Source: Stigmatella aurantiaca DW4/3-1
GTDB lineage: Bacteria > Myxococcota > Myxococcia > Myxococcales > Myxococcaceae
Reading direction: 5' to 3'
Assembly: GCF_000165485.1 (NCBI RefSeq)
Contig: NC_014623.1
Span: forward strand, 8,512,893 to 8,576,892
Length of the DNA: 64,000 nt
Translations under genes and position numbers: made by a program
Notes under the pieces: generated by a model
Database searches by the model: none
The model's input: only the letters and a program-made list of their open reading frames with translations
Told to the model about the DNA's origin: nothing
Shown here: in pieces, positions 1-64,000 of the stretch
How positions within the stretch are numbered: the stretch's first letter is position 1
Layout of the letters: every line of letters starts with the position of its first letter

Positions 1-225
1 ATCAAGCCCAATGAAAAGGGCGGCATCGATTACGTGGAGGTGGATGCACTGCTCAAGAAAGGCACTCCCATCAAGCGGCTGCGTGAAAAGCTCAAGATCG
101 AACTGGACGGTTTGAAGGAAGGAGACAGGCTTATCTACATCGACAAACTGGATCCAGCCAAACGCATTATTTATGAGCATGGCGAAAAGCCCAGCGTGGT
201 TGACACCAAGACATGGAAGGATTGA
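1..225 (+). CDS. 3' end of an unrecognised protein (truncated by window edge)
   Basis: The reading frame is open from the first base, so the gene starts outside the window; the ATG at 34 is probably internal. The visible 74 residues are charged and soluble, with a lysine-rich stretch (RLREKLKIEL) and no membrane segment or motif that I recognise. The next gene follows after 12 bases on the same strand, so the two are likely cotranscribed. Base composition is clearly less G+C-rich than the rest of the window and AAA, ATT and TTT codons are used, which suggests transfer. One possibility is the C-terminal end of a polymorphic toxin followed by its immunity gene; this is inferred only from arrangement and composition. 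Confidence 0.6.
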   Translation: MKPNEKGGIDYVEVDALLKKGTPIKRLREKLKIELDGLKEGDRLIYIDKLDPAKRIIYEHGEKPSVVDTKTWKD

Positions 226-237
226 GAAGGTCCGAGG

Positions 238-723
238 ATGAGCCTGTTTATTCACATATTCTGCCAAGCGGACAAGCCGCTCCGCGCTCGAGAAATTACT
301 CACTTCATTGAGGAGGGTGCCTATTTCAGCAGCCCTCCGAAGGTCACCGTGTCTCCCCCTCCGTCGCAGCCAGACGATGCGCAGTGGACGGAGCTGAAGA
401 TCGAGTATCAGGCGCGCAAGCGCCCGGTCCTTCTCCATCGCGAGGCCCGTGCCGCCAAGTTCAAGGATGATCAGGATGAGGCCATTGAAGCCCTTCAGAG
501 CGCGGGTTTGGCCAAGAAACACGAGGCGTTGATTTCGCGGCTGAAAGGCGCCCAGCAGCTCATTGTTTTCGAGCTCGATTCGGAGAAGGCGACCGAAGAA
601 TGCTGGGAGATGGTCGACAACATGGAGGCCTGGATCGCTCAGGAGTTGAAAGGCCTCATCTATGTCACGGGCGAGGGGTTCTACGATGCGGAGCTGAAGC
701 CCCTCTGCAAGCTTGCGAGCTGA
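238..723 (+). CDS. Hypothetical protein, possible immunity partner
   Basis: This 161-residue soluble protein has no signal peptide, no membrane segment and no family motif that I recognise. The N-terminus (SLFIHIFC) could be a beta strand; the middle is lysine- and glutamate-rich and probably helical, and an acidic ELDSEKATEECWEMVDNMEAW stretch follows. It lies 12 bases downstream of the truncated gene and shares its lower G+C. A small soluble acidic protein directly after the end of a larger gene is the usual layout of a toxin-immunity pair, but nothing in the sequence proves that role. Its stop is 41 bases from the stop of the convergent glycosyltransferase gene. The ATG at 238 is preceded by a weak purine-rich stretch (GGTCCGAGG). 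Confidence 0.75.
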   Translation: MSLFIHIFCQADKPLRAREITHFIEEGAYFSSPPKVTVSPPPSQPDDAQWTELKIEYQARKRPVLLHREARAAKFKDDQDEAIEALQSAGLAKKHEALISRLKGAQQLIVFELDSEKATEECWEMVDNMEAWIAQELKGLIYVTGEGFYDAELKPLCKLAS

Positions 724-764
724 GCCTCCATCCTCCTGGACGCCGCTCCCTCGAAGATGCTGAG

Positions 765-1910
765 TTACCGCGCCCGGTCCCGCTCCAGGAGTTCCACGAG
801 TTCCACCGCCATGCGCTCCCAGGTCCAGGCACGCAGTTTCCCAGACAGCTCCGAGACATGCGGCGCCAACTCCGCCTCCCGCGCCCTCCATCCCTCCAGG
901 CGCCGGACCAGTTCCGCCACGTCGTCCGGATCCTCGAGGAGCAGTTCCTGGAGGGCCTCCGGGTAACGCTCCGCCACCCCCGCCCTCCGGCTCACCAGCG
1001 CGGGCAACCCTGCGCACAAGGCCTCCTGAACGCCCAGCCCATATGGCTCGTAGCGCGTGGGCGAGACGAGCAGGTCTCCGGCGGCCAGGAGCTTGGGCAC
1101 GTCCTTGCGAAAGCCGAGGAACTGGATGCGCCCCCTCAGAGACCGCGCCTGGACCTCATGCTCCCAGGCCTCCCGCTGCGGCCCGTCGCCCACCACCTTG
1201 AGGTCCACGTCCCACAGCTCATGAGCGCACAGCCTCTCCCACGCCGAGACGAGCGAGTCGAACCCCTTGCGCCGGTCTCCCAGCGCTCCCACGAACAGCG
1301 CGATCCTCCTGGACTCGGGCCACCCCAGCGCCGCCCGGGCGTCCTTCCGCTCTTGCGCGGACACCGGCTGGAAGCGATGGGGGTCGCTCCCCAGGTAGAT
1401 GACATGAACACGCCCAGCGGGGATGCCCGTCGCCTGGAGGATGTCCTCCCGCGTGCGCTCGGAGTTGGCGATGACAAGGCGGGCCCGGCGCACGGCCCGG
1501 CGCTCGGTGTAACGGTAGTACCGCTGGCTCACGTGGGCCTTGAGCTGGCGCAGGGGCGTCCCCGTGGCCTCGGAGGCATAAGCCCCGTGGACATAGTGGA
1601 TCCAGTTGACCGCTGGGACCGTGCAATTGCCGCCGTTGGCCACCACCTCGCCCCCTTCCGCCAAGGTTCGCAGGGCCCAGAGGCGTCCGGCGGCATCCAG
1701 CAACGGCTCGCCGAGCAGGTAGGCCCCGGCAGGCTTGGGCACCGGAATGAATCGCACGTTGGGAAGGGCCCTCAGCTCGTCCGCCACCCGGTGGGCCACC
1801 AGCCGCACGGGGTGGCCTCGCTGCGCGAGGTGGCTCGCCAGGGCCAGGTTGGCTCGGTCCATCCCACCGGTGGCGACGAAATCACCGGCGATGAGCGTGT
1901 AAGGTCGCAT
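765..1910 (-). CDS. GT4-family glycosyltransferase (last gene of polysaccharide operon)
   Basis: The 381-residue protein has the GT-B layout of family 4 retaining glycosyltransferases, which move a sugar from a nucleotide sugar to a growing lipid-linked oligosaccharide at the inner face of the cytoplasmic membrane. The N-terminal half has the glycine loop (ATGGMDRAN); the C-terminal half has the donor-binding region: FVGALGDRRKG, KVVGDGP, the FLG..KDVP stretch and the catalytic-type segment SPTRYEPYGLGVQEALCAGLP with E-x7-E spacing. Length is normal. The ATG at 1910 lies inside the 3' end of the polymerase gene (29-base overlap), so translation is probably coupled. Sugar specificity cannot be read from sequence. 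Confidence 0.9.
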   Translation of the reverse strand: MRPYTLIAGDFVATGGMDRANLALASHLAQRGHPVRLVAHRVADELRALPNVRFIPVPKPAGAYLLGEPLLDAAGRLWALRTLAEGGEVVANGGNCTVPAVNWIHYVHGAYASEATGTPLRQLKAHVSQRYYRYTERRAVRRARLVIANSERTREDILQATGIPAGRVHVIYLGSDPHRFQPVSAQERKDARAALGWPESRRIALFVGALGDRRKGFDSLVSAWERLCAHELWDVDLKVVGDGPQREAWEHEVQARSLRGRIQFLGFRKDVPKLLAAGDLLVSPTRYEPYGLGVQEALCAGLPALVSRRAGVAERYPEALQELLLEDPDDVAELVRRLEGWRAREAELAPHVSELSGKLRAWTWERMAVELVELLERDRAR

Positions 1911-3399
1911 GGGGCACGGAAGGGCGGGCCTGCTGGACCGCGTGGTGGTGGGCTCCGAAGAGGGCGGCGTTGAGCAACCAGAACACCATCCCCGTCTGGC
2001 TCATGAAGAACGGGTAGCTGAAGGTGATGGCGATGGCGCCCAGGTTGAACCCGAAGAGGATGCTGCCCCACAGCCAGAACTCATGCTGGTCGTCCTTGCT
2101 CGAGGCGAGCCGCAGGGACCAGAACAGCGTGGCGAGCAGCGCCAGCGGGTAGAGCACCAGCACGAAGATGCCGCCATCCAGCACCCACGCGGCCCATTGA
2201 ATCTCCACCCACAGGGGCGGCCGGGACGGATCGCTGTTGTCGCCGAAGTAAGAGTTGGGCATCCCGTACCGGCCGAGCCCCGCGCCCAGGGGGTACTCCG
2301 GCAGATAGGCCGTGAAGGCACTGTCGAGGAAGCGCCCCCGGTTGTCGTAATAGACGTCGCCCGCCTGGTCCTCGAAGAGCGTGTTCCAGCGGCTGACGAT
2401 GGCGTCGCCGCCCATGGTGGAAGCCCACCCAAAGCCCACGACGGCAAAGCCTCCCACCACGGCGATCAGCTTGGTCATCCGCAAGAGCCGGCCGTTGAGG
2501 GCCAGCACCGCGACGATGGCCAGCATGCACACCAGCAGCATCATCGCGGAGGCACGCACCTGGCACAGGTAGAGGCAGACGATGCCCAGGAAGATGCCTC
2601 CCACGCTCACCAGACGGATCAGCCCTCCCTTCTCGCTGAGCAGAAAGCCACTGCCCAGCAGCACGGCGTAGAAGGCTCCCGTGGTGGCGCCACCCGGCGT
2701 ATCGGTGAGGCCAAAGGGCCGGAAGATGCGCTCCCCAGTGGGCCCCACGAACTGAAGGCTCTGGGTGTAGGCCTCGCCCATGCTCTCGATGATGACCGAC
2801 ATGGCGGGCTGGAACTTGCCCGGGGCATACACCTGCAACACCCCCAGGGCCGCGCTCGCCGCGTTGAACAGGAAGAGCAGCCCCAGCGTGCGCCGGAGCA
2901 CCTGCGCATCGATGCGCAGCCGGGTGACCCAGATGAGGGGCCCCAGGACGGCGAACTGGATGCCCAACTGGGCCGCCCCCGCCATCAGGCTGCTCGTCTG
3001 CGGGTGGAAGAGGTTGAGCGCCGTGACCGCCATCGCGGCGAGCGCGAACGGCAAGGCGGGGTGCCGCAAGCGTTGGCCAGGCACGAGCGCGAGCAGCAAC
3101 AGGCTCGCCCCGAACGAGAAGATGCGGAAGATCATCCGCAGCGGGGCCAGCACCTCCCACAGCAAGGCGAGCTGGGTGAGGATCTGCACGGCGATGAACA
3201 GCGGCACCAGGGCGCTCGACGAGAGCAGCCCCTTGCGCTCGGCGCGCTCGGGAACCGGGGGCGCCTCGCGCCCCGCCCCGGGCGCGGCGTCCCCAGGCGC
3301 TGGAACGCGGCGGACATACCGCTGATGCAGCACCCCCGGCCCCTGGAGCGGCAGGGGGCTGCCAAAGGAGGTGGGCGCGCGTCCCCCGGGCCGCCTCAT
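1882..3399 (-). CDS. Wzy/O-antigen-ligase-like polysaccharide polymerase
   Basis: This 505-residue polytopic membrane protein has about 10-12 hydrophobic segments from residue 60 onward and a large loop between residues of roughly 310 and 390 (around YYDNRGRFLDSAF and LGAGLGRYG), the layout of the Wzy_C/O-antigen ligase superfamily. Such proteins polymerise undecaprenyl-linked repeat units at the periplasmic face. The first 55 residues are proline- and arginine-rich and poorly membrane-like, so the true start may be downstream; the annotated ATG at 3399 forms an ATGA overlap with the upstream glycosyltransferase stop, which favours it. Its place between glycosyltransferases and behind a Wzc-like kinase supports a polymerase role over ligation to lipid A. 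Confidence 0.82.
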   Translation of the reverse strand: MRRPGGRAPTSFGSPLPLQGPGVLHQRYVRRVPAPGDAAPGAGREAPPVPERAERKGLLSSSALVPLFIAVQILTQLALLWEVLAPLRMIFRIFSFGASLLLLALVPGQRLRHPALPFALAAMAVTALNLFHPQTSSLMAGAAQLGIQFAVLGPLIWVTRLRIDAQVLRRTLGLLFLFNAASAALGVLQVYAPGKFQPAMSVIIESMGEAYTQSLQFVGPTGERIFRPFGLTDTPGGATTGAFYAVLLGSGFLLSEKGGLIRLVSVGGIFLGIVCLYLCQVRASAMMLLVCMLAIVAVLALNGRLLRMTKLIAVVGGFAVVGFGWASTMGGDAIVSRWNTLFEDQAGDVYYDNRGRFLDSAFTAYLPEYPLGAGLGRYGMPNSYFGDNSDPSRPPLWVEIQWAAWVLDGGIFVLVLYPLALLATLFWSLRLASSKDDQHEFWLWGSILFGFNLGAIAITFSYPFFMSQTGMVFWLLNAALFGAHHHAVQQARPSVPHATLHAHRR

Positions 3400-4556
3400 G
3401 AGAGGCCTCGCGAGCTGAAGGTCCGGAGATCCTCGGCCAGTCCCCGGAAAAAGACGGACGGCTCACAGAGCTCCCTGGCGCGCGCGGGCCCCGCCGCCCC
3501 CAGCCGCCGACGCTCCTCGGGGGCTTCGATCAAACGCCGCAGGGCCTCGGCCAGGGGCTCGGGACGGGGCGCGACAAGCACACCACACGAGCCATCGATG
3601 ATCTCCAGCGGCCCCCCCATGGCGGTGGTGACCACCGGCAACCGCGCTTGCAGCGCCTCGATGAAAGCGATGCCGAAGGGCTCCGGCCCCAGGTTGGGCT
3701 GACAGTGGATGTCCGCCGCGCGCAGCAACCGGGGCACATCCGAGCGCTGCCCCAGAAACCGCACCCGCCCCCGGATGCCCAGTTCGGTGGCCTGGGCTTC
3801 CAGCTCCGCCAGGTAGCGCGCCTCGTAGGGGCGCTGCGCCCCTCCCGCCACCCAGAGCACCCAGCCCGGCACGTGCCGGAGGCGCCCGAGCGCCTCCAGA
3901 AGCAACCGGTGGCCCTTCCAGGCCTCCATGCGGCTGGCCTGGATGATGACCGTTTCGTGCTCGCCCGCCCCCAGCTCCGCACGCGCCTTCGCCCGCTCCT
4001 CGCCGCTCCCGGGCGCGGGCGGGGCCACCGGCAGGTAGCGCACCTTCCACGGCCTGTCCGGATAGAGGTTGCGCAGGGTTCCCGCCGTGAAGCGGCTGTT
4101 GGAGATGCTCAGGTCCGGCGGGGTCACCCGCGCCCACCGCTCCACCCAGTGCTTCCCCGCAAGCGCATCGTGCTGGAAGAAGACGAGCGGCAGTCCCGAG
4201 GCGCGCACCACCGGGCCGAAGAGCGCCTGGGACCAAGGCGAGTGGCACACCCCCGCCACGTACCGCTCGCGCCCCAACCGTTCCGCGAGCGCGCTCCGGG
4301 CACGCCACACCGTCCAGGGCCGGCTCACCCGCGCTCCGCCCAGGAGGGTCACGGAGGCGCCCTCCTCCCGAAGCTCCCGGCTCAGCCGACCCTCGAAGCA
4401 GAGCGCGAACGCATGGACAGGCCCAGCCGCGCCACGCTGCTCCCGGGCCAGCGTCCGCAGAAACGACTCCACCCCGCCGTACAGGTTCCCACTGTGCACG
4501 TGAAGAACGGTCCCCTCGGAGCGCGGGGGCACCGGCGCGACACCCGGCCCGCTCAA
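3396..4556 (-). CDS. GT4-family glycosyltransferase
   Basis: The 386-residue GT-B protein has an N-terminal Rossmann half beginning LHVHSGNLYGGVESF (glycine loop) and a C-terminal donor half with IIQASRMEAWKGH, FLGQRSDVPRLL and GPEPFGIAFIEALQARLPVV, where the two glutamates of the E-x7-E motif of family 4 are visible. It should add one sugar to the lipid-linked repeat unit. The start is a TTG at 4556 that overlaps the stop of the upstream gene (TTGA), a coupling pattern seen at every junction in this operon. The next ATG is well into the protein, so the TTG is the best choice. Acceptor and donor are unknown. Confidence 0.88.
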   Translation of the reverse strand: MSGPGVAPVPPRSEGTVLHVHSGNLYGGVESFLRTLAREQRGAAGPVHAFALCFEGRLSRELREEGASVTLLGGARVSRPWTVWRARSALAERLGRERYVAGVCHSPWSQALFGPVVRASGLPLVFFQHDALAGKHWVERWARVTPPDLSISNSRFTAGTLRNLYPDRPWKVRYLPVAPPAPGSGEERAKARAELGAGEHETVIIQASRMEAWKGHRLLLEALGRLRHVPGWVLWVAGGAQRPYEARYLAELEAQATELGIRGRVRFLGQRSDVPRLLRAADIHCQPNLGPEPFGIAFIEALQARLPVVTTAMGGPLEIIDGSCGVLVAPRPEPLAEALRRLIEAPEERRRLGAAGPARARELCEPSVFFRGLAEDLRTFSSRGLS

Positions 4557-5785
4557 GGGTTTCCCCTCGGAGAGACCCGGTTCCGCTGGGCCGCGGAGGA
4601 ACTCCGCAGGGCCTCGGCGTAGAGGGACAGGCTGTGCTCGGCCATCACGTCGTGCCGGAATTCGGCCTGGGCCCGCGCCCGCGCGGCGCGCCCCAAGCGC
4701 TCGGCCAACCCGGGCTCATCCAGCAGCCGCTGGGCCGCCTTCGCCAGGGCCCAGGCGTCTCCCACCGGCACGGTGAGCCCCGTCTGCTCGTGGAGACTCA
4801 CCCACGGCACCCCCGAATGGGGAATGGCGGTGTTGAGAACGGGCCGGCCACTCGCCATGGCCTCGACCTGCGACAGCCCGTATGCCTCGCTGCGCGCGTT
4901 GCTCGGAAACCAGAGCGCCGTGGAGGCCCGGTAGGCCCCGGCCAGTTCCTCCGGGGACAGGTAACCGGCCCACGTCACCCGGTCCTCGATGCCCAGCTCC
5001 CGCGCCCGCACCTTGCCCTCCCGCTCCAGCGGCCCCACGCCCACCACCAGCAGCCGGCCCGGCACCTTCGCCAGCGCCTCGAGCGCGGTGAAGATCCCCT
5101 TGTAATAGACGAGCCGGCCCACCATCACCCAGAGCGGGGCGTCCGCCTGGCCCCGCCAGCGTGCCTCGGCCTCCAGCGCCGCGGCCGAGGGCGACAGCCA
5201 GGGCGCCAGGTCGACGCCCAGCGGCAGCGCGCGCACCTTGCGGCGGAAGCGCCGCAGCAGGGGCGAGCCCCCCACATAGGCCTCGCTGGTGGCCAGCACC
5301 CGGCGGGCCCGCGTGTACAGCAGCAGTTCGAACGGGCGGAACAGGGTGCCCGCCACCCGCTGGCGGACGACGTCGCTGTGGTGGGTGACAACCACCGTGG
5401 GCAGCCAGGGCAGCGCATCCAGCGCCAGCACCATGGTGGGGTTGGGCGTGTGCACGTGGAGGATGTCCACCCCACGAGACAGCGCCCGCACCAACTCGGG
5501 CACCAGCGCCGGCAGGACGTCCATGCGCAGCACCGAGGCCCACCGCCCCAGGCGCGTCACGCGCACCGGCCCGTCCCACTCCTCGCGGGTCGCGCTGCGG
5601 CCCCGGAACTCGTGGCTGAAGCCCTCGCCCTCGGCCGAGTGGTTGATGCACAGCACCTCCACCTGGGCGCCCAGCGCCGCCTGGGCTTGCGCGAGCGTCT
5701 GGACGTGGGCCTCCATCCCCCCCGAGGCGGGAGGATAGAACTTGCCCAGGTGCAGCACCCGCAGTCCCCCACTGGCACGGCTCAC
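4553..5785 (-). CDS. GT4-family glycosyltransferase
   Basis: The 410-residue GT-B protein starts RVLHLGKFYPPASGGMEAHV, a standard family 4 opening with the GGME glycine loop near residue 20. The donor domain carries VMVGRLVYYKG, VGVGPLE, WAGYLSPEELAG and the SEAYGLSQVEAMASGRPV segment with E-x7-E spacing. A predicted role is sugar transfer in assembly of the operon's exopolysaccharide repeat unit; sequence similarity of this opening to mannosyl- and galactosyltransferases does not fix the sugar. The GTG start at 5785 overlaps the stop of the tyrosine kinase gene (GTGA), so it is the second gene of the operon. Its last residues run into the next gene by four bases. Confidence 0.9.
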   Translation of the reverse strand: MSRASGGLRVLHLGKFYPPASGGMEAHVQTLAQAQAALGAQVEVLCINHSAEGEGFSHEFRGRSATREEWDGPVRVTRLGRWASVLRMDVLPALVPELVRALSRGVDILHVHTPNPTMVLALDALPWLPTVVVTHHSDVVRQRVAGTLFRPFELLLYTRARRVLATSEAYVGGSPLLRRFRRKVRALPLGVDLAPWLSPSAAALEAEARWRGQADAPLWVMVGRLVYYKGIFTALEALAKVPGRLLVVGVGPLEREGKVRARELGIEDRVTWAGYLSPEELAGAYRASTALWFPSNARSEAYGLSQVEAMASGRPVLNTAIPHSGVPWVSLHEQTGLTVPVGDAWALAKAAQRLLDEPGLAERLGRAARARAQAEFRHDVMAEHSLSLYAEALRSSSAAQRNRVSPRGNP

Positions 5786-7971
5786 GACGAGGCCACCCGG
5801 TCTTTCACCTCCTCGCGCTGACCGTAGTCGCCCGGGTAGAGGTACGATTCCTTGTACCGGCCATCCGTCGACTCCAGATCATTGAGGATGGCGCCGTAGA
5901 TCTGCGCCTGCACATCCGCCAGCGAGCGCAGCGCGCGCCGGGCCGCATCTTGATGCGTCTTGCCCGCGCGCAGCACCAGCACCACGCCGTCCACCTGCGT
6001 GGCCAGCACCGCCGAATCCGACACGGCGTTGAGCGGGGGGCTGTCGAGGAGGATGCGATCGAACTTCCCGCTGACCGTCTTCAGCAGGTCGGCGAACGCC
6101 TGGGTGTGCAACAGCTCCGCCGGATTGGGGGGAATGGGGCCACAGGGCAACACGAAGAGGTTGGGCACCTCGGTGCTCTTCACCGCCCGGTCCAGCGAGC
6201 CCTCGCCCACCACCAGCGAGCTGATGCCCACATCGTTGGGGACACCGAAGGCCTTGTGCAGCCTCGGCCGCCGCATGTCCGTGTCCATCAGGAGCACCCG
6301 GTTGCCACTCTGGGCCATGGCCACGCCCAAGAAGATGCAACTCGTGGACTTGCCCTCCTGCTGCCCGCTGGAGGTGACGACCAGGGTCTTGAAGGGCTTG
6401 TCCGGGGACATGAACAGCAGGTTCGTCCGGATCGCCCGGCAGCACTCCGCCACGGAGGACTTGGGCTGGCGGTGGACGTACAAGTCCCGCTCGCCCGGGT
6501 TCTCGCCCTTGCCCTCCACGCGCGGCACGAAGCCCAGGAACGCCAGCCCCAGCTTCTGCTCCACATCCACCTGGGACGAGATGCTGCTCTCCAGGAACTC
6601 CAGGAGCACCACCACCCCCACGCCCACCAGCAGCCCCAGCGCCATCGCCATCATCACGCTGCGCCGCACGTTGGGCTTGATGGGCATGAACTGCGGCCGG
6701 GCCGGATCCAGCACGCGCACGTTGCTGGTGCGCAAGAGCCCCGACAGCTCGATGTCCTTGAGGCGCTTGAGCACCAGCTCGTACAGGCGGCGGTTGTTGT
6801 CGGCCTCGCGGCGCAGGCGGTCGAATTCGATCTCCTTCTTGCCCACCTCGAACGCCTCGTCCTTGGTGACGGCCAGCAGGCGCACGAGGTTCTTCTCCTT
6901 GGCCTCCGCCTCCGCCAGCTCCGCCTCCGCCTTGCGCACCACGTTGTTGAGGCTGCGCACGAAGTCCTCTTTCACCACCGCCAGCTTGCGCTCGCACTCG
7001 AGCATCTTCGGGTGCTCGGGCAGGTACCGCTCGGCCAGCTCCACGCACGCCACGCGCTGCTCGATAAAGCTGCGCTTGAACTCCTGAAGCGCCGTGTCGT
7101 CCGCGCCGGGCACCGCCTCCGCCCACGTCATGTCCCCCGCCTGGGAGGACTTGCGCAGGTGCCGGATGGACTCCACGCGCCCCTGGAGCCCCGCGATGCG
7201 CGTGCGCACCTCCGTCAGCGCCAGGTTGTAGCTGTTGATGCGGTCGCTGACGATGCTCATCCGGTCCTCCAGCGAGGTGGACAGCACGTCCGACTCCTTC
7301 TTGAAGTCATACAGCGCCAGCTCGCTCGCCTTGGAGCTTTGCTCCAGCTCCGCCCGGCGCTCTTCCAGCCACACGGTCGCGCTCTCGGTGGTGCGCAGCT
7401 TCAGGGCCTGGTTCTCCGCCATGTAGGCCTGGGCCACCTCGTTGGCGAGCAGCGCGGCCCGCTGGGGCTCCAGATCCTCCACGGAGACCGTCACCACGCG
7501 CGAGTCCCGCACCGGCTGCACCCGGATGCGCGACTGGAGCAGCCCGGCCGCGTCCGCGCCCTGCATCGCCTGGCTGCGCTCCTTCTCGTCCTTGAGGTGC
7601 GACAGCCCCAGGAAGTTCGCGTCGTGTTGCAGCCCCAGCTTGTCCACCACCCGCAAGGACACCGCGCGCGAGGTGATGATCTCGTTCTGGGTGGTGTAGT
7701 ACTCCTTGTTGAACCAGTAGTTGCTGCGCTCCTCGCCCATCACCTCCTTCACCTCGCCATCCAGAATGCGCGGGGCGGTGACGTCGATGATGAGCGAGGT
7801 GCTGGCGGCATATACCTTGGGCTGGCGCAGCGCCTGCATGGAGGCGCCCCCGGTGATGAGCACGGCGACCCCGAGGACGATCCACTTGCGGCGCCAGAAC
7901 GCGCGCACGAAGCGCATCACGTTCAATGGCGTCATGCCGGCAGGGGCCGGGCTGTTCGCAAAACCGTCCAA
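5782..7971 (-). CDS. Wzc-like polysaccharide copolymerase/tyrosine autokinase
   Basis: The 729-residue protein joins a Wzz-type chain-length domain and a cytoplasmic BY-kinase. Residues around 30-50 and 435-460 are membrane segments flanking a periplasmic coiled-coil-rich region. The kinase has Walker A (SSGQQEGKST, about residue 532), Walker A' (VLLMDTDMRRP), Walker B (ILLDSPP) and a C-terminal tail with four tyrosines within GRYKESYLYPGDYG, the likely autophosphorylation cluster. Such proteins control polymerisation and export of capsule or exopolysaccharide through an outer-membrane Wza-type protein, not present here. It is the first gene of the operon. The chosen start is a TTG at 7971 with AGGAG six bases upstream; the in-frame ATG at 7935 has no comparable ribosome site. 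Confidence 0.93.
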   Translation of the reverse strand: MDGFANSPAPAGMTPLNVMRFVRAFWRRKWIVLGVAVLITGGASMQALRQPKVYAASTSLIIDVTAPRILDGEVKEVMGEERSNYWFNKEYYTTQNEIITSRAVSLRVVDKLGLQHDANFLGLSHLKDEKERSQAMQGADAAGLLQSRIRVQPVRDSRVVTVSVEDLEPQRAALLANEVAQAYMAENQALKLRTTESATVWLEERRAELEQSSKASELALYDFKKESDVLSTSLEDRMSIVSDRINSYNLALTEVRTRIAGLQGRVESIRHLRKSSQAGDMTWAEAVPGADDTALQEFKRSFIEQRVACVELAERYLPEHPKMLECERKLAVVKEDFVRSLNNVVRKAEAELAEAEAKEKNLVRLLAVTKDEAFEVGKKEIEFDRLRREADNNRRLYELVLKRLKDIELSGLLRTSNVRVLDPARPQFMPIKPNVRRSVMMAMALGLLVGVGVVVLLEFLESSISSQVDVEQKLGLAFLGFVPRVEGKGENPGERDLYVHRQPKSSVAECCRAIRTNLLFMSPDKPFKTLVVTSSGQQEGKSTSCIFLGVAMAQSGNRVLLMDTDMRRPRLHKAFGVPNDVGISSLVVGEGSLDRAVKSTEVPNLFVLPCGPIPPNPAELLHTQAFADLLKTVSGKFDRILLDSPPLNAVSDSAVLATQVDGVVLVLRAGKTHQDAARRALRSLADVQAQIYGAILNDLESTDGRYKESYLYPGDYGQREEVKDRVASS

Positions 7972-8160
7972 AGAGGTCTCCTAGAGGAGTCTTCACGCGC
8001 GAGGCGCTGGCCTGGCATGGCGGCCCTGGCCCGACTTACACCCACAGTCTGGCCCGAGCGTGCCCCGTCTGGGCCAGAGGGTCAATCTTACAAACCGCGC
8101 TCCCCCAACGCCTGGATGTCCGCTGGGCATTCCTCTGGGCTCCCCCCCCTGCCCCCAGGC
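7972..8160. promoter_or_regulatory. Divergent intergenic region between polysaccharide operon and glycosyltransferase-methyltransferase gene
   Basis: These 189 bases separate divergent starts and must hold promoters for both sides. The only clear element is the AGGAG ribosome site serving the TTG start at 7971. No convincing -35/-10 or sigma-54 sequence was found by eye. A C-rich run (near 8141-8158) lies just upstream of the ATG at 8161. Confidence 0.5.
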
Positions 8161-9528
8161 ATGTGTGCTAGTGACGCGTACGTGACTGCGCCCCTCTCCG
8201 TCATCTTGCCCTACACGCCCGCCACGGCACCCGCGGCGGCCCGTTTCGCCCATGCCCTGGCAGGCGCGCACGAAGTGGTCCTCGCCGGAGATGGGGCGGT
8301 CGCGGTGACGCCGGGCCCCCGGCTTCATGTGCTGTCTGGGTGGGTGGGCAAGGGGGCGGCCATCCGGGCGGCGCTGGCCAAGGTGACGGGCGCGGTGACG
8401 GTGCTTCAGGATCCGGACGAGGCCTACAGCCTGGCGGCCTACGAGGCGCTTTGCCGCCCCATCCATGAAGACACGGCGGATGGGGTCTTTGGCCGCCGCA
8501 GCCTGCCGGGCTTGAGGCCCGAGCTGCTGGCCGACCGGGCGCTGGGAGGCTTCACCCGGTTCGTCACGGACACATCGCTGGAGGATCCGCTCACGGGGGC
8601 CCGGGCGTTCCGAACGGAGGCGCTGCGCTCGGTCACCCTGACCAGTGACGACGACGCGGTGGACGCGGAGCTGGTGGTGAAGCTCGCCGCGCAGCTCTAC
8701 CGGTTGGCCGAGGTGCCGCTGCCCATGAGCGCCGCGCCCCGCCGCCCGCTGGCCTCGCACCTGTCCCGGCTGCGGACGCTGGTGCGCTACGCCACGGTCC
8801 GCGACGACGCGGACAACCAGCACGAGGGCTACACCTCGCTGGAGCGCATGGACGGCGCCAACAACTACAACGCCTGGTTGGGCCGCCGGTTTCGCGAGCA
8901 CCTGGGCCAGCGCGTGCTGGAGATCGGCGCCGGCATCGGCACCATTACCCGCGAGTTGGAAGCGGGGCGGGAGCTGCTCATCGCGCTCGAGGTGGACCGC
9001 TTCTATGTGGACCGGCTGAAGAACCTGTTCCGCGGCAAGCCCCACGTGCGGCCGTACCTGTCGGACGTGGCGCTCGCCGATTGGGAGTCGCTCCAGGCCG
9101 AGCGGCTCGACACCATCGTCCTGTCCAACGTGCTGGAGCACATCCCCGACGACGCGGCGGCGGTGCGCCGCTTCCGGCAGATCCTCCCCGTGGGGGGCAA
9201 GGTGGTCATCCTGGTGCCCGCCCTGCCCCAGCTCTTCGGCTCGATGGACGAGGCAGTGGGCCACTACCGGCGCTACACGCCCCAGGCCTTGCGCGAGGTG
9301 CTGGAGGCGGGGGGCTTCACGGTGGACACGCTGGAGTGGATGAACCTGGTGGGCATCCCGGGCTGGTTCGTGAACAGCCGCCTGCTGCGCCGGCGCGCGA
9401 TGCCCAAGTTCCAGCTCAAGCTGTACGACCGGCTGGCGCCGATGCTCGCGCAGACAGAGCGGCACGTGAAGCTGCCGGTGGGAATGAGCCTGTTCGCCGT
9501 GGCCCGCGTCACGGAAGAGGCCGGCTGA
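8161..9528 (+). CDS. Bifunctional protein: degenerate GT2-like domain fused to SAM-dependent methyltransferase
   Basis: In this 455-residue protein, residues 10-210 resemble a family 2 glycosyltransferase of the dolichyl-phosphate-mannose-synthase type (SVILPY opening, GKGAAIRAAL, then VLQDPDEAY where an Asp-x-Asp metal site is expected, and a DPLTGARAF stretch). Residues 220-450 are a class I methyltransferase with the glycine loop LEIGAGIGTIT, an acidic residue in ALEVDRF, SNVLEHI, and VPALPQLFGSMDE. The sugar-transferase half looks eroded, with few of the usual donor-binding residues. The gene probably modifies the polysaccharide made by the divergent operon, and the membrane protein gene follows after four bases. 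An in-frame ORF extends far upstream of 8161, but only from this ATG does the protein look real. Confidence 0.85.
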   Translation: MCASDAYVTAPLSVILPYTPATAPAAARFAHALAGAHEVVLAGDGAVAVTPGPRLHVLSGWVGKGAAIRAALAKVTGAVTVLQDPDEAYSLAAYEALCRPIHEDTADGVFGRRSLPGLRPELLADRALGGFTRFVTDTSLEDPLTGARAFRTEALRSVTLTSDDDAVDAELVVKLAAQLYRLAEVPLPMSAAPRRPLASHLSRLRTLVRYATVRDDADNQHEGYTSLERMDGANNYNAWLGRRFREHLGQRVLEIGAGIGTITRELEAGRELLIALEVDRFYVDRLKNLFRGKPHVRPYLSDVALADWESLQAERLDTIVLSNVLEHIPDDAAAVRRFRQILPVGGKVVILVPALPQLFGSMDEAVGHYRRYTPQALREVLEAGGFTVDTLEWMNLVGIPGWFVNSRLLRRRAMPKFQLKLYDRLAPMLAQTERHVKLPVGMSLFAVARVTEEAG

Positions 9529-9532
9529 GGCC

Positions 9533-11206
9533 GTGAACCCAGGCCCCTCCCAACCACCTCCCGCCTCTCCCCAGGAGCTCCCGGCGAGCCCCGCGCCGGT
9601 CCGGACGTCTCGTGTCGTCTGGGCCGTGCTGGCCGGGCTGTACGTGCTGGCATTTCCCTACCACCCTGGCCTGCGCTCACCCAACGAGCTGTGCCGGCTG
9701 TGGCAGACCCGGGCGCTCGTCGAGTACGGCACGCTGGACATCCATCAGGCGCTGCGGGACTACGGCTACGTGGGGGACCTATCGGTGAAGGAGGGGAAGT
9801 ACTACCCCTCCAAGGCCCCGCTAATGTCCTTCGCGGCGGTGCCGCTCTATGCGGTGCTGAGGGCCGCGGGCGGAGGGTTCCGGTACGCGGTGCCCGAAGT
9901 GCCGCTCGTCTTCTTCAGCCGGCTGCTGCTCACGGTCCTCCCCACCCTGGCGATGCTGTGGGGCGTGCGCCGCTTCCTGCGCGCGTACGTGAGCCCCGAA
10001 GTCGCAGACGGGGTGACCGTCACGTACGGGCTGGGCTCGCTGGCCTACAGCTACTCCCTGCTCTTCATGAGCCACCAGCCCACGGCCGTGCTGCTCTTCG
10101 GGGGCTTCTACGCGCTCTGGCGGTGCGCGCGGGGCGAGTGGCGCGAGCGGGGCTACGCGGTGGCCGGGGCCTTCGCGGGCGCCACGGTGGCGGCCGAGTA
10201 CACGGGCGCGCTCGGGGTGGCGGGCCTGGTGCTGTACGCGGCGCTCTGCCTGCTGGGGCGGCCCGAACCCCTGCGCGTCCGGTTCGTCCGCCTGGGGCGC
10301 GCCGCGGGGCTGGCCACGCTGGGCGCCCTGCCCTTCGTGGCCGCGCTGATGCTCTACCACCAGGCGGCCTTCGGACACCCGCTGGCCAGTGGCTACAAGT
10401 ACCTCAACGACGCGGCCTACCAGCCGTGGCACCTGGGGGGCTTCCTGGGCATTCGCTACCCGGATCCCCGCGCCTTCCTCCTCTCCTTCTTCTCCCCGCT
10501 GCGCGGGCTGTTTACCCTGTCGCCCTTCCTGCTGCTGGCCCTGCCAGGCCTGGTTCTGATGCGGCGCGAGGGGCGCGCCTCCCGGGAGTGGCGAGCGCTC
10601 TGCTGGCTCTCGGGGGCGCTGCTTGCCGGGTACACGTACTTCACCTCCTCCTTCGCCTATGACTCGTGGGGGTGGACGACGGGCCCCCGGCACCTGACGG
10701 GGTTGGTGCCCTTCCTGCTGCTGCCCGTGGCCCTGGTGCTGGAGCGGCTGCGCGCGGGGCGCCATCCCTGGCTGCTGGGCGGGGCCGCCTCGGCGTGCGC
10801 CGTGTCCATCGGCATCACCGGCGTGCTCACGCTCATCAACTACATCCCCGATCAGGTCTCCAGCGCGCTCTTCTCCCTGGCCGTCCCCCTGCTGAAGGCA
10901 GGCTATCTGCCGCCCACCGTGTTGAGCTTCTGGGGCGTTTCCCAGCCGGTGGCGGGAGTGCCCCTGCTCCTGGCCTTGCTCGCGATGGCGGGGTGGACCT
11001 TCGTGCGGCTGGGCACCCCCGGGTCCACCCAGCCCGCCTGGGCCGTCCTGGGAGGCGGCGCCCTCGTGGCGGTGCTGCTGCTGGCCGTTCAGGTCCCAGG
11101 CTCAGCCCATCATGCGGGCGACCAGGAGGCCCTCCGGCTCCTGGAGTCCGTGTGGCTCACGCCGCCTGGCAAGGCGGTCGCCTTCTGGCCCTCCGCGTCC
11201 CCCTGA
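9533..11206 (+). CDS. GT-C-like integral membrane protein
   Basis: This 557-residue protein has about ten or more hydrophobic segments. After the first one comes a loop with SPNELCRLWQTRALVEYGT and then YYPSKAPLMSF. A first extracytoplasmic loop with acidic residues and a lysine-rich KEGKYYPSKAP stretch is typical of the ArnT/PMT-like GT-C superfamily, which moves sugars from polyprenyl phosphate donors at the outer face of the membrane. The preceding gene's first domain resembles a polyprenyl-phosphate sugar synthase, so the two could supply donor and transferase. The GTG start at 9533 lies four bases after the upstream stop; a proline-rich stretch of about 27 residues precedes the first membrane helix. 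Its stop abuts the stop of the convergent gene directly. Confidence 0.82.
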   Translation: MNPGPSQPPPASPQELPASPAPVRTSRVVWAVLAGLYVLAFPYHPGLRSPNELCRLWQTRALVEYGTLDIHQALRDYGYVGDLSVKEGKYYPSKAPLMSFAAVPLYAVLRAAGGGFRYAVPEVPLVFFSRLLLTVLPTLAMLWGVRRFLRAYVSPEVADGVTVTYGLGSLAYSYSLLFMSHQPTAVLLFGGFYALWRCARGEWRERGYAVAGAFAGATVAAEYTGALGVAGLVLYAALCLLGRPEPLRVRFVRLGRAAGLATLGALPFVAALMLYHQAAFGHPLASGYKYLNDAAYQPWHLGGFLGIRYPDPRAFLLSFFSPLRGLFTLSPFLLLALPGLVLMRREGRASREWRALCWLSGALLAGYTYFTSSFAYDSWGWTTGPRHLTGLVPFLLLPVALVLERLRAGRHPWLLGGAASACAVSIGITGVLTLINYIPDQVSSALFSLAVPLLKAGYLPPTVLSFWGVSQPVAGVPLLLALLAMAGWTFVRLGTPGSTQPAWAVLGGGALVAVLLLAVQVPGSAHHAGDQEALRLLESVWLTPPGKAVAFWPSASP

Positions 11207-12052
11207 TCAGCGACGGGCCGCCAGCGCCGCCTCCAGGCGGGCCTTCTCCTCGATCATGAGGTTGCGCACATGCTCCAGCAGGGCTGGCACGCTGTTGCCG
11301 TGCTCCGCGGGGTTCACGGGGGGCAGCACCCTCACGCGGCACCGGGCGGTGGTCTGAAGCTTCAGGCCATGCTTGGGCAGGGTCCGCGCGGTTCCCGTGA
11401 GGACCACGGGAATGACAGGACACTGCAACTTCACCGCGAGTTGGAAAGCCCCATCCTTGAAGGCCTTGATGTTCCCGTCCGGAGAGCGCGTCCCCTCGGG
11501 GAACATGAGGATGGGCACCCCCCGGAGCAGCCACTTCTCGCACTCCACCATCATCCGCCCGACGCTCTCGCGGTCGCCCCGCACCAGCGGCACGTAGCGG
11601 TTGAGCGTCATGTTCCAGCCGATGAAGGGCAGGCGAAAATTGGCCGCCTTGGACACCCACTTGAAGGGCCGGTAGAGGCCAAAGAGGACCAGGATGTCGC
11701 CCAGCGACTCATGGTTGGCCACCAGCACCGCCGCGCCGCGCCAGGGCAGGTTCTCCCGGCCCTCCACCCGCGAGCTCCACAGTGGATTCACATAGATGTA
11801 CAGCTGGGCCCAGAAGCACGAGTACAGGTGGAGAATCCGCCCGTTCCGATCGAACGGGAGCGTGAGCGCCCAGAGCACCAGCGCCCCCAGGTAGAACACC
11901 AGGCTGGAGAGCGCGAAGAACGACCAGAAGAGGATGGAGAAGAGGAGTCGAATGGTGGGGCGCAGTGTGCCACACGCCCGTTTGCCTGGCAGCGAAAAGG
12001 CAGGCGCTGCCCTCTGCCGGGGCCGGTGTGGTACTGGCTCATGCCATGGCAC
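11207..12052 (-). CDS. PlsC-like 1-acylglycerol-3-phosphate acyltransferase
   Basis: The 281-residue protein carries the family's acyltransferase motifs: NHESLGD (the NHx4D catalytic box), an arginine-containing region near PLVRGDRES, FPEGTRS, and the proline-rich VIPVVLTGT. It should acylate lysophosphatidic acid to phosphatidic acid in phospholipid synthesis, anchored by the hydrophobic region near residues 35-65. The ATG at 12052 would make its 5' end overlap that of the divergent AlkB-like gene by seven bases; the first 30 residues are basic and poorly conserved in character, so a later, non-ATG start closer to LRPTIRLL is possible. The family is certain, the exact acyl acceptor is not. 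Confidence 0.9.
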   Translation of the reverse strand: MPWHEPVPHRPRQRAAPAFSLPGKRACGTLRPTIRLLFSILFWSFFALSSLVFYLGALVLWALTLPFDRNGRILHLYSCFWAQLYIYVNPLWSSRVEGRENLPWRGAAVLVANHESLGDILVLFGLYRPFKWVSKAANFRLPFIGWNMTLNRYVPLVRGDRESVGRMMVECEKWLLRGVPILMFPEGTRSPDGNIKAFKDGAFQLAVKLQCPVIPVVLTGTARTLPKHGLKLQTTARCRVRVLPPVNPAEHGNSVPALLEHVRNLMIEEKARLEAALAARR

Positions 12053-12999
12053 CTCCTCCCCGCCGGGGCCATGCGCGGGCCCTCAAGCCTCGTCAGCGCA
12101 CCCCGGGCCACCACTACAACGCGAGCTTCCTCTCCGCCGCCGACCGCGCGGAAATCATCGCCTGGCTGACGGCCTTGAAGCCGTTGTGGGAGGAGCGCTA
12201 CTCGAAGCACTTCCCGCCCCCTCCTGGCCAGAGCCAGCGCCGGCTCCTGCGCCCCGTCTACTGGCTGGGCAACTGGCAGTTCGCGTGCCTCGATTACTAC
12301 CGGCCGCCCAAGGGGGTGAAAAACCGGTGCGTGCAGGCGGAGCCGTTTCCCTCCGTCCTCCAGCGCCAGGTGCAGAAGGTGGAGGCGCTGGCGCGCCGCA
12401 TGTTCCGGGGACCCGACATGCCCCCCGGCTGGCACCTCAACACCTGCCTGGTGAATTTCTACGGCAACCGGCTGGAAGACGGGCGCTGGGTGGACACCGC
12501 CCGCGTGGGCGAGCACAAGGACTTCGAGCCCGGCCCCGTGGCCTCGCTGTCCCTGGGAGAGCGCGCCCTCATCCAGTTCGTCACCTCCACGCGCCCCGGC
12601 GAGCGGGACGAGGTGGTGCTGGAGCAATGGCTCGATGACGGCGCACTCCAGCTCTTCGGAGGCACCCAGTGGAAAGAGAAGACGTTCCACCGGGTGCAGC
12701 GGGTGGACACCCGCGCGGGGCACCTGCTGCCCCCGGAGATTCCTGGCTTCCAGACGCGCCGGGTGAACTTCACCTTCCGCTACGTGCCCGACGAGCATGT
12801 GACGCCCTTCGCGGAGCTGTCACCCGAGGCGCGCGAGGATGTGACGCCCTACGTCCGCACGCTGGCCGAGGGCAGCCCCTTCTTCCACGAAGCGTTGGCG
12901 CGCGAATCGGCCCTCAGCCGCACGCCTCCGCGAGACGGGCAGACGCCGGGGCTGGCTCCGACTGACCCGCCCCCGCCTGTTTCGAAATCTGAGAGGTGA
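12046..12999 (+). CDS. AlkB-like Fe(II)/2-oxoglutarate-dependent dioxygenase
   Basis: The 317-residue protein has the AlkB double-stranded beta-helix signature: HKD (HxD iron ligands, about residue 156), a distal histidine in TFHRVQRV (about residue 214) and RVNFTFR, which matches the RxNxTxR 2-oxoglutarate-binding motif. AlkB proteins remove alkyl groups from nucleic-acid bases by oxidative demethylation; this one has an N-terminal extension of about 75 residues (HHYNASFLS..) unlike E. coli AlkB and may act on RNA, DNA or protein. The ATG at 12046 is preferred over one at 11965, because the extra 27 residues would be encoded within the divergent acyltransferase gene. Its 3' end overlaps the convergent methyltransferase gene by 86 bases. 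Confidence 0.85.
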   Translation: MAPPPRRGHARALKPRQRTPGHHYNASFLSAADRAEIIAWLTALKPLWEERYSKHFPPPPGQSQRRLLRPVYWLGNWQFACLDYYRPPKGVKNRCVQAEPFPSVLQRQVQKVEALARRMFRGPDMPPGWHLNTCLVNFYGNRLEDGRWVDTARVGEHKDFEPGPVASLSLGERALIQFVTSTRPGERDEVVLEQWLDDGALQLFGGTQWKEKTFHRVQRVDTRAGHLLPPEIPGFQTRRVNFTFRYVPDEHVTPFAELSPEAREDVTPYVRTLAEGSPFFHEALARESALSRTPPRDGQTPGLAPTDPPPPVSKSER

Positions 13000-13780
13000 G
13001 CACCACCATGCCACCCAGGCTCTTGAAGCCTGGGAGCGACAGCAGCGCATAGTCCGCCGCGTGGAGCAGCTCCGTGGCGAGCCGACGCGCCGCCGGCGCC
13101 CGCTCGTAGGAGGTGCCCTTCATCACGAAGCGGTTGAACCAGCTGAGCAGCGAGAAGTGCCGCATCCGCGTGCCCGGCAGGCGTTGAAGGATGAGGTTCA
13201 GCTCCGCGGACTCCAGCGGACGCTCATCCGGGGTCGCCCCCTCGTGAATGGGAATGCGTGAGCGAAGCCGCCGAAGCGTCGGGCTGAGGCTGAGCGGCTC
13301 GGAGAAGACGACCCGGGCGCCTGGCTTGCCCCACCGCTCCAGCTGGTTCAGCACCCCCTCCAGCTCGGGAATCAGGTGGTGGAGGATGCCATCGCCCCAG
13401 ATGACATCGAAGGTGTTCTCCGGAAAGGTCGCCAGCTCCAACGGCGAACAGTGGAAGACGACCCGGTCCTGAACGCCCGCCAGCTTGGCCCGCTCGGTCG
13501 CCAGCTCGATCGACCGAGGGGAAATATCGATGCCCGTCACCCGGGCGCCCCGGCTCGCCAACAGGATGCTGTTGGAGCCGTCACCGCACCCGACATCCAG
13601 CACGTGCTGGCCGCTCAGGTCCCCCAGGCTCTCGAATCGGAACTCCTTGTTGAACCAAGGACGCAACCGGCCCCTGTACCGCTGGAGGATGGCTGGATCC
13701 ATCCATGGAATCTTGCCGAGCTGTGACTCCGCCAACCGATCGAAGAACTCCGCCTCGGACGCCCACCGCTTCGACCTCAT
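12914..13780 (-). CDS. Class I SAM-dependent methyltransferase
   Basis: The 288-residue protein has methyltransferase motif I (VLDVGCGDGSNS, residues about 60-71), the acidic GIDISPRSIE, motif II-like FDVIWGDGILHH and a post-motif region (GARVVFSEPL). N-terminal residues 1-50 are charged and include WFNKEF. Similar UbiE/COQ5-like proteins methylate small molecules, lipids or sugars; no substrate is evident. The last 28 codons overlap the 3' end of the convergent AlkB-like gene and encode a loose tail rich in alanine and proline, so this part may not be functional. It is divergent from the large lipoprotein gene at 14100, with 319 bases between the starts. Confidence 0.88.
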   Translation of the reverse strand: MRSKRWASEAEFFDRLAESQLGKIPWMDPAILQRYRGRLRPWFNKEFRFESLGDLSGQHVLDVGCGDGSNSILLASRGARVTGIDISPRSIELATERAKLAGVQDRVVFHCSPLELATFPENTFDVIWGDGILHHLIPELEGVLNQLERWGKPGARVVFSEPLSLSPTLRRLRSRIPIHEGATPDERPLESAELNLILQRLPGTRMRHFSLLSWFNRFVMKGTSYERAPAARRLATELLHAADYALLSLPGFKSLGGMVVLTSQISKQAGAGQSEPAPASARLAEACG

Positions 13781-13976
13781 GTCTCACCCGCCCATCCAAT
13801 TGTCTCAGCGGCAGGAACGTAGGGCCTGGGATCTGTGGACGAAACTTCCTACGGCGGCGCGGGGGCAATCCCCTGTTGCTCGGCGGACAAAGCCCCCATT
13901 CCTCAGGGGCAGGTACCTGACACTGTCCTCTGCCCCACGCCTGCCTCCTACCTCGGGGCTGCTTGGCAATTGTCGC

Positions 13977-13993
13977 GATTTTCAGAGAAAATC
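13977..13993. repeat. Perfect inverted repeat, 7-bp arms
   Basis: GATTTTC (13977-13983), three-base spacer AGA, GAAAATC (13987-13993). It lies in the A+T-rich stretch about 107 bases upstream of the ATG at 14100. It could be a repressor or activator site; a short hairpin is the alternative. Confidence 0.55.
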
Positions 13994-14019
13994 TATTTTT
14001 CTTCTTCTGCTGGGATCCC

Positions 14020-14045
14020 AAGAAATTGCCCGGAATCAATTTCTT
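14020..14045. repeat. Perfect inverted repeat, 9-bp arms
   Basis: AAGAAATTG (14020-14028), eight-base spacer, CAATTTCTT (14037-14045). The centre is about 67 bases upstream of the start of the lipoprotein gene. Arm length and spacing suit a dimeric regulator; as RNA it would form an A-U-rich hairpin in the 5' leader. Confidence 0.6.
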
Positions 14046-14099
14046 CTTAAACGCGGCCGACATCTGTCGGCCCATGCCCGGAAGTCGAGGAGGCGCGAC

Positions 14100-16952
14100 A
14101 TGGAGCAGGGACGAGGCCACCATGGCCGTGTAGGGGGAGCGGGTCACCACTGGCGAAGGCGGCTGTGCGCGGCACTGGTGGCCTTGGGGGTAGGAGGATG
14201 CAACGAGACCATCTCCCCGCCGAGAGAGGCGCTGAGCCAGAAGGCGGGCGCCCTGTCGGAGGCGTGCGACGCCCAGCCTCCCTTCGAGCCGAACTTCGAG
14301 CCGGAGCTCCAGTGGGCGTGGACGGGGAGCCCCCAGGCCCCCGAGTTCAACCAGGTGATGATGACGCCGGTGGTGGTGGACGTGAACGCCGATGGCATCC
14401 CGGACATCGTCTTCAGCACCTTCAAGAACGGCACGGACGAGGCCATCTGGAAGGAGGGCGTGCTGCGGGCCATCAGCGGCGATGACGGCCGGGACCTGTG
14501 GGCGAACACCCATCCGTCCTACCGCATCAAGGCGGCCTCCAGCATCGCCGCGGGCGACATCGACAACGACGGCCTGGTGGAGATCTGCGGCATCCCCTCG
14601 GATGGCCGGGGCATCATCTGCTACGAGAACGACGGCACCTTCAAGTTCCGCACGTCCCCGGACGCGTTCGATTACAACGAATGGGGAGGCCCCTCGCTGG
14701 CGGATCTCGACGGCGATGGCCTGGTGGAGATCCTCGACGGCAACCGGGTCTACAGCCACACGGGCGCGCTGAAGTGGGTGGGCGCGGACGGCATGGGCGG
14801 CGCCGAGCACACGGGCCCGGTGTCCTTCGCGGCCGACCTCGACGGGGATGGCAAGCAGGAGGTCATCAACGGCCGCTCCATCTACAAGCACAACGGCACG
14901 CCCTACTGCCCCACCGCGCCGATTCCCCACGGCTTCGCGGCCGTGGCCAACTTCGATGAGGACTCGAAGGCGGAGATCGTCGTGTCGGGCTACGGCCAGG
15001 TGAGCCTGCTCGATGACAATTGCCAGGTGCTCTGGACCGTCCCCGTGCCCGGGGGAGGACATGGCGGCTCCCCCAACATCGGGGACTTCGACAACGACGG
15101 CGTGCCGGAGATCGGCCTGCCCGGCACGAACGCCTACAGCGTGCTGGACTCCGATGGCACGCTGCTGTGGAAGCGCCCGACCCAGGAGCTGAGCTCGGGC
15201 AAGACGGGCTCCACCGCGTTCGACTTCGAGGACGACGGCAAGCTCGAGATCATCTACGCGGACGAGGTGCGGCTGCGCATCTACGACGGCGCCACCGGCC
15301 AGGTGCGCTTCGAGACGGCCCACAGCTCCAGCACCACCCACGAGAACCCGGTCATCGCCGACGTGGACAGCGACTTCGCGGCGGAGCTGGTGGTGGCCAC
15401 GAACGACACGGCCTATCCGGGCTTCCACGGCATCCGCGTGTACCACGACAAGAAAGAGGGCTGGGCGCACACGCGGCGCATCTGGAACCAGCACGCCTAC
15501 TCCATCACCAACATCCACAACGACGGCACGGTCCCCGCCGAGCCCATGCGCCCCTGGTTGCAGTCCTTCCTCAACACCTTCCGCTCCAACGTCGCCGGGT
15601 ACCTGGGCGACAACACCTTCCAGCTGCCGGATCTCCTCGTCGCCAACCTGACCGCCACGTGCGGCGAGGATGGGACGCTGACGCTGTCCGCGAACATCCT
15701 GAACCTGGGCGCGGGCACGGCGGCCTCGGGGACGAAGGTGGCTTTCTATCAGGGCGATCCGGCCTCGGGCGGAACCTTGCTGGGCGTGGCCACACTCAGC
15801 ACGACGCTGCCCTCGGGTGCCACGCTCACGGCCCAGCTGCCACTGAGCCCCGCGCACCGGGGGACCCACGAGATCTTCGCCGTCGCGGATGACGATGGCA
15901 CGGGCGCCGGCCGGCACACCGAGTGCGACGAACTCAACAACAGCTCTTCCTCCACGATCGATCTCGGCTGCCAGGAGACGCCCGCCAACCTGCCGCCCGT
16001 CGCCCTCTGCCAGGACATCACCGTCCCCGCGGACGCCGCGTGCCAGGCCACCGCCAGCATCAACCACGGAAGCCATGACCCGGACAACCAGCCCTCGCCC
16101 CTCTCGGTCTCCGAGGCCCCCACCGGACCCTTTGGCCTGGGCGAGCACACCGTCACCCTGACGGCCTCCGACGGGGAGGCCAGCGCCCAGTGTGAGGGCA
16201 CCGTCACCGTGGTGGACACGACGAAGCCGGCGGTGAGCTGCCCGGCGGCCACCACCCTCCAGAGCTGCTCGCCTCAGGGCACCGCCGTCACGTTCGCGGC
16301 GGCCTCGGCCTCGGACAACTGCGGCGCATCGCCCGTGTCCTGCTCGCATGCCTCGGGGGACACCTTCCCCGTGGGCACCACGCCCGTCACCTGCTCCGCG
16401 CAGGACGGCTCCGGCAACACGGCGAGCTGCGGCTTCGATGTGACGGTGGTGGGCGACACCACGAAGCCGACCGTGAGCTGCCCGGCCGCCCGGACGGTGG
16501 AGACCTGCTCACCCGCGGGCGCCACCGTCACGTATGAACCGGCCACGTCCACCGACAACTGCGGCGCGGCGCCCGTGTCCTGCTCGCACGCCTCGGGGTC
16601 CAAATTCCCGGTGGGCACCACGCCCGTCACCTGCTCCGCGCAGGATGCCTCGGGTAATGCATCGAGCTGCAACTTCAACGTGAAGGTGACCGGGGACACC
16701 ACGCCGCCGGCCATCAGCTGCCCGCTGTCGGTGGAGGCCAAGGTGGGGCTCGGACAGATCGGCGTGGCGGTGCAGTTCGCCACCTCGGCCACCGACACCT
16801 GCGGCCAGCCCACCATCACCTGCTCGCACCCGCCCGGCCTGCTCTTCCTCTTGGGGCTGACGCCGGTCACCTGCACCGCCACGGACGCATCCGGCAACCA
16901 GGCGTCGTGCAACTTCGGGGTCCGGGTGAGCCTGGATCTCAGCCTGCCGTAG
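14100..16952 (+). CDS. Large surface lipoprotein with FG-GAP, CARDB and HYR domains
   Basis: This 950-residue protein begins with a basic stretch and a lipoprotein signal ending VALGVGGC (lipobox Cys about residue 34). Residues of about 80-500 hold FG-GAP/VCBS-like calcium-binding repeats with the pattern D-x-[DN]-x-D-G (DVNADGIPD, DIDNDGLVE, DLDGDGLVE, DFDNDGVPE), expected to form an integrin-like beta-propeller. Residues of about 510-620 look like a CARDB adhesion domain (TATCGEDGTLTLSANILNLG). About 640-945 are four HYR/Ig-like modules with repeated VTCSAQD and CSHASG motifs and paired cysteines. An outer-membrane adhesin or matrix protein is likely. The ATG at 14100 is chosen for its GAGGAGG ribosome site and signal peptide, although the frame is open upstream. 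Confidence 0.88.
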   Translation: MEQGRGHHGRVGGAGHHWRRRLCAALVALGVGGCNETISPPREALSQKAGALSEACDAQPPFEPNFEPELQWAWTGSPQAPEFNQVMMTPVVVDVNADGIPDIVFSTFKNGTDEAIWKEGVLRAISGDDGRDLWANTHPSYRIKAASSIAAGDIDNDGLVEICGIPSDGRGIICYENDGTFKFRTSPDAFDYNEWGGPSLADLDGDGLVEILDGNRVYSHTGALKWVGADGMGGAEHTGPVSFAADLDGDGKQEVINGRSIYKHNGTPYCPTAPIPHGFAAVANFDEDSKAEIVVSGYGQVSLLDDNCQVLWTVPVPGGGHGGSPNIGDFDNDGVPEIGLPGTNAYSVLDSDGTLLWKRPTQELSSGKTGSTAFDFEDDGKLEIIYADEVRLRIYDGATGQVRFETAHSSSTTHENPVIADVDSDFAAELVVATNDTAYPGFHGIRVYHDKKEGWAHTRRIWNQHAYSITNIHNDGTVPAEPMRPWLQSFLNTFRSNVAGYLGDNTFQLPDLLVANLTATCGEDGTLTLSANILNLGAGTAASGTKVAFYQGDPASGGTLLGVATLSTTLPSGATLTAQLPLSPAHRGTHEIFAVADDDGTGAGRHTECDELNNSSSSTIDLGCQETPANLPPVALCQDITVPADAACQATASINHGSHDPDNQPSPLSVSEAPTGPFGLGEHTVTLTASDGEASAQCEGTVTVVDTTKPAVSCPAATTLQSCSPQGTAVTFAAASASDNCGASPVSCSHASGDTFPVGTTPVTCSAQDGSGNTASCGFDVTVVGDTTKPTVSCPAARTVETCSPAGATVTYEPATSTDNCGAAPVSCSHASGSKFPVGTTPVTCSAQDASGNASSCNFNVKVTGDTTPPAISCPLSVEAKVGLGQIGVAVQFATSATDTCGQPTITCSHPPGLLFLLGLTPVTCTATDASGNQASCNFGVRVSLDLSLP

Positions 16953-16963
16953 CCTTCGCTGCA

Positions 16964-17013
16964 TGAAAAAAAGGGCCCGGAACCGTGCTGGGGTTCCGGG
17001 CCCTCTTCTTTTT
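16964..17013. terminator. Bidirectional intrinsic terminator
   Basis: A 13-bp perfect stem, AGGGCCCGGAACC (16972-16984) with GGTTCCGGGCCCT (16992-17004), has a seven-base loop. It is flanked by an A-run at 16965-16971 and a T-rich run at 17005-17013, so it can end transcription from both convergent lipoprotein genes. Confidence 0.92.
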
Positions 17014-17075
17014 CACCCGCTGCTCAGGCCCGGGAAGCGCTCCGGCTCAACCGCCCGGAACGCCCCGGCCCCGCA

Positions 17076-19874
17076 TCAGCCGATGGTCGGCACGCAGGCG
17101 CACAGCGCCTCGTCGCACCGGGTGCCCGCACCGCAGGTGTCATTGCAGTTGGCCGGGCAGACACACGTGTCCGTGGCCTCGTTGCACCTCAGCAGCTCAT
17201 CGCAGTGATCCGGATCGGTCTCGTCGTAGTCCGGATCGTCCTGGCAGGGCACGCCGCCGTTGGGATCCTTCTCCTGGTCGATCCAGTACTGGTACGACAC
17301 CGCGGCCTGGGAACTCTCGTTCGCCGGGCGGCACGCACCGAACAGGGAGAGCGTCCGCGCGCTGCCGTCGAAGTCGAAGCCGTTGACGGTGCTGCGCGGC
17401 ACGTTGTTCGCGTTGCAGGTGTTGGCGTCCTTCACCGCGCTCAGCGCCACCTTGAGGGAGGCGCCGATGGGCGGCTTGAGGGTCTTGTAACCCGCGTTGC
17501 CGATGGCGTCCGCGATGATGGCGTCCATCGACGTCCGGATGGAGTTATTGTCGATGATGGAGCCAATCACGCCGCCCGTGGCGTTGACCACCGAGGCATT
17601 GCGCGCCTTGGAAACACCCCCGGTCTGCGGATTGAACTCGCGGCCGTTGTTGCTGCTGTCGCAGACCTGCCCCGTGCCGCAGCCGCAATAGCTGCCGCCC
17701 GGGCAGATGATGCCGTGAACGGTAATGAGTTTGCCCGTCTTGTTGGTGGGAGTGACCGGCGACACCACGTTTCCGAAGAAGTTGATGTACGTCTGGACAG
17801 GCTCGCAGCCCGAGCCCTCCCGCTCCTTGTTTCCGCCCGTGCCGCAGTTCTCGATGCCGTTGTTCACGCCCCGCGCGGTCTGGTCATCCGCGTCGCCGAG
17901 CAGCACAACCACCAACGTGGCATCCCGGCGGGCCAGGGTGGTCGACTCGGGCTCGGTCGGCGCCGTGCCCGGGGTCATGTCGTCAATGGCCTTCCGGGCC
18001 GCGCCGAGCACGCCTTCCGCGCCGTTGCCCGCGAGCCCCACCCAGCACCCGCCGCTCGCGCCTTCGATGGACTTGCCGTTGCTGTCCTCGCTGGGAGGCC
18101 TGAGCGCCCCGGGGCATTCCGGGGCGGTCGGAGTCGTCGGCACCAGGCTGCAGACATTGTTCACGCAGTTGCTGTTGGTCGTGAGCCAAGCCTGCACCTT
18201 GTTCACGTTGCGGGTGAAGCGCCGCAGCGTGCCCGCGTTCGACCACGACGTGCCGAAGTGGTAGGACGACGTGACCATCGCCATGCGCCAGTCCAGGCCC
18301 GAGGCGTTGAGCGAGTCCGCCGCGGCGCTGGCCGTGGCGGCCAGGGCGTTCTGGGAGCTGGCCATCGAGCCGCTGTCGTCCACGACGAAGAGGAAGTCCA
18401 CCTTCGCCGCCGCCAGCTTGAACTGCTCGCACTGCACCGCCGTGGGCTCGCCAAACTGCGCGAGCGCGGAGCCATCGGACAGGTCCTTCGCGTAGAAGGC
18501 CGCGTCCGAGCTGCGGTTGGTTCCCGTCACGTTGGCCAGGGGCACCACCGCCACCAGCACCACGACGCTGTCGTTCGAGCGGTGCACGAAGAGCGCCTGG
18601 AGGCGGAAGTCGCCCCCCACGCCCGCGGCCTCGGCACTGAGCCGGCCCGTGGAGCCCGGCACCAGCGCATTCACCAGGGCGTCCGTGCGGCGCTTGAGGT
18701 CCGTGCCGGCCCCCGCCTGGTCATAGAACGCCTGCACGGCGTTGAAGCTGTCCCACGTCTTGAACACCTGCGCGGTGCGGTTGGTCAGGCTGCCCGTGCC
18801 ATTGATGGCGCCCCGCAGCGCCTCCTCGTCGCCGAGCGGGTCGGTGGAGCCCGCCGGCGCGGCGCGGCGGAAGGCCAGGAAGGCCACCTTGGTGGTGTTG
18901 TCGTAGCCCACCAGGCCCTTCACCTCGTTTCCGGACTTGATCTGCGTCACCTCCGTGAAGGTGGGCGGCAGCGCCAGCTTGAGATCCGCGCCATCCTCGG
19001 CCTGGAAGGTCACCGGGCGCAGGTTGTTGATGGTGCACACCTGGCCCACGGGGCCGTTGGCGTCCCCCGCGTTGGGGTCCAGCTCGCCGGGATCCACCCC
19101 GCCGTTCTGGTTGGTGTCCTCGGCGCCGTCCGGAATGCCATCGCCGTCCGAGTCCGGATTCGTCGGGTTCGTGACCGTCCCAGGGTTCGAATCCGGGATG
19201 AAGATGCCGGAGCAGGTGCCCGGATCCGGGCTCACGGTGACGCCCGACTCCACGCCGTCCGAGATGCCGTCGCCATCGGTGTCGAAGCTGCGCGGATCGG
19301 TCTCGTTGGGCTCCCGCACGCCGTTGGCGTTCTGGTCCTCGCCCTTCACGTTGCCCTGGGTGGGGCCGTCGATCAGCCCGTCACAGTCCGTGTCCTTGAG
19401 CAGCGGATTGGTCTCCCCATCGTCCACCTTGCCGTTCTTGTTGGCATCCTCCACCCCATCCCACAGCCCATCCCCGTCCGTGTCATACGCGAGCGGGTTC
19501 GTCTGCCGCCGGGGATCCGAGTCCAGCAGGAGATCCGGGCACGAGGTGCCCGCGACCGGCTGCGTGACGCCCAGCTCGAGGCCGTCGGGCAACCCATCGT
19601 TGTCCGTGTCCTTGATGCCCGGGTTCGTCTTGCCCCCCTCGCGCAGGGTCTCGAACTCGACCTTGTCGCTCAGGCCATCACAGTCGGTGTCCTTCGTGTC
19701 GTTCTTGGGATCGTTCGGATCCGTGGGCAGCGGCGGCGGCGGCGGCGGCGGTCCCCCATCCGGGGTGCCGGGGCCTCCATCCGGCTTGGCGTCCGGGGAA
19801 TCTGAGCCGCACGCAATCGCGGTCATCAGGACCGAGATCAGCAGCGAGGCGTGTAGCAATCTTCTCATTTTCAT
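17076..19874 (-). CDS. Surface lipoprotein with TSP3 repeats and von Willebrand A domain (CglD-like architecture)
   Basis: The 932-residue protein starts with a lipoprotein signal (lipobox TAIAC, Cys about 22) and a proline/glycine linker. Residues of about 55-270 are thrombospondin type 3 calcium repeats (DTDCDGLSD, DTDNDGLPD, DTDGDGLWD, DSDGDGIPD). After a spacer, residues of about 490-790 form a VWA domain with the MIDAS start VVDDSGSMASS. The C-terminus is cysteine-rich and EGF-like (CNDTCGAGTRC). VWA plus TSP3 in a myxobacterial lipoprotein recalls the gliding-motility protein CglD, but I cannot establish orthology. An adhesion or calcium-dependent binding role at the outer membrane is likely. 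A GAGGAGGGC ribosome site precedes the ATG. Confidence 0.88.
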   Translation of the reverse strand: MKMRRLLHASLLISVLMTAIACGSDSPDAKPDGGPGTPDGGPPPPPPPLPTDPNDPKNDTKDTDCDGLSDKVEFETLREGGKTNPGIKDTDNDGLPDGLELGVTQPVAGTSCPDLLLDSDPRRQTNPLAYDTDGDGLWDGVEDANKNGKVDDGETNPLLKDTDCDGLIDGPTQGNVKGEDQNANGVREPNETDPRSFDTDGDGISDGVESGVTVSPDPGTCSGIFIPDSNPGTVTNPTNPDSDGDGIPDGAEDTNQNGGVDPGELDPNAGDANGPVGQVCTINNLRPVTFQAEDGADLKLALPPTFTEVTQIKSGNEVKGLVGYDNTTKVAFLAFRRAAPAGSTDPLGDEEALRGAINGTGSLTNRTAQVFKTWDSFNAVQAFYDQAGAGTDLKRRTDALVNALVPGSTGRLSAEAAGVGGDFRLQALFVHRSNDSVVVLVAVVPLANVTGTNRSSDAAFYAKDLSDGSALAQFGEPTAVQCEQFKLAAAKVDFLFVVDDSGSMASSQNALAATASAAADSLNASGLDWRMAMVTSSYHFGTSWSNAGTLRRFTRNVNKVQAWLTTNSNCVNNVCSLVPTTPTAPECPGALRPPSEDSNGKSIEGASGGCWVGLAGNGAEGVLGAARKAIDDMTPGTAPTEPESTTLARRDATLVVVLLGDADDQTARGVNNGIENCGTGGNKEREGSGCEPVQTYINFFGNVVSPVTPTNKTGKLITVHGIICPGGSYCGCGTGQVCDSSNNGREFNPQTGGVSKARNASVVNATGGVIGSIIDNNSIRTSMDAIIADAIGNAGYKTLKPPIGASLKVALSAVKDANTCNANNVPRSTVNGFDFDGSARTLSLFGACRPANESSQAAVSYQYWIDQEKDPNGGVPCQDDPDYDETDPDHCDELLRCNEATDTCVCPANCNDTCGAGTRCDEALCACVPTIG

Positions 19875-20211
19875 CGTGGCCCTCCTCTTCAGGATGGCAT
19901 CACAGCGGGAGCCAGCCCTCCCGCGCGAGGCGTGGAACTCGCGAACATACGACCCTCACGGGATGCCGCAATGTGCTCCCTCATGAGTTTCGTTGACATC
20001 ACGATTTTACGCTTTCAGCCGAGTTTTAGGCCTCGGCGACCGTTTGCTGTCACGCACCCGTATCACCCCCCTGAGCCGTAGACGGAGCAGATCCAGGCCG
20101 ATGTCGCCTGAGCGACCCTGCGTCTATACTCGGCGTTCCATCGATGAATGCTTCCGCGCCGGTCTCCGTCCCAGCCGGCCGAAGGTTTCCCCCGCAGGAA
20201 AAGGAGTCCCA
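19875..20211. promoter_or_regulatory. 337-base divergent intergenic region
   Basis: No gene is supported here, although the frame of the cytochrome gene is open to 19993. An inverted repeat GCGGGAG (19905-19911), six-base spacer, CTCCCGC (19918-19924) lies 31-50 bases upstream of the VWA lipoprotein start and could form a leader hairpin. AAGGAG at 20201-20206 is the ribosome site of the cytochrome gene. A more A+T-rich stretch lies near 19985-20030. Confidence 0.5.
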
Positions 20212-20529
20212 ATGAAGACGCGGTTTGCCCTGGTCCTGGCCCTCAGCCTCGCCGCGAGCGCACAGGCCGATGAGGTGGCCGATGTATGGAAGGCTAAGTG
20301 CAAGTCGTGCCACGGCGACGACGGCAAGGCCAAGACCAAGGTGGGCGAGCGGGAGAAGATCGATGATCTCTCCCTGCCCGCGTGGCAGAAGAACCACACG
20401 GACGCCCGGATCCGGCAGGTCATCTCCGACGGCGTCGCCGACACCAAGATGAAAGGCTACAAGGACAAGCTCTCCTCGGAGGAGATCGACGCGCTGGTGA
20501 AGTACGTGCGGGGGTTCGAGGCGAAATAA
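20212..20529 (+). CDS. Small periplasmic cytochrome c
   Basis: The 105-residue protein has a 19-residue Sec signal peptide (cleavage after AQA) and one heme-binding CxxCH (CKSCH, about residues 31-35). A methionine in TKMKGY (about residue 81) is the likely second heme ligand, and the C-terminal helix EEIDALVKYVRG is typical of class I monoheme cytochromes c. It should carry electrons in the periplasm. The ATG at 20212 has an AAGGAG ribosome site and the only signal peptide, so the upstream open frame is ignored. Neighbours do not point to a specific respiratory chain. Confidence 0.9.
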   Translation: MKTRFALVLALSLAASAQADEVADVWKAKCKSCHGDDGKAKTKVGEREKIDDLSLPAWQKNHTDARIRQVISDGVADTKMKGYKDKLSSEEIDALVKYVRGFEAK

Positions 20530-20544
20530 AGGCCGCGTGAATAT

Positions 20545-20572
20545 CCTGGGGACGGCCCCGTCCGCCCCCAGG
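20545..20572 (+). terminator. Possible stem-loop after the cytochrome gene
   Basis: CCTGGGG (20545-20551) pairs with CCCCAGG (20566-20572) around a G+C-rich loop, 16 bases past the stop. There is no T-run, so termination is uncertain; it may instead separate expression of the next small gene. Confidence 0.3.
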
Positions 20573-20594
20573 TGCATCCCGCTGGAGCCCTGCC

Positions 20595-20870
20595 ATGAAG
20601 ACCGTGACCGTCTCCCTGCTCTTCGCCCTGTCCCTCTTCACCCTCTTCTCCTCGGCCCGCGCGAATGCCCTGGGGCGGGCCTCGATGGAGCCGCGCATGG
20701 CCCGTCCCCAGCCGCTGATGGAAGGAGATGGGAAAGGCGACGACAAGGACGACGAAGGGGACGAGGAGGACTACCGGCAGCTCAACCCGCGCGCCGCCCT
20801 GGAGTGGGTGGACCCGGGCGCCCAGGCGTACATGCTGCGGCTTCGCGCCGCCGCGCTCCAGGGCCGTTGA
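20595..20870 (+). CDS. Small exported acidic protein of unknown function
   Basis: This 91-residue ORF begins with a clear Sec signal (TVSLLFALSLFTLFSSARA, cleavage about residue 24). The mature part has a strongly acidic low-complexity segment (GDGKGDDKDDEGDEED, about residues 45-60), which could bind metal cations, and an alanine- and arginine-containing end. GGAG occurs eight bases before the ATG. No family is recognised. It lies 65 bases after the cytochrome c gene and 82 before the cyclase gene, all on one strand, so it may be cotranscribed. Signal peptide, ribosome site and fit between neighbours support a real gene. Confidence 0.65.
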   Translation: MKTVTVSLLFALSLFTLFSSARANALGRASMEPRMARPQPLMEGDGKGDDKDDEGDEEDYRQLNPRAALEWVDPGAQAYMLRLRAAALQGR

Positions 20871-20952
20871 GGCGCCCAGCAGACCGCCTCCGCCGAACAG
20901 AGCCCGCAGAGGGTACACCACACGTTTCCCCCACACGCTACCATAGGACGGC

Positions 20953-22545
20953 ATGTGGCTGATCGTGAACCCAGGGCTGTCCAATGAGCAGCCGCTTCAG
21001 CTGCCCGAGGGCCACTCCACCATTGGACGCACGGGGGAGAACACCTTCCGGGTGCTCCACCTGAGCCTGTCGCGGCGCCACGCACGGCTGGAGCGGATCG
21101 GCACGCGCGTGGTGCTGGTGGACCTGGGCAGCAAGAATGGGACGCTCGTCAAAGGCACCCGCGTCGAGCGCTACGAGCTGCGGGATGGAGACTCCTTCCA
21201 GTGTGGCGACGTGCTCTTCAAGATCGCCTCCGTCCCGGATACGGTGGAACCCACCCACGTCCAGGACTTGAAGACCCGCTTCTCCCTGCCCGCCATGGAG
21301 GAGCTGCTGGAGCGCGAGCGCACCGCCGGGAGCCAATCGGCGCTGAAGGTCCGGCAGGCGCGGCAGGCGGCGCTGCGCTCCGCGGAGAAGCTGGAGGTGC
21401 TGCTCAAGGTGAGCCAGCTCCTGTCCTCCGCGGGCCCCATCGATGGGCTGCTGGAGCGCATTGCCCAGCTCGTCTTTCAGATCCTGGATGTGGACCGGGT
21501 GGTCATCCTGCTGGTGGACCCGCTCAGCGGCGAGCTGCGCCCCCGGGTGGCGCGCTTCCTCACCGGCGAGGTGCCGTCCGGGGCCTTCTACAGCCAGCAC
21601 GTCGTGGACTACGTGCGCACGCACTCCGTGGCGGCGCTTTTCGCGGATGCCCTGGATGATCCCCGGCTGACCGGCGCCGACTCGGTGATGCTGCAATCCA
21701 TCCGCTCGGCCATGTGCGTGCCGCTCAAGCCCCAGGAGACGGTGCTGGGCGTGCTGTACGTGGACAACCTGGCCCGGGTGAACGGCTTCACCGAGGAGGA
21801 CCTGGAGTTCCTCACCGCCTTCGGCAACCAGGCCGCCATCGCCCTGGAGAACTCGCTGCTGTCCGAGCGGCTGGCGGAGGAGGCCGCGCTGCGCAACTCC
21901 TACCTGCGCTTCTTCCCTCCCTCCGTCATCAAGAAGCTGCGCAGCGCGCGAGGGGCCCCGCTGGACATCGTCGAGACGGAGGTGACGGTCCTCTTCTCGG
22001 ACATCACCGGCTTCACCTCCCTGTCCTCCACCCTGCACCCCCGCCAGGTGGTGGATCTGCTCAACGATTACTTCCCCATCATGGCCGACATCGTCTTCCG
22101 CCATGAGGGGACGCTCGAGAAGTACATCGGCGACGCGCTCATGGCCGTCTGGGGCGCGCCCTTCTCCCAGCCGGATGACGCGGACCGGGCCCTGCGCGCC
22201 GCGGTGGAGATGCAGCGCGCGCTGGCGGACCTGAACGCCCACTGGCGGGAGCAGGGCCGGCCCGAGATCCAGATCCATGTCGGGCTCAACACGGGCCGGG
22301 TCGCCGCGGGCAACATCGGCTCCGAGCACTACCTCCAGTACGCCACCATTGGAGACGCCACCAACGTCGCCAGCCGCATCTGCGACGCCACCCACCCGGC
22401 GGAGATCTGCCTCTCCGAGGCCACGCTCCAGCGGTGCCAGGCGTGCACCTGGCCCTTGACGAAGCTGCCGCCGCTCCAGGTCAAGGGCAAGGCGGAGCCC
22501 CTGACGCTGTACCGGCTGGAGTGGCGGGACGCCCCCGGGCGCTGA
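20953..22545 (+). CDS. FHA-GAF-class III adenylate/guanylate cyclase
   Basis: The 530-residue cytoplasmic protein has three domains. Residues 1-95 are an FHA phosphothreonine-binding domain (STIGRTGEN, LSLSRRHARL, DLGSKNGT). About 140-315 are GAF. About 335-520 are a class III cyclase: FSDITGFT has the first metal aspartate, LEKYIGDALMAVWG the second aspartate and the substrate lysine, and TIGDATNVASRI the Asn/Arg transition-state residues. The lysine favours ATP and cAMP as product. FHA suggests input from a Ser/Thr kinase, of which myxobacteria have many; GAF may bind a small ligand. The domain order resembles other myxobacterial soluble cyclases, but no specific gene name is justified. Confidence 0.93.
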   Translation: MWLIVNPGLSNEQPLQLPEGHSTIGRTGENTFRVLHLSLSRRHARLERIGTRVVLVDLGSKNGTLVKGTRVERYELRDGDSFQCGDVLFKIASVPDTVEPTHVQDLKTRFSLPAMEELLERERTAGSQSALKVRQARQAALRSAEKLEVLLKVSQLLSSAGPIDGLLERIAQLVFQILDVDRVVILLVDPLSGELRPRVARFLTGEVPSGAFYSQHVVDYVRTHSVAALFADALDDPRLTGADSVMLQSIRSAMCVPLKPQETVLGVLYVDNLARVNGFTEEDLEFLTAFGNQAAIALENSLLSERLAEEAALRNSYLRFFPPSVIKKLRSARGAPLDIVETEVTVLFSDITGFTSLSSTLHPRQVVDLLNDYFPIMADIVFRHEGTLEKYIGDALMAVWGAPFSQPDDADRALRAAVEMQRALADLNAHWREQGRPEIQIHVGLNTGRVAAGNIGSEHYLQYATIGDATNVASRICDATHPAEICLSEATLQRCQACTWPLTKLPPLQVKGKAEPLTLYRLEWRDAPGR

Positions 22546-22576
22546 GGGGCCCGGGCCCACTCACCCGGGGAACCCT

Positions 22577-24112
22577 TCAGCTGGCCGCCGCACCGCATGC
22601 CTGCGGCGAGGAGGCGCGTTCATCCACCCGGCCCCCCGTCGCCGGGACCGAGCGCGGCAGCAGCACGATGAAGCGGGTTCCCTCCTCCGCCGTGGAGCTG
22701 ACCTCGATGCTCCCCCCGTGCGCCTGGACGATCTGCGAGACGATGAAGAGCCCCAGCCCCAACCCCAGGCCGGGCTGCGGGGTGGCGCTCCTCCTGGCAC
22801 GGAAGAAGGGCTCGAAGAGCCGCGGGCGCAGCGCCTCGGGAATCGGCTGCCCCACGTTGTGTACCTCGATGCGCTGAAGCGCCTCCACCCCCTCCAGGCT
22901 CACCCGGATGGGCGTGCCCGCGGGGCTGTGCTGGAGCGCGTTGGCCACCAGGTTGGAGAGCGCCTGGGCGATCCGCTCCGCGTCCCAGAAGCCCCGGCAG
23001 GGTCCGCGCACCTCCAGGTGGATGCTCCGGCCGGGCGCCGTCAGCTCCAGCTCCCCGATGACGAGCCGGCACAGCTCGTCCAGGGCGACCTCCCCGGGGC
23101 GCAGGGGGATGCCTCCGCCCATGCGCGCGCGGGTGAGATCCAACAACTGCCTCACCATCCGCGCCATCCGCCCAGCGCTCCCCTCGATGCGCTCCAGCCC
23201 TCGCCGCACCTCCGGCGACAGGGAGTCCCGGGCCAGCAGGGCCGCCGAGGTCAGCCGGATGGCCGACAGTGGATTGCCCAGATCGTGGCCCAGCATCGCC
23301 ATGAAGCGCTCGCGGCAACGCCCCTCCTGGGCCTGATCCAGCTCCTGGCGCCGCTGCACGGTGACATCCCGGCTGATGCCGAACACCCCGTACCGCGTGC
23401 CCCCTGGATGCCGGAGCACCCCCCGCGTGGACTGCCAGACGCAACCAAACCCCGGGCCACTGTCGGCCCCCTCGAAGAGGGCCGTCTGGCCCGAGGTGAG
23501 CACCGCCAGGTCCTGACACGTGACCGCGGCCGCGGCGTCGCTTCCGGCCAGCCCTCCGAGCAACTCCTTGTCCGTGCGCCCCAGGACCTCCTCTGAAGGC
23601 CGTCCGAACGCCCTCGCCGCCGCGGGATTGAGCAGGATGTACTGCCCCTCCAGGTTCTTCGCGAACACCGCGTCCGAGGTTTCCTCGAGGATGGCCTTCA
23701 CCACCTCCCAATCCTGGGCCTCCTCCTGCTTGGAGCCCCGCGGGGCGAGGGCCTCCAGAAACAGCGTGAGCCCTCCCTCACAGGGGGCTGCCCGCGCCAA
23801 CCACCTCACGGTCCCGGACGGCCCCGCGTGGGTGAACCGCTTCACCTCCGGCACCTGGCGCTCCATGACCCGCACGCACAGCTCGAGCAGGCCACACTCG
23901 GCCCCCCAGGCCGAGGCCTCCAGCAGCCGGCTGCCGGGCGGGGGCAGGCCGCTCCCCCCTTCCCCCCCCGCCCCCCCGGCAGAGGCGTTCACGCACTCGA
24001 AGTCGATGATGGCCCCGCTGGAAGAGCGAATTCCCCGGAGCATCATCCAGTCATCCCGTGCGGCCGGCCCTCGTCTCTCCGCAAGCGGCTTCGTCTCTCT
24101 GCGCAATCGCAT
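22577..24112 (-). CDS. PAS-containing sensor histidine kinase (orphan)
   Basis: The 511-residue protein lacks membrane segments. A poorly defined N-terminal sensory part (residues 1-125) is followed by a PAS domain (residues of about 135-255, DAVFAKNLEGQYILLNPAAA), a dimerisation/phosphoacceptor helix with the H-box LGHDLGNPLSAI (His about 280) and a HATPase_c domain with N-box NLVANALQH, G1-like IEVHNVGQP and the G2 region GLGLGLFIVSQ. In the G1 box, Asn-Val-Gly replaces the usual Asp-x-Gly, which may weaken ATP binding. No response regulator lies next to it. The gene converges with the cyclase gene with 31 bases between stops and diverges from mfd. Confidence 0.9.
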   Translation of the reverse strand: MRLRRETKPLAERRGPAARDDWMMLRGIRSSSGAIIDFECVNASAGGAGGEGGSGLPPPGSRLLEASAWGAECGLLELCVRVMERQVPEVKRFTHAGPSGTVRWLARAAPCEGGLTLFLEALAPRGSKQEEAQDWEVVKAILEETSDAVFAKNLEGQYILLNPAAARAFGRPSEEVLGRTDKELLGGLAGSDAAAAVTCQDLAVLTSGQTALFEGADSGPGFGCVWQSTRGVLRHPGGTRYGVFGISRDVTVQRRQELDQAQEGRCRERFMAMLGHDLGNPLSAIRLTSAALLARDSLSPEVRRGLERIEGSAGRMARMVRQLLDLTRARMGGGIPLRPGEVALDELCRLVIGELELTAPGRSIHLEVRGPCRGFWDAERIAQALSNLVANALQHSPAGTPIRVSLEGVEALQRIEVHNVGQPIPEALRPRLFEPFFRARRSATPQPGLGLGLGLFIVSQIVQAHGGSIEVSSTAEEGTRFIVLLPRSVPATGGRVDERASSPQACGAAAS

Positions 24113-24322
24113 GGCTCGCCTCGTGGCGTCTCCGAACCTGGGGCGTTCAGCCTACCGCTCACTTCAAGCCAATAAACCGCCCTGCCCCTCCAGGTGTCAG
24201 GCATTCACCGGGTGGCAACGACAACCGGACAGTCGGACCTTTCCACGGTGCGCCCGGCAACAGGTCCCCGGTTGACCCGGCCCCAAGCGGCCCCTATGAC
24301 GCGGGGCCTCAGGAATCCCGGA
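24113..24322. promoter_or_regulatory. Divergent region between histidine kinase and mfd
   Basis: These 210 bases hold both promoters. No clear promoter motif was found. AGGAAT at 24311-24316 is the best ribosome-like site for the mfd ATG at 24323. Confidence 0.45.
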
Positions 24323-27300
24323 ATGGATACACCCTTCAGCCAGACAGCCGGTTCAGAGGCGTTGCGCGGTGCCGTCCCTCCCACCGGAGATCCGTTCGCC
24401 CGGCTGCTGGAGCGGCTTCAGCCCGGCCACCGCGCCCGGACCCAAGGACTGCACGGCGCCGCGCGCGGCCATGTGCTGGCCCGCCTCTCGCGCACCCTCA
24501 AGGCACCGCTCGTCTGCGTGGCCGTAGACGAGGAGGCAGCGGACGCCCTGGCCGGTGACCTGGCCTTCTTCCTGGGAGGCAATGGCACGCTGCTCGCCCC
24601 CCGCGTGCTCCGCCTGCCCGCGGACGAAGTGCTCCCCTACGACGAGCTGTCGCCGGAACCCCACATCGTCAGCGAACGGCTGGGCACCCTCTTCCACCTG
24701 AGCCAGGGCACGCGCTTTCCCGCCCTGGTGCTCTCCCTTCGCGCCCTGCTCCGCCGGGTGTTGCCCGTGTCCACGATGACGGGGCTGGCGCAGCTCCTCA
24801 CCACCGGACAGGACATCGACCGGGACACCCTCGCCCGGCAACTCGTCCTCATGGGCTACCAGTCCAGCCCGCTCGTGGAGGACCCCGGGACCTTCTCCGT
24901 GCGCGGCGGCATCCTGGATGTGTTCAGCCCGCTCTACGAGCGCCCCGTGCGGCTCGAGTTCTTCGGGGACACCATCGAGTCCATCCGCCTCTTCGAGCCG
25001 GACAACCAGCGCACCGTGGACTCGCTCAAGGAAGTCTCCCTGGTGCCCGCGCGCGAGCTGCTCCTCACCGACCAGACCCGCGCGAAGGCCGAGGCCACCG
25101 CCCGGGCCGTGGCGGACCACATCAACCTGCCCACCATCAAGCTGCGCGAGCGACTGGACGCCTTGCGCGAAGGGCTGCCGGGCTTTGGCCTGGAAGGGCT
25201 GCTCCCCGGCTTCTTCGAGGGGGGGCTGGCCACCGTCTTCGATTACCTGCGCCTGTGGGCCCGCGAGCCCGTCTTCTATTTCGATGATCCCGTGGGGCTG
25301 GAGCGCGCCGCCACGGACCTGTGGGAGGAGCTGGAGCGCTCTCACCAGGAAGCGGATGCGCGGCAGGACCTGACGCTCCCCCCGTCCGAGCACTTCCTCA
25401 CCCGCGAGCAGGCCGATGCGCAACTGGCCGGCTGGCGCGGGGTGGAGGGCGGGGGGCTGGCGCTGACCCCCGGCGAGCAGCCGCCCGTCCTCTTCTCCTT
25501 TGGAGGCACGCAGGATCTGCGCGAGGCCATCCTCGCCCACCACGGCGAGGAGGGCGCCCTCACCCCGCTGGTGGAGCGCCTCCAGCGGTGGCGGGACATG
25601 CACGTGGCGTGCGCCATCGCCTGTGGAACCCTGAGCCAGGCGGACCGGCTCAAGCGCCTGCTGCTGGACCGCCACCTCATGGTCCGCATCCATGAGGAGC
25701 CCCTGACGGACGCGTCCAAGCTCTACGAGCCCTCCGTCTACGCCCACCTTTATACGGGTGAGGTGAGCCACGGCTTCGTGGATGGCACCGGGGGGCTCGC
25801 GGTGCTCGCCGACGAGGAGATCTTCGGCGTGCGCGCCCGGCGCCGCGTGCGCCGCTCCAAGAAGTCGGAGGCCTTTGGCGCGGGCTTCAAGGACCTCAAG
25901 GAAGGCGACCTCATCGTCCACACCGACTTCGGCATTGGCCGCTACGCGGGCCTGACGAAGATGCAGGTGAACGGCGTGCCCGGCGACTTCCTCGTGCTGG
26001 AGTACGCGGGGCGGGACAAGATCTACCTGCCGGTGGGCCGCATGCGGCTCATCCAGAAGTTCACCGGCGGAGACCCCAGCCAGGTCCAGCTCGACAAGCT
26101 GGGCACCCCCGGGTGGGAGAAGACCAAGAGGCGCGTCAAGGAGCAGTTGCTGAAGATGGCCGCGGAGCTGCTCCAGCTCGCCGCCGCCCGCAAGGCCCAC
26201 CCGGGCCATGCCTTCTCCGCGCCGGACCGCTACTTCGCCCAGTTCGAGGCGGACTTCGAGTTCGAGGAGACCCCCGACCAGGCCAAGGCCATCGAGGATG
26301 TGCTCGCGGACATGCAGAAGCCCACCCCCATGGACCGGCTGGTCTGCGGAGACGTGGGCTACGGCAAGACGGAGGTCGCCATGCGGGCGGCCTTCAAGGC
26401 CGCGCTCGACCGCAAGCAGGTGGCGGTGCTGGTGCCCACCACCGTGCTGGCCCAGCAGCACTTCCTGTCCTTCAAGAAGCGCTTCAAGGACTACCCCATC
26501 ACCGTGGAGGTCATCTCCGGGCTGAAGAAGCCGCCCGAGGTGCGGGAGCTGCTCAAGCGGGCCAAGGAAGGCCGCGTCGACATCCTCATCGGCACGCACA
26601 AGCTGCTCGGCGGCGACGTGGCCTTCAAGGACCTGGGCTTGCTCATCGTGGACGAGGAGCAGCGCTTCGGCGTGAAGCAGAAGGAGCAGCTCAAGCGGCT
26701 GCGCACCCAGGTGGACGTGCTCACGCTGACGGCCACCCCCATTCCCCGCACGCTCCACATGTCCATGTCCGGCGTGCGCGACATGAGCATCATCGCCACC
26801 CCGCCGCAGGACCGGCGCGCCATCCGCACCTTCGTGATGAAGTTCGATCCTCAGGTCATCCAGGAGGCCATCCAGCGCGAGGTGGCCCGCGGGGGCCAGG
26901 TGTTCTTCGTGCACAACCGGGTGCAGTCCATCGCCTCCATGGAGAAGCTCCTCCGGGAGCTGGTCCCCAAGGTCTCCATCGGTGTGGCCCACGGGCAGAT
27001 GGGCGAGGGCCAGCTCGAGAGGGTCATGCTGGCGTTCACCGAGAAGCAGCATCAGGTGCTGCTGTGCACCTCCATCATCGAGAGCGGCATCGACATCTCC
27101 AGCGCCAACACGATGATCATCAACCGCGCGGATGCCTTCGGCCTGGCGCAGCTCTACCAGCTGCGCGGGCGCGTGGGCCGCTCCAAGGAGCGCGCGTACG
27201 CGTACCTGCTGGTGCCCGCACGGCGCGCCGTGACGCGCGACGCGCAGCGCCGCCTGGAGGTGCTCCAGAACTTCACCGAGCTGGGCGCGGGCTTCTCCAT

Positions 27301-27907
27301 CGCCAGCCATGACCTGGAGATCCGCGGCGCGGGCAACCTCCTGGGCGACAAGCAGTCCGGTGCCATCGCGGAGATTGGCTTCGACATGTACGCCCAGCTC
27401 CTGGAGGAGGCCGTGGCGGAGATGCAGGGCCAGCCGCCCCGCATGCAGATCGAACCCGACATCACCCTGCCCATGCCCGCCCTCATCCCGGACGACTATG
27501 TGCCGGACGTGCACCAGCGGCTCGTCTTCTACAAGCGCTTCAGCCAGGCCAGCCACCCGGATGAAGTCACCGACCTGCGGGCCGAGCTGGTGGACCGCTA
27601 CGGCGAGGCGCCCGACGAGGTGGACTGCCTCTCGGAGGTAACGCTGCTGAAGATCGACATGCGCGACCTGCGCCTCCGGGCCCTGGAGGGGGCCGCGGGC
27701 AGGCTCGTGGTGACGCTGGGGGCCGATGCCCTCCTGGATGGCCCCAAGGTGGCGGCGCTGGTGCAGCGCTCCAAGGGCCTCTACCGGCTCACCCCGGACA
27801 TGAAGCTCGTCACCCGGGTGCCCGAGGGCGTGAAGGGCCTTGCCCTCATCACCGAGGCCAAGAAGGTGCTCAGGGACTTGAGCGCCTGCGCGCTTCCCCA
27901 GGCGTAG
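24323..27907 (+). CDS. mfd: Transcription-repair coupling factor Mfd
   Basis: This 1194-residue protein removes RNA polymerase stalled at lesions and recruits UvrA. The N-terminal UvrB-like module contains [15 protein letters not shown] and [11 protein letters not shown] (residues of about 100-220). The RNA-polymerase interaction domain is near residues 530-600 ([17 protein letters not shown]). The RecG-like translocase has Walker A ([11 protein letters not shown], about 676), DEEQ (about 777), TATPIPRTL, the helicase motifs ESGIDIS and QLRGRVGRS, and the TRG-type [16 protein letters not shown]. The C-terminal TRCF domain is present. Length fits the family. I place the start at the ATG at 24323 because it gives the usual N-terminus; ATGs at 24194 and 24298 are in frame. 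Confidence 0.97.
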
Positions 27908-27932
27908 GCGCCCCGCGCCGCCCGCCTCACGG

Positions 27933-27958
27933 GCCCAAGCTTGGGCTCAAGCTTGAGC
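27933..27958. repeat. Two overlapping 14-bp perfect palindromes
   Basis: GCCCAAGCTTGGGC (27933-27946) and GCTCAAGCTTGAGC (27945-27958) share two bases. They lie between the convergent stops of mfd and the small gene at 27959. They could form short hairpins that end transcription, although there is no T-run, or bind a protein. Confidence 0.7.
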
Positions 27959-28411
27959 TCAATGCTGGGGGGCGAGCTTCCACATGCGGACCTCGCGCGG
28001 CTGGCGCCGGACGAGCCCCAGGCCCTCCAGCTCCGCCAGCCACTGCTCGAGCTCCCGCTCGTCATCCGTCAAGAACTCCCGGGCCCCCAGGTGGACGGCA
28101 TTCACACCGATGGACTCCAGGTACAGCATCAACCGCCATGCATCGAAGGCCTCGGGGGTCCCCAGGGCCCGGTGCGCATCCACCACCCGCCGGGAGGCTT
28201 CTCCCTCGAAGCCCACGCCCACGCCATGCCGGTGGAAACGCCAGCGCTCTCCTTGGACGAGCAGATCGCCATGGCGCGGCAGCCGCTGGGCCGCCCGGCA
28301 TGCCTCGGCACCGATCCTGCCCTGCATCAGCGCCCGCAGCAGCGCCGCCTGAAGCGTGACGAACCGGCTCAGCATCGTCCAGCCTTCCGCGGCGGACCGT
28401 CCTTCATCCAT
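27959..28411 (-). CDS. Hypothetical protein, possibly DUF6896-like
   Basis: The 150-residue soluble protein has no signal or membrane segment. Its middle contains GDLLVQGERWRFHRHGVGVGFEG and its end DDERELEQWLAELEGLGLVRRQ. The central GxGVxF region with flanking helices reminds me of small bacterial proteins grouped as DUF6896, of unknown function, but I cannot confirm this. The gene converges with mfd and stands apart from the protease gene downstream by 162 bases. The ATG at 28411 is weakly supported by a GGCGAGG sequence; a second ATG at codon 13 is possible. Confidence 0.65.
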   Translation of the reverse strand: MDEGRSAAEGWTMLSRFVTLQAALLRALMQGRIGAEACRAAQRLPRHGDLLVQGERWRFHRHGVGVGFEGEASRRVVDAHRALGTPEAFDAWRLMLYLESIGVNAVHLGAREFLTDDERELEQWLAELEGLGLVRRQPREVRMWKLAPQH

Positions 28412-28531
28412 GGCGCGCGCCTCGCCCCGTCGAGCACTGCTTCCCGGAAGCCCACCCTCGCGGGCCCCCGGGTGACTGCTTGAGCCAGGGGGAGGACGCT
28501 CCTCCCTCCCCCTTGCCTTCCTGGAAAGAAG

Positions 28532-28559
28532 AGGGCCCGGGCACCCGCCCAGGCCCTCC
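28532..28559 (-). terminator. Possible terminator of the M36 protease gene
   Basis: GAGGGCC (28532-28538) pairs with GGCCCTC (28553-28559), 15-42 bases past the protease stop in its direction of transcription, followed on that strand by a T/C-rich tract (TCTTCTTTCC). Confidence 0.5.
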
Positions 28560-28573
28560 CGTCCTCGCCAGGA

Positions 28574-31500
28574 CTACCGCGCGAACAGCCGGCGACGGCC
28601 CAGGAACGCCATGCCCAGCATCAACAGCGGCATGATCGGCCCTGCGCCCGAGTCGGTGGCGCAACCACAGCCACTGTCGTCGTCGTCGTCACCACCACCA
28701 CCACCACCACCGCCACCACCACCACCGCCGCCGCCGCCGCCATCATCCTTCGGCGTCACCTTGATGGAGATCGAGTCCTCACTGCTCAGGCCCTTGGCAT
28801 CCGTCGCCGTGAACGTGAACGTGAACACCGTCTCGGCATTCACAGCAGGCGCGGTGAAGGAAGCGCCCGCGGTGGTATCCCCTTCGATCGTCACCGCCGG
28901 ACCCGCCGTCTGCGTCCACTTGTAGGTGAGCGCGTCCCCATCCGGGTCCGTGGCCGTGCCCGCCAGGCGAACCAGCGTTCCCGCTTCGACCGTCTGGTCA
29001 GCGCCCGCGTCGACCACCGGCGCCCGGTTCACATCGCGCACGGTGATGGTCACCGTGCTGGGCTCGGACGAGACGCTTCCATCGCTCACCACGAGCTGGA
29101 AGGTGAGCGCCGTGTCCGCCGCCACGTCCGGAGCGGTGAAGGTGGGCTTGGCGGCCGTGGCGCTGCTGAGCGTCACCGCCGGGCCCGCCGTCTGCGTCCA
29201 CGCATATGTCAGCGTGTCCCCATCCGCGTCCGTGCCGCTGCCATCCAGCGTCACCGTGGCACCCTCGTCCACCGTCTGGTCGGCGCCCGCGTCGGCCACC
29301 GGCGCCTGGTTCACGTTGCGCACGGTGATCGTCACCGTGTCGGAGTGGGTCAGCTCACCATCGCTCACCGTGAGCTGGAAGGTGAACACCGTGTCCGCCG
29401 CCACATCCGGGGCCGTGAAGGTGGGCTTGGCGGCCGTGGCGCTGCTGAGCGTCACCGTCGGACCCGCCGTCTGCGTCCACGCATACGTCAGCGTGTCCCC
29501 ATCCGCGTCCGTGCCGCTGCCGTCCAGCGTCGCCGTGGCGCGCTCGTCCACCGTCTGGTCAGCGCCCGCGTTGGCCACCGGCGCCCGGTTCACGTTGCGC
29601 ACGGTGATCGTCACCGTGTCGGCCGCGCTGGCCGTCGTCCCGTCGTTCACCACGAGGCTGAAGGTCAGCGCCGTGTTGGCCGTCACTTCCGGGGCGGTGA
29701 AGGTGGGCTTGGCGGCCGTGGTGCTGCTGAGCGTCACCGCCGGGCCCGCCGTCTGCGTCCACGCGTACGTCAGCGTGTCCCCATCCGCGTCCGTACCGCT
29801 GCCGTTGAGCGTCACCGTGGTGCGCTCGTCCACCGTCTGGTCGGCGCCCGCGTTGGCCACCGGCGCCCGGTTCACGTTGCGCACGGTGATCGTCACCGTG
29901 TCGGCCGCGCTGGCCGTCGTCCCGTCGTTCACCACGAGGCTGAAGGTCAGCGCCGTGTTGGCCGTCACTTCCGGGGCGGTGAAGGTGGGCTTGGCGGCCG
30001 TGGTGCTGCTGAGCGTCACCGCCGGGCCCGCCGTCTGCGTCCACGCGTACGTCAGCGTGTCCCCGTCCGGGTCCGTGCCGCTGCCGTTGAGCGTCACCGT
30101 GGTGCGCTCGTCCACCGTCTGGTCGGCGCCCGCGTTGGCCACCGGAGGCTGATTCGCGTTGCGCACGGTGATCGTCACCGTGTCGGAGTGGGTCAGCGTG
30201 CCGTCACTCACCGTGAGCCGGAAGGTGAGCGCCGTGTTGGCCGTCACATCCGGGGCGGTGAAGGTGGGGCTGGGAACCGTGGTGCTGCTGAGCGTCACCG
30301 CAGGACCCGCGGTCTGAGTCCACGCGTACGTCAGCGTGTCCCCGTTCGGGTCCGTGCCGCTGCCCGCCAGCGTCACGGTGGTCAGCTTGTTCACCGTCTG
30401 GTCCGGACCCGCGTTGGCCGTGGGCGGAGCGTTCGCCGTGCACTGATCGGCCTCCACCACCAGCTCGCTGAACGGCGTGTTGGTGATGCCCGAGACGCTG
30501 ACGTTGTTCACATCCCAGCCCACGGAGCCCACGGCCAGGTCCGTACCGATGCGGAAGCGGATGCGGACCGTCTGGCCCGCGAACGACGAGCCCAGGCTGA
30601 CGGTGGTGGAAATCCAGGCCGGGTAGCCCTCGCTCACGCCACCGAAGGCCTCACGCCCCTCGATGGGGTTGTCCCCGCCTTCGGCGATGACCACGTCGTA
30701 GCCCGGCGAGGCCTGCGCCCCGATGTCCGCCCACGTGTGGCCATCGTCCGTGCTGATCTCGATGACGCCGCCGTCGAAGAAGTACAGATCGCCCAGGTAG
30801 TCGAGGTACTCGAAGGCGTAGCGGTGGTCGAACGAGAAGCTGAAGTTGCCCGAGGGGGAGACGTGCAGGGGCGGCGAGATGAGGTAGATGTCCGCCGTCT
30901 CGGGCGCGTCCACACCATAGAAGAAGTGCTCGTCGACCGCTTCCTCGTACCGGTACCAGGGGTAGTAGTTGCCCAGGTTGGGGTCCCGTCCCACGGTCCA
31001 AGGTCCGATGTTGGCCTCGAAGTCATCCGAGGTGGAGACATTCTGGGCATCATCGGTGTTGGCGCGCACCTGGAAGGCCGCCTGCCGGTCACCCGGGATG
31101 GTCTGGCCCGCATCGCGGTAGGCGATGAAGAAGGTGAGGATGCGGATCTCCTGGGGGCCATTGAGCGCCACGCCCACATCCACCGTGGCCGAGCCGAACG
31201 GCGCGATCGTGGGGAAGGTGAGGTTTCCGCCGTTGGCCAAGGTGACGCCCGGATCGGAGCTGGTCACGGTCGCGGTGGTCGCGGTCACCGGCTCATTGCC
31301 CGTGTTGTACATGGTCAGGCGCACGACGCCGGTCTCGCCGTTGTCGAGCACACCGTCCTCGTCGCAGGTGGCCTCGTTCTCGATCACCTCGGCGCCACCC
31401 AGCTCCACGTCCTTGCCGGCGACGAAGCTCTCCACCACCCCCGCGTGCGTCGTCGAGGCGTAGGAGGGCGACTTGGCCCGCAGACCCGCGCCACGGCGGG

Positions 31501-33994
31501 CGAAGGCGGCGTGGAACAACTTGAAGTCCGCCACGTCTCCCAGGTACGCGGCCGCGAGCAGCGCGTCACGCGCCTCGGTGAAGGTGGGCAGGGCCGGGGT
31601 CAGCTTGTAGCCCGCCACGACATAGGCCTTCATCCGCTGCTGGGCCTGGGCGAACGTCAGACGCGGCTTGTCCTTGAGCAGCGACGTGTAGCACTCCCAG
31701 AGCATCGAGGCCCACACCTCGCCGGAGTTGTGAACCTCGGCGTTGTTGAGGCCCACCAGGTCCGGGTTGATCGGCGCGGTGGTGGGCAGGGCCACACCGG
31801 CCTGGATGTGCTTGAAGGTCAGCGGGTTGCGGGTGAAGTCCGTCGAGTACGGGTAGCGCCGCAGGCCGAAGTAATACCCATTGTTGCCACCGCCACCGGA
31901 GACGAAGCCCGCCTCCGCGTAGGCGCCCTTGAAACCCTCGTTGCCCGGCAGGGCCTCATCCGACTCGCGCACCGTCATCAGCAGCGCGTGGAAGTCGCCC
32001 CATCCCTCGCCCAGGGAGCGGCCCTGGTTGTTCGACAGACCGTTGCCGTCGGCGATGAGCCGGTTGCTGATGTAGTGGCCCCACTCGTGCGCCACGATGC
32101 TGTTGTCGAGCGTGCCATCGCGGTAGACCGCCGCCTCGCGGAACATCACCACCGACACCGGGCCGCCGCTCAGCGCGCCCTTGATGGTGGTGGCATCCGC
32201 CAGGCTCAGCGAGAGCGTGGGGGTGGTCACGGACGGATCCGCGCCGCCCAGACCCGGCGCGGGCCCCGCGGCGTTGTTGGCGATGAGCACGCCAATCGCC
32301 CCCGCGGCCTGCGCGTTCAGCGCCTTCAAGGTGAAGTTGCAGGTGCCACGGTCGATCAGGGCGATGTTGCCAGCCACCGCGGCGGCGTTGGCGAAGGGCA
32401 CCTCGCAGCCATCCGTGGGCGAGGCCCCGCCCCCGTCCTGAACGAGGACGACGTTGCCCGCGGTGTTGAAGGCCGTGGGGCCGAAGTCCGCCACGCCCGG
32501 CACGTACTGGCCCGCGATGGACGCCGGCGCCGTCACCGTGAGGGTGTTCGCCGTGTTCGGGGTGAACAGGAACATCTGCATGCGCGGCGAGGCACCATCC
32601 GCCGGCGTGGCCATGTTGGCGTTGTTCAGGCCGCTGGAGTCCTGCGCCTCGGCCAGCAGCGGATCGCTCGCGTAGCCGCCCCGGCCAAAGTTGTCTTCCT
32701 GCGCGTTGCCGGACGCCTCGTTGAAGCCCGAGTCGTAGTACCAGTCGTGGAAGAAGTTGTTGGCGAAGAAGAGCTGCGTCACCGCCGCCATCTGCTGGCT
32801 GGTGCTGGCGTCCGGCTCCTGGGTCACGTCATAGACGCGATCAAACACCTTGGGGGCGGTGACGGTGGCGCGGAAGTCCACGTCATCCATGCCGTCATCG
32901 CCGGAGATGTCGGCGTACGCATCCACGTTGTTGCCCACCGTCTCGGTCGCGGTGGCCGGCAGCCAGGGATCATTGCGGCTGAAGGGCGAGTTCTGGAGGG
33001 TGACGAGGCTGGGGGTCGCGAAGGGCGGCTGGTAGCCGTCCGGCACGCCCGTGGGGTGAGGGGTGCCCACGGTCCCCTGCGGACCATCGTCCGGCAGGAA
33101 GGGCGCCGTGGTCTGCGCCCACACACGGTAGGAGAAGGCGTCCGCAACGGTCAGGTTGTTGCGGAACAGCAGCCGCCCGTCATCCGCGGCCACGACGTAG
33201 GCGTAGTAGTCCCCATCGGGATTGCCCGCCATGCCCGTGTTCAACTCCACGTACCAGGCGGGAACCAGCCGCTCGGCGACCGGGAAGAGCACCTTCTTGG
33301 CGCGCGCGGGCGTCGCCAGCTTCGCCGAGTACCGGGAGCGGGCCGAGGAGGTAAAAGCGTAGGAGGTGTACGGCCCCTGCGCCTGGCCCACCGGCTCGAG
33401 GCTGACGGCGTCGATGGACTGGCCGTTGAGGTCCTCGTAGGCGACGGAGATGGCCCGCGGGGCATCCAGGGCAAAGCGCATCTTGCGGGCCTTCGTCCCG
33501 GCCGAAGCATGCGGGGAGAAGGCGCCCGTGACGGAGATGAGTTCGTGGCGATCATTGAGCGCCAGGGTCAGCGTCCCGCGGAAGACCTCGATGCCCTCCA
33601 CGCTCTGCTGGAACGTCACCAGGGCGGCATCGCGCCCCGAGAACAGGGGCTGCACGCTCGCCGGTGCCGTGGCGGCCACTTCGGGCGACAGGTTGTAGAG
33701 CGAAGCCACCCGGCCCAGGTGCGTGCGCGCCGCCTGCTCTGGAGACATGCGCCGCAGGGCCGACTGAAGCCGCTCATCTACCGCGGACCGGTTTCCCCAC
33801 AGAAACGCCGGAGTCCCCGTGCGCGGATCGAGCCGGGACACCCGCAGGCCCGACGCCTGCGCGAGACCACGGCCATCCGTGCGAGGAGACGATGTGCCCT
33901 TCACGGACACATCAATATTGGGAAGATCCTTCCCACTTGCCGTCCCCGAGACGGCAAGAACCAGGCCTGACAAGGCCGAAACCCATTGCTTCAC
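28574..33994 (-). CDS. Secreted M36 (fungalysin-type) metalloprotease with PA domain, PKD repeats and MYXO-CTERM tail
   Basis: This 1806-residue protein has a signal peptide (residues 1-22), a FTP-like propeptide, and a catalytic domain with the zinc motif HEWGH (about residue 637) near the sequence NSIVAHEWGHYISNR. A protease-associated (PA) insert lies at about 480-610 (CEVPFANAAAVAGNIALIDRG). After a CARDB-like and a jelly-roll-like region come six PKD/cadherin-like modules of about 94 residues (about 1190-1740). The end is a 17-glycine run, an acidic run, a GCGC-containing MYXO-CTERM motif, one hydrophobic helix and RRRLFAR. The tail predicts processing by myxosortase and surface anchoring through the cysteine. 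The start is a GTG at 33994. It is likely used in predation or matrix turnover. Confidence 0.93.
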   Translation of the reverse strand: MKQWVSALSGLVLAVSGTASGKDLPNIDVSVKGTSSPRTDGRGLAQASGLRVSRLDPRTGTPAFLWGNRSAVDERLQSALRRMSPEQAARTHLGRVASLYNLSPEVAATAPASVQPLFSGRDAALVTFQQSVEGIEVFRGTLTLALNDRHELISVTGAFSPHASAGTKARKMRFALDAPRAISVAYEDLNGQSIDAVSLEPVGQAQGPYTSYAFTSSARSRYSAKLATPARAKKVLFPVAERLVPAWYVELNTGMAGNPDGDYYAYVVAADDGRLLFRNNLTVADAFSYRVWAQTTAPFLPDDGPQGTVGTPHPTGVPDGYQPPFATPSLVTLQNSPFSRNDPWLPATATETVGNNVDAYADISGDDGMDDVDFRATVTAPKVFDRVYDVTQEPDASTSQQMAAVTQLFFANNFFHDWYYDSGFNEASGNAQEDNFGRGGYASDPLLAEAQDSSGLNNANMATPADGASPRMQMFLFTPNTANTLTVTAPASIAGQYVPGVADFGPTAFNTAGNVVLVQDGGGASPTDGCEVPFANAAAVAGNIALIDRGTCNFTLKALNAQAAGAIGVLIANNAAGPAPGLGGADPSVTTPTLSLSLADATTIKGALSGGPVSVVMFREAAVYRDGTLDNSIVAHEWGHYISNRLIADGNGLSNNQGRSLGEGWGDFHALLMTVRESDEALPGNEGFKGAYAEAGFVSGGGGNNGYYFGLRRYPYSTDFTRNPLTFKHIQAGVALPTTAPINPDLVGLNNAEVHNSGEVWASMLWECYTSLLKDKPRLTFAQAQQRMKAYVVAGYKLTPALPTFTEARDALLAAAYLGDVADFKLFHAAFARRGAGLRAKSPSYASTTHAGVVESFVAGKDVELGGAEVIENEATCDEDGVLDNGETGVVRLTMYNTGNEPVTATTATVTSSDPGVTLANGGNLTFPTIAPFGSATVDVGVALNGPQEIRILTFFIAYRDAGQTIPGDRQAAFQVRANTDDAQNVSTSDDFEANIGPWTVGRDPNLGNYYPWYRYEEAVDEHFFYGVDAPETADIYLISPPLHVSPSGNFSFSFDHRYAFEYLDYLGDLYFFDGGVIEISTDDGHTWADIGAQASPGYDVVIAEGGDNPIEGREAFGGVSEGYPAWISTTVSLGSSFAGQTVRIRFRIGTDLAVGSVGWDVNNVSVSGITNTPFSELVVEADQCTANAPPTANAGPDQTVNKLTTVTLAGSGTDPNGDTLTYAWTQTAGPAVTLSSTTVPSPTFTAPDVTANTALTFRLTVSDGTLTHSDTVTITVRNANQPPVANAGADQTVDERTTVTLNGSGTDPDGDTLTYAWTQTAGPAVTLSSTTAAKPTFTAPEVTANTALTFSLVVNDGTTASAADTVTITVRNVNRAPVANAGADQTVDERTTVTLNGSGTDADGDTLTYAWTQTAGPAVTLSSTTAAKPTFTAPEVTANTALTFSLVVNDGTTASAADTVTITVRNVNRAPVANAGADQTVDERATATLDGSGTDADGDTLTYAWTQTAGPTVTLSSATAAKPTFTAPDVAADTVFTFQLTVSDGELTHSDTVTITVRNVNQAPVADAGADQTVDEGATVTLDGSGTDADGDTLTYAWTQTAGPAVTLSSATAAKPTFTAPDVAADTALTFQLVVSDGSVSSEPSTVTITVRDVNRAPVVDAGADQTVEAGTLVRLAGTATDPDGDALTYKWTQTAGPAVTIEGDTTAGASFTAPAVNAETVFTFTFTATDAKGLSSEDSISIKVTPKDDGGGGGGGGGGGGGGGGGDDDDDSGCGCATDSGAGPIMPLLMLGMAFLGRRRLFAR
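28690..28742. repeat. CAC/CGC trinucleotide tract coding for polyglycine
   Basis: About 17 consecutive glycine codons precede the MYXO-CTERM motif of the protease, and an Asp-rich tract adjoins it. The tract is in frame. Such runs are prone to slippage and may vary in length between strains. Confidence 0.9.
28780..30430. repeat. Six tandem PKD-module coding repeats, 282-bp period
   Basis: Each unit codes about 94 residues with GADQTVDE, SGTDADGDTLTYAWTQTAGP and TFTAP. Two central units, at about 29597 and 29879, are nearly identical over their length at the DNA level, while the outer ones differ, a pattern of recent duplication or gene conversion. The C-terminal unit is the most divergent. 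Confidence 0.92.
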
Positions 33995-34138
33995 GGTCTA
34001 CCCCTGTGGAGAAAAAACGGTGTGTCACCGTCCCCTGGCCGAAACCCCAGGCACCATCCGCCCAAAGTACACAGACACCAGGGAAGCCAAGTGTACGCAA
34101 TGTGACGTCCCGGTAAAAGTCACCCCGGGAAATAATGT

Positions 34139-35143
34139 CTAACGCACCGGCTGGGGCGCGGGCAGGTACCCCGGTACTGGGCCCGAAGACGCTTCTTGCG
34201 GTGCTTGGATGTTCACCTGAAGCTTTTCAAGGGCTGCTGTGTCTGTCTTGAATTGAGCTTGTTCCTGGAGTTTCACGGTGTATGCGCTGACGCTCGCATC
34301 CCGCCGCTCGCGGGCGATCCGCGATCGCAACATGGAGGAGACCGCATCCAGGGGTTGGTTGCGCTCGGGGCGCAGGTCCGTGAGCTTCAGCAGATGAAAG
34401 CCTTTGGGAGACTCCACCACCGCCGAGGTGTCTCCCACGCGCTGAAGCTTGCCTGCCGCCGCGGCCACCTCGGGCCCCAGCCGCTCCTTCAATTCCTCGG
34501 CGGTGACCAGGTGGGTGTCGGCGCTGGCGGGTTTGGTGTCGGGGTTGCCCGAAGCCTCCCCCCCCAAGGCATCGAAGCCATCGAAGTCCAGGGGCTGGAG
34601 CTTGCGCGCCTTCTCCAGCAACGCCTGGGCGAGCTTCTTCTTCGCGGCGCGATCCGCGCTGCCCTGGGGGGCGGGCACCAGGAGGTGGGAGTAGCGCCAG
34701 CGGGCCGGGGAGACGAACTCCGCCTTGTTCATCTCGTAATAGGCGGCGATGTCCTCGGGGGTGACCGGCGCCGCCTTCTCCTCGAACTCCTTGTGCAGCA
34801 GCCGCTGCACCATGGCGCGCTTGGCCGCTTCGAGCACCTCGGGATCCTTCTCCAACCCCTGGCGCTGGGCCTCGCGGACGAAGAGCTCGAAGCGCGCCAG
34901 CCCCTCGGCGTACTCCCGCCGCTGCTCCACGGACTGCACCCGGGTGCGTGCAGCTGGGTTCATCTGCGAGATGTAAGTCTGGAGTTGCTCAAGGGTGACG
35001 GCCCCGCCCTCGAACGAGACCACCGGCGTGCCCTTGCCCTGCGCGGCCTGTGGGGGCGGCGCCGTCCCCGGGCTGTCTTTGCCACAGCCAGCGAGCAGGA
35101 GAACCGAGAGGGCGGGAACGGAGAGCACACGGGAGAGGCGCAT
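34139..35143 (-). CDS. SurA-like parvulin peptidyl-prolyl isomerase, lipoprotein
   Basis: The 334-residue protein starts with a lipoprotein signal (VLLLAGC, Cys about 20). A helical SurA_N-like region (residues of about 50-145, including EQLQTYISQMN) is followed by a rotamase domain: RWRYSHLLVPAP, FDGFDALGGEASGN, HLVTAEELKERLG and ESPKGFHLLKLTD are typical of parvulins. It probably assists folding of outer-membrane or surface proteins from the periplasmic face. It lies 144 bases upstream of the giant protease on the same strand, so it might serve that substrate, although a separate promoter for the protease is possible. The ATG at 35143 gives a clean lipobox and is preferred over the GTG at 35197, which would add 18 residues before the signal. 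Confidence 0.87.
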   Translation of the reverse strand: MRLSRVLSVPALSVLLLAGCGKDSPGTAPPPQAAQGKGTPVVSFEGGAVTLEQLQTYISQMNPAARTRVQSVEQRREYAEGLARFELFVREAQRQGLEKDPEVLEAAKRAMVQRLLHKEFEEKAAPVTPEDIAAYYEMNKAEFVSPARWRYSHLLVPAPQGSADRAAKKKLAQALLEKARKLQPLDFDGFDALGGEASGNPDTKPASADTHLVTAEELKERLGPEVAAAAGKLQRVGDTSAVVESPKGFHLLKLTDLRPERNQPLDAVSSMLRSRIARERRDASVSAYTVKLQEQAQFKTDTAALEKLQVNIQAPQEASSGPVPGYLPAPQPVR

Positions 35144-35286
35144 GGGGCAAGGCGACTCGCTAGCACCCTGCCCCGAGGGCGGCAAGGCACGCCTCACGAT
35201 TCGCCTGGCACCTCAGCGGCCGGTCCAAAACATTCACAAGCACTTTCAGACCTGGCCATGTTTGCTGAATAAGTTAGAATCCCTGC

Positions 35287-35982
35287 ATGATCAAACAAAA
35301 CACCTCTATCGGCAAAAGCCGTGGATTTCTGATTTCGACCCTGGCCTGTGGGGCCGCCGCGCTGGGCGCGCTCGCCGCCTGTGGCCCGGCGGACTCCGCC
35401 GAAGCCCCGCCGTCCGCCCCCGCGCACACCACGGCCGCCCTGGCCGATCCGGCGCCGTGCGCTTCCCTGCCCGCCACCCTGACGATCAACGGAGAGGCGA
35501 ACTGGACGCTGGAGTGCTCGTCGTCCGCCACGTACAGCGATCCGGGCGCGCAGGCCTTCGACGGGTGTGGCAACGCCCTGACCGTCAAAGCCTACAACTC
35601 CGGCCAGAACCCCACCCCCAGGGAGCCGGGCCCGAACCCCAAGGTCGAAGGGGACTACGCGGTGTCCTACTCGGCGCAGCCCCCGGGCGGGCACGCAGTG
35701 ACCGCCACGCGCTGGGTCAAGGTGGATGACCGCACCGCCCCCACGCTGACGCTCAAGGGCGCCGCGCACATCGTCCACACCTGCAACCGGCCGTTCGTGG
35801 ACCCCGGCGCGGAGGCCTCGGACACCTGCTACGGCAACCTCTCGCACGTCATCTGGCGCACGGGCGAGGTCAACGGATGGGCCGAGGGCACCTACACGGT
35901 GACCTACACGCTCACGGACCCGGGGGGCAACGCCGCCCCCCCGCTGACCCGCACCGTGGAAGTGGTCGACTGCCCCTGGTAA
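35287..35982 (+). CDS. Lipoprotein with two DUF5011-like Ig domains
   Basis: This 231-residue protein has a basic N-terminus and a lipobox LAAC (Cys about 32). The mature part comprises two immunoglobulin-like modules with the DUF5011 pattern: ECSSSATYSDPGAQAFDGCG and HTCNRPFVDPGAEASDTC, each with paired cysteines and ending with a strand of the type YTVTYTLTDPGGN. Such domains occur in extracellular adhesins and enzymes; here they make up the entire protein. The gene is divergent from the SurA-like gene and converges with the ArgE-like gene, so it is monocistronic. A small structural role at the outer membrane is all that can be inferred. Confidence 0.85.
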   Translation: MIKQNTSIGKSRGFLISTLACGAAALGALAACGPADSAEAPPSAPAHTTAALADPAPCASLPATLTINGEANWTLECSSSATYSDPGAQAFDGCGNALTVKAYNSGQNPTPREPGPNPKVEGDYAVSYSAQPPGGHAVTATRWVKVDDRTAPTLTLKGAAHIVHTCNRPFVDPGAEASDTCYGNLSHVIWRTGEVNGWAEGTYTVTYTLTDPGGNAAPPLTRTVEVVDCPW

Positions 35983-35994
35983 GGGCCGCGCGGT

Positions 35995-36013
35995 GCGCCC
36001 GCCTTCAGGGCGC
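35995..36013. terminator. Possible hairpin between convergent genes
   Basis: GCGCCC (35995-36000) pairs with GGGCGC (36008-36013); the seven-base loop contains the stop codon of the ArgE-like gene. There is no T-run. Confidence 0.3.
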
Positions 36014-37144
36014 GCCGCAGAAGTGCTGGATGGCCTGGGCGAGCGCCGCCTCGCAGCGCACCAGGTCCTCCACCGGCACGTACTCCCCGGTCTGATGGGC
36101 CACCCGGATGTCCCCGGGGCCAAACACCACCGCCTCGGCCCCCAGCTCCGTGAGCTGCGGGGCCTCGGTGCCGAAGGAGACCGTGGCCGACGCGTTTCCG
36201 GTCACCTTCGCCAGGAAGCGCACCACCTCGGCCTCCGGCCGCGTGCTCACCCCCCGGTCCGTCCGGATCACCCGGATGCGCGCCTCATACCCCGGCTCCT
36301 GCCTCACCAGTTCCTGGCGGATGCGCTCCAGCATCTCCGCCACCCGCTCGGGGGACTGCCCGGGAATGGGCCGCCACTCCACCGTGAAGCGGCACGCGCC
36401 CGGGATGACGTTCTTCGCCTTGCCCCCCTGGATGAGCCCCACGTTCACCGTGGTGAAGGGCGGCTCGAAGCCCTCATCCCGCTCCTCGCGCAGCGTGGTG
36501 TGCGCCAGTTCCTCCAGCCGGTGCAGGAAGCGCCCGGCGCGGAAGATGGCCGAGGCGCCCGAGTCCGGGTACGCGCTGTGCCCCTCCTTGCCCTGCACCT
36601 CCACCTCGGCCAGGCAGTAGCCCTTGTTGGCCCGCACCGGCCGCAGCGACGTGGGCTCCCCCACGATGGCATGCCGCGCCCGGCCCAGCCCCGCCTCCAC
36701 CAGCCGCTTGGCGCCGATCAGCCCCACTTCCTCGTCCGCGGTGAGCACCACGAGCAGCGGTGCGCGCAGGCGCTCCGCGTGGGTGGCCGCGTGGAGCGCG
36801 CAGGCGATGAAGCCCTTGGTGTCGCACGCGCCCCGCGCATACAGCCGCCCCTCCTTCTCCGTCAGCCGCAGCGCCTCGGTCCACGCCGCGTCATAGGGGA
36901 CGCAGTCCGAGTGCCCCACCAGCGCCAGCGCGGCCCGGCCCTCGTCCCCGCCCTTCACCGCCACCAGGTTCACCTTCTCCACCCCCGCCTCATCCATGTA
37001 GCGCTGGCGCTGCGAGGCGAAGCCCGCCTTCTCCAGCAGCCCCTGCGCGCAGTCGATGAGCGGGGCGTTGGGACGGGACGAGGTGGTGTCCAGCGCGACC
37101 AGCTCCCTCAGGGTGGCTCGCAGCGCGGGCAGGGTGTCGTTCAC
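36005..37144 (-). CDS. M20-family deacylase, ArgE-like
   Basis: The 379-residue metallohydrolase resembles acetylornithine deacetylase. Metal and catalytic residues are visible: GHSDCVPYD (His and catalytic Asp), ARGACDTKGF (bridging Asp), TADEEVG (general base Glu and ligand), GEPTS, and a late histidine in VAHQTGEY. The dimerisation domain is present (residues of about 170-285). ArgE splits N-acetylornithine, yet this gene is coupled to hutF by a GTGA overlap, which suggests a histidine-degradation role, such as removing the formyl group of N-formylglutamate. Both readings are open: sequence gives the fold and active site, context gives the alternative substrate. Confidence 0.9.
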   Translation of the reverse strand: MNDTLPALRATLRELVALDTTSSRPNAPLIDCAQGLLEKAGFASQRQRYMDEAGVEKVNLVAVKGGDEGRAALALVGHSDCVPYDAAWTEALRLTEKEGRLYARGACDTKGFIACALHAATHAERLRAPLLVVLTADEEVGLIGAKRLVEAGLGRARHAIVGEPTSLRPVRANKGYCLAEVEVQGKEGHSAYPDSGASAIFRAGRFLHRLEELAHTTLREERDEGFEPPFTTVNVGLIQGGKAKNVIPGACRFTVEWRPIPGQSPERVAEMLERIRQELVRQEPGYEARIRVIRTDRGVSTRPEAEVVRFLAKVTGNASATVSFGTEAPQLTELGAEAVVFGPGDIRVAHQTGEYVPVEDLVRCEAALAQAIQHFCGAP

Positions 37145-38526
37145 GGGTAGAGTCTCCGGGCCAGGGTGTGGAAGGCACGCCCAGTCTCCTCCGCCCGTGG
37201 ATGGAGTCCATCGCGAACCACGAATTTTCCGTCCACGGCCACGTCCCGCACCGCCGCCTTGTCCGTGCCGAGCACGATGCCGGAGAGCAGGGACGTGGGG
37301 CTGGCCCCCACGAGCGAGGGGTGGTTCAGATCCACCGTGAAGAAGTCCGCGGGGGTGCCCGGCTCCAGCGTGCCCGTGTTCAGCCCCAGGCTCCGCGCCC
37401 CGTTCACCGTGGCCAATTCCAGGAGCCTCACCCCCAGCCCATCCACCGCGCCGGTGCCCGGGTCCATCACCGCGCGCCGCAGCCGGCGCAGCCGCAGGTG
37501 CCCCTCGAGCTGCCGGGCCTCATCGAGCAGGTCCACCAGCGCCTGGCTGTCCGAGCCCAGGCTCAGCCGGACGCCCTGCCCCGCCAGCATGTCCGCGGCA
37601 AGGATGCCATCGCCCAGGTTGCGCTCGGTGGAGGGGCACGCGCACACGCCCGCCGACACCTCCCCCAGCATCCGCGCCTCGTCCTCCGTCACGTGCACCG
37701 CGTGCACCGCGGTGAACCGCGTCTCCAGCACGCCCAGTTCCTCGAGCAGCTCCACCGGGCGCCGGCCGTGCTCGGCCAGGCAGACCTCCACCTCGCGCAG
37801 CTGCTCCGCCACGTGCATGTGCACCGGCATGTCCGTGCGCACGCCCGCCAGCACCGTCAGCCACTCCTTGGGCACCGCGCGCACGCTGTGCGGCGCCAGC
37901 CCCACCGTCACCGCCGAATCCCCCCGCGTGGTCCGGGCCAGCTCCGCCACCGCCGCGAGGAACATGTCCACGTCCGGCTCGATGAACCGGCGCTGCCGGG
38001 GATTCTCCGGGACGCGGAAGCCCGCGCGCGCGTAGCCCACCCGCAGCAGGACGATGCGCAGCCCCACGTCCCGCGCGGCGCGAATCACCGCGCGCGCCAG
38101 CTCGTTGCGATCCTCGTACGGGGTGCCATCCGGCTGGTGGTGCAGGTAGTGGAACTCGCCCACCGCCGTGATGCCCGCCAGCACCATCTCCAGGAACGCC
38201 TGCCGCGAGGAGGTGTACACCTCCTCGGGCGTCAGGGACTCGGCGGCGCGGTACATGGCCTCGCGCCAGCTCCAGAAGTCATCCGTGCCGTGGCCCGCGG
38301 CCACGTACTCCGTGCGCCCGCGGATGAGCCGCTGGAAGGCATGCGAGTGCCCATTGACCAGCCCTGGCAACAGCACCCGCCCCGGCAACCGGATGACGTG
38401 TGCCCCTTCCGGCACCGCTCCTGGCTCCAGAATGCGGCCATCGGCGCCCACGTGCAGGGTGCCGCCCTCTTGGAGCCGGCCCTTCATATAAAGGAGGTCC
38501 GGCTGGTAGACGGTGGTCTCGTTCAC
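37141..38526 (-). CDS. hutF: Formimidoylglutamate deiminase HutF
   Basis: The 461-residue amidohydrolase has the metal ligands of the family: NGHSHAFQR (HxH), HMHVAEQ, VHAVHVT and SLGSDSQ (Asp). The segment HGTDDFWSWREAMY and LHHQPDGTPYEDRNEL are characteristic of HutF, which turns N-formimino-L-glutamate into N-formyl-L-glutamate plus ammonia in the five-step histidine pathway. A GTG at 38526 (NETTVYQPDLLYMKG) gives a family-like N-terminus; the frame stays open to 38586, adding a 20-residue basic leader. The downstream deacylase gene overlaps it by four bases. No hutH, hutU or hutI is in this window. Confidence 0.93.
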   Translation of the reverse strand: MNETTVYQPDLLYMKGRLQEGGTLHVGADGRILEPGAVPEGAHVIRLPGRVLLPGLVNGHSHAFQRLIRGRTEYVAAGHGTDDFWSWREAMYRAAESLTPEEVYTSSRQAFLEMVLAGITAVGEFHYLHHQPDGTPYEDRNELARAVIRAARDVGLRIVLLRVGYARAGFRVPENPRQRRFIEPDVDMFLAAVAELARTTRGDSAVTVGLAPHSVRAVPKEWLTVLAGVRTDMPVHMHVAEQLREVEVCLAEHGRRPVELLEELGVLETRFTAVHAVHVTEDEARMLGEVSAGVCACPSTERNLGDGILAADMLAGQGVRLSLGSDSQALVDLLDEARQLEGHLRLRRLRRAVMDPGTGAVDGLGVRLLELATVNGARSLGLNTGTLEPGTPADFFTVDLNHPSLVGASPTSLLSGIVLGTDKAAVRDVAVDGKFVVRDGLHPRAEETGRAFHTLARRLYP

Positions 38527-38667
38527 CCCCGGCAGCCTACGCCACCGCTCCAGCCCTCGCAGCAGCGGCGCGAGCCACTGGTGCACAGGTCAACGCAGCC
38601 ACGGGCCGCGGGGGCGCCCCGCTGTTCACAGGGCGGAAATTTGGACCCCCGCGAGACGCGGCGGCCT

Positions 38668-39153
38668 TCAGCGGGTGACTTCCGGCCCCTCCACGGCCGG
38701 CGCCGCATCGCGCAGCCAGGGGCGAGTACGCACCGCGTCGCGAATCCACGTCAGGTGGCGCCGCTCGTCTTCCCGGTTCTTCTGGATGAGCTGGAGAACC
38801 TCGGGGCTCCAGTCGAACTGGAGCGCGAGATCATACGCGCGGTTGGCGAACTCCTCGTTGCCCAGCATCGCCACCAGGGCCGCCTCCGTGCCCATCATGC
38901 TCGTCACCGCCGTCAGGCCCTTCATCGCCGCGCCCTTGAGGTCCGGGCTCAGCGCCACGGCCTCTCCCCCCAAGCGTTCGATGAACTGGTTGAGATCCTG
39001 GATGTGGCGCACGTGGTCCACCCGGAACTCATTGAGCCGCTCGCGCACCAGCGGCTCCGCGATCCGCGCGATCGCCGCGTCGTATGTCCCCACCGCGTCC
39101 GCGTCGAGTTGCGCCAGGCTCCGCAGCTTCATCACTTCGGACTTCACTTCCAT
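38668..39153 (-). CDS. Ferritin-like DUF2383-type four-helix protein
   Basis: The 161-residue helical protein (LRSLAQLDADAVGTYDAAI near the start; EFRVDHVRHIQDLNQFI; NEEFANRAYDLAL; NREDERRHLTWI) shows the repeated Glu/Asp and His pattern of ferritin-like domains, suggesting a metal-binding four-helix bundle for stress or metal storage. The ATG at 39153 has a strong GAGGAGG ribosome site; an ORF that continues to 39330 lacks one and gives a non-homologous-looking extension. It is divergent from the small membrane protein gene at 39342, which may share its regulation. Metal ligands are inferred from spacing only. Confidence 0.8.
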   Translation of the reverse strand: MEVKSEVMKLRSLAQLDADAVGTYDAAIARIAEPLVRERLNEFRVDHVRHIQDLNQFIERLGGEAVALSPDLKGAAMKGLTAVTSMMGTEAALVAMLGNEEFANRAYDLALQFDWSPEVLQLIQKNREDERRHLTWIRDAVRTRPWLRDAAPAVEGPEVTR

Positions 39154-39341
39154 CGCCGAACCTCCTCGAAGAGTGACGTCCGGGCAATCTGGGGAGGGGC
39201 GCTGCGTCAGCCAACCCATTTTGACGCAGGGCGCCATTTCCAGGGCTTCCCTGCCCGGAGGGCAGACAAGAGGCCACCGGGTGCAGGGGGTGACGCCGTG
39301 CGCACCTTCACCTGCACACCGCGTTTCCAAGGGGTGACACC

Positions 39342-39650
39342 ATGAAGAACGAAGACAAGGCCACCACGAGCATCGAGCAGGTGACGAAGAAGGTGCCCTC
39401 GGTCAGCTTCCTGGGACTGGCCATCGGCGCGATGGCCGTGAGCGCCACGCTGATGGTGCTCAACCGGAAGCCCTGGGCCCAGTTCATCGGCCAGTGGGCG
39501 CCGACCCTGCTCATCCTCGGCACCTACAACAAGATCGTGAAGACGCTGGATGACGCCAGCACGCCGCAGAGCCTCGGCCCCAGCCGGCTCGTCCCCGCGC
39601 TCAAGTCCGCGGAAGAGTTGAACCGTCCGACGCCGCTGCCCCTGAGCTGA
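39342..39650 (+). CDS. Small membrane protein of unknown function
   Basis: This 102-residue protein has a charged N-terminus, two hydrophobic helices (FLGLAIGAMAVSATLMVL and a shorter one around WAPTLLILGTYNKIV), and a soluble C-terminal tail. No family is recognised. It is divergent from the ferritin-like gene, with 188 bases between their starts, so a common stress-induced promoter region is possible. An AGGGGTGA sequence near the ATG could be its ribosome site. A hairpin follows the stop at 39661-39691. Confidence 0.7.
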   Translation: MKNEDKATTSIEQVTKKVPSVSFLGLAIGAMAVSATLMVLNRKPWAQFIGQWAPTLLILGTYNKIVKTLDDASTPQSLGPSRLVPALKSAEELNRPTPLPLS

Positions 39651-39660
39651 GCTTTCCCCT

Positions 39661-39691
39661 CGCCCCTTCCCGGCCAAGCTGGGAGGGGGCG
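39661..39691 (+). terminator. Hairpin after the small membrane protein gene
   Basis: CGCCCCTTCCC (39661-39671) pairs with GGGAGGGGGCG (39681-39691), 11 bp with one G-U pair and a nine-base loop, 11 bases past the stop and before ligD. No T-run follows, but the stem is strong. Confidence 0.5.
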
Positions 39692-39727
39692 ATTGCAGCG
39701 GCCTCCCGCGGTGCGAATCGTGGGGAT

Positions 39728-42238
39728 GTGAAGACTCCACGCTCCCTGCGCACCTACCGCGCCAAGCGCGATTTCCAGAAGACTTCCGAGCCCGCGCCCG
39801 AGGCCAAAGCCCCTCGCCGGCGAGGCGCGCCGCCCCTCTTCGTCGTGCACAAACACGACGCCACCCGGCTGCACTACGACCTGCGGCTGGAGATCGACGG
39901 CGCGTTGGCGAGTTGGGCGCTGCCCAAGGGCCCCAGCTTCGACCCGAAGACGAAGCGCCTGGCGGTGGAGACCGAGGACCACCCACTGGCCTACGCCGGG
40001 TTCGAGGGGCGCATTCCCGAGGGGGAATATGGCGGTGGGGACTCTCTGCTGTGGGACCGGGGCACCTACGAGACCGTGCCGCCCGGAGAGGCCCCTGAGC
40101 AGCGCAAGAAGGGCCATCTCACGGTGCAGCTCCACGGGGAGAAGCTCAAGGGCCGCTGGCACCTCATCCGCACGAAGTCCCGGGGAAAGAAGGCCCAGTG
40201 GCTGTGCTTCAAGGCAATGGATGGCGAGGCAGACGCGGACTACGACGTCACCGCCGACCGGCCCGAGTCCGTGAAGTCCGGCCGCAGCGCCACCCGGGGG
40301 CCCGTGCGCAAAGGGGCGCTCAAGTCACGTCCCCTCCCAGCCGAACAACTCCTCGAGCGTGTGTGGCCTCCCATGCTCGCCCAGCTCTCCGTGCCCACGG
40401 AGGCGGACGATGCCACCCACCTCTATGAGGTGAAGTACGACGGCTTTCGCGCCCTGGCGGCGCTCTCCTCGGGCGCGCTGACACTCCACAGCCGCAACGG
40501 CCATGATCTCTCCGGGCGCTTTCCTCAGCTCGCCGAGGCGCTGCGCCAGTTGCGCGTCACCGAGGCCGTCCTGGATGGGGAGATCATCGCCCTGGATCCT
40601 CAGGGCCGCTCCCGCTTCCAGCTGCTCCAGAAGGGGAGCGATGCGGAGCAACGCTTCGTGGCCTTCGACCTGCTCTGGCTGGATGGGGAGGACTTGCGCC
40701 CGCGTCCCCTGGAGGCCCGGCGCGAACTCCTGGAGCAACTGCTCTCGGGCGTGAAGCCCCCGCTTCAGCTCTCCGAGCGCCTGGACTTGCCCGGGGACGA
40801 GGCCCTCGCGAAGGCGCGAAGTCAGGGCTGGGAGGGGCTCATCGCCAAGCGCCGGGGCGCGCCCTATGTGGGCTCACGCTCCAGAGACTGGCTGAAGCTC
40901 AAGGTCCAGGCCGCTCAGGAGACCGTCATCCTCGGCTATCTGCCCATCCAGAACGCCCGCGCCCGGGAAGAGATCGGCGCCCTCCTGGTGGGCGTGCACG
41001 GGCCGGACGGCTACCACGACGTGGGCAAGGTGGGCACGGGCTTCTCCTCGGAGACGCGGCGCGAGTTGCGCGCGCTGCTCGACCGGCAGCGTGTCCGAGC
41101 ACCCGTCGCGGTGGATGCGAAGCCTCGCCCCGGGGCCGTCTGGGTCAAGCCGAAGTACGTGGCCCAGGTCCACTTCACCGAGTGGACGCACGATGGCCGG
41201 CTGCGGCACCCGGTGTTCCAGGGCCTGCGCACGGACAAAAAGCCGCAGGAGGTGGTGCGGGAACAAGTGTCTGAGCCCCGGAAAGCGGCCCAAAAATCCA
41301 AGGCCGCCCCCAAGTCGGGGGCGCGCCGGGCTCCCCGGGCATTCTCGGCCCGCGCCACGCGCTCCCAGGTCCAGGAGGAACCCGCGGAGGCCGAGGGGCG
41401 GGCACGGCTGACGCACGGGGACCGGGTGCTCTATCCCCAGGAGCGGCTCACCAAGCAGGATGTGTTCGCGTACTACCGCGAGGCCGCGCCCCTGCTCCTG
41501 CCCGTGCTCGCGAACCGGCCCCTCGCCGTGCAGCAGTGGCCCGCGGGCATCCAGGCCCCGGGCTTCTTCCGGCACGAGCTCTCGGGCATGCCCGCGTGGC
41601 TGCCCACCCTGCGCGTGAAGCACGAGGCGAAGACGCTGGCGCACGTGAACGTCCAGAGCCTGGAAGCGCTGCTGTGGCTGGCCAATCAGTCGGCCCTCAC
41701 CCTGCACATCTGGTCCAGCCATGCGCCGAAGCTCGCGCAGCCCGACTGGGTGGTGTTCGATCTGGATCCGGGCAAGGGCCCCTGGGAGGACGTCATCACC
41801 GTCGCCCAGGCCCTGCGCGAGAAGCTGGAGGCGCTCGGCCTGGAGAGCCTGCCGAAGACCTCGGGCAAGCGCGGGCTGCACGTGCTCATCCCCCTGGCCC
41901 CGGGACACACCTACGCTCAGACCCAGCGGTTCGCGGAGAAGATCGCCGCCGAGTTGGAGACAGAGCTGGGCAGCCTCGCCACCACCGAGCGCACCATTCA
42001 AAAGCGCCGGGGGCGGCTCTACCTGGACGTGGGTCAGAACGGCCGGGGAAAGACCGTGGTGGCGCCCTATTCACTTCGCGCCATTCCCGGGGCCCCCTTC
42101 TCCGCCCCGCTCGCATGGAGTGAGGTGACGCGGAAGCTGGATCCCCTGCGCTTCACCCTGAAGACGCTGTCCAAGCGGCTGGATGCCGTGGGGGACCTGT
42201 TCGCGCGGGCCCTTCACGGCACACAAACGCTGCCCTGA
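39728..42238 (+). CDS. ligD: DNA ligase D (PE-LIG-POL order)
   Basis: The 836-residue protein is the multi-activity enzyme of bacterial non-homologous end joining. Residues 1-185 are the 3'-phosphoesterase (VVHKHDATRLHYDLRLE; GEYGGGDS). About 200-520 are the ATP-dependent ligase with the adenylated lysine in VKYDGFRA, ELDGEIIAL-like VLDGEIIAL, and WEGLIAKR. About 560-835 are the primase-polymerase (QWPAGIQ, VVFDLDPG with the metal aspartates, KRGLHVLIPL). This order matches Pseudomonas LigD, not the POL-first order of Mycobacterium. The start is GTG at 39728. The Ku partner is not in this window. It partners Ku to join blunt or damaged ends in non-growing cells. Confidence 0.96.
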   Translation: MKTPRSLRTYRAKRDFQKTSEPAPEAKAPRRRGAPPLFVVHKHDATRLHYDLRLEIDGALASWALPKGPSFDPKTKRLAVETEDHPLAYAGFEGRIPEGEYGGGDSLLWDRGTYETVPPGEAPEQRKKGHLTVQLHGEKLKGRWHLIRTKSRGKKAQWLCFKAMDGEADADYDVTADRPESVKSGRSATRGPVRKGALKSRPLPAEQLLERVWPPMLAQLSVPTEADDATHLYEVKYDGFRALAALSSGALTLHSRNGHDLSGRFPQLAEALRQLRVTEAVLDGEIIALDPQGRSRFQLLQKGSDAEQRFVAFDLLWLDGEDLRPRPLEARRELLEQLLSGVKPPLQLSERLDLPGDEALAKARSQGWEGLIAKRRGAPYVGSRSRDWLKLKVQAAQETVILGYLPIQNARAREEIGALLVGVHGPDGYHDVGKVGTGFSSETRRELRALLDRQRVRAPVAVDAKPRPGAVWVKPKYVAQVHFTEWTHDGRLRHPVFQGLRTDKKPQEVVREQVSEPRKAAQKSKAAPKSGARRAPRAFSARATRSQVQEEPAEAEGRARLTHGDRVLYPQERLTKQDVFAYYREAAPLLLPVLANRPLAVQQWPAGIQAPGFFRHELSGMPAWLPTLRVKHEAKTLAHVNVQSLEALLWLANQSALTLHIWSSHAPKLAQPDWVVFDLDPGKGPWEDVITVAQALREKLEALGLESLPKTSGKRGLHVLIPLAPGHTYAQTQRFAEKIAAELETELGSLATTERTIQKRRGRLYLDVGQNGRGKTVVAPYSLRAIPGAPFSAPLAWSEVTRKLDPLRFTLKTLSKRLDAVGDLFARALHGTQTLP

Positions 42239-42264
42239 GGCCTCTGGCCCCGAAGGCCCGCCGC

Positions 42265-45200
42265 TCAGGGCCCCAGGGGGACGGCGAACGCCGTTCCGTT
42301 CTGGGTCCCCGTCCGGTAGCTGGTCGGCGCTCCGATGACGAGCGTCGGGGGCACCCCGGTCGCGCCGGGAGACAGCGAGAGGTCCTGACCGAGGTTGGAG
42401 CGCTCGTTCACATCGCCCACCGCGATCATCCAGGGTGTGAGCGCGCCCTTGGATTGAGCGCCGCCGGCGTAGAGGAACACCGCGCCGCCGCCGTCCGAGG
42501 CCACCGACGCCCCGGGCGCGCTGATGATGAGGTCCGGGATGCCATCCCCCGTCCAATCCTTGCCGCCCTCCATCGCCCGCCCGAAGTTCACCGCGCGCGT
42601 GCGGTGCACCAGCGTCACCGGGGGCGTCGTGCTCCCCAGGGCGCTCATCAGCTTCTCCCCCGAGGCGGGGAGGTTCTCCAACAGCTCCGCCGTCTCGAAG
42701 AGGAGCACCACGGGCTGCGTCACGCCCTCGAAGGGCACGCTCGTGGCGCTGATGGCCACGCGGTCCTTCTTGTCGTTCAGGAAGTTGCCCGCGCGCGCGA
42801 TCGCCACGCCAAGCCCCAGGTTGTTGGTGCCCACCTCCGCGTCCGCGGCCACGCGCACCCAGGAGGCCGTCTTGCGGCCGCCGCACCGGGCCCCTCCCGT
42901 GTCATAGCCCATGAGGATGATGACGCCCGCGCGGCCCGACTCCGTGTAGCGCCAGGCGACCTCATCGCAGCCATCCGCGTTCAGGTCCCCCAACACCGCC
43001 GGCGCCGAGGTCTGCCGCACCGTGGAGGGCGGCGTGGAGTAGAGCGGATCGCACCCCATCGACAGCTTCGCCAGCGAGCTGTCGTCCGGAGTGCGCCCCA
43101 GGAAGACCTCGAAGCCATTGTTGCGCAGGGCGCCGATGTCCTCCTTGCCGTCTCCGTTGAAGTCGAAGCCACCCACCAGGCCCCGGCCAATCTGGCTGCG
43201 CCGGCACAGCCCATCCGTCTCCGGCGTGCACGTGCCGATGACCACCGGCGCCCACAGCCGGTAGGCATCCTTGAAGGAGCCGTCTGCCTGCCCCAACGAC
43301 ACGATGAGCCCACCCACGGCCTGGTTGCTGGATTGGACGCAGCCCGCCTTGGGGGCCGTGGCGTACACCGCCAGCTCCGCCGTCTGCGAGGCGCTCGGCA
43401 CGGACAGGGCGGGCGAGCCCACCACCAGATCCTGGCGGCCATCCCCGTTGAAGTCCGTGAACGTCACATCCGTGCCCACGTTGCGCCCGTTCGTCAGGGG
43501 CGAGGTGGCCCCTTCCGCCACGAGCGTGGCCGCCGTCTTCCGGGTCACGTCGTAGACGTAGGCGCGGCCGGAGCCAAAGTCGTTCCCACTGTTGGCCATC
43601 CCGGCGTAGCCCGGCACGCCCACCAGCGCCACCGTCCGGTTTCCTGCGCCCACCGCCGCCGCCACCACCTCGCCAAAGCGTTCCACGGCGGGCTTGGCCT
43701 GCACCCTGTGGGCCTTGCGCGACCACTCGGCCAGCGAGGCGCCCGCGCGGGTGAAGGACTCCACCCGGCCCACGAACGCGCCCGCCTCGGAGGTGGAGCG
43801 GCCCGAGAAGGCCACCAGCCCCGCGCCTCCCGGGCCATTCCACGCCGCCAGGCCCACGCCCAGCACGTCCAAGGCGTTCTGTCCGTGGAGCACCGACAGC
43901 GGCTTGTTGAGGATGCTGCCCGGGGAGAGCGTCGCCAGCGGGTACGCCAGCAACCGGCCCGCGTTGCCCAGCACAGGGGGGGTGGGCGTGGAGGCGTAGG
44001 GCGCGCCGAGCACCAGCTCGGGACCCGGCTGCCCGTCCACATCCACCACCGCCCAGCTCCGGCCCGCATTGATGTTGGCCGCATCACCGTAGATCTGCGC
44101 GTAGGCCTCGGCCCGGAGCATCTGCACGGGCTTCTCCGGGGGCTCGCCCGTGGGCTGGAAGGCGGAGAGGTTGAAGAGCAGCACCCCACCGGAGTCCGCG
44201 CCCGACTTCACCCCGCCGCTGCCGCTCAGGTCCGGGGAGTTCGCCCGGTCCGACAGCACCATCAGCAGCGGCGGCCGGCCGCCCTCGCCTGGCACCGAGC
44301 CCAGACGCCAGGTGCCTTCGTTGGAGTCCGCCGTGTTCGACGGCAGCAGGTACACGTCCGGGTTGGCCCGGAAGCGCGCGCCATCCGCCCGCCCGAAGTG
44401 CACCGAGACCGCCGTCAACACCGTGGCGGACACGCTCCCGTCCGAGTTGTACCGGGACACCTTGCTTTGCCCCGCCACATCCACGCGCCCATCCCCATTG
44501 AGGTCCGCCACCACCAGCGTCCGGCCGAAGTCCGTGTTGCTGCGGGACATCGTGCCGCCTTCCTTGGCCAGATCGTTTCCGCCCAGCCGGATCGACGGCA
44601 GGTCCGGCACCGGCTGGCCCGGCGTCAGCGTGAAGATGTCCACCGTGCCGCGGCGGCTCACCGACGAAGACGGGGCCAGATCTCCCGCGGGGGCGCTGGC
44701 GATGATGTCCAGGTCTCCATCCCCATCCGCGTCCGCCAGGGCCAGCCCCGAGCTGAACGCCCCACCCCGCGTGATGCTCGTCAGCGGCGAGCGCATCGGC
44801 TCCGGGCCATTGGCGCCCCAGCGGTAGAGGTACACCGCCCCCGAGTCCGCACCGGTGATGTCCGCCCCCGGAGAGCCCACCGCCAGCTCCGCGCGCCGGT
44901 CACCATCGAGGTCTCCGGCCGCCAGCGTTTCACCGAAGCTCGCCGTGTCCGTCAGCCCGGCGAGGACCCACGTGGGCTCCAGGGGCAGCCCCGCGGCACT
45001 GCCCCGGTAAATGAACACCGCGCCGCCCGAGGGACGGCCCAGGTCGCTCTCGCGCCGGCCCACCGCCACATCCTCGAAGCCATCCCCATCGAAGTCCGCG
45101 GAGACGATCGACGCCACGTCCGTGAGGCGCCCATGGGGCTGCGAGGGGCGCGTCAGCTCCTCCATCACCCGGACGGAGACCTGGACCTTGTCGCCGGTGA

Positions 45201-46002
45201 AGGGATCCACCGCCTCCAGCAGCACCGGTTCCCGGGCCCCGGGCTCCGTGTGGATGCGGTTGCCGGACACCCTGCCGGGGCCGGACACCTTCGTCCACAC
45301 CACCCGGTCACTGCCCCCGGTGGTGTCCAGCTGCGCCGAGGAACCCGACGGCAGCGCCAGCACCTGGGGATTGGCGCGCAGCCGCGCGTCCTTGTTCACC
45401 TCGAACTCGAGCAAGGCCTCGTCGCCCGTCCGGGTGTCCCGCACGCGAAGCTGATCCAGGCCCTGCCCCGTCCCCGCCTTGTAGACACCCTCGGTGGACA
45501 GCGTGCTGCCCGCCTGGGTGCGCAGCAGCGTGAACTCGGCGCCGCCAATCAGCCCTTGCGTGGTGATCTGGAAGGTGGTTCCCGGGCGCACCATGGCGCG
45601 CCCCGGGGCCACATCGAAGGCCGCCAACACCTGCACCGAGACCCGCGCGTCCGCCACCTGCACGCCCTGGGCATTGCCCGAGCACCGCGCATCCTCCACC
45701 ACCAGCGTGTCCGTGGCCGGCGTGGGCCCGGCGATGAAGCTGTTGCCGATGATCTGGCCCGAGGAGCCTCCGGCCTCGGCCCGGAAGCGGTAGGCGCCGC
45801 TGCCGCCCCGGGCGGAGAGGGACACCGGCTCCAACACGCGCACCTGCGTGGGGGTCACGGTGAGCGACAGCGGGCTCAGCCCCTCGCACGGGTCCAGAAC
45901 GGGCGGCTGCTCCAGGGGAGGCAGCGCGTCGTCTTCGGCGTTGCAGGCCAGGGTCAAGAGGGCGGCGAGGGGAACCGCGCGGAAGAGCAATCGGGATGGC
46001 AT
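42265..46002 (-). CDS. Large FG-GAP-repeat lipoprotein (last gene of exported-protein operon)
   Basis: The 1245-residue protein starts with a lipoprotein signal ending ALLTLAC (Cys about 19). Residues 30-340 look like beta-sandwich Ig-like modules. From about 355 to the end FG-GAP-type repeats recur with calcium loops (DFDGDGFEDVAVG, DLDGDRRAELAVG, DADGDGDLDI, DLNGDGRVD, DFNGDGRQDLVVG, DFNGDGKEDIG, DWTGDGIPDLIIS), probably forming one or two seven-bladed propellers. It should be surface-exposed and calcium-dependent. The gene comes 17 bases after the cytochrome-like lipoprotein gene. The start at 46002 fits the signal sequence; the frame continues open to 46200 without a plausible N-terminus. 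Confidence 0.85.
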   Translation of the reverse strand: MPSRLLFRAVPLAALLTLACNAEDDALPPLEQPPVLDPCEGLSPLSLTVTPTQVRVLEPVSLSARGGSGAYRFRAEAGGSSGQIIGNSFIAGPTPATDTLVVEDARCSGNAQGVQVADARVSVQVLAAFDVAPGRAMVRPGTTFQITTQGLIGGAEFTLLRTQAGSTLSTEGVYKAGTGQGLDQLRVRDTRTGDEALLEFEVNKDARLRANPQVLALPSGSSAQLDTTGGSDRVVWTKVSGPGRVSGNRIHTEPGAREPVLLEAVDPFTGDKVQVSVRVMEELTRPSQPHGRLTDVASIVSADFDGDGFEDVAVGRRESDLGRPSGGAVFIYRGSAAGLPLEPTWVLAGLTDTASFGETLAAGDLDGDRRAELAVGSPGADITGADSGAVYLYRWGANGPEPMRSPLTSITRGGAFSSGLALADADGDGDLDIIASAPAGDLAPSSSVSRRGTVDIFTLTPGQPVPDLPSIRLGGNDLAKEGGTMSRSNTDFGRTLVVADLNGDGRVDVAGQSKVSRYNSDGSVSATVLTAVSVHFGRADGARFRANPDVYLLPSNTADSNEGTWRLGSVPGEGGRPPLLMVLSDRANSPDLSGSGGVKSGADSGGVLLFNLSAFQPTGEPPEKPVQMLRAEAYAQIYGDAANINAGRSWAVVDVDGQPGPELVLGAPYASTPTPPVLGNAGRLLAYPLATLSPGSILNKPLSVLHGQNALDVLGVGLAAWNGPGGAGLVAFSGRSTSEAGAFVGRVESFTRAGASLAEWSRKAHRVQAKPAVERFGEVVAAAVGAGNRTVALVGVPGYAGMANSGNDFGSGRAYVYDVTRKTAATLVAEGATSPLTNGRNVGTDVTFTDFNGDGRQDLVVGSPALSVPSASQTAELAVYATAPKAGCVQSSNQAVGGLIVSLGQADGSFKDAYRLWAPVVIGTCTPETDGLCRRSQIGRGLVGGFDFNGDGKEDIGALRNNGFEVFLGRTPDDSSLAKLSMGCDPLYSTPPSTVRQTSAPAVLGDLNADGCDEVAWRYTESGRAGVIILMGYDTGGARCGGRKTASWVRVAADAEVGTNNLGLGVAIARAGNFLNDKKDRVAISATSVPFEGVTQPVVLLFETAELLENLPASGEKLMSALGSTTPPVTLVHRTRAVNFGRAMEGGKDWTGDGIPDLIISAPGASVASDGGGAVFLYAGGAQSKGALTPWMIAVGDVNERSNLGQDLSLSPGATGVPPTLVIGAPTSYRTGTQNGTAFAVPLGP

Positions 46003-46019
46003 GCGTTGATCTCGAAGCT

Positions 46020-47570
46020 TCAAGGTTTGGCGCCAGAAGACGCCCAGCGCTGAATGATGTTGATGAGCTGCGGGTCCAGGGGACCGTCGGCCGGCATGCG
46101 CTGATCCCTCACCGCCTTGACGATGAGCTCGGCGTTCTCCTTCCACTGCGCATAGGTGGACAGCGACCGGCCAGGGCCCGAGACGTGGCACTGGGCGCAC
46201 CGCGACTCATGGATGGAGCGGACGTTCTGCTCCCAGCTGAGCACCGCCGCCCCGACCGGCTGGTAGTCGAAGTGCACCACCCGGCGCGTCTCGGAGCCAT
46301 CCAGGAAGCGCGCCACCACGCTCAGCGACTGCATGCCCGGCTCCAGCGCCGCGAAGGAGAAGGCCCGGGGGGTTCCATCCGCCTCCGCGCCGCCCAGGCT
46401 GTAGGTGGGCCCCTCCGAGAGGATGTCCGCGCCGCCGAGTTGGAAGAGCAAGGCCGCGGGCGCCGGGCCCGCCGGAGGAATGGCGCGCACCACCAGCCCG
46501 TCGGCCACCACCTTCTGCCCCTGGTACAGCCCACTGACCCGAGCCACCGCGCCCCAGCTGATCGCCGCGGCCTGCCCGCCGAGCACCACCCAGGCACAAC
46601 CGCTCTCGTCCGCCGCCAGGAAGCGGAACTCGCGCATGTCCACGCCCATGGCCTCGCCCCACCGGTCCGCGTCCGCGTCATAAGAGAGCAGCTGGTCGCT
46701 GGACTTCACCCACAGGAACCGGCCCGCCGCCAGGAGCTGCGCGGGCCGCTGGGCGAACTCCACCCGCCGCCAGCGCCGGTCCTTGAGCCGCAGGATCCGC
46801 TCCGTGGTGAGCGCCCACAGCTCGGCGCTCTGGTCCTTCGAGGCATCCAGGGAGACCAGGGACACCAGCGACTCGTTCTCGTCCAGGGGAATGTCCGCCG
46901 GGCGCACCTGGTGCACGTTGGCCGAGAGCGCCACCGCCACGGAGGGCTGGCCATCGCGCAGCATCCACAGGCCGGGGGCCGCGTCCTCCACCGCGGGCGC
47001 CGCCGCCAGCGTGGTGATGCCCGTCAGGGACTCCCCGCCCACCTTGAGCTCGGTGAGGAGCCCCTCGTGCAGCCGGTACAACCCCGAGGTGTGCGCCAGC
47101 CACACCGCACCGTCCGACGTCTGCGCCGTGGCCACCAACCCGGGCCCCAGCTTCGCCCGCCAGGACGGGGCAATCATCCAGCCGGAGTCCGCGATGAACA
47201 GGCCCTTCTCCGCCTCCACCAGCGCGGTGCGGGGCCCGGTGCGGAACACGGCTCGAACCAGGCCCGGCGCCACGGGATTGCCCGGGTGGCTCACCAGTTG
47301 CGCGCGGGTGCCATCCAGCCGGATGCGGACCGCCTCTCCCGCCGCGGTGACGAAGACACCTCCGCCTGCCTGATCCGCGAAGCCAGACCCGGGCGCCAAG
47401 GATTGCGCCGAGGAGACATAGGCTGGCTGGAACGGAACCGGCCGAGGCCGTTCCAGCGGGAGGGAGGAGGACGAACAGCCGCCAACACCTGCGGCAGCTG
47501 CCAGGACGAGAAGGAGGGGGAGCACGGCAGGGCGCCCCTCCTTCTCCCGCGAGAAGGCTGTCATCTTCAT
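46020..47570 (-). CDS. Propeller-like lipoprotein with a C-terminal heme-type CxxCH site
   Basis: This 516-residue protein has a lipoprotein signal (AGVGGC, Cys about 32). Residues of about 60-330 contain repeated beta-strand segments with GVWLAHTSGLYRLHE-like blades, consistent with a propeller of the two-component-regulator type. The region of about 330-430 is beta-rich. Near the C-terminus CAQCH is followed by SGPGRSLSTYAQW and RMPADGPLD, a layout typical of cytochrome c domains with a distal methionine (KAVRDQRMP). This suggests a c-type heme near residue 465. It is the fourth gene of the operon, and redox chemistry in the outer envelope is plausible. Confidence 0.8.
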   Translation of the reverse strand: MKMTAFSREKEGRPAVLPLLLVLAAAAGVGGCSSSSLPLERPRPVPFQPAYVSSAQSLAPGSGFADQAGGGVFVTAAGEAVRIRLDGTRAQLVSHPGNPVAPGLVRAVFRTGPRTALVEAEKGLFIADSGWMIAPSWRAKLGPGLVATAQTSDGAVWLAHTSGLYRLHEGLLTELKVGGESLTGITTLAAAPAVEDAAPGLWMLRDGQPSVAVALSANVHQVRPADIPLDENESLVSLVSLDASKDQSAELWALTTERILRLKDRRWRRVEFAQRPAQLLAAGRFLWVKSSDQLLSYDADADRWGEAMGVDMREFRFLAADESGCAWVVLGGQAAAISWGAVARVSGLYQGQKVVADGLVVRAIPPAGPAPAALLFQLGGADILSEGPTYSLGGAEADGTPRAFSFAALEPGMQSLSVVARFLDGSETRRVVHFDYQPVGAAVLSWEQNVRSIHESRCAQCHVSGPGRSLSTYAQWKENAELIVKAVRDQRMPADGPLDPQLINIIQRWASSGAKP

Positions 47571-47581
47571 CTGCTTCCGGT

Positions 47582-48964
47582 TCAGGCCAAGAGGGGCCGC
47601 AGGGGGTCCACCCGGGTGATGCTGTAATCGAGATTCGCCGAAGCCAGCACCGTGGCGATGATGTGCTCGGGCAGGATGTTCTCCCCGCTAGGATCCGACG
47701 CCCCGGTCCGAAGGTCAAACGTGCCTGGGGACATGCCGATGTCGCCGCTGCGGCCCAGCACGAAGTTGTGCTTCACCCCTGCCCCCATGAGCAAGCAACT
47801 GTTGGAGAGGTGGTGGTCGCGTCCCCCCGAGGTGTTGATGGTCGGGGTGCGGGAGAACTCGGAGAACACCATGATGGTGGTGTGGTCCATGAAGTTGCCG
47901 CCCGCCGGATGGCTGCTTGCCCGGAGGTCATCCACAAGCGTGGCCAGCGCGTCGAAGCCCCGGCGCTGGTTGTTGGCGTGGGTGAGCTGGGTACCAAAGT
48001 GCGTGTCCAGGCCACCCGTCATGTTGATGGTGACGCACTGGCTGATGCCCTGCTTGAGGGCGGTGGCCACCAGCGCGGCGCGGCCCGCCTCGTTGTCGTA
48101 GGGCCCCGTGCTGGGCAGGCCGTACTTCTGGCGCAGCTCCGCGTGCTCGGGCCGCTCGAAGCGGAACGCGTTGTCCAGCCGGTTGGAGAGCACCGAGCGC
48201 ATCTGGTCCTGGCTCGTCGAGTACGTCTGCCCCACCCCCCGCGCCCCGTAGGCCGCGGCCTCGCAGGAGATGGGCTGGCCGCGGAAGTCCAGCAGCTCCT
48301 TCTCGATCTCGCTGTCCAGCGTCCGGGTGCTGGGCGACAGCGTGAGCAGCAGGTCCGCCGAGCGGCTCACCCGCAGGGCGTTGGCCTGGCCGGGGTAGCG
48401 GTCGTTGTACGTCTCGATGTTGTAGGCCACCGAGGGGATGGGCACCGCGGGCTTGAACTGCCCGACGATCTCCGTGGCGGTGGACGAGCCGCGCGCCGCG
48501 CTGCCGATGGGCTGCTTCCCCGTGAGGAAGTAGCGGTAGCCCACCTCGTGGCCCAGCGTGTTCATGTTGATGCCGCGCACCACCGACATCAGGTCGAAGT
48601 GGTTCGACAGCTTGCCCACCGCGGGCCCGAAGTGGATGTTGGAGCGGACGCCGTTCTTCTCCGGCACCAGCGGCCGCGACTCGAAGCGCGCGTCGTTGAT
48701 GAGGTTGTAGCCTGGGAGAATCTGCGTGCTGGTGACCCGCTCCGGCGTGAAGACATCCGGGTCTTTCGGGTCAAACGCCAGCAGCTGATCCCAGCCGCCA
48801 TTGAAGTACACGAAGATGAAGCAGCGGTCCGGGGGAGCGAGGTCCGTCGCGTCGGCGAAGGCACGGAAGGGCAGGCCTCCAAAGACGCTGGCCCCCATGA
48901 AACCGGCGGCGGCCTTGAGGAGGTTGCGGCGTCCAGGACTGGGGGGAGTTGGGTTCTTCTTCAT
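47582..48964 (-). CDS. Tat-exported DUF1501 protein
   Basis: The 460-residue protein begins with a twin-arginine signal (RRNLLKAAAGFMG). The body matches the DUF1501 family: FVYFNGGWDQL near the start, HFGPAVG, MSVVRGINMNTLGHEVG, MTGGLDTHFGTQLTHANN, and FSEFSRTPTINTSGGRDHHLSNSCLLMGAGV near the end. The family resembles the alkaline phosphatase/sulfatase fold, and the Asp/His residues (GWDQ, DTHF, GRDHH) could bind metal, yet no activity is known to me. In planctomycetes such genes occur beside DUF1588/1585-type genes, as here. Eleven bases separate it from the next gene. Confidence 0.9.
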   Translation of the reverse strand: MKKNPTPPSPGRRNLLKAAAGFMGASVFGGLPFRAFADATDLAPPDRCFIFVYFNGGWDQLLAFDPKDPDVFTPERVTSTQILPGYNLINDARFESRPLVPEKNGVRSNIHFGPAVGKLSNHFDLMSVVRGINMNTLGHEVGYRYFLTGKQPIGSAARGSSTATEIVGQFKPAVPIPSVAYNIETYNDRYPGQANALRVSRSADLLLTLSPSTRTLDSEIEKELLDFRGQPISCEAAAYGARGVGQTYSTSQDQMRSVLSNRLDNAFRFERPEHAELRQKYGLPSTGPYDNEAGRAALVATALKQGISQCVTINMTGGLDTHFGTQLTHANNQRRGFDALATLVDDLRASSHPAGGNFMDHTTIMVFSEFSRTPTINTSGGRDHHLSNSCLLMGAGVKHNFVLGRSGDIGMSPGTFDLRTGASDPSGENILPEHIIATVLASANLDYSITRVDPLRPLLA

Positions 48965-48982
48965 GGTCGAGTTCCCCGAGGG

Positions 48983-49654
48983 TCAGTAGGTGATGAAGCG
49001 CGTGTCCGTCATCATCGCGATGCACATGACGGCGAAGGCCTGGTCCGGCTTCTTGAGGGTCAATGCCCGGGTGGAGGACTGGGTGAAGAGCCTCTTCCAC
49101 TTCGGCAACTCTTCGCCCGCCAGCGGCGCGCCCCAGAAGCGGGTGGAGAGGTAGACGACCAGCTGCTCCACCTGGGCATCCGAGAGCGCCTTCATGTCCT
49201 TGATGGAGCCGGGCACCGTGCGGCTGAGCACCCGGGCGTTGGGGTCCGCCTGGTTCAGCTCGGCGGCGGCCTGGTCCAGACACACCTTCCGGGCCCCATC
49301 CTCCATGAACTTGGCGAACACCAGGTTGGGCTCGGTGTTCTCGGTGACGATGTTGGCGTAGTCGGCGCGGCCCAGCGAGGGCGCCAGGGTCTCCAGCTCG
49401 TCCCAGGGACGGCCCACCGTCGTCTGGATGGACGTCTTGAGCTGGGCCACGGTGAGCCGGCGCGGGGCACGGCCCACGGAGCCACCCTGCTCCTCGGGAT
49501 CCGGCAGGGGCATCACCCCTCCTTCCCCCCCTTCGTGGGGGTCGGGGATGGGATCCAAGGTCCCTTCCTCCGGCGGTGGGCGGACGGACGGCTCTTCGTT
49601 ACTGGAGCAGGCGGGGGCAAGCGCGAGCAGCGCGAGGGCGACGAAGCGGCGCAT
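48983..49654 (-). CDS. Lipoprotein of the DUF1501 operon
   Basis: The 223-residue protein has a lipoprotein signal ending LAPAC (Cys about 16) and a proline/acidic linker (residues 20-60). A helical part follows with RRLTVAQLKTSIQTTVG and later WKRLFTQSSTRAL, which resemble short modules at the start of DUF1592/1595-type planctomycete cytochrome-associated proteins. It ends VMCIAMMTDTRFITY. The start codon overlaps the stop of the upstream gene by one base (TGATG), so the two are translated together. It probably forms a complex with its neighbours in the envelope; there is no enzymatic motif. Confidence 0.82.
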   Translation of the reverse strand: MRRFVALALLALAPACSSNEEPSVRPPPEEGTLDPIPDPHEGGEGGVMPLPDPEEQGGSVGRAPRRLTVAQLKTSIQTTVGRPWDELETLAPSLGRADYANIVTENTEPNLVFAKFMEDGARKVCLDQAAAELNQADPNARVLSRTVPGSIKDMKALSDAQVEQLVVYLSTRFWGAPLAGEELPKWKRLFTQSSTRALTLKKPDQAFAVMCIAMMTDTRFITY

Positions 49655-51663
49655 CAGTCGATCCTCCGGTAGGCATCGGTCATCACCAGCGTCTCGATGA
49701 GTGACTTCAGGCTGTGGTGGTTGCTGGCAAAGTTCTTGGACAACGAGTCGAGGTACAGCTGCTGCTCCTGAACCGTCATGGCCCGCCCCAGGAACTCGTT
49801 CCAGATGCGCTTCACGGTGCAGCGCTCCATGTCCCCCGTCTGCATCATCCGCTGCACCAGCAAGGCCGGGCCGCCCTCGATGTTGGGCTCCTCGGAGGAG
49901 GTGCGGTACAGGTACGTCTTGAGCATGCCCAGGGAGTTGGCGGCATCCTCGTCGAACGCCTGCATCACGTAGGCGCCACACTCGCCGCCGCAAGAGGTGT
50001 CCCCGTTCAGGGCGCACGTCTGGCACTTCGGATCAAAGCGCGGGTAGCGCTCCGGCGAGAGGAACAGCGAGTTGCGCTCGTCGAAGCGGCCCCAGTGCGC
50101 GCCCGTGGGCTCGATGGTGGCGTGGCAGTAGTTGCAGCCGGCGCGCCGCGCCAGGTTGTTGTCGCGGTGGCTGGGGTCCTCTGGCGGGGGCAGCGGGTCC
50201 TTCGACGGCACGAACGTCTTGCAGAGGAAGGCCTCGTAGAACTCGTTCACGCGCGCGCGCTGCGTGGGGAAGCGGTACAAGAAGGACGGGGTGGTGAGCA
50301 CCCCCGAGTGGAACGCGCTGCGCGTGTACTCCTGCCAGGTGCCCGGCTGGTTGTACGCGATGGCCGGCACCGTCTCCAGCGGGGCAGGCGCCGTGACGTT
50401 GAAGATGCCCACGCCCTGCCGCTCCCGGTAGAACTCGGACAGCGTGCCGTTCACGAACGAGCGGCGCGTGGTGAGGATGTTGTAGTAGGGCTCGTCGTTG
50501 CGCACCACCGAGTCGGCGATGAGCTCCGGCTCCATGTTGAAGGCGTCGGTGCGCTCGTTGTAGGTGTTGGCGTAGGTGTCCGCCACACCGCAGCGGCGCA
50601 TCTTGACGCCGCACCCGCAGCTCCGGTCCGCCGCGAAGCGCGCCGTCTCGCAGGACTCCAGGGTCCAGGGGTTCATGTCCCGCTCCTGTGCGTCATAGGC
50701 GCACACGGCCACCTGCCCGGCCTGCTGCACCGCGGGGCTCACGGGGAAGAACGGCAGGGGCTTCATCAGATAGCCCTCGCGCTGGATGCAGCCACGCGGG
50801 GCCGCGTAGCTGCCCTTGACGCCGTTGCGCAGCGTGGGCTCCAGCGTGCAGCGGTCCAGCCGGATCAGCGCCTTGGGGTCCGTCACCGTGGGGTGCTTGA
50901 AGGCCACCACCTTGCCCGCCCCATCCAGCACCTCTTCGGTCAACGCGCCCGTGGTGTTCTTGTTCGGGTCCGGCTCGCAGGCGTGCGGGTGGAGCTTGCC
51001 GTCGCTCAGACGCCGCATGTCACAGAAGTACAAGCGCTTGGCCAGCACCAGCCCCTTGCTCACCGCCACGTCGCACGAGGTGACGGAGGCATCGGTCGCG
51101 TCCAGCCGCGTGCACGCGAAGTAGTTGGTGTCGTAGTCGTAGCTCACCGGCAGCGGCACGCCCCGCTCGTCGGCGCACTGCTTGGTGGCCGGCTCCGCAT
51201 GTGGGTCCTGCCGCTCGCTGTTGCAGGAGGCCTGCGCGATGTAACCGTCACACGCCTGTCCGTTGACCCCCCGGAGCCCGGTGGCGGTGTTGCCCCGCAT
51301 GCCGAACGGGTTGTTCATCGCCCCCGTGCCCTGCACCCGGTAGTCGCCGTTGTCGTTGACGCTGGCCTTGATGTTCGAGCGCAGCAGCGCGCGGTGGAAG
51401 CCGCGCATCCGCAGATAGAACTCTTCCGAGCTCATCATCTGCCGGATGTCCTCGGAGGTGATGGAGCCCTGGGCCTGGATGGCCTGGTACTCCTCGATCG
51501 TGGGAGGGCGGCCGAGCAAGTCCAACGACAGCTGGCGCAAGTGCCGCTGCAGGGGAACCTGCTCAATGGGAGCACAAACAGCCTCCTCGGCGGAGGCCGG
51601 GGCCACCGCCATAAGCAAGGCTAAAGCCGCGAGGGCGGTGAAGCAGCGACGCGCGCGGGGCAA
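49654..51663 (-). CDS. Cysteine-rich exported DUF1588-like protein (first gene of operon)
   Basis: The 669-residue protein has a Sec signal (FTALAALALLMAVAPASA). QLSLDLLGRPPTIEEY near the mature N-terminus resembles the DUF1549-type start, and the C-terminal RRAGCNYCHATIEPTGAHWGRFD resembles the DUF1588 signature with CxxCH. About 30 cysteines, many in pairs, suggest disulfides or metal/heme sites. It is the presumed head gene of five. The start is a TTG at 51663 with GGAGG six bases upstream, which places the signal peptide at the N-terminus; the ORF continues to 51804 but that extension is not signal-like. Function is unknown; partnership with the DUF1501 protein is expected. Confidence 0.85.
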   Translation of the reverse strand: MPRARRCFTALAALALLMAVAPASAEEAVCAPIEQVPLQRHLRQLSLDLLGRPPTIEEYQAIQAQGSITSEDIRQMMSSEEFYLRMRGFHRALLRSNIKASVNDNGDYRVQGTGAMNNPFGMRGNTATGLRGVNGQACDGYIAQASCNSERQDPHAEPATKQCADERGVPLPVSYDYDTNYFACTRLDATDASVTSCDVAVSKGLVLAKRLYFCDMRRLSDGKLHPHACEPDPNKNTTGALTEEVLDGAGKVVAFKHPTVTDPKALIRLDRCTLEPTLRNGVKGSYAAPRGCIQREGYLMKPLPFFPVSPAVQQAGQVAVCAYDAQERDMNPWTLESCETARFAADRSCGCGVKMRRCGVADTYANTYNERTDAFNMEPELIADSVVRNDEPYYNILTTRRSFVNGTLSEFYRERQGVGIFNVTAPAPLETVPAIAYNQPGTWQEYTRSAFHSGVLTTPSFLYRFPTQRARVNEFYEAFLCKTFVPSKDPLPPPEDPSHRDNNLARRAGCNYCHATIEPTGAHWGRFDERNSLFLSPERYPRFDPKCQTCALNGDTSCGGECGAYVMQAFDEDAANSLGMLKTYLYRTSSEEPNIEGGPALLVQRMMQTGDMERCTVKRIWNEFLGRAMTVQEQQLYLDSLSKNFASNHHSLKSLIETLVMTDAYRRID

Positions 51664-51818
51664 AGGGAACCTCCGGGGGGGGTACGTGATGACTCGCACT
51701 GAACAGTACCCGGAATTCCTACTTTTTACCATTCCCCGGCACTTTGAGAGAGGTAGGCCACACACACACACAGTGCCGAGAGATTGCAAGTATGCATGTT
51801 TCAAGACATTCAGGAGAC
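51664..51818. promoter_or_regulatory. Divergent promoter region of the DUF1501 operon and DUF420 gene
   Basis: The region holds the GGAGG of the TTG-started gene (51670-51674) and AGGAG at 51812-51816 just before the DUF420 start. A short A+T-rich stretch lies at 51700-51735 and a seven-unit CA repeat at 51759-51772. No promoter consensus was recognised with confidence. Confidence 0.5.
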
Positions 51819-52382
51819 ATGTCGAACGTTGCCCCAGCCCCCACGTCGCGAGTCAGCGACAGAACCTTTTACGTCTTCACGGCGGTGGTCTCGGTCGCGG
51901 CCCTGTCGTTGCTGGCGTATCTGTTGTTGATCCGGCGGGGCGGGGCCACGGGCGTGGATCTGCGCTTCATGCCGGCGGTGAATGCCAGCCTCAACGCGCT
52001 CGCGGCGAGCCTGCTGCTGGCGGGCTGGGTGGCCATCCGGCGCAAAGCGCAGCGGGTGCACCAATACCTCATGGTGTCTGCCTTCGCGTCCTCGGCGCTC
52101 TTCCTGGTGGGGTATCTGGCGTACCACTACGTGCACGGGGACACGCGGTACGCGGGCACGGGGCCTCTGCGCGCGGTGTATCTGGTGATCCTCGCCAGCC
52201 ACGTGGTGCTGTCCATCCCCGTGCTGCCCATGGCGCTGGTGTCCTTCTACTTCGCCTGGCGCAAGACGTTCCGCCGGCACCGTCAGGTGACGCGCTGGCT
52301 GGCGCCCATCTGGCTCTATGTGTCGGTGACGGGCGTGGTGGTGTACTTCATGCTGCGCGGCAGCATGCCCGCGGTGCCCTGA
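51819..52382 (+). CDS. DUF420 membrane protein
   Basis: This 187-residue protein has four to five membrane helices (residues of about 20-40, 55-72, 85-102, 120-140, 155-175) and conserved histidines within VHQYLMVSAF, YLAYHYVHG and ASHVVLSIP, the pattern of the DUF420 (YozB-like) family, sometimes found next to cytochrome oxidase assembly genes. Histidines may bind heme or copper. The ATG at 51819 sits at a CAGGAGAC ribosome site; earlier in-frame starts at 51744 and 51792 exist. It diverges from the DUF1588-like gene and ends eight bases from the convergent kinase gene, so it is probably monocistronic. Confidence 0.85.
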   Translation: MSNVAPAPTSRVSDRTFYVFTAVVSVAALSLLAYLLLIRRGGATGVDLRFMPAVNASLNALAASLLLAGWVAIRRKAQRVHQYLMVSAFASSALFLVGYLAYHYVHGDTRYAGTGPLRAVYLVILASHVVLSIPVLPMALVSFYFAWRKTFRRHRQVTRWLAPIWLYVSVTGVVVYFMLRGSMPAVP

Positions 52383-52389
52383 CGGCGCT

Positions 52390-53583
52390 TCAGCGCGCGT
52401 CCTGCTCCGGGCCCGTCCCCGTCCCAGCGGAGACCGGGTCCACGGGAATGTCTTGAGGCAACAGCACGGTGAACGTCGCGCCGTGCCCCTGCTGGCTCTT
52501 CACCTCGATGGTGCCGCCGTGCAGTTCCACCAACCGGCGCACGCTCGCCAGCCCGACGCCGGAGCCCGCGATGGAGGCCGGTACGTTGCTGGCCCGGTGG
52601 AACCGCTCGAAGACGCGCGGCAGATCCTCCTGGGGAATGCCCAGCCCGGAGTCCTCCACGCACAGCCGCACCTGACGCTCCGAAGGGGTGGCCTGTGCCG
52701 CCAGCGTCACGACGATGTCGCCCCCGGAGGGGCTGTACTTCAAGGCGTTGCTCAGCAGGTTGTCCAGCACCCGCTCCAGGCTCTTGGGGTCCCAGTTGCC
52801 CATGAAGTCCTTGCCCTCCAGGCGCAGGTGAAAGGCGTGGCGGTTGGACGTGCTCTCCAACTCGCGCACCTTGGCGTGCACCAGGGCGGACAGGTCCATG
52901 CGCTCCCGGTACAGCAGTTGTTCGCGGCCCCGGGTGGCCACCAGGAAATGATCGATGAGTTCACCCATCCGCATCGCCGCGTGGCTGATGCTGGACAGCC
53001 GCGTGTTCAGCGAGGGCGTCAGCGCCTCGGGCGGCAGCTTGACGCGCAAGAGCTGGGCGTTGAGGGTGATGATTTGCAGCGGCCCCTTGAGGTCGTGCGT
53101 GGCCAGGGAGAACAGCTCGTCCCGGACGGCCAGGGCCTCGCGGGCGGCCCGCTCGGCGCGCTCGGCCTGGAGCCGCCGCTCCTCCAACGCCCGCGCCATC
53201 CGCACCGTCTCCAGCGCCGCGCGCAAGCTGTGGCGCAGGCGCTCGGGGGTGAACGTGCCCTTGACGAGGTAGTCCTGGGCACCGGACTGCATGGCCTCCA
53301 CCGCTAGGCGCTCGTTGCCGGTGCCGGTGAGGATGATCGCGGCGGGGACGCGCTCGGCACAGCGCTCCCGAAGGGCATGGAGCAGCTCCACCCCGTTCAT
53401 GCCCGGCAGATGAAAATCCATCAGCACCACGTCCGGGATGGACGCGGTGGCCCGCTCCAGCCCCTCCTCCGCGGTGGAGACCTGCTCCAACTTCCAGCGC
53501 GTGTCGGGATCGCGCTCCAGGGCTCGGCGGACCACGAGCTGATCGGCGACGCTGTCATCGACTTGGAGGACGCGCACGCTCAC
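52390..53583 (-). CDS. Receiver-histidine kinase hybrid (last gene of phytochrome operon)
   Basis: The 397-residue protein has an N-terminal receiver domain (VLQVDDSVAD acidic pocket; phosphoacceptor aspartate in LMDFHLPGMNG about residue 56; LTGTGNE; KGTFTPE lysine) followed by a coiled-coil, an H-box LATHDLKGPLQIIT (His about 163) and HATPase_c with N-box NLLSNALKYS, VEDSGLGIP and GSGVGLASVRR. The receiver-first order suits a protein that is activated by phosphotransfer and then phosphorylates a further regulator, or a feedback-controlled kinase. The GTG start overlaps the response regulator stop (GTGA). It has no sensory domain beyond the receiver. Confidence 0.92.
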   Translation of the reverse strand: MSVRVLQVDDSVADQLVVRRALERDPDTRWKLEQVSTAEEGLERATASIPDVVLMDFHLPGMNGVELLHALRERCAERVPAAIILTGTGNERLAVEAMQSGAQDYLVKGTFTPERLRHSLRAALETVRMARALEERRLQAERAERAAREALAVRDELFSLATHDLKGPLQIITLNAQLLRVKLPPEALTPSLNTRLSSISHAAMRMGELIDHFLVATRGREQLLYRERMDLSALVHAKVRELESTSNRHAFHLRLEGKDFMGNWDPKSLERVLDNLLSNALKYSPSGGDIVVTLAAQATPSERQVRLCVEDSGLGIPQEDLPRVFERFHRASNVPASIAGSGVGLASVRRLVELHGGTIEVKSQQGHGATFTVLLPQDIPVDPVSAGTGTGPEQDAR

Positions 53584-54020
53584 CGGGGGGGCCCCTTGTC
53601 GCCAGGTAAGATGGCGGCAGTGAACCAGAACGCCTGAAGTGCCTGCGCCGCGGTCTGGAGCCGGATGCCCCCAGGGGGCTTGTGCAGATAGCTGTTCGCA
53701 CCGCTCGCGTAGGCCCCCTCCACGTCCAGCGGCTCCTCGGAGGAGGAGAAGATGATGACGGGGATGGTACGCAGCTCGGGATCCGACTTGAGGACGGAGA
53801 GCACCTCCTGGCCCCCAATCCCAGGCAGGTGCAGATCCAACAGCACCAGCGATGGACGGAGCGCTTTCACGTGCTCGCCCCGGCGGTGAAGGAAATCCAG
53901 CGCGCTCTCGCCGCTGTGCACACGGATAATGGGAGGGCTCAAGGGAAGCTGCCGGGACAACCGCAGCAGGGCCTCGGCATCCGAGTCACTGTCCTCCACC
54001 AGCAAGAGCGGCCGGGCCAT
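53580..54020 (-). CDS. Single-domain response regulator (Rcp1-like)
   Basis: This 146-residue protein is a stand-alone receiver: LLVEDSDSD gives the acidic pocket, LVLLDLHLPGIGG the phosphoacceptor aspartate (about residue 62), IIFSSSEEP the Thr/Ser switch and YLHKPPGG the conserved lysine. Small receivers of this type commonly take phosphate from phytochromes (Rcp1 with Cph1). The ATG at 54020 overlaps the phytochrome stop by one base (TGATG); a TTG one codon earlier is also open. It should pass phosphate from the upstream photoreceptor kinase, perhaps to the kinase-receiver protein coded next. Confidence 0.92.
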   Translation of the reverse strand: MARPLLLVEDSDSDAEALLRLSRQLPLSPPIIRVHSGESALDFLHRRGEHVKALRPSLVLLDLHLPGIGGQEVLSVLKSDPELRTIPVIIFSSSEEPLDVEGAYASGANSYLHKPPGGIRLQTAAQALQAFWFTAAILPGDKGPPR

Positions 54021-56263
54021 CAATCAGGTCCTCGTCCAAGCGTGAAATAGAAGGTCGCTCCCCGTTTCGGGGTGGAATCCACCCAGAGTGCCCCCCCGTG
54101 AAGTTGAACCAGACGGCGCGCGATGGCCAGTCCCACCCCGGTTCCGCCCCCGTAGGACTTCGCTGGGTGCAGACGGCGGAACATGTCGAAGATGGCTTCG
54201 TGGAATTGAGCGGAAATGCCGATGCCAGCGTCCTTCACATAGAAAACCGTGGGCGCGGGGTAGCGCGCCGCGGCCTCGGGCCGTGGCTCACCGGGCCCGC
54301 AAAAACCCACCTCCACCCAACGCTCTGGCGCTTCCTGATATTTGGCCGCGTTCGTCAGAAGGTTCGCCCACACCTGCGCGATGCGGACACCGTCACACCT
54401 CACGGCCGGTAAGCGGCGAGGCAGGCGCACCGTCACCTTGTTCTCCGACAGCCGGGCGGACAAGGTCATCAACACCTCGTCCACCACCTCCTGCATGTCC
54501 ACCTCGCCCCAGGCGAGATCCACGCGGCCCATGCGGCTGTACTCGAACAGCCCATCCAACATGTCGCCGGAGCGCTGCGCGAGCCAGTCCAGCGCCTCCA
54601 CGTGCGCCCGGCCTTCCTGGCCGAGCGCGGCGCCGTGATCTTCGAGGACGAAGGCCGCGTATTGGCGGATGCCTCGCAGCGGCTCCTTGAGGTCGTGCGC
54701 GATGGTGTGGCCGAAGGCGTCCAGCTCCGCGTTGGAGCGGCGCAGGGCCTGGGAGAGGCGGGTCAGCTCGGCGGCCTGGCGCAGCACCACGCCCACCAGC
54801 GCGCCGCGAAACCCCTCCGCCGCGCCGAGGTCCGCGCGCTTCCAGGGCAGGCTGGTGTCCCGCACCGTCTCCTCCCAGGCCTGGAACGAGCCTCGGGGGT
54901 GGAGGCGCTGGTGGCCTGGCTCGGGCTCGGCGGGCTTCCGCGGGTTGCCCGCCCAGGAGATGGTGCGCGCCACCTCCGGACGGAACCAGATGGCGAAGCG
55001 GGCCGCGGCGGGGGCCAGCCGCACCGCCAGAATCCCCGCGGCCACGTCCGCGCGAGCGGCCAGGGGCGGGTACACGGTCCCCAGGCGATCGGTGTGGAAG
55101 GAGGTCTGGAAGGGCTGGGTGGCCAACCACGCGACCAGCGCTTCCACCTCGTCCTGCGCGGGCGTGCACCCCACGAGCAACGGCTCCTCGCCCAGCAACA
55201 GCGCGACGCCCGCGGCCCCCGTCAAGGCCAGCACGCGCTCGCTCTCCTTCTCCAGGACTTCCTCCAGCGTCCCGCCCTCGCCCATGGCCGTGGCGAGCTG
55301 GCCCAGGAGCGCGGCGCGGTGGGCATCCTCGGAGGCCTCGGCGGCCCGCTCCTCGGCGGAGAGCTGCAACGCCAGCAACTGGGTGAGCACCTCGCAGGCG
55401 CGGCGCCGCTCGTGGGAGATGTGCAGCGGCTCCAGGTGGTGGCAGGCGATGAGGCCCCACAGCACGCCCTCCTTCAGGAGGGACAGGGAGAAGGAGGCGC
55501 CCACGCCCATGTTGCGCAAGTACTCCAGGTGCACGGGGGAGACGCTGCGCAGCGCCGAGTTGGAGAGATCCAACGGACGGCCCAGCGCCGGCACCACCGG
55601 GGGCAGCAACGGCACGGGCCGCGCGCGGGCATCGGCGATCAGCCGCAGCGGGTTGCGCGTGTAGAGCGCCCGCGCCTGCACGGGGATGTCGGTGGCCGGA
55701 AAGTGCATGCCCAGAAAGCCATCCATCCCCCCCCGTTTGGACTCCGCCAGCACCTCGCCGTGCCAGTCCGCATCGAAGCGGTACACCATCACCCGGTCGA
55801 AGCCCGTGAGGGCCCGCACCGTGTCCGCCGCCGTCTGGAGGAGTGCTTGCGTGCCCTTCACCCCCGCCAGCGGAGAGACCAGCCGCCGGACCACCTCCAG
55901 CGCCGTCTCCTCCATGCCCGGCTGAAGCTCCGCGGGCTCCAGCTCCAGCACGGTCAGCCCATCGCTCTCGTGCAACAGGGCCCGGTAGGCGCCCGCGGGC
56001 AGCACCACGCGCACCGAGCCCCGGGCCACCAGCGGCTCCCACTGGGCCAGCACCTCGGCGGGGAGCACCCGGCCAACCGGCTGGCCCAGGAGCGTCTCCG
56101 GGGGGCGCCCCAGCAACGCCTGGGCGTTGGCGCTCACCACCTCGAGGAGCCGGTCCGGCCCCCGGAAGGCGAGCAGCACCCCATGGGACTGGATCCCACC
56201 CAGCAAGTGGATGGGCTCACGGTCGCACTGGCTCAGATCGAGTTCAGAGACGGACGGGGGCAT
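54020..56263 (-). CDS. bphP: Bacteriophytochrome histidine kinase
   Basis: The 747-residue photosensor kinase has PAS-GAF-PHY input. The biliverdin-binding cysteine is Cys13 (LSQCDREPIH); FPATDIP holds the conserved Asp (about 192), and Tyr161, Tyr201, His245 and His275 occupy positions equal to Tyr176, Tyr216, His260 and His290 of Deinococcus BphP. The PHY tongue has IWFRPE and WAGNPRKP. Output is HisKA (IAHDLKEPLRG) and HATPase_c (NLLTNAAKYQ, VKDAGIGIS, GTGVGLAIARR). It should switch between red and far-red forms and control its kinase. AGGAGG precedes the ATG at 56263, and the heme oxygenase gene upstream overlaps by 20 bases. Confidence 0.95.
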   Translation of the reverse strand: MPPSVSELDLSQCDREPIHLLGGIQSHGVLLAFRGPDRLLEVVSANAQALLGRPPETLLGQPVGRVLPAEVLAQWEPLVARGSVRVVLPAGAYRALLHESDGLTVLELEPAELQPGMEETALEVVRRLVSPLAGVKGTQALLQTAADTVRALTGFDRVMVYRFDADWHGEVLAESKRGGMDGFLGMHFPATDIPVQARALYTRNPLRLIADARARPVPLLPPVVPALGRPLDLSNSALRSVSPVHLEYLRNMGVGASFSLSLLKEGVLWGLIACHHLEPLHISHERRRACEVLTQLLALQLSAEERAAEASEDAHRAALLGQLATAMGEGGTLEEVLEKESERVLALTGAAGVALLLGEEPLLVGCTPAQDEVEALVAWLATQPFQTSFHTDRLGTVYPPLAARADVAAGILAVRLAPAAARFAIWFRPEVARTISWAGNPRKPAEPEPGHQRLHPRGSFQAWEETVRDTSLPWKRADLGAAEGFRGALVGVVLRQAAELTRLSQALRRSNAELDAFGHTIAHDLKEPLRGIRQYAAFVLEDHGAALGQEGRAHVEALDWLAQRSGDMLDGLFEYSRMGRVDLAWGEVDMQEVVDEVLMTLSARLSENKVTVRLPRRLPAVRCDGVRIAQVWANLLTNAAKYQEAPERWVEVGFCGPGEPRPEAAARYPAPTVFYVKDAGIGISAQFHEAIFDMFRRLHPAKSYGGGTGVGLAIARRLVQLHGGALWVDSTPKRGATFYFTLGRGPD

Positions 56264-56912
56264 CCGAGGCCTCCTGAGACAGCCACGCCACGAAGGCCTC
56301 GAAGGTCTCCTGCGCCCCTTGAATCACACGCCCGTCGAACACCTCGGAGGCCGCCTCCGAGGAGGCCCGGGTGAGGGCTTCTCCGAAGGCGCGCCACATG
56401 GGCCCCGTCTGCTCGCCATAGGCCCGGAAGAACGCGAAGGGGCCCACGGGAACGCCCTCGAAGTGGCGGGAGAGGTGGCGCAGGAGCACCTGACCTCCCA
56501 GCGTGGAGCCCTCCAGCACATAGCAACAGCCCAGCGCCTCGGGCACCCCGGGCAGCGGTGGCAGACCCGCCGCGCGGGGCAGGCACGCCAGAGAGGCCGC
56601 GTCGTGCCCGAGTGCCCGGAGGTCCACCTCCAACAGGGCCGCCTTGCGGCGCTCGCCGATGCGCAGCTCGGGCATGCTCCCCGTGAGCCGCTCGGCGAGC
56701 CGTTCCTCCAAGGGCGCATGCAGCCCCCAGAGCGCCTCCAGGTGACGCCGGTACCCCGCCGGGGTGAGCGCCGGTTCCATCAAGCGCACGGCCTGCTCGG
56801 CCCGCTCATGGTGGGGCCGTGTTTCCAATTTCAACCGCTGGAGAAGACTCGCAGGATTCGAGAACAAGCTCCGGCGAGAATGCGTCGGCCGGAGAAGCGA
56901 AGGAATCGTCAT
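56244..56912 (-). CDS. bphO: Biliverdin-producing heme oxygenase
   Basis: This 222-residue helical protein cleaves heme to biliverdin, the chromophore of the phytochrome encoded just downstream. The proximal heme ligand is in LKLETRPHHERAEQ (about residues 30-43), and the distal helix contains GCCYVLEGSTLGGQVLLRHL, close to the glycine-rich distal motif of BphO-type oxygenases. FFRAYGEQTGPMWRAF is also typical. The ATG at 56912 is preceded by a weak GGA; the frame is open further upstream but within the subtilase gene region. It is the first gene of the light-signalling operon. Confidence 0.93.
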   Translation of the reverse strand: MTIPSLLRPTHSRRSLFSNPASLLQRLKLETRPHHERAEQAVRLMEPALTPAGYRRHLEALWGLHAPLEERLAERLTGSMPELRIGERRKAALLEVDLRALGHDAASLACLPRAAGLPPLPGVPEALGCCYVLEGSTLGGQVLLRHLSRHFEGVPVGPFAFFRAYGEQTGPMWRAFGEALTRASSEAASEVFDGRVIQGAQETFEAFVAWLSQEASDAPVRL

Positions 56913-56966
56913 TTCCAGAAAGTGTCCACCAGCTACCGGGAGCAGGCCCAAGCTCCCACTGGCGGC

Positions 56967-56996
56967 CAGGGGCGCCTCGTGCGAGGCCAGCCCCTG
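56967..56996 (-). terminator. Long hairpin between subtilase and heme oxygenase genes
   Basis: CAGGGGC (56967-56973) pairs with GCCCCTG (56990-56996); inside, GCCTC (56974-56978) pairs with GAGGC (56983-56987), leaving a two-base bulge. A second small inverted repeat, GGGAGC/GCTCCC, occurs at 56938-56957. It lies past the subtilase stop and may end that transcript, without a T-run. Confidence 0.45.
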
Positions 56997-57018
56997 CCTT
57001 CGCCTCTCTCCGATCCCG

Positions 57019-59535
57019 TTACTGGCAGTACCCTCTGGAATCGCACGAGCGGAGGCAGATGTTCGCCTGCTCGCGGCAGTCCGGCAGACACAGGCCCAGG
57101 CCCGTGTTGTCGTCGTAGCAGACGTAGTCGGTCCGGCAGGTGCTCTGCCCCTCGCTGGGATCCGTGCACGTGGCCAGGCAGGAGCCGTTGAAGCACTTGG
57201 AGCCCACCGGGCAAGGCTGACGGCTGTCACAGTCGAACGTGCAATAGCCCCCCAGGTAGTTCCGGTTGCACCGGGCCCCGTTCTCACAGTCCGAGTCGGA
57301 GCCGCACGGCGCGCCCACCACCTGCTCGTCGTCGATCGGCGCCAGCGGCACCAGGTCGAAGCTGATGCTCGTCACCGTCTGCTGCGCCACCAGCGGAATC
57401 CCCTCGAAAGAGTCCACGTTCCGCCAGAAGCCCGTGCGATCGCTGTCCTCGAAGAACTGCCCATCCTCGTCATCGTCGATGGTGGCCAGGGCGTAGTACT
57501 CGTGCGGACTCAGGTCGATGGAGTACTGGTAGTTCCGGGAGGCCAACACCTCCACCACGGCATCATCGTCCACCTGCCAGTCCCCCAAATTGTCCTGCCA
57601 CGCGAAGCCAATGAAGGCGTTCTTGTCCTCGCGCACGCCCACGCGAATCTTCACCGACACCGACGCGTTGCCCGCCCCGTTCGAGCCCGTCAGGCTGAGC
57701 GTGGCCGAGTACTCTCCGCTGGACAGCCCTGACGCGTTCACCGTCACCGTCACCACATCGGAGCCGTAGGCCGGCACGGACACCGAGGCAGGCGAGAGGC
57801 TCACCGCGGAGGCCTGCGTGCCCGAGGCCGACACCGCCACCTGGAGCGTGCCCCCTCCCAAGTTGGAGATGACGAGTTGCTGCGAGCCACTGCCCTGGAA
57901 GGACAATTGTGAGGTGGTGACGCCCAGCTTCGGCGGATCATTCTGGCTGCCGCCCTGGAGCTTCTTGAGCGCCGCGAGGGCATTCACCAGGCCCGCGCCG
58001 CACCCTTCGTTGCACTGGCTGCTGGTGCTGGCCGTGGTCTTCAACAAGCTCTCCGCCTGGACCCGCATCAGGCCCGTGGATTGGCGGGCCAGCAGCGCCA
58101 CCACACCCGCCACGTGGGGCGAGGCCATGCTCGTGCCCTGGTTGAAGACGTAGGCCGGGTTCCCCTCCTCGTCGAACGAGGTGGACAGCACGCCGTCCGC
58201 GTATCCATCGCCATTGAGGTCCTCACGCATCTCACCACCGCTGGCCATCACGTCCACGGGGGCTCCGAAGTTGGAGAAGCTGCTGCGCTTGCCGGCGAAG
58301 TTCGTCGAGCCCACGCAGATGACATTCTGCTGGTTGCACGGCGTCGTGTTCGTGGCATTCACGTTCTCGTTGCCCGCGGCGACGACGAAGATGGTGTTGG
58401 GGTAGGCGTCGATGACGTCCTGGTACGCCTTCTGCGGCGGCGCGGCACCGCCCAAGCTCAGGTTGACGACCTTGGCGGGATTGGGATTCGCCGGCACGCC
58501 CGTGACGGTGCCTCCCGCCGCCCAGGTCATCGCCGCGACGATGTCCGCGCTGGAGCCGCCCAGCTTGCCGAGCGCGCGCACCGGAACGATCTTCGCGCCC
58601 CAGGACACCCCCGCCACGCCACTCTGGTTGTTGGTGGCCGCCCCGATGGTGCCCGCCACGTGCGTGCCATGGAACGAGGAACCACCGCCGGGCTCATCCC
58701 CTCCCTCGTCGGTGGGATCGTTGTCGCGTCCGTTGCGATCCCCCGCGTTGGAGGCATCGGAGATCATGTCGTAGCCGGGCAGGAGCACGCCCTGGAGGTC
58801 CGGGTGAGGCCGGATGCCGGTATCGACGACGGCCACCACCACCGGGTTGGACTCATTGGTCACCACATCCCAGGCGGCCGACAGGTTGAGCGAGGGGTAG
58901 TGCCACTGGAGCGCATACCCCTTGTCATTCGGTGTCTTGAAGGCATGCATGCGCAGGTTCTTCTCCGCGAAGCGCACCCCCGCCATCTTCTCCACCTGCG
59001 CCATGAGCTGACCCGTCTCGGCCAGGGTCGTCACGTGGCCGTCGAGCGGCTCGTAGGCGATCACGTGCAGGTACTCGCTGGCGTAGCCCTTGTGCACCGC
59101 GCGATAGCCGGGCCGCTGCACCCGCTCGAGCGCCGCCTGCGCATCCAACCCCGCCTCCTCGAAGCGGACGAGCATCTCCCCTTCCAGGGAGGACTCTTCC
59201 TGGGGCAGCCGTGCCAGGGCCTTGGCCCCCGCAGGAGGCATGAGGATGGGCAGTCCCGAGTCCGTCAGCCCCATTGCCGCGGTCTTGCGTTGCTGCTGCT
59301 TCTGGGCAATGGCCCGGGAGAAGGCCTGCGTCAGCTTGCGCGCCTGCTCTCCCTGGAGCGCCGGGGGCCGCTGGGAGGCACCTCCCACGGAGGCACTCGA
59401 GCCCTGGAACGGGCTGAGCTGCCCCTGGATTCGCCCCTTGTTGGCGGCGGGCGGCTTGCCCGGATCCGGATCCTCGGTCCCGGTATCCTTGCAGGCGGTG
59501 AGCAGCAACAACCCCAAGATGAGCAGACGGCGCAT
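57019..59535 (-). CDS. S8 subtilase-family lipoprotein protease with cysteine-rich C-terminus
   Basis: The 838-residue protein has a lipoprotein signal (LLLLTAC, Cys about 15), a propeptide-like region (about 50-215), and a subtilisin domain with the catalytic triad: VVDTGIRPHPD (Asp), HGTHVAGT (His) and GTSMASPHVAG (Ser). After it, residues of about 560-650 form an Ig-like strand-rich module and about 655-740 a calcium-type beta module. The last 90 residues have about 16 cysteines (CNRNYLGGYCTFDC, CLPDCREQANICLRSC), similar to EGF/dickkopf-like tails on myxobacterial surface proteins. It probably degrades prey or matrix protein at the outer membrane. Downstream is the phytochrome operon. Confidence 0.93.
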   Translation of the reverse strand: MRRLLILGLLLLTACKDTGTEDPDPGKPPAANKGRIQGQLSPFQGSSASVGGASQRPPALQGEQARKLTQAFSRAIAQKQQQRKTAAMGLTDSGLPILMPPAGAKALARLPQEESSLEGEMLVRFEEAGLDAQAALERVQRPGYRAVHKGYASEYLHVIAYEPLDGHVTTLAETGQLMAQVEKMAGVRFAEKNLRMHAFKTPNDKGYALQWHYPSLNLSAAWDVVTNESNPVVVAVVDTGIRPHPDLQGVLLPGYDMISDASNAGDRNGRDNDPTDEGGDEPGGGSSFHGTHVAGTIGAATNNQSGVAGVSWGAKIVPVRALGKLGGSSADIVAAMTWAAGGTVTGVPANPNPAKVVNLSLGGAAPPQKAYQDVIDAYPNTIFVVAAGNENVNATNTTPCNQQNVICVGSTNFAGKRSSFSNFGAPVDVMASGGEMREDLNGDGYADGVLSTSFDEEGNPAYVFNQGTSMASPHVAGVVALLARQSTGLMRVQAESLLKTTASTSSQCNEGCGAGLVNALAALKKLQGGSQNDPPKLGVTTSQLSFQGSGSQQLVISNLGGGTLQVAVSASGTQASAVSLSPASVSVPAYGSDVVTVTVNASGLSSGEYSATLSLTGSNGAGNASVSVKIRVGVREDKNAFIGFAWQDNLGDWQVDDDAVVEVLASRNYQYSIDLSPHEYYALATIDDDEDGQFFEDSDRTGFWRNVDSFEGIPLVAQQTVTSISFDLVPLAPIDDEQVVGAPCGSDSDCENGARCNRNYLGGYCTFDCDSRQPCPVGSKCFNGSCLATCTDPSEGQSTCRTDYVCYDDNTGLGLCLPDCREQANICLRSCDSRGYCQ

Positions 59536-59582
59536 GCGAAGGTTCCCCCTTCGTTTGGAAGGGAATGCACCCTAGCAGCCTT

Positions 59583-59604
59583 GGAGGGGCCGTGGGCCCC
59601 TTCC
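59583..59604 (-). terminator. Weak hairpin past lhr
   Basis: AGGGGCC (59585-59591) pairs with GGCCCCT (59595-59601) with a three-base loop, between the lhr stop and the subtilase start. There is no T-run, so it may only be structure. Confidence 0.3.
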
Positions 59605-59613
59605 TTGTCTCGC

Positions 59614-62600
59614 TCAGCGCGTGGCCGCCTGGCCCTCGTCCTCCTCGCCTTCCGTGTCTTCGCCGCCTTCCTCTGCGAGGGCATCGACGGCCTGTGGAAT
59701 CCCATCCACCCAGGTGACGACATTGCCCACCGTGGCAGGCACCCGGGGGCCCGGTGTCACCACGCCCGTGAGGTTGAGTGGATCCACCGCGGACAACTGC
59801 ACCCGCACACCCGAGGGCGCGTGGCGCCGCACCGCCCGCGCCACATCCACCGCCTCCGGCAGCGCGAACTGCTCGCCCACGAAGCCGGACACGAAGCGCC
59901 CGCCCCGCACCTCCCCACGCGCCTCCATGCGCCGGTACACGAACAGCAGCTCCCGCCAGGAGGGCGCCAGCGCCTCGCGCATCACCAGGTCTCTCCAGAC
60001 GATGCCGTAGCGCTGGAGGAACAGGCGGGCCAGCGCGTCGGTCACCTCCTCCGCGGGCTTCGGCTCGGAGGGCACCAGCAGGCTCCAGCGCCCCGGCCCC
60101 CCGCGCTGCAACAGCTTCTGGCGCCGGCGCTGGGCTGGGCTCTGGAGCACGCGCAGGTTCTGCACCGCGTCCGCCGTGACGAGCCCCCGCGCCACCAGCT
60201 CCCACAGCGCGTCTTCGATTTCCGCTGGCAGGCGCCGGGCCCGGGACACCAGATCATTGAAGAAGCAGGCGCCGCGCTGCTCCAGGACGGCCACCACGTC
60301 GCGCGCGGCGGCGGACAGGTCCGCGGGCAACCACACGCCCCCATCCGAAAGCACGGCGTTGGGACGCGCGGCGGCGAGCATCCAGTCCAGGTTCTCCCGC
60401 CGGGCAAAGGTGAGGCTGGCGTTGCGCGTGGGCTGAGGGGCGCGTGTCCGCGGGGCCTCGGGCTCCGGCGGGGGCACCGGGGCCCCCCGGCGAGGCCCGG
60501 GCTGGGGCCGCGCATCCTTCACCGTGAGCCGCCCCCAGGCCACCTCGCCTCCGTAGCAGACGTGCTCCAGCAGGTCCGGCGTATAGCCCTTCATGCGCGC
60601 GGGCAGCAGGAAGCGCTCCCAGGCGGAGGCCGGGGCTTCGTAGCCCTGAAGCAGGGTGACGGCCTTGAGCAGGCCGGTGGAGCCCCGCAGCGCATCCAGC
60701 TCTTCCAGGTGGTGCCACCGGAAGAGAAAGCGCATGAAGTCCTGCGCGCTCAGCGGCTCGATTTCCTTGCGCAGCCGTCCCACGGTGAGGCGGTGGATGC
60801 GCTGGAGCAGGCGCCGGTCACACCACTCGAGCGGCGGGGGCGGCACCTCCGGCGAGCGTGGGTTGAGCATGGGCCGGAACTGCCCCCGCAGCACATTGCC
60901 CGAGCCCTCCAACTGGTGCAGGGCCACGTTCACATCGGTCTCGTCCAGCAGGACGAGCCGGGCCAGTTCCCCCACCGTGGTGGGCCCCAGCATCTCCATG
61001 TAGCCGCGCACCACCTGAAGCGTGGCGGCCTCGCGCTCTATAGGCCGGTCTCCCTCCAGCACCGGCAGCGGCGGCTGGAGCTGCGCCTCGGGGAAGAGGG
61101 CCCGCACCGCGTTGCCCCGCTCGGCGGGGACCAGGAAGCGCCCGCCCGGCCGCTCCAGCCACGCCACCCGTCCCTGCTGAAAGAGCGGCACTTCCAGGCC
61201 CCGGGGCACCTCGGCGGCGCGCAGCAGCACCAACTGGAGCAGCGCGTCGTGCAGTTCGTCCGAGTCCCGCATGGGCGGCGCCGCATCCTCCACCACCTGG
61301 GCGATGGCATCCGCGTCCAGCGAGCCAAAGGACGCGGCGTCCTCGGCCGGCATCGCCCGCCGCAACGCCACGTTGCGCACCCGCCGCTCCTCCGCGGGCG
61401 CATCGTCCAGGAAGGTGTACGGCATGCTGTGGATCATCTGGTGCGCGAAGACGCTGGGCTCCGGAACATCCCGCGCCTCCAGGCGGATGCGGCCGTCCTT
61501 CATGCGGCGCAGCACCTCGCGCAAGCCCTCGATGTCCATGGCCTCGCGCAGACAGTCATCCATGGTCTGCTTCACCAGCGGATGGTCGGGCAGCTCGATG
61601 TCCCCGCCGCCGTGGTTGTCCTGGCACCCCACCTGCGCCGGGAAGACGGCCGCCAGCAGATCCTCGCTCCGGGCGCGCTGGAGGTTGGGCGCCACGCGCT
61701 TGCCCCCCATGAAGCGGTTGAGCGCCAGCGAGCGCGTGGCATTCCACCGGAAGCGGGTGCCGAAGATGGGCGCCTGAAGAATGGCCTGGGTGAGCACCTC
61801 CTCCGCGCGGTCCGGGTGGACGAAGTCGAAGATGTCCGCCAGGGGGAACGAGTGCTGATCCCCCAGCGACAGCAGGATGCCATCCTCGGTGGCGGCGGCC
61901 TGCAACTCGAAGTCGAAGGAGCGGCAGAAGCTCTTGCGCAGCGCCATGCCCCAGGCCCGGTTGACGCGGCTGCCGAAGGGCGCGTGGATGATGAGCTGCA
62001 TGCCGCCCGCCTCGTCGAAGAAGCGCTCGGCCACCACCGTGGTGTGGGTGGGCACCACGCCCAGCATCTTCTGCCCCAGCCGCAGGTAGCCCAGCAGCGC
62101 ATCCACCGCGGGCGCGGACATGCGCAGTTCCTTCTGGAGGAAGAGGGCCGGGTTCTCATGCCGCAGCAACTCCTCGCGCAGCCGCCCCACCTGCAAGGAC
62201 AGCTCGTCCGTGCGCCCCGGGGCCTCGCCGCGCCAGAAGGGCACGTTGGGCGGCGCGCCCTTGGCGTCCTCCACCTGCACCGTGCTGCCGATGACGCGCT
62301 GGATGCGCCACGCCGTGGAGCCCAGGAGGAAGATGTCCCCGGGGGAGGACTCCACCGCGAAGTCCTCGTCGAGCTGCCCCACCACCTTGCCCTCGGGCTC
62401 GGCGGTGACGGAGAAGGTGAAGGTGTCGGGGATGGCCCCGCCGTTGGTCAACGCGGTGATGCGCACCCCGCGGCGCGCCTTCAGCCGGTGGTTCACCCGG
62501 TCCCGGTGCAGGTGCACCCCGCTGCGGCCCCGGCGCAGCGCCACCCCCTCGGAGAGCATCTCCAGCACCGTCTGGTACTCCTCCCAGGTGAGGTCCCGGT

Positions 62601-63957
62601 AGGGGTGCGCGCGCTGGAAGATGGCGAACAGGGCCCGCTCATCCCACTCCTCGCAGGCGCACGCGGCGACAATCTGCTGCGCCAGCACATCGAGCGGCTT
62701 CTCCGGCATGCGCACCGCGTCCAGGTCCCCCTCGCGCACGGCGTTGAGCAGCGCGGCGCACTCCATCAACTCGTCGCGCGTCATCGCGAAGAGGATGCCC
62801 TTGGAGATGCCTCCTTTATAGTGGCCCGCGCGGCCCACCCGCTGGAGCAGCACGGAGATGGCGCGCGTGCTGCCCAGCTGCACCACCATGTCCACGTTGC
62901 CCACGTCGATGCCCAGCTCCAGGGAGGCGGTGGCCACCATCGCCGAGAGCTGGCCCGACTTGAGCCGCTCCTCCGCCGAGAGGCGAATCTCGCGGGACAT
63001 GCTGCCATGGTGCGCCGCCACCTTGTCGTGGCCCAGCCGCTCGCCCAGGTCGTGCGCCACGCGCTCGGCCAGCCGCCGCGTGTTGACGAAGATGAGCGTG
63101 GTGCGGTGCTCGGAGGTGAGCTGCACCAACCGGTCGTAGACCTGGCCCCACATCTCGTGGGTGGCCAGCGAGCCCAGCTCCTCGTCCGGAATCTCGACCG
63201 TCAGTTCCCACGGCCGCAGGTGTCCCACCTCCACCCGCCGGCACTCCGCGAGCGTGGCGCCGGTGAGGAAGCGGGCGATCATGTCGAGCGGCTTCTGCGT
63301 GGCCGACAGGCCGATGAGCTGCGGGCGCACCTCGGTGAGGGCCTTGAGGCGCTCCATGGAGAGCGCGAAGTGGCTGCCCCGCTTGTCGCGCGCCAGCGCG
63401 TGGATTTCATCCACGATGACGGTGCGCACGGAGCGCAGCGTGCCCCGGGCCCGCTCGGCCGTGAGGTACAGGTAGATGGACTCCGGCGTGGTGATGAGGA
63501 TGTGCGGGGGATGGCGCAGCATCCGCGCCCGCTCGGAGGCGGAGGTGTCTCCGGTGCGGACCTGCACGCGCAATTCCTGAGGCCGGTAGCCCTCCGCGCG
63601 GGCGCGCGCCAGCAACTCCTCCAGCGGCTGGAGGAGGTTCTTCTGCACATCGTTGCCCAGCGCCTTGAGCGGCGACACGTACAGCACCTGGGTGCTGTCC
63701 GGCAGCGAGCCTTCCAGGGCCTGACGGAAGAGCTGATCCACTGCGGCCAGGAAGGCCGTGAGCGTCTTGCCGCTGCCGGTGGGCGCGGCGATGAGGACGT
63801 CGGCGCCGGTCTGAATCAGGGGCCAGCCTTCGACCTGGGGCCGGGAAGGCTCTCCCAAGCGCTCGGCGAACCAGCGCCGCACCACGGGGTGAAACGGCTC
63901 CAACGCCGGGTGTGCCGCCGGGGCGGCGAGAAAGTCGATGGAGATTTGAGGGGCCAT
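59614..63957 (-). CDS. lhr: Lhr-family DEAD/DEAH helicase
   Basis: The 1447-residue superfamily 2 helicase has Walker A (APTGSGKT, about residue 57), the DEIH box (VIVDEIHALARDKRG), SATQKP, FVNTRR, ATASLELGIDVG and QRVGRAGH as motif VI. The Lhr-specific core, winged-helix and beta-barrel domains follow (about 430-880). The long C-terminal half, rich in winged-helix-like segments, is as in Lhr proteins of about 1500 residues, which unwind RNA-DNA hybrids and act in DNA repair. The ATG at 63957 is chosen; a GTG at 63966 adds three residues. The last 20 residues are acidic (EEGGEDTEGEEDEG). Confidence 0.94.
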   Translation of the reverse strand: MAPQISIDFLAAPAAHPALEPFHPVVRRWFAERLGEPSRPQVEGWPLIQTGADVLIAAPTGSGKTLTAFLAAVDQLFRQALEGSLPDSTQVLYVSPLKALGNDVQKNLLQPLEELLARARAEGYRPQELRVQVRTGDTSASERARMLRHPPHILITTPESIYLYLTAERARGTLRSVRTVIVDEIHALARDKRGSHFALSMERLKALTEVRPQLIGLSATQKPLDMIARFLTGATLAECRRVEVGHLRPWELTVEIPDEELGSLATHEMWGQVYDRLVQLTSEHRTTLIFVNTRRLAERVAHDLGERLGHDKVAAHHGSMSREIRLSAEERLKSGQLSAMVATASLELGIDVGNVDMVVQLGSTRAISVLLQRVGRAGHYKGGISKGILFAMTRDELMECAALLNAVREGDLDAVRMPEKPLDVLAQQIVAACACEEWDERALFAIFQRAHPYRDLTWEEYQTVLEMLSEGVALRRGRSGVHLHRDRVNHRLKARRGVRITALTNGGAIPDTFTFSVTAEPEGKVVGQLDEDFAVESSPGDIFLLGSTAWRIQRVIGSTVQVEDAKGAPPNVPFWRGEAPGRTDELSLQVGRLREELLRHENPALFLQKELRMSAPAVDALLGYLRLGQKMLGVVPTHTTVVAERFFDEAGGMQLIIHAPFGSRVNRAWGMALRKSFCRSFDFELQAAATEDGILLSLGDQHSFPLADIFDFVHPDRAEEVLTQAILQAPIFGTRFRWNATRSLALNRFMGGKRVAPNLQRARSEDLLAAVFPAQVGCQDNHGGGDIELPDHPLVKQTMDDCLREAMDIEGLREVLRRMKDGRIRLEARDVPEPSVFAHQMIHSMPYTFLDDAPAEERRVRNVALRRAMPAEDAASFGSLDADAIAQVVEDAAPPMRDSDELHDALLQLVLLRAAEVPRGLEVPLFQQGRVAWLERPGGRFLVPAERGNAVRALFPEAQLQPPLPVLEGDRPIEREAATLQVVRGYMEMLGPTTVGELARLVLLDETDVNVALHQLEGSGNVLRGQFRPMLNPRSPEVPPPPLEWCDRRLLQRIHRLTVGRLRKEIEPLSAQDFMRFLFRWHHLEELDALRGSTGLLKAVTLLQGYEAPASAWERFLLPARMKGYTPDLLEHVCYGGEVAWGRLTVKDARPQPGPRRGAPVPPPEPEAPRTRAPQPTRNASLTFARRENLDWMLAAARPNAVLSDGGVWLPADLSAAARDVVAVLEQRGACFFNDLVSRARRLPAEIEDALWELVARGLVTADAVQNLRVLQSPAQRRRQKLLQRGGPGRWSLLVPSEPKPAEEVTDALARLFLQRYGIVWRDLVMREALAPSWRELLFVYRRMEARGEVRGGRFVSGFVGEQFALPEAVDVARAVRRHAPSGVRVQLSAVDPLNLTGVVTPGPRVPATVGNVVTWVDGIPQAVDALAEEGGEDTEGEEDEGQAATR

Positions 63958-64000
63958 GGCGCGCACAGGCCAGCCTGAACACAGGTGCAGGCCGCCGTCA

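Follow-up and report, generated by a model that had tools for sequence, protein, structure and literature searches.

Five adjacent genes of Stigmatella aurantiaca DW4/3-1, here called A to E, form a single conserved operon encoding envelope proteins, as the gene calls and a comparison of the locus across relatives show. They lie within a stretch of 64,000 nucleotides, referred to below as the window. We tentatively propose, at a little less than even odds, that the five products make up one envelope-bound redox module built round C, a DUF1501 protein.

Locus and Export Signals

The gene calls on the window confirmed the whole set, all on the minus strand and in the order A-B-C-D-E, with gaps of -1 (A-B), 18 (B-C), 11 (C-D) and 17 bases (D-E). 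A first-pass annotation of the DNA had described five one-strand genes with gaps of -1 to 18 bases, all encoding exported proteins, and both points are borne out. From a by-eye reading of the sequence an export signal is predicted for each protein (Sec, lipobox, Tat, lipobox and lipobox, from A to E). A lipobox pattern scan of relatives was positive for 13/22 B, 17/21 D and 16/19 E proteins; since the lipobox cysteine column is invariant in B (30/30) and D (24/24), the pattern or the start calls were too strict for some of these sequences. A promoter scan of the locus gave no promoter-like site, and an Rfam scan no match. Terminator-like sites numbered 6, against 3.8 ± 1.8 in shuffles, and a sigma-54-like pattern had 21 matches, against 29.6 in shuffles.

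The DUF1501 Protein

Gene C (48964-47582, minus strand) encodes 460 amino acids with a twin-arginine signal, GRRNLLK. The protein belongs to DUF1501 (PF07394), scoring 102.5 bits against a cut-off of 27 over residues 49-412. Residues R12, R13, D59, D320, H322, S368, E369, R372, N377, D383 and H384 are invariant in 53/53 sequences, and the motifs D-x-H, S-[DE]-F-x-R-T and G-x-D-H are found in C, in six distant relatives and in three DUF1501 paralogues of the genome. In VIA comparisons, the AlphaFold2 model of C (pLDDT 87.4) matched a nucleotide pyrophosphatase/phosphodiesterase (NPP; 7mw8_C, Z 20.8, 244 residues aligned, rmsd 3.1) and a mutant of PafA (Z 20.1), and the best 50 matches listed had Z scores of about 17.6-20.8. 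The Foldseek result was weaker than that of VIA (best E 6.2e-5, TM 0.38), a PDB sequence search with C found no match at E 1, and hhalign gave no significant alignment of C with NPP homologues. C, a Tat-exported DUF1501 protein, is predicted from its model to have an alkaline-phosphatase-superfamily fold, similar to that of NPP, PafA and the sulfatases; unlike these enzymes, to which its identity is 6-13% among the best 50 matches listed, it has partners with heme motifs.

Such a fold could belong to a hydrolytic module, in which C would act outside the cytoplasm on a polymer of the cell surface or of prey, as a phosphatase, phosphodiesterase, sulfatase or phospho-group transferase, with A, B, D and E as adaptors and the heme domains sensing the redox state or transferring electrons in a side step. 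The resemblance of the predicted fold to NPP phosphodiesterases, PafA and sulfatases speaks for this, yet we consider it unlikely, because it leaves two conserved heme sites and the Rieske neighbors, both described below, unexplained. The motifs also argue against it. The SDHG strand of the NPP family presumably corresponds to S-E-F in C (residues 368-370), and the NPP nucleophile site, which we take to lie ten positions before G149, is occupied by H139; by this by-eye reading, the motifs of C would differ from the usual NPP set. On the other side, the accessible parts of two papers place chitin synthase genes near DUF1501/DUF1800 genes in other bacteria (PMC5122149) and sulfatase genes near PSCyt genes in Verrucomicrobia (PMC5615132).

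A Possible Split Partner and Two Heme Motifs

Gene A (51663-49654, minus strand) has a TTG start and encodes a Cys-rich protein of 669 amino acids (24 Cys) with a Sec-type signal, a PSCyt2-like N-terminal part and a C-terminal half homologous to PSD4-PSCyt3-PSD2 (DUF1592-1588-1585). Every Pfam family falls below its cut-off for the A of the window, PSD4, PSCyt3 and PSD2 scoring 21.7/23.3, 15/27 and 20/25.8 bits, respectively, and A was on these scores rejected as a plain Pfam DUF1588 protein. Among 15 members of the family, at an E of 0.01, PSCyt2 was found in 13, PSD2 in 13, PSD1 in 12, PSD4 in 6 and PSCyt3 in 2, and in an hhalign comparison residues 369-667 aligned with the canonical DUF1592 protein encoded elsewhere in the genome (probability 97.2, E 2.8e-11). 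The earlier label of A as DUF1588-like holds by this profile comparison and fails by Pfam, where all cut-offs were missed; A is, as judged from its sequence, a diverged PSD4/PSCyt3/PSD2 protein. A fold search of the PDB with the model of A (pLDDT 90.2) returned no match, with a best Foldseek E of 4.2 and a best VIA Z of only 5.8, to phycobilisome linkers; a new fold is not thereby proven.

Gene B (49654-48983, minus strand) encodes a lipoprotein of 223 amino acids with the lipobox LAPAC, in which C16 (the lipobox cysteine), C125 and C211 are invariant in 30/30 members. A profile search with the window's own B found no family; PSD5 was detected in 4/30 members, with a best E of 0.00084, and hhalign placed residues 159-221 on the DUF1595 region of the canonical DUF1592 protein (probability 39, E 3e-4). 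B is probably a diverged lipoprotein of PSD5 (DUF1595)-like type.

Downstream of C, gene D (47570-46020, minus strand) encodes a lipoprotein of 516 amino acids (lipobox GVGGC) with a propeller-like N-terminal part and a class-I cytochrome c domain at the C-terminal end, containing CAQCH (C458xxC461H462) and a distal M492. The columns of C32, C458, C461, H462, M492 and W509 are invariant in 24/24 members, down to 16% identity; CxxCH is spelled in 23 of these, the remaining one, from locus L135, having CX4CH. D itself scores 17.5 bits against Pfam Cytochrome_CBB3, under the cut-off of 27, and within the 24-member family Cytochrome_CBB3 is found in 12 and the Reg_prop propeller in 3. Among distant loci, every D-like ORF has CxxCH except that of L135, and the match to D, at 36-115 bits, often covers the cytochrome tail only, so that the propeller part of distant D proteins may differ. 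The first-pass description of D as a heme-type lipoprotein is supported by the lipobox together with the conserved CxxCH...M columns, which suggest heme binding.

The motif in A is CNYCH (residues 510-514), with C510, C513 and H514 invariant in 42/42 aligned members. CxxCH occurs in 64/64 A proteins (those longer than 480 amino acids and above 200 bits), and among D proteins longer than 380 amino acids 40/41 have CxxCH...MP; for the other crude gene calls of the same loci the figure is 7/789. We infer from CxxCH that A and D carry heme; the genome encodes cytochrome c assembly proteins. In three of the 80 loci surveyed, all distant (L110, L111 and L127), a protein with two Rieske motifs and a twin-arginine plus lipobox signal is encoded directly upstream of A (Pfam Rieske, E 9.2e-20 for the protein of L110). 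The redox idea of the first annotation gains weight from these Rieske genes and from the conserved heme-c motifs of A and D, and appears likely.

Conservation Across Relatives

The survey covered 80 loci, 42 close and 38 distant (MAGs; Myxococcota and others). All were found through C, which is therefore present by construction; the locus HMMs were trained on relatives overlapping the close set, and the counts take in testable loci, those on a long enough contig. In the close loci, A (39/39), B (40/40), E (33/33) and D (34/35) stand beside C, and the sole exception to the order A-B-C-D-E is L097, which lacks D. In the distant loci, A (28/28) and B (31/31) are both ahead of C, and 14/18 testable cases have a gene resembling D or E in the vicinity, in differing positions (orders DABC, ABCED and eABC); in L142 and L144 the D match and the E match do not overlap. 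The other four (L116, L123, L129 and L132) lack both, which shows that neither D nor E is obligatory. Gene order in relatives, named beforehand as one of the points that could refute the proposal, is conserved, and within the Myxococcus family the five genes have remained neighbors.

By hand count, with at most eight candidates scored per genome, 83 of 100 matching genomes have exactly one C-type match. The genomes listed with a match include 27 of genus g23, which we take to be Myxococcus-like, 16 of g43 and 7 of g1 (hand count), and none of these genera appears among the no-match genomes listed; each of the 27 from g23 has one C-type match.

Gene E (46002-42265, minus strand) encodes a lipoprotein of 1245 amino acids (lipobox LTLAC) with FG-GAP/integrin-alpha-type propeller repeats, which score 138.1 bits against a cut-off of 22.1, and seven DxDxDG-type (calcium-type) motifs. 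This large calcium-propeller lipoprotein, and the occurrence of C across the listed genomes of g23, g43 and g1, would suit an adhesion, predation or matrix module in which the integrin-like E and the propeller of D would be exposed on the outside and attach to a partner cell or to matrix, while redox chemistry by A, B and C would serve to assemble or cross-link both. Such a role is improbable, as 9/18 testable distant loci have A-B-C without an E match and the genes have no direct link to adhesion or predation.

As a control, the response-regulator kinase of a bacteriophytochrome pair upstream was followed in loci with at least 5.2 kb of upstream sequence (hand count, identity cut-off 45%). 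It was found in 10/18 loci of the set L037-L058 and in 14/35 of L070-L112, two sets that share genomes; neither L082 (Myxococcus xanthus AM003) nor L083 (Myxococcus sp.) gave a match to it. The kinase is less constant than the five genes, and with its presence in only these fractions of relatives the bacteriophytochrome pair was not counted as part of the system. A chance gene cluster is ruled out, since the order is kept in relatives while the flanks vary. That the products form no complex and have separate functions, the five genes being neighbors only through common regulation or because rearrangement is slow, fits the switching of places by D and E in distant loci but is very improbable, given that the five genes stay together where the flanks are reshuffled, that A and B overlap by exactly one base (-1) in 19/20 relatives' loci, and that D and E recur beside A-B-C in varied arrangements, a pattern suggestive of selection to keep them associated.

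A Possible Redox Module

In the redox module that we favor, C would acquire its metal on folding in the cytoplasm, be exported by the Tat system and then bind A and B, which may represent two halves of a PSD/PSCyt partner that is a single polypeptide in its canonical form. A would carry one heme; D, whose C-terminal tail would bear the second heme, could link A/C by electron transfer to the respiratory chain or to an acceptor at the surface; and E would serve as a scaffold or substrate-binding part. C would be the likeliest catalytic subunit. A more specific proposal, which we regard as doubtful, is that A-E form a previously undescribed extracytoplasmic oxidoreductase in which an alkaline-phosphatase-fold DUF1501 protein has turned from hydrolysis to metal-dependent redox chemistry, its electrons being supplied or removed by the two c-type hemes and also, in certain lineages, by a protein with a double Rieske motif. 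The DUF1501/DUF1800 pairs of this genome may be without a heme partner, no CxxCH having been flagged among the ORFs of their places, L067 and L068, so that DUF1501 chemistry need not be redox.

Relation to Known Gene Clusters

A PSCyt/PSD partner adjoining DUF1501 is, we assume, the defining trait of the planctomycete-type DUF1501 module. The locus has this trait: A and B lie directly upstream of C, their kinship resting on profiles with sub-threshold Pfam scores. A one-piece DUF1592/1588/1585 protein with CxxCH is encoded elsewhere in the genome (5.230-5.232 Mb), followed by an HXXSHH (DUF1552) gene; this protein aligns with residues 369-667 of A and with residues 159-221 of B, but at our locus there are two polypeptides and the partner is DUF1501, not HXXSHH. 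The genome also has DUF1800 + DUF1501 pairs at 7.038-7.041 and 8.993-8.996 Mb, similar in having a partner gene followed by DUF1501 and in the motifs D-x-H, S-D-F-x-R-T and G-x-D-H; H139 of C is absent from both paired paralogues. DUF1800 occurs genome-wide only at these two places, and with none at the A-E locus, membership in this pair was rejected.

Genomic clusters of DUF1501 have been described in the PVC superphylum, in a 2015 paper that calls the domain without biochemical or other characterization in the part available (PMC4452313). WD40 genes adjoin DUF1501 in Planctomycetes (PMC5587647), and in Verrucomicrobia PSCyt genes lie beside unknown gene families, DUF1501 not being named in the accessible text (PMC5615132). 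No function for DUF1501 clusters or PSD/PSCyt proteins was found in the available portions of the literature on Planctomycetes and relatives. The operon resembles these clusters in its families, which in those portions have no established function there either; unlike them, it has its PSD/PSCyt partner apparently split into A and B, its cytochrome in a separate propeller lipoprotein, D, and in addition the FG-GAP lipoprotein E. It also differs in copy number from R. baltica, for which the accessible text gives 41 copies of each of two domains of the PSD/PSCyt/DUF1501 group (PMC2754498), against the single C-type match of most matching genomes here. The first-pass reading is sound in its operon, which proves to be conserved, its heme-type lipoprotein and its probable redox role; the phrase "undescribed system" was too strong, since DUF1501 clusters, WD40 neighbors and PSCyt gene neighborhoods had already been described without a function. 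What is known already is the DUF1501 clusters and the PSD/PSCyt proteins; what is new is the compact five-gene arrangement with the putative split partner, D and E.

Planctomycetes have PSD, PSCyt and DUF1501 domains in large numbers; here the module is reduced to one compact operon. This makes the old question of DUF1501 testable, and could for the first time assign a function to the entire group. If the oxidoreductase proposal is true, the same would apply to the many modules of PSD/PSCyt-DUF1501 type in Planctomycetes and Verrucomicrobia.

Operon Layout and Surroundings

Genes A–E lie consecutively on the minus strand of the single chromosome (NC_014623.1; 10,260,756 bases), from window position 51663 to 42265, with gaps of −1, 18, 11 and 17 bases. 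The cysteine-rich A (51663-49654; 669 aa) carries a Sec-type signal, and C (48964-47582; 460 aa), the DUF1501 protein, a twin-arginine signal. B (49654-48983; 223 aa) is a lipoprotein, as are D (47570-46020; 516 aa), which has CxxCH at its C-terminal end, and E (46002-42265; 1245 aa), which contains FG-GAP repeats. The coordinates, gaps and export signals of the first-pass annotation were borne out, the signals being read by eye. Downstream, 26 bases separate E from the end of the convergent plus-strand ligD (39728-42238), which encodes a three-domain DNA ligase D with phosphoesterase, ligase and polymerase domains.

Upstream of A by 726 bases, on the same strand, are a response-regulator histidine kinase and a bacteriophytochrome (52390-56263). 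The 747-residue bacteriophytochrome was matched across residues 1-746 by PDB 8uph (1389 bits), which we take to be Stigmatella aurantiaca BphP2. The full-length S. aurantiaca BphP2 has been described (PMC12048173). This light-sensing pair could be a regulator of the operon. In hand counts of two overlapping sets of loci with enough upstream sequence, the flanking kinase accompanies the operon in 10/18 (L037-L058) and 14/35 (L070-L112), and is less constant than the −1 overlap of A and B, which recurs in 19/20 relatives.

Conservation Across Relatives

Relatives of C are present in 28 of the 59 relatives examined; a profile search of 195 genomes from the phylum detected them in 100 (E 1e-30). 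All loci were gathered through C, and A–E were located in them by tblastn and by our own HMMs, trained on relatives some of which are also in the close set. Almost all named loci among the 42 close ones belong to Myxococcus, Corallococcus, Archangium and their relatives. Among those testable, A is upstream in 39/39 and B in 40/40, with D downstream in 34/35 (the exception is L097) and E in 33/33; the five-gene order that the first-pass annotation had singled out is therefore kept in other myxobacterial genomes. Locus L078 (BNCN01000002.1), a full A-B-C-D-E locus with 74% identity in C, bears the record title ‘Comamonas sp. KCTC 72670’, which looks misplaced for a myxobacterial genome.

The 38 distant loci (C identity 36–44%) are all from MAGs, labeled Myxococcota, Deltaproteobacteria, Proteobacteria or just bacterium. 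A and B are upstream of C in all testable cases (28/28 and 31/31). D and E were tallied in the 18 loci that reach 5.8 kb to either side of C. A D-like gene is present in 11 (8 upstream of C, 3 downstream), where distant D matches are of 36–115 bits and often to the cytochrome tail alone. An E-like gene is found in nine (7 downstream, 2 divergent upstream), with distant E matches of 191–313 bits, except L147 at 50, FG-GAP repeats being common. At least one of the two occurs in 14/18, and neither within 5.8 kb on each side in four (L116, L123, L129, L132). By these counts the core consists of A-B-C, joined recurrently, but in varying positions, by D and E.

The DUF1501 Protein

C scores 102.5 bits against DUF1501 (cut-off 27). 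Its structure model, built from 53 sequences (pLDDT 87.4), has an alkaline phosphatase (AP)-superfamily fold, with VIA matches to nucleotide pyrophosphatase/phosphodiesterase (NPP; Z 20.8), a PafA mutant (Z 20.1) and sulfatases (from Z 18.8 down); by Foldseek alone the match is weaker (best E 6.2e-5, TM 0.38). Residues invariant in 53/53 include R12, R13, D59, D320, H322, S368, E369, R372, N377, D383 and H384. C shares its D-x-H, S-[DE]-F-x-R-T and G-x-D-H motifs with three paralogous DUF1501 proteins of this genome.

Such a fold invites the view that C is a hydrolase, which we consider rather unlikely. Set against the NPP motifs, the His of SDHG, a usual metal ligand, presumably corresponds to Phe370 in C, and H139 would stand at the usual spacing of the nucleophile. 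C would then depart from the NPP set by at least one usual metal ligand. These differences are inferred from reading the motifs; profile alignment of C with NPP homologues gave nothing significant.

Putative Heme Proteins and Their Neighbors

A falls below every Pfam cut-off. Among 15 of its relatives, at E 0.01, 13 match PSCyt2, 13 PSD2, 12 PSD1 and 6 PSD4, and 4/30 B members match PSD5. The genome’s canonical DUF1592/1588/1585 protein aligns with residues 369-667 of A (probability 97.2, E 2.8e-11) and, through its DUF1595 part, with residues 159-221 of B (probability 39, E 3e-4). Because of these alignments and domain matches, A and B look like a single ancestral PSD/PSCyt protein split in two. 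The model of A (pLDDT 90.2) matched no PDB fold (Foldseek best E 4.2; VIA best Z 5.8), an absence that alone proves nothing. Weak A-like proteins (31–51 bits) lie on the minus strand about 7 kb downstream of C at L102:18451-20691, L106:18592-20835 and L107:18977-21202.

The CxxCH of A is invariant in 42/42. Overall, CxxCH is present in 64/64 A proteins and CxxCH...MP in 40/41 D proteins, compared to 7 of the 789 remaining crude gene calls from these loci. Nine distant alignment rows of D, one (L147) with masked letters, have 16–24% identity to the D of the window, yet the columns of the lipobox Cys, the two heme Cys with the His, the distal Met and one Trp are invariant in 24/24. One D homologue (L135:2377-4272) spells its heme motif CX4CH. 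The genome has three matches to PF01578 (cytochrome c assembly), one with an internal TGA.

Three distant loci have, immediately upstream of A and on its strand, here plus (L110:5460-6959, L111:409-1446 and L127:4246-6915; starts are crude), a gene whose product contains two Rieske-type motifs. In all three a twin-arginine stretch and then a lipobox precede the Rieske part, and the one tested, from L110, matched Pfam Rieske (E 9.2e-20). Though found in 3/80 loci, this neighbor is the strongest pointer to a redox module.

E has seven DxDxDG-type motifs. Propellers recur around the module: ahead of the D-like gene (L121:1960-6162 and L131:329-5694) lie a giant 1401-aa WD40 protein and two related large lipoproteins, the one tested being an NHL propeller. 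With its FG-GAP repeats, E might speak for a surface-adhesion or matrix module, which we find improbable.

Related Modules in the Same Genome

DUF1800 and DUF1501 genes are paired at 7.038-7.041 and 8.993-8.996 Mb, and DUF1592 and HXXSHH genes at 5.230-5.232 Mb. At 1.709-1.712 Mb (L066:5843-9068) the DUF1501 gene at 1.711 Mb is overlapped by an upstream lipoprotein gene whose product matches A very weakly and in which no CxxCH was flagged, possibly a heme-less cousin of the A-C pair. In all four modules the partner precedes the C-like gene; that the pairing recurs suggests a joint action of partner and AP-fold protein in every version. A short DUF1501 match at 8.253 Mb (8253050-8253208; 54 profile positions, 43.8 bits, 190-codon frame) has no module partner, our HMMs for A–E found no match there, and it is possibly a remnant.

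Proposed Function and Novelty

The operon, its conserved core and its conserved heme motifs are given by sequence, and the fold of C by prediction. The five-gene unit is real, conserved and functionally linked; that its products nonetheless form no complex is the least likely reading. Judged from sequence, the unit is probably redox in role. We tentatively favor, at a little under even chances, an envelope redox module of A–E built round C. C would be exported folded, with its metal, and would be bound to A and B; electrons would pass between the hemes of A and D and envelope electron carriers, and E would be a scaffold or binding part.

In the literature we found no function reported for DUF1501, PSCyt or PSD proteins and no description of the five-gene unit. 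In Verrucomicrobia, PSCyt genes lie beside two unknown gene families, near sulfatase genes, with their function stated as not known; DUF1501 is not mentioned in the main text of that report (PMC5615132). An earlier study suggested a redox role for a PSD1/PSC2 protein (cited in PMC2754498). DUF1501 adjoins WD40 genes in Planctomycetes (PMC5587647), and DUF1501/DUF1800 genes are found with chitin synthases (PMC5122149). Other reports merely mention the domains (PMC4960237, PMC4982196, PMC6004670, PMC7789669, PMC3597751, PMC7563939, PMC6653060, PMC6329079). The first-pass annotation had rated the unit a candidate for an undescribed system; within our searches this holds for the five-gene form, but DUF1501 clusters were already known, having been named in a report that says the domain lacks characterization (PMC4452313). 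As far as our literature searches go, three things are new: the five-gene form of myxobacteria, its widespread A-B-C core and the version linked to Rieske proteins. The five-gene unit thus belongs to a known yet unexplained kind.
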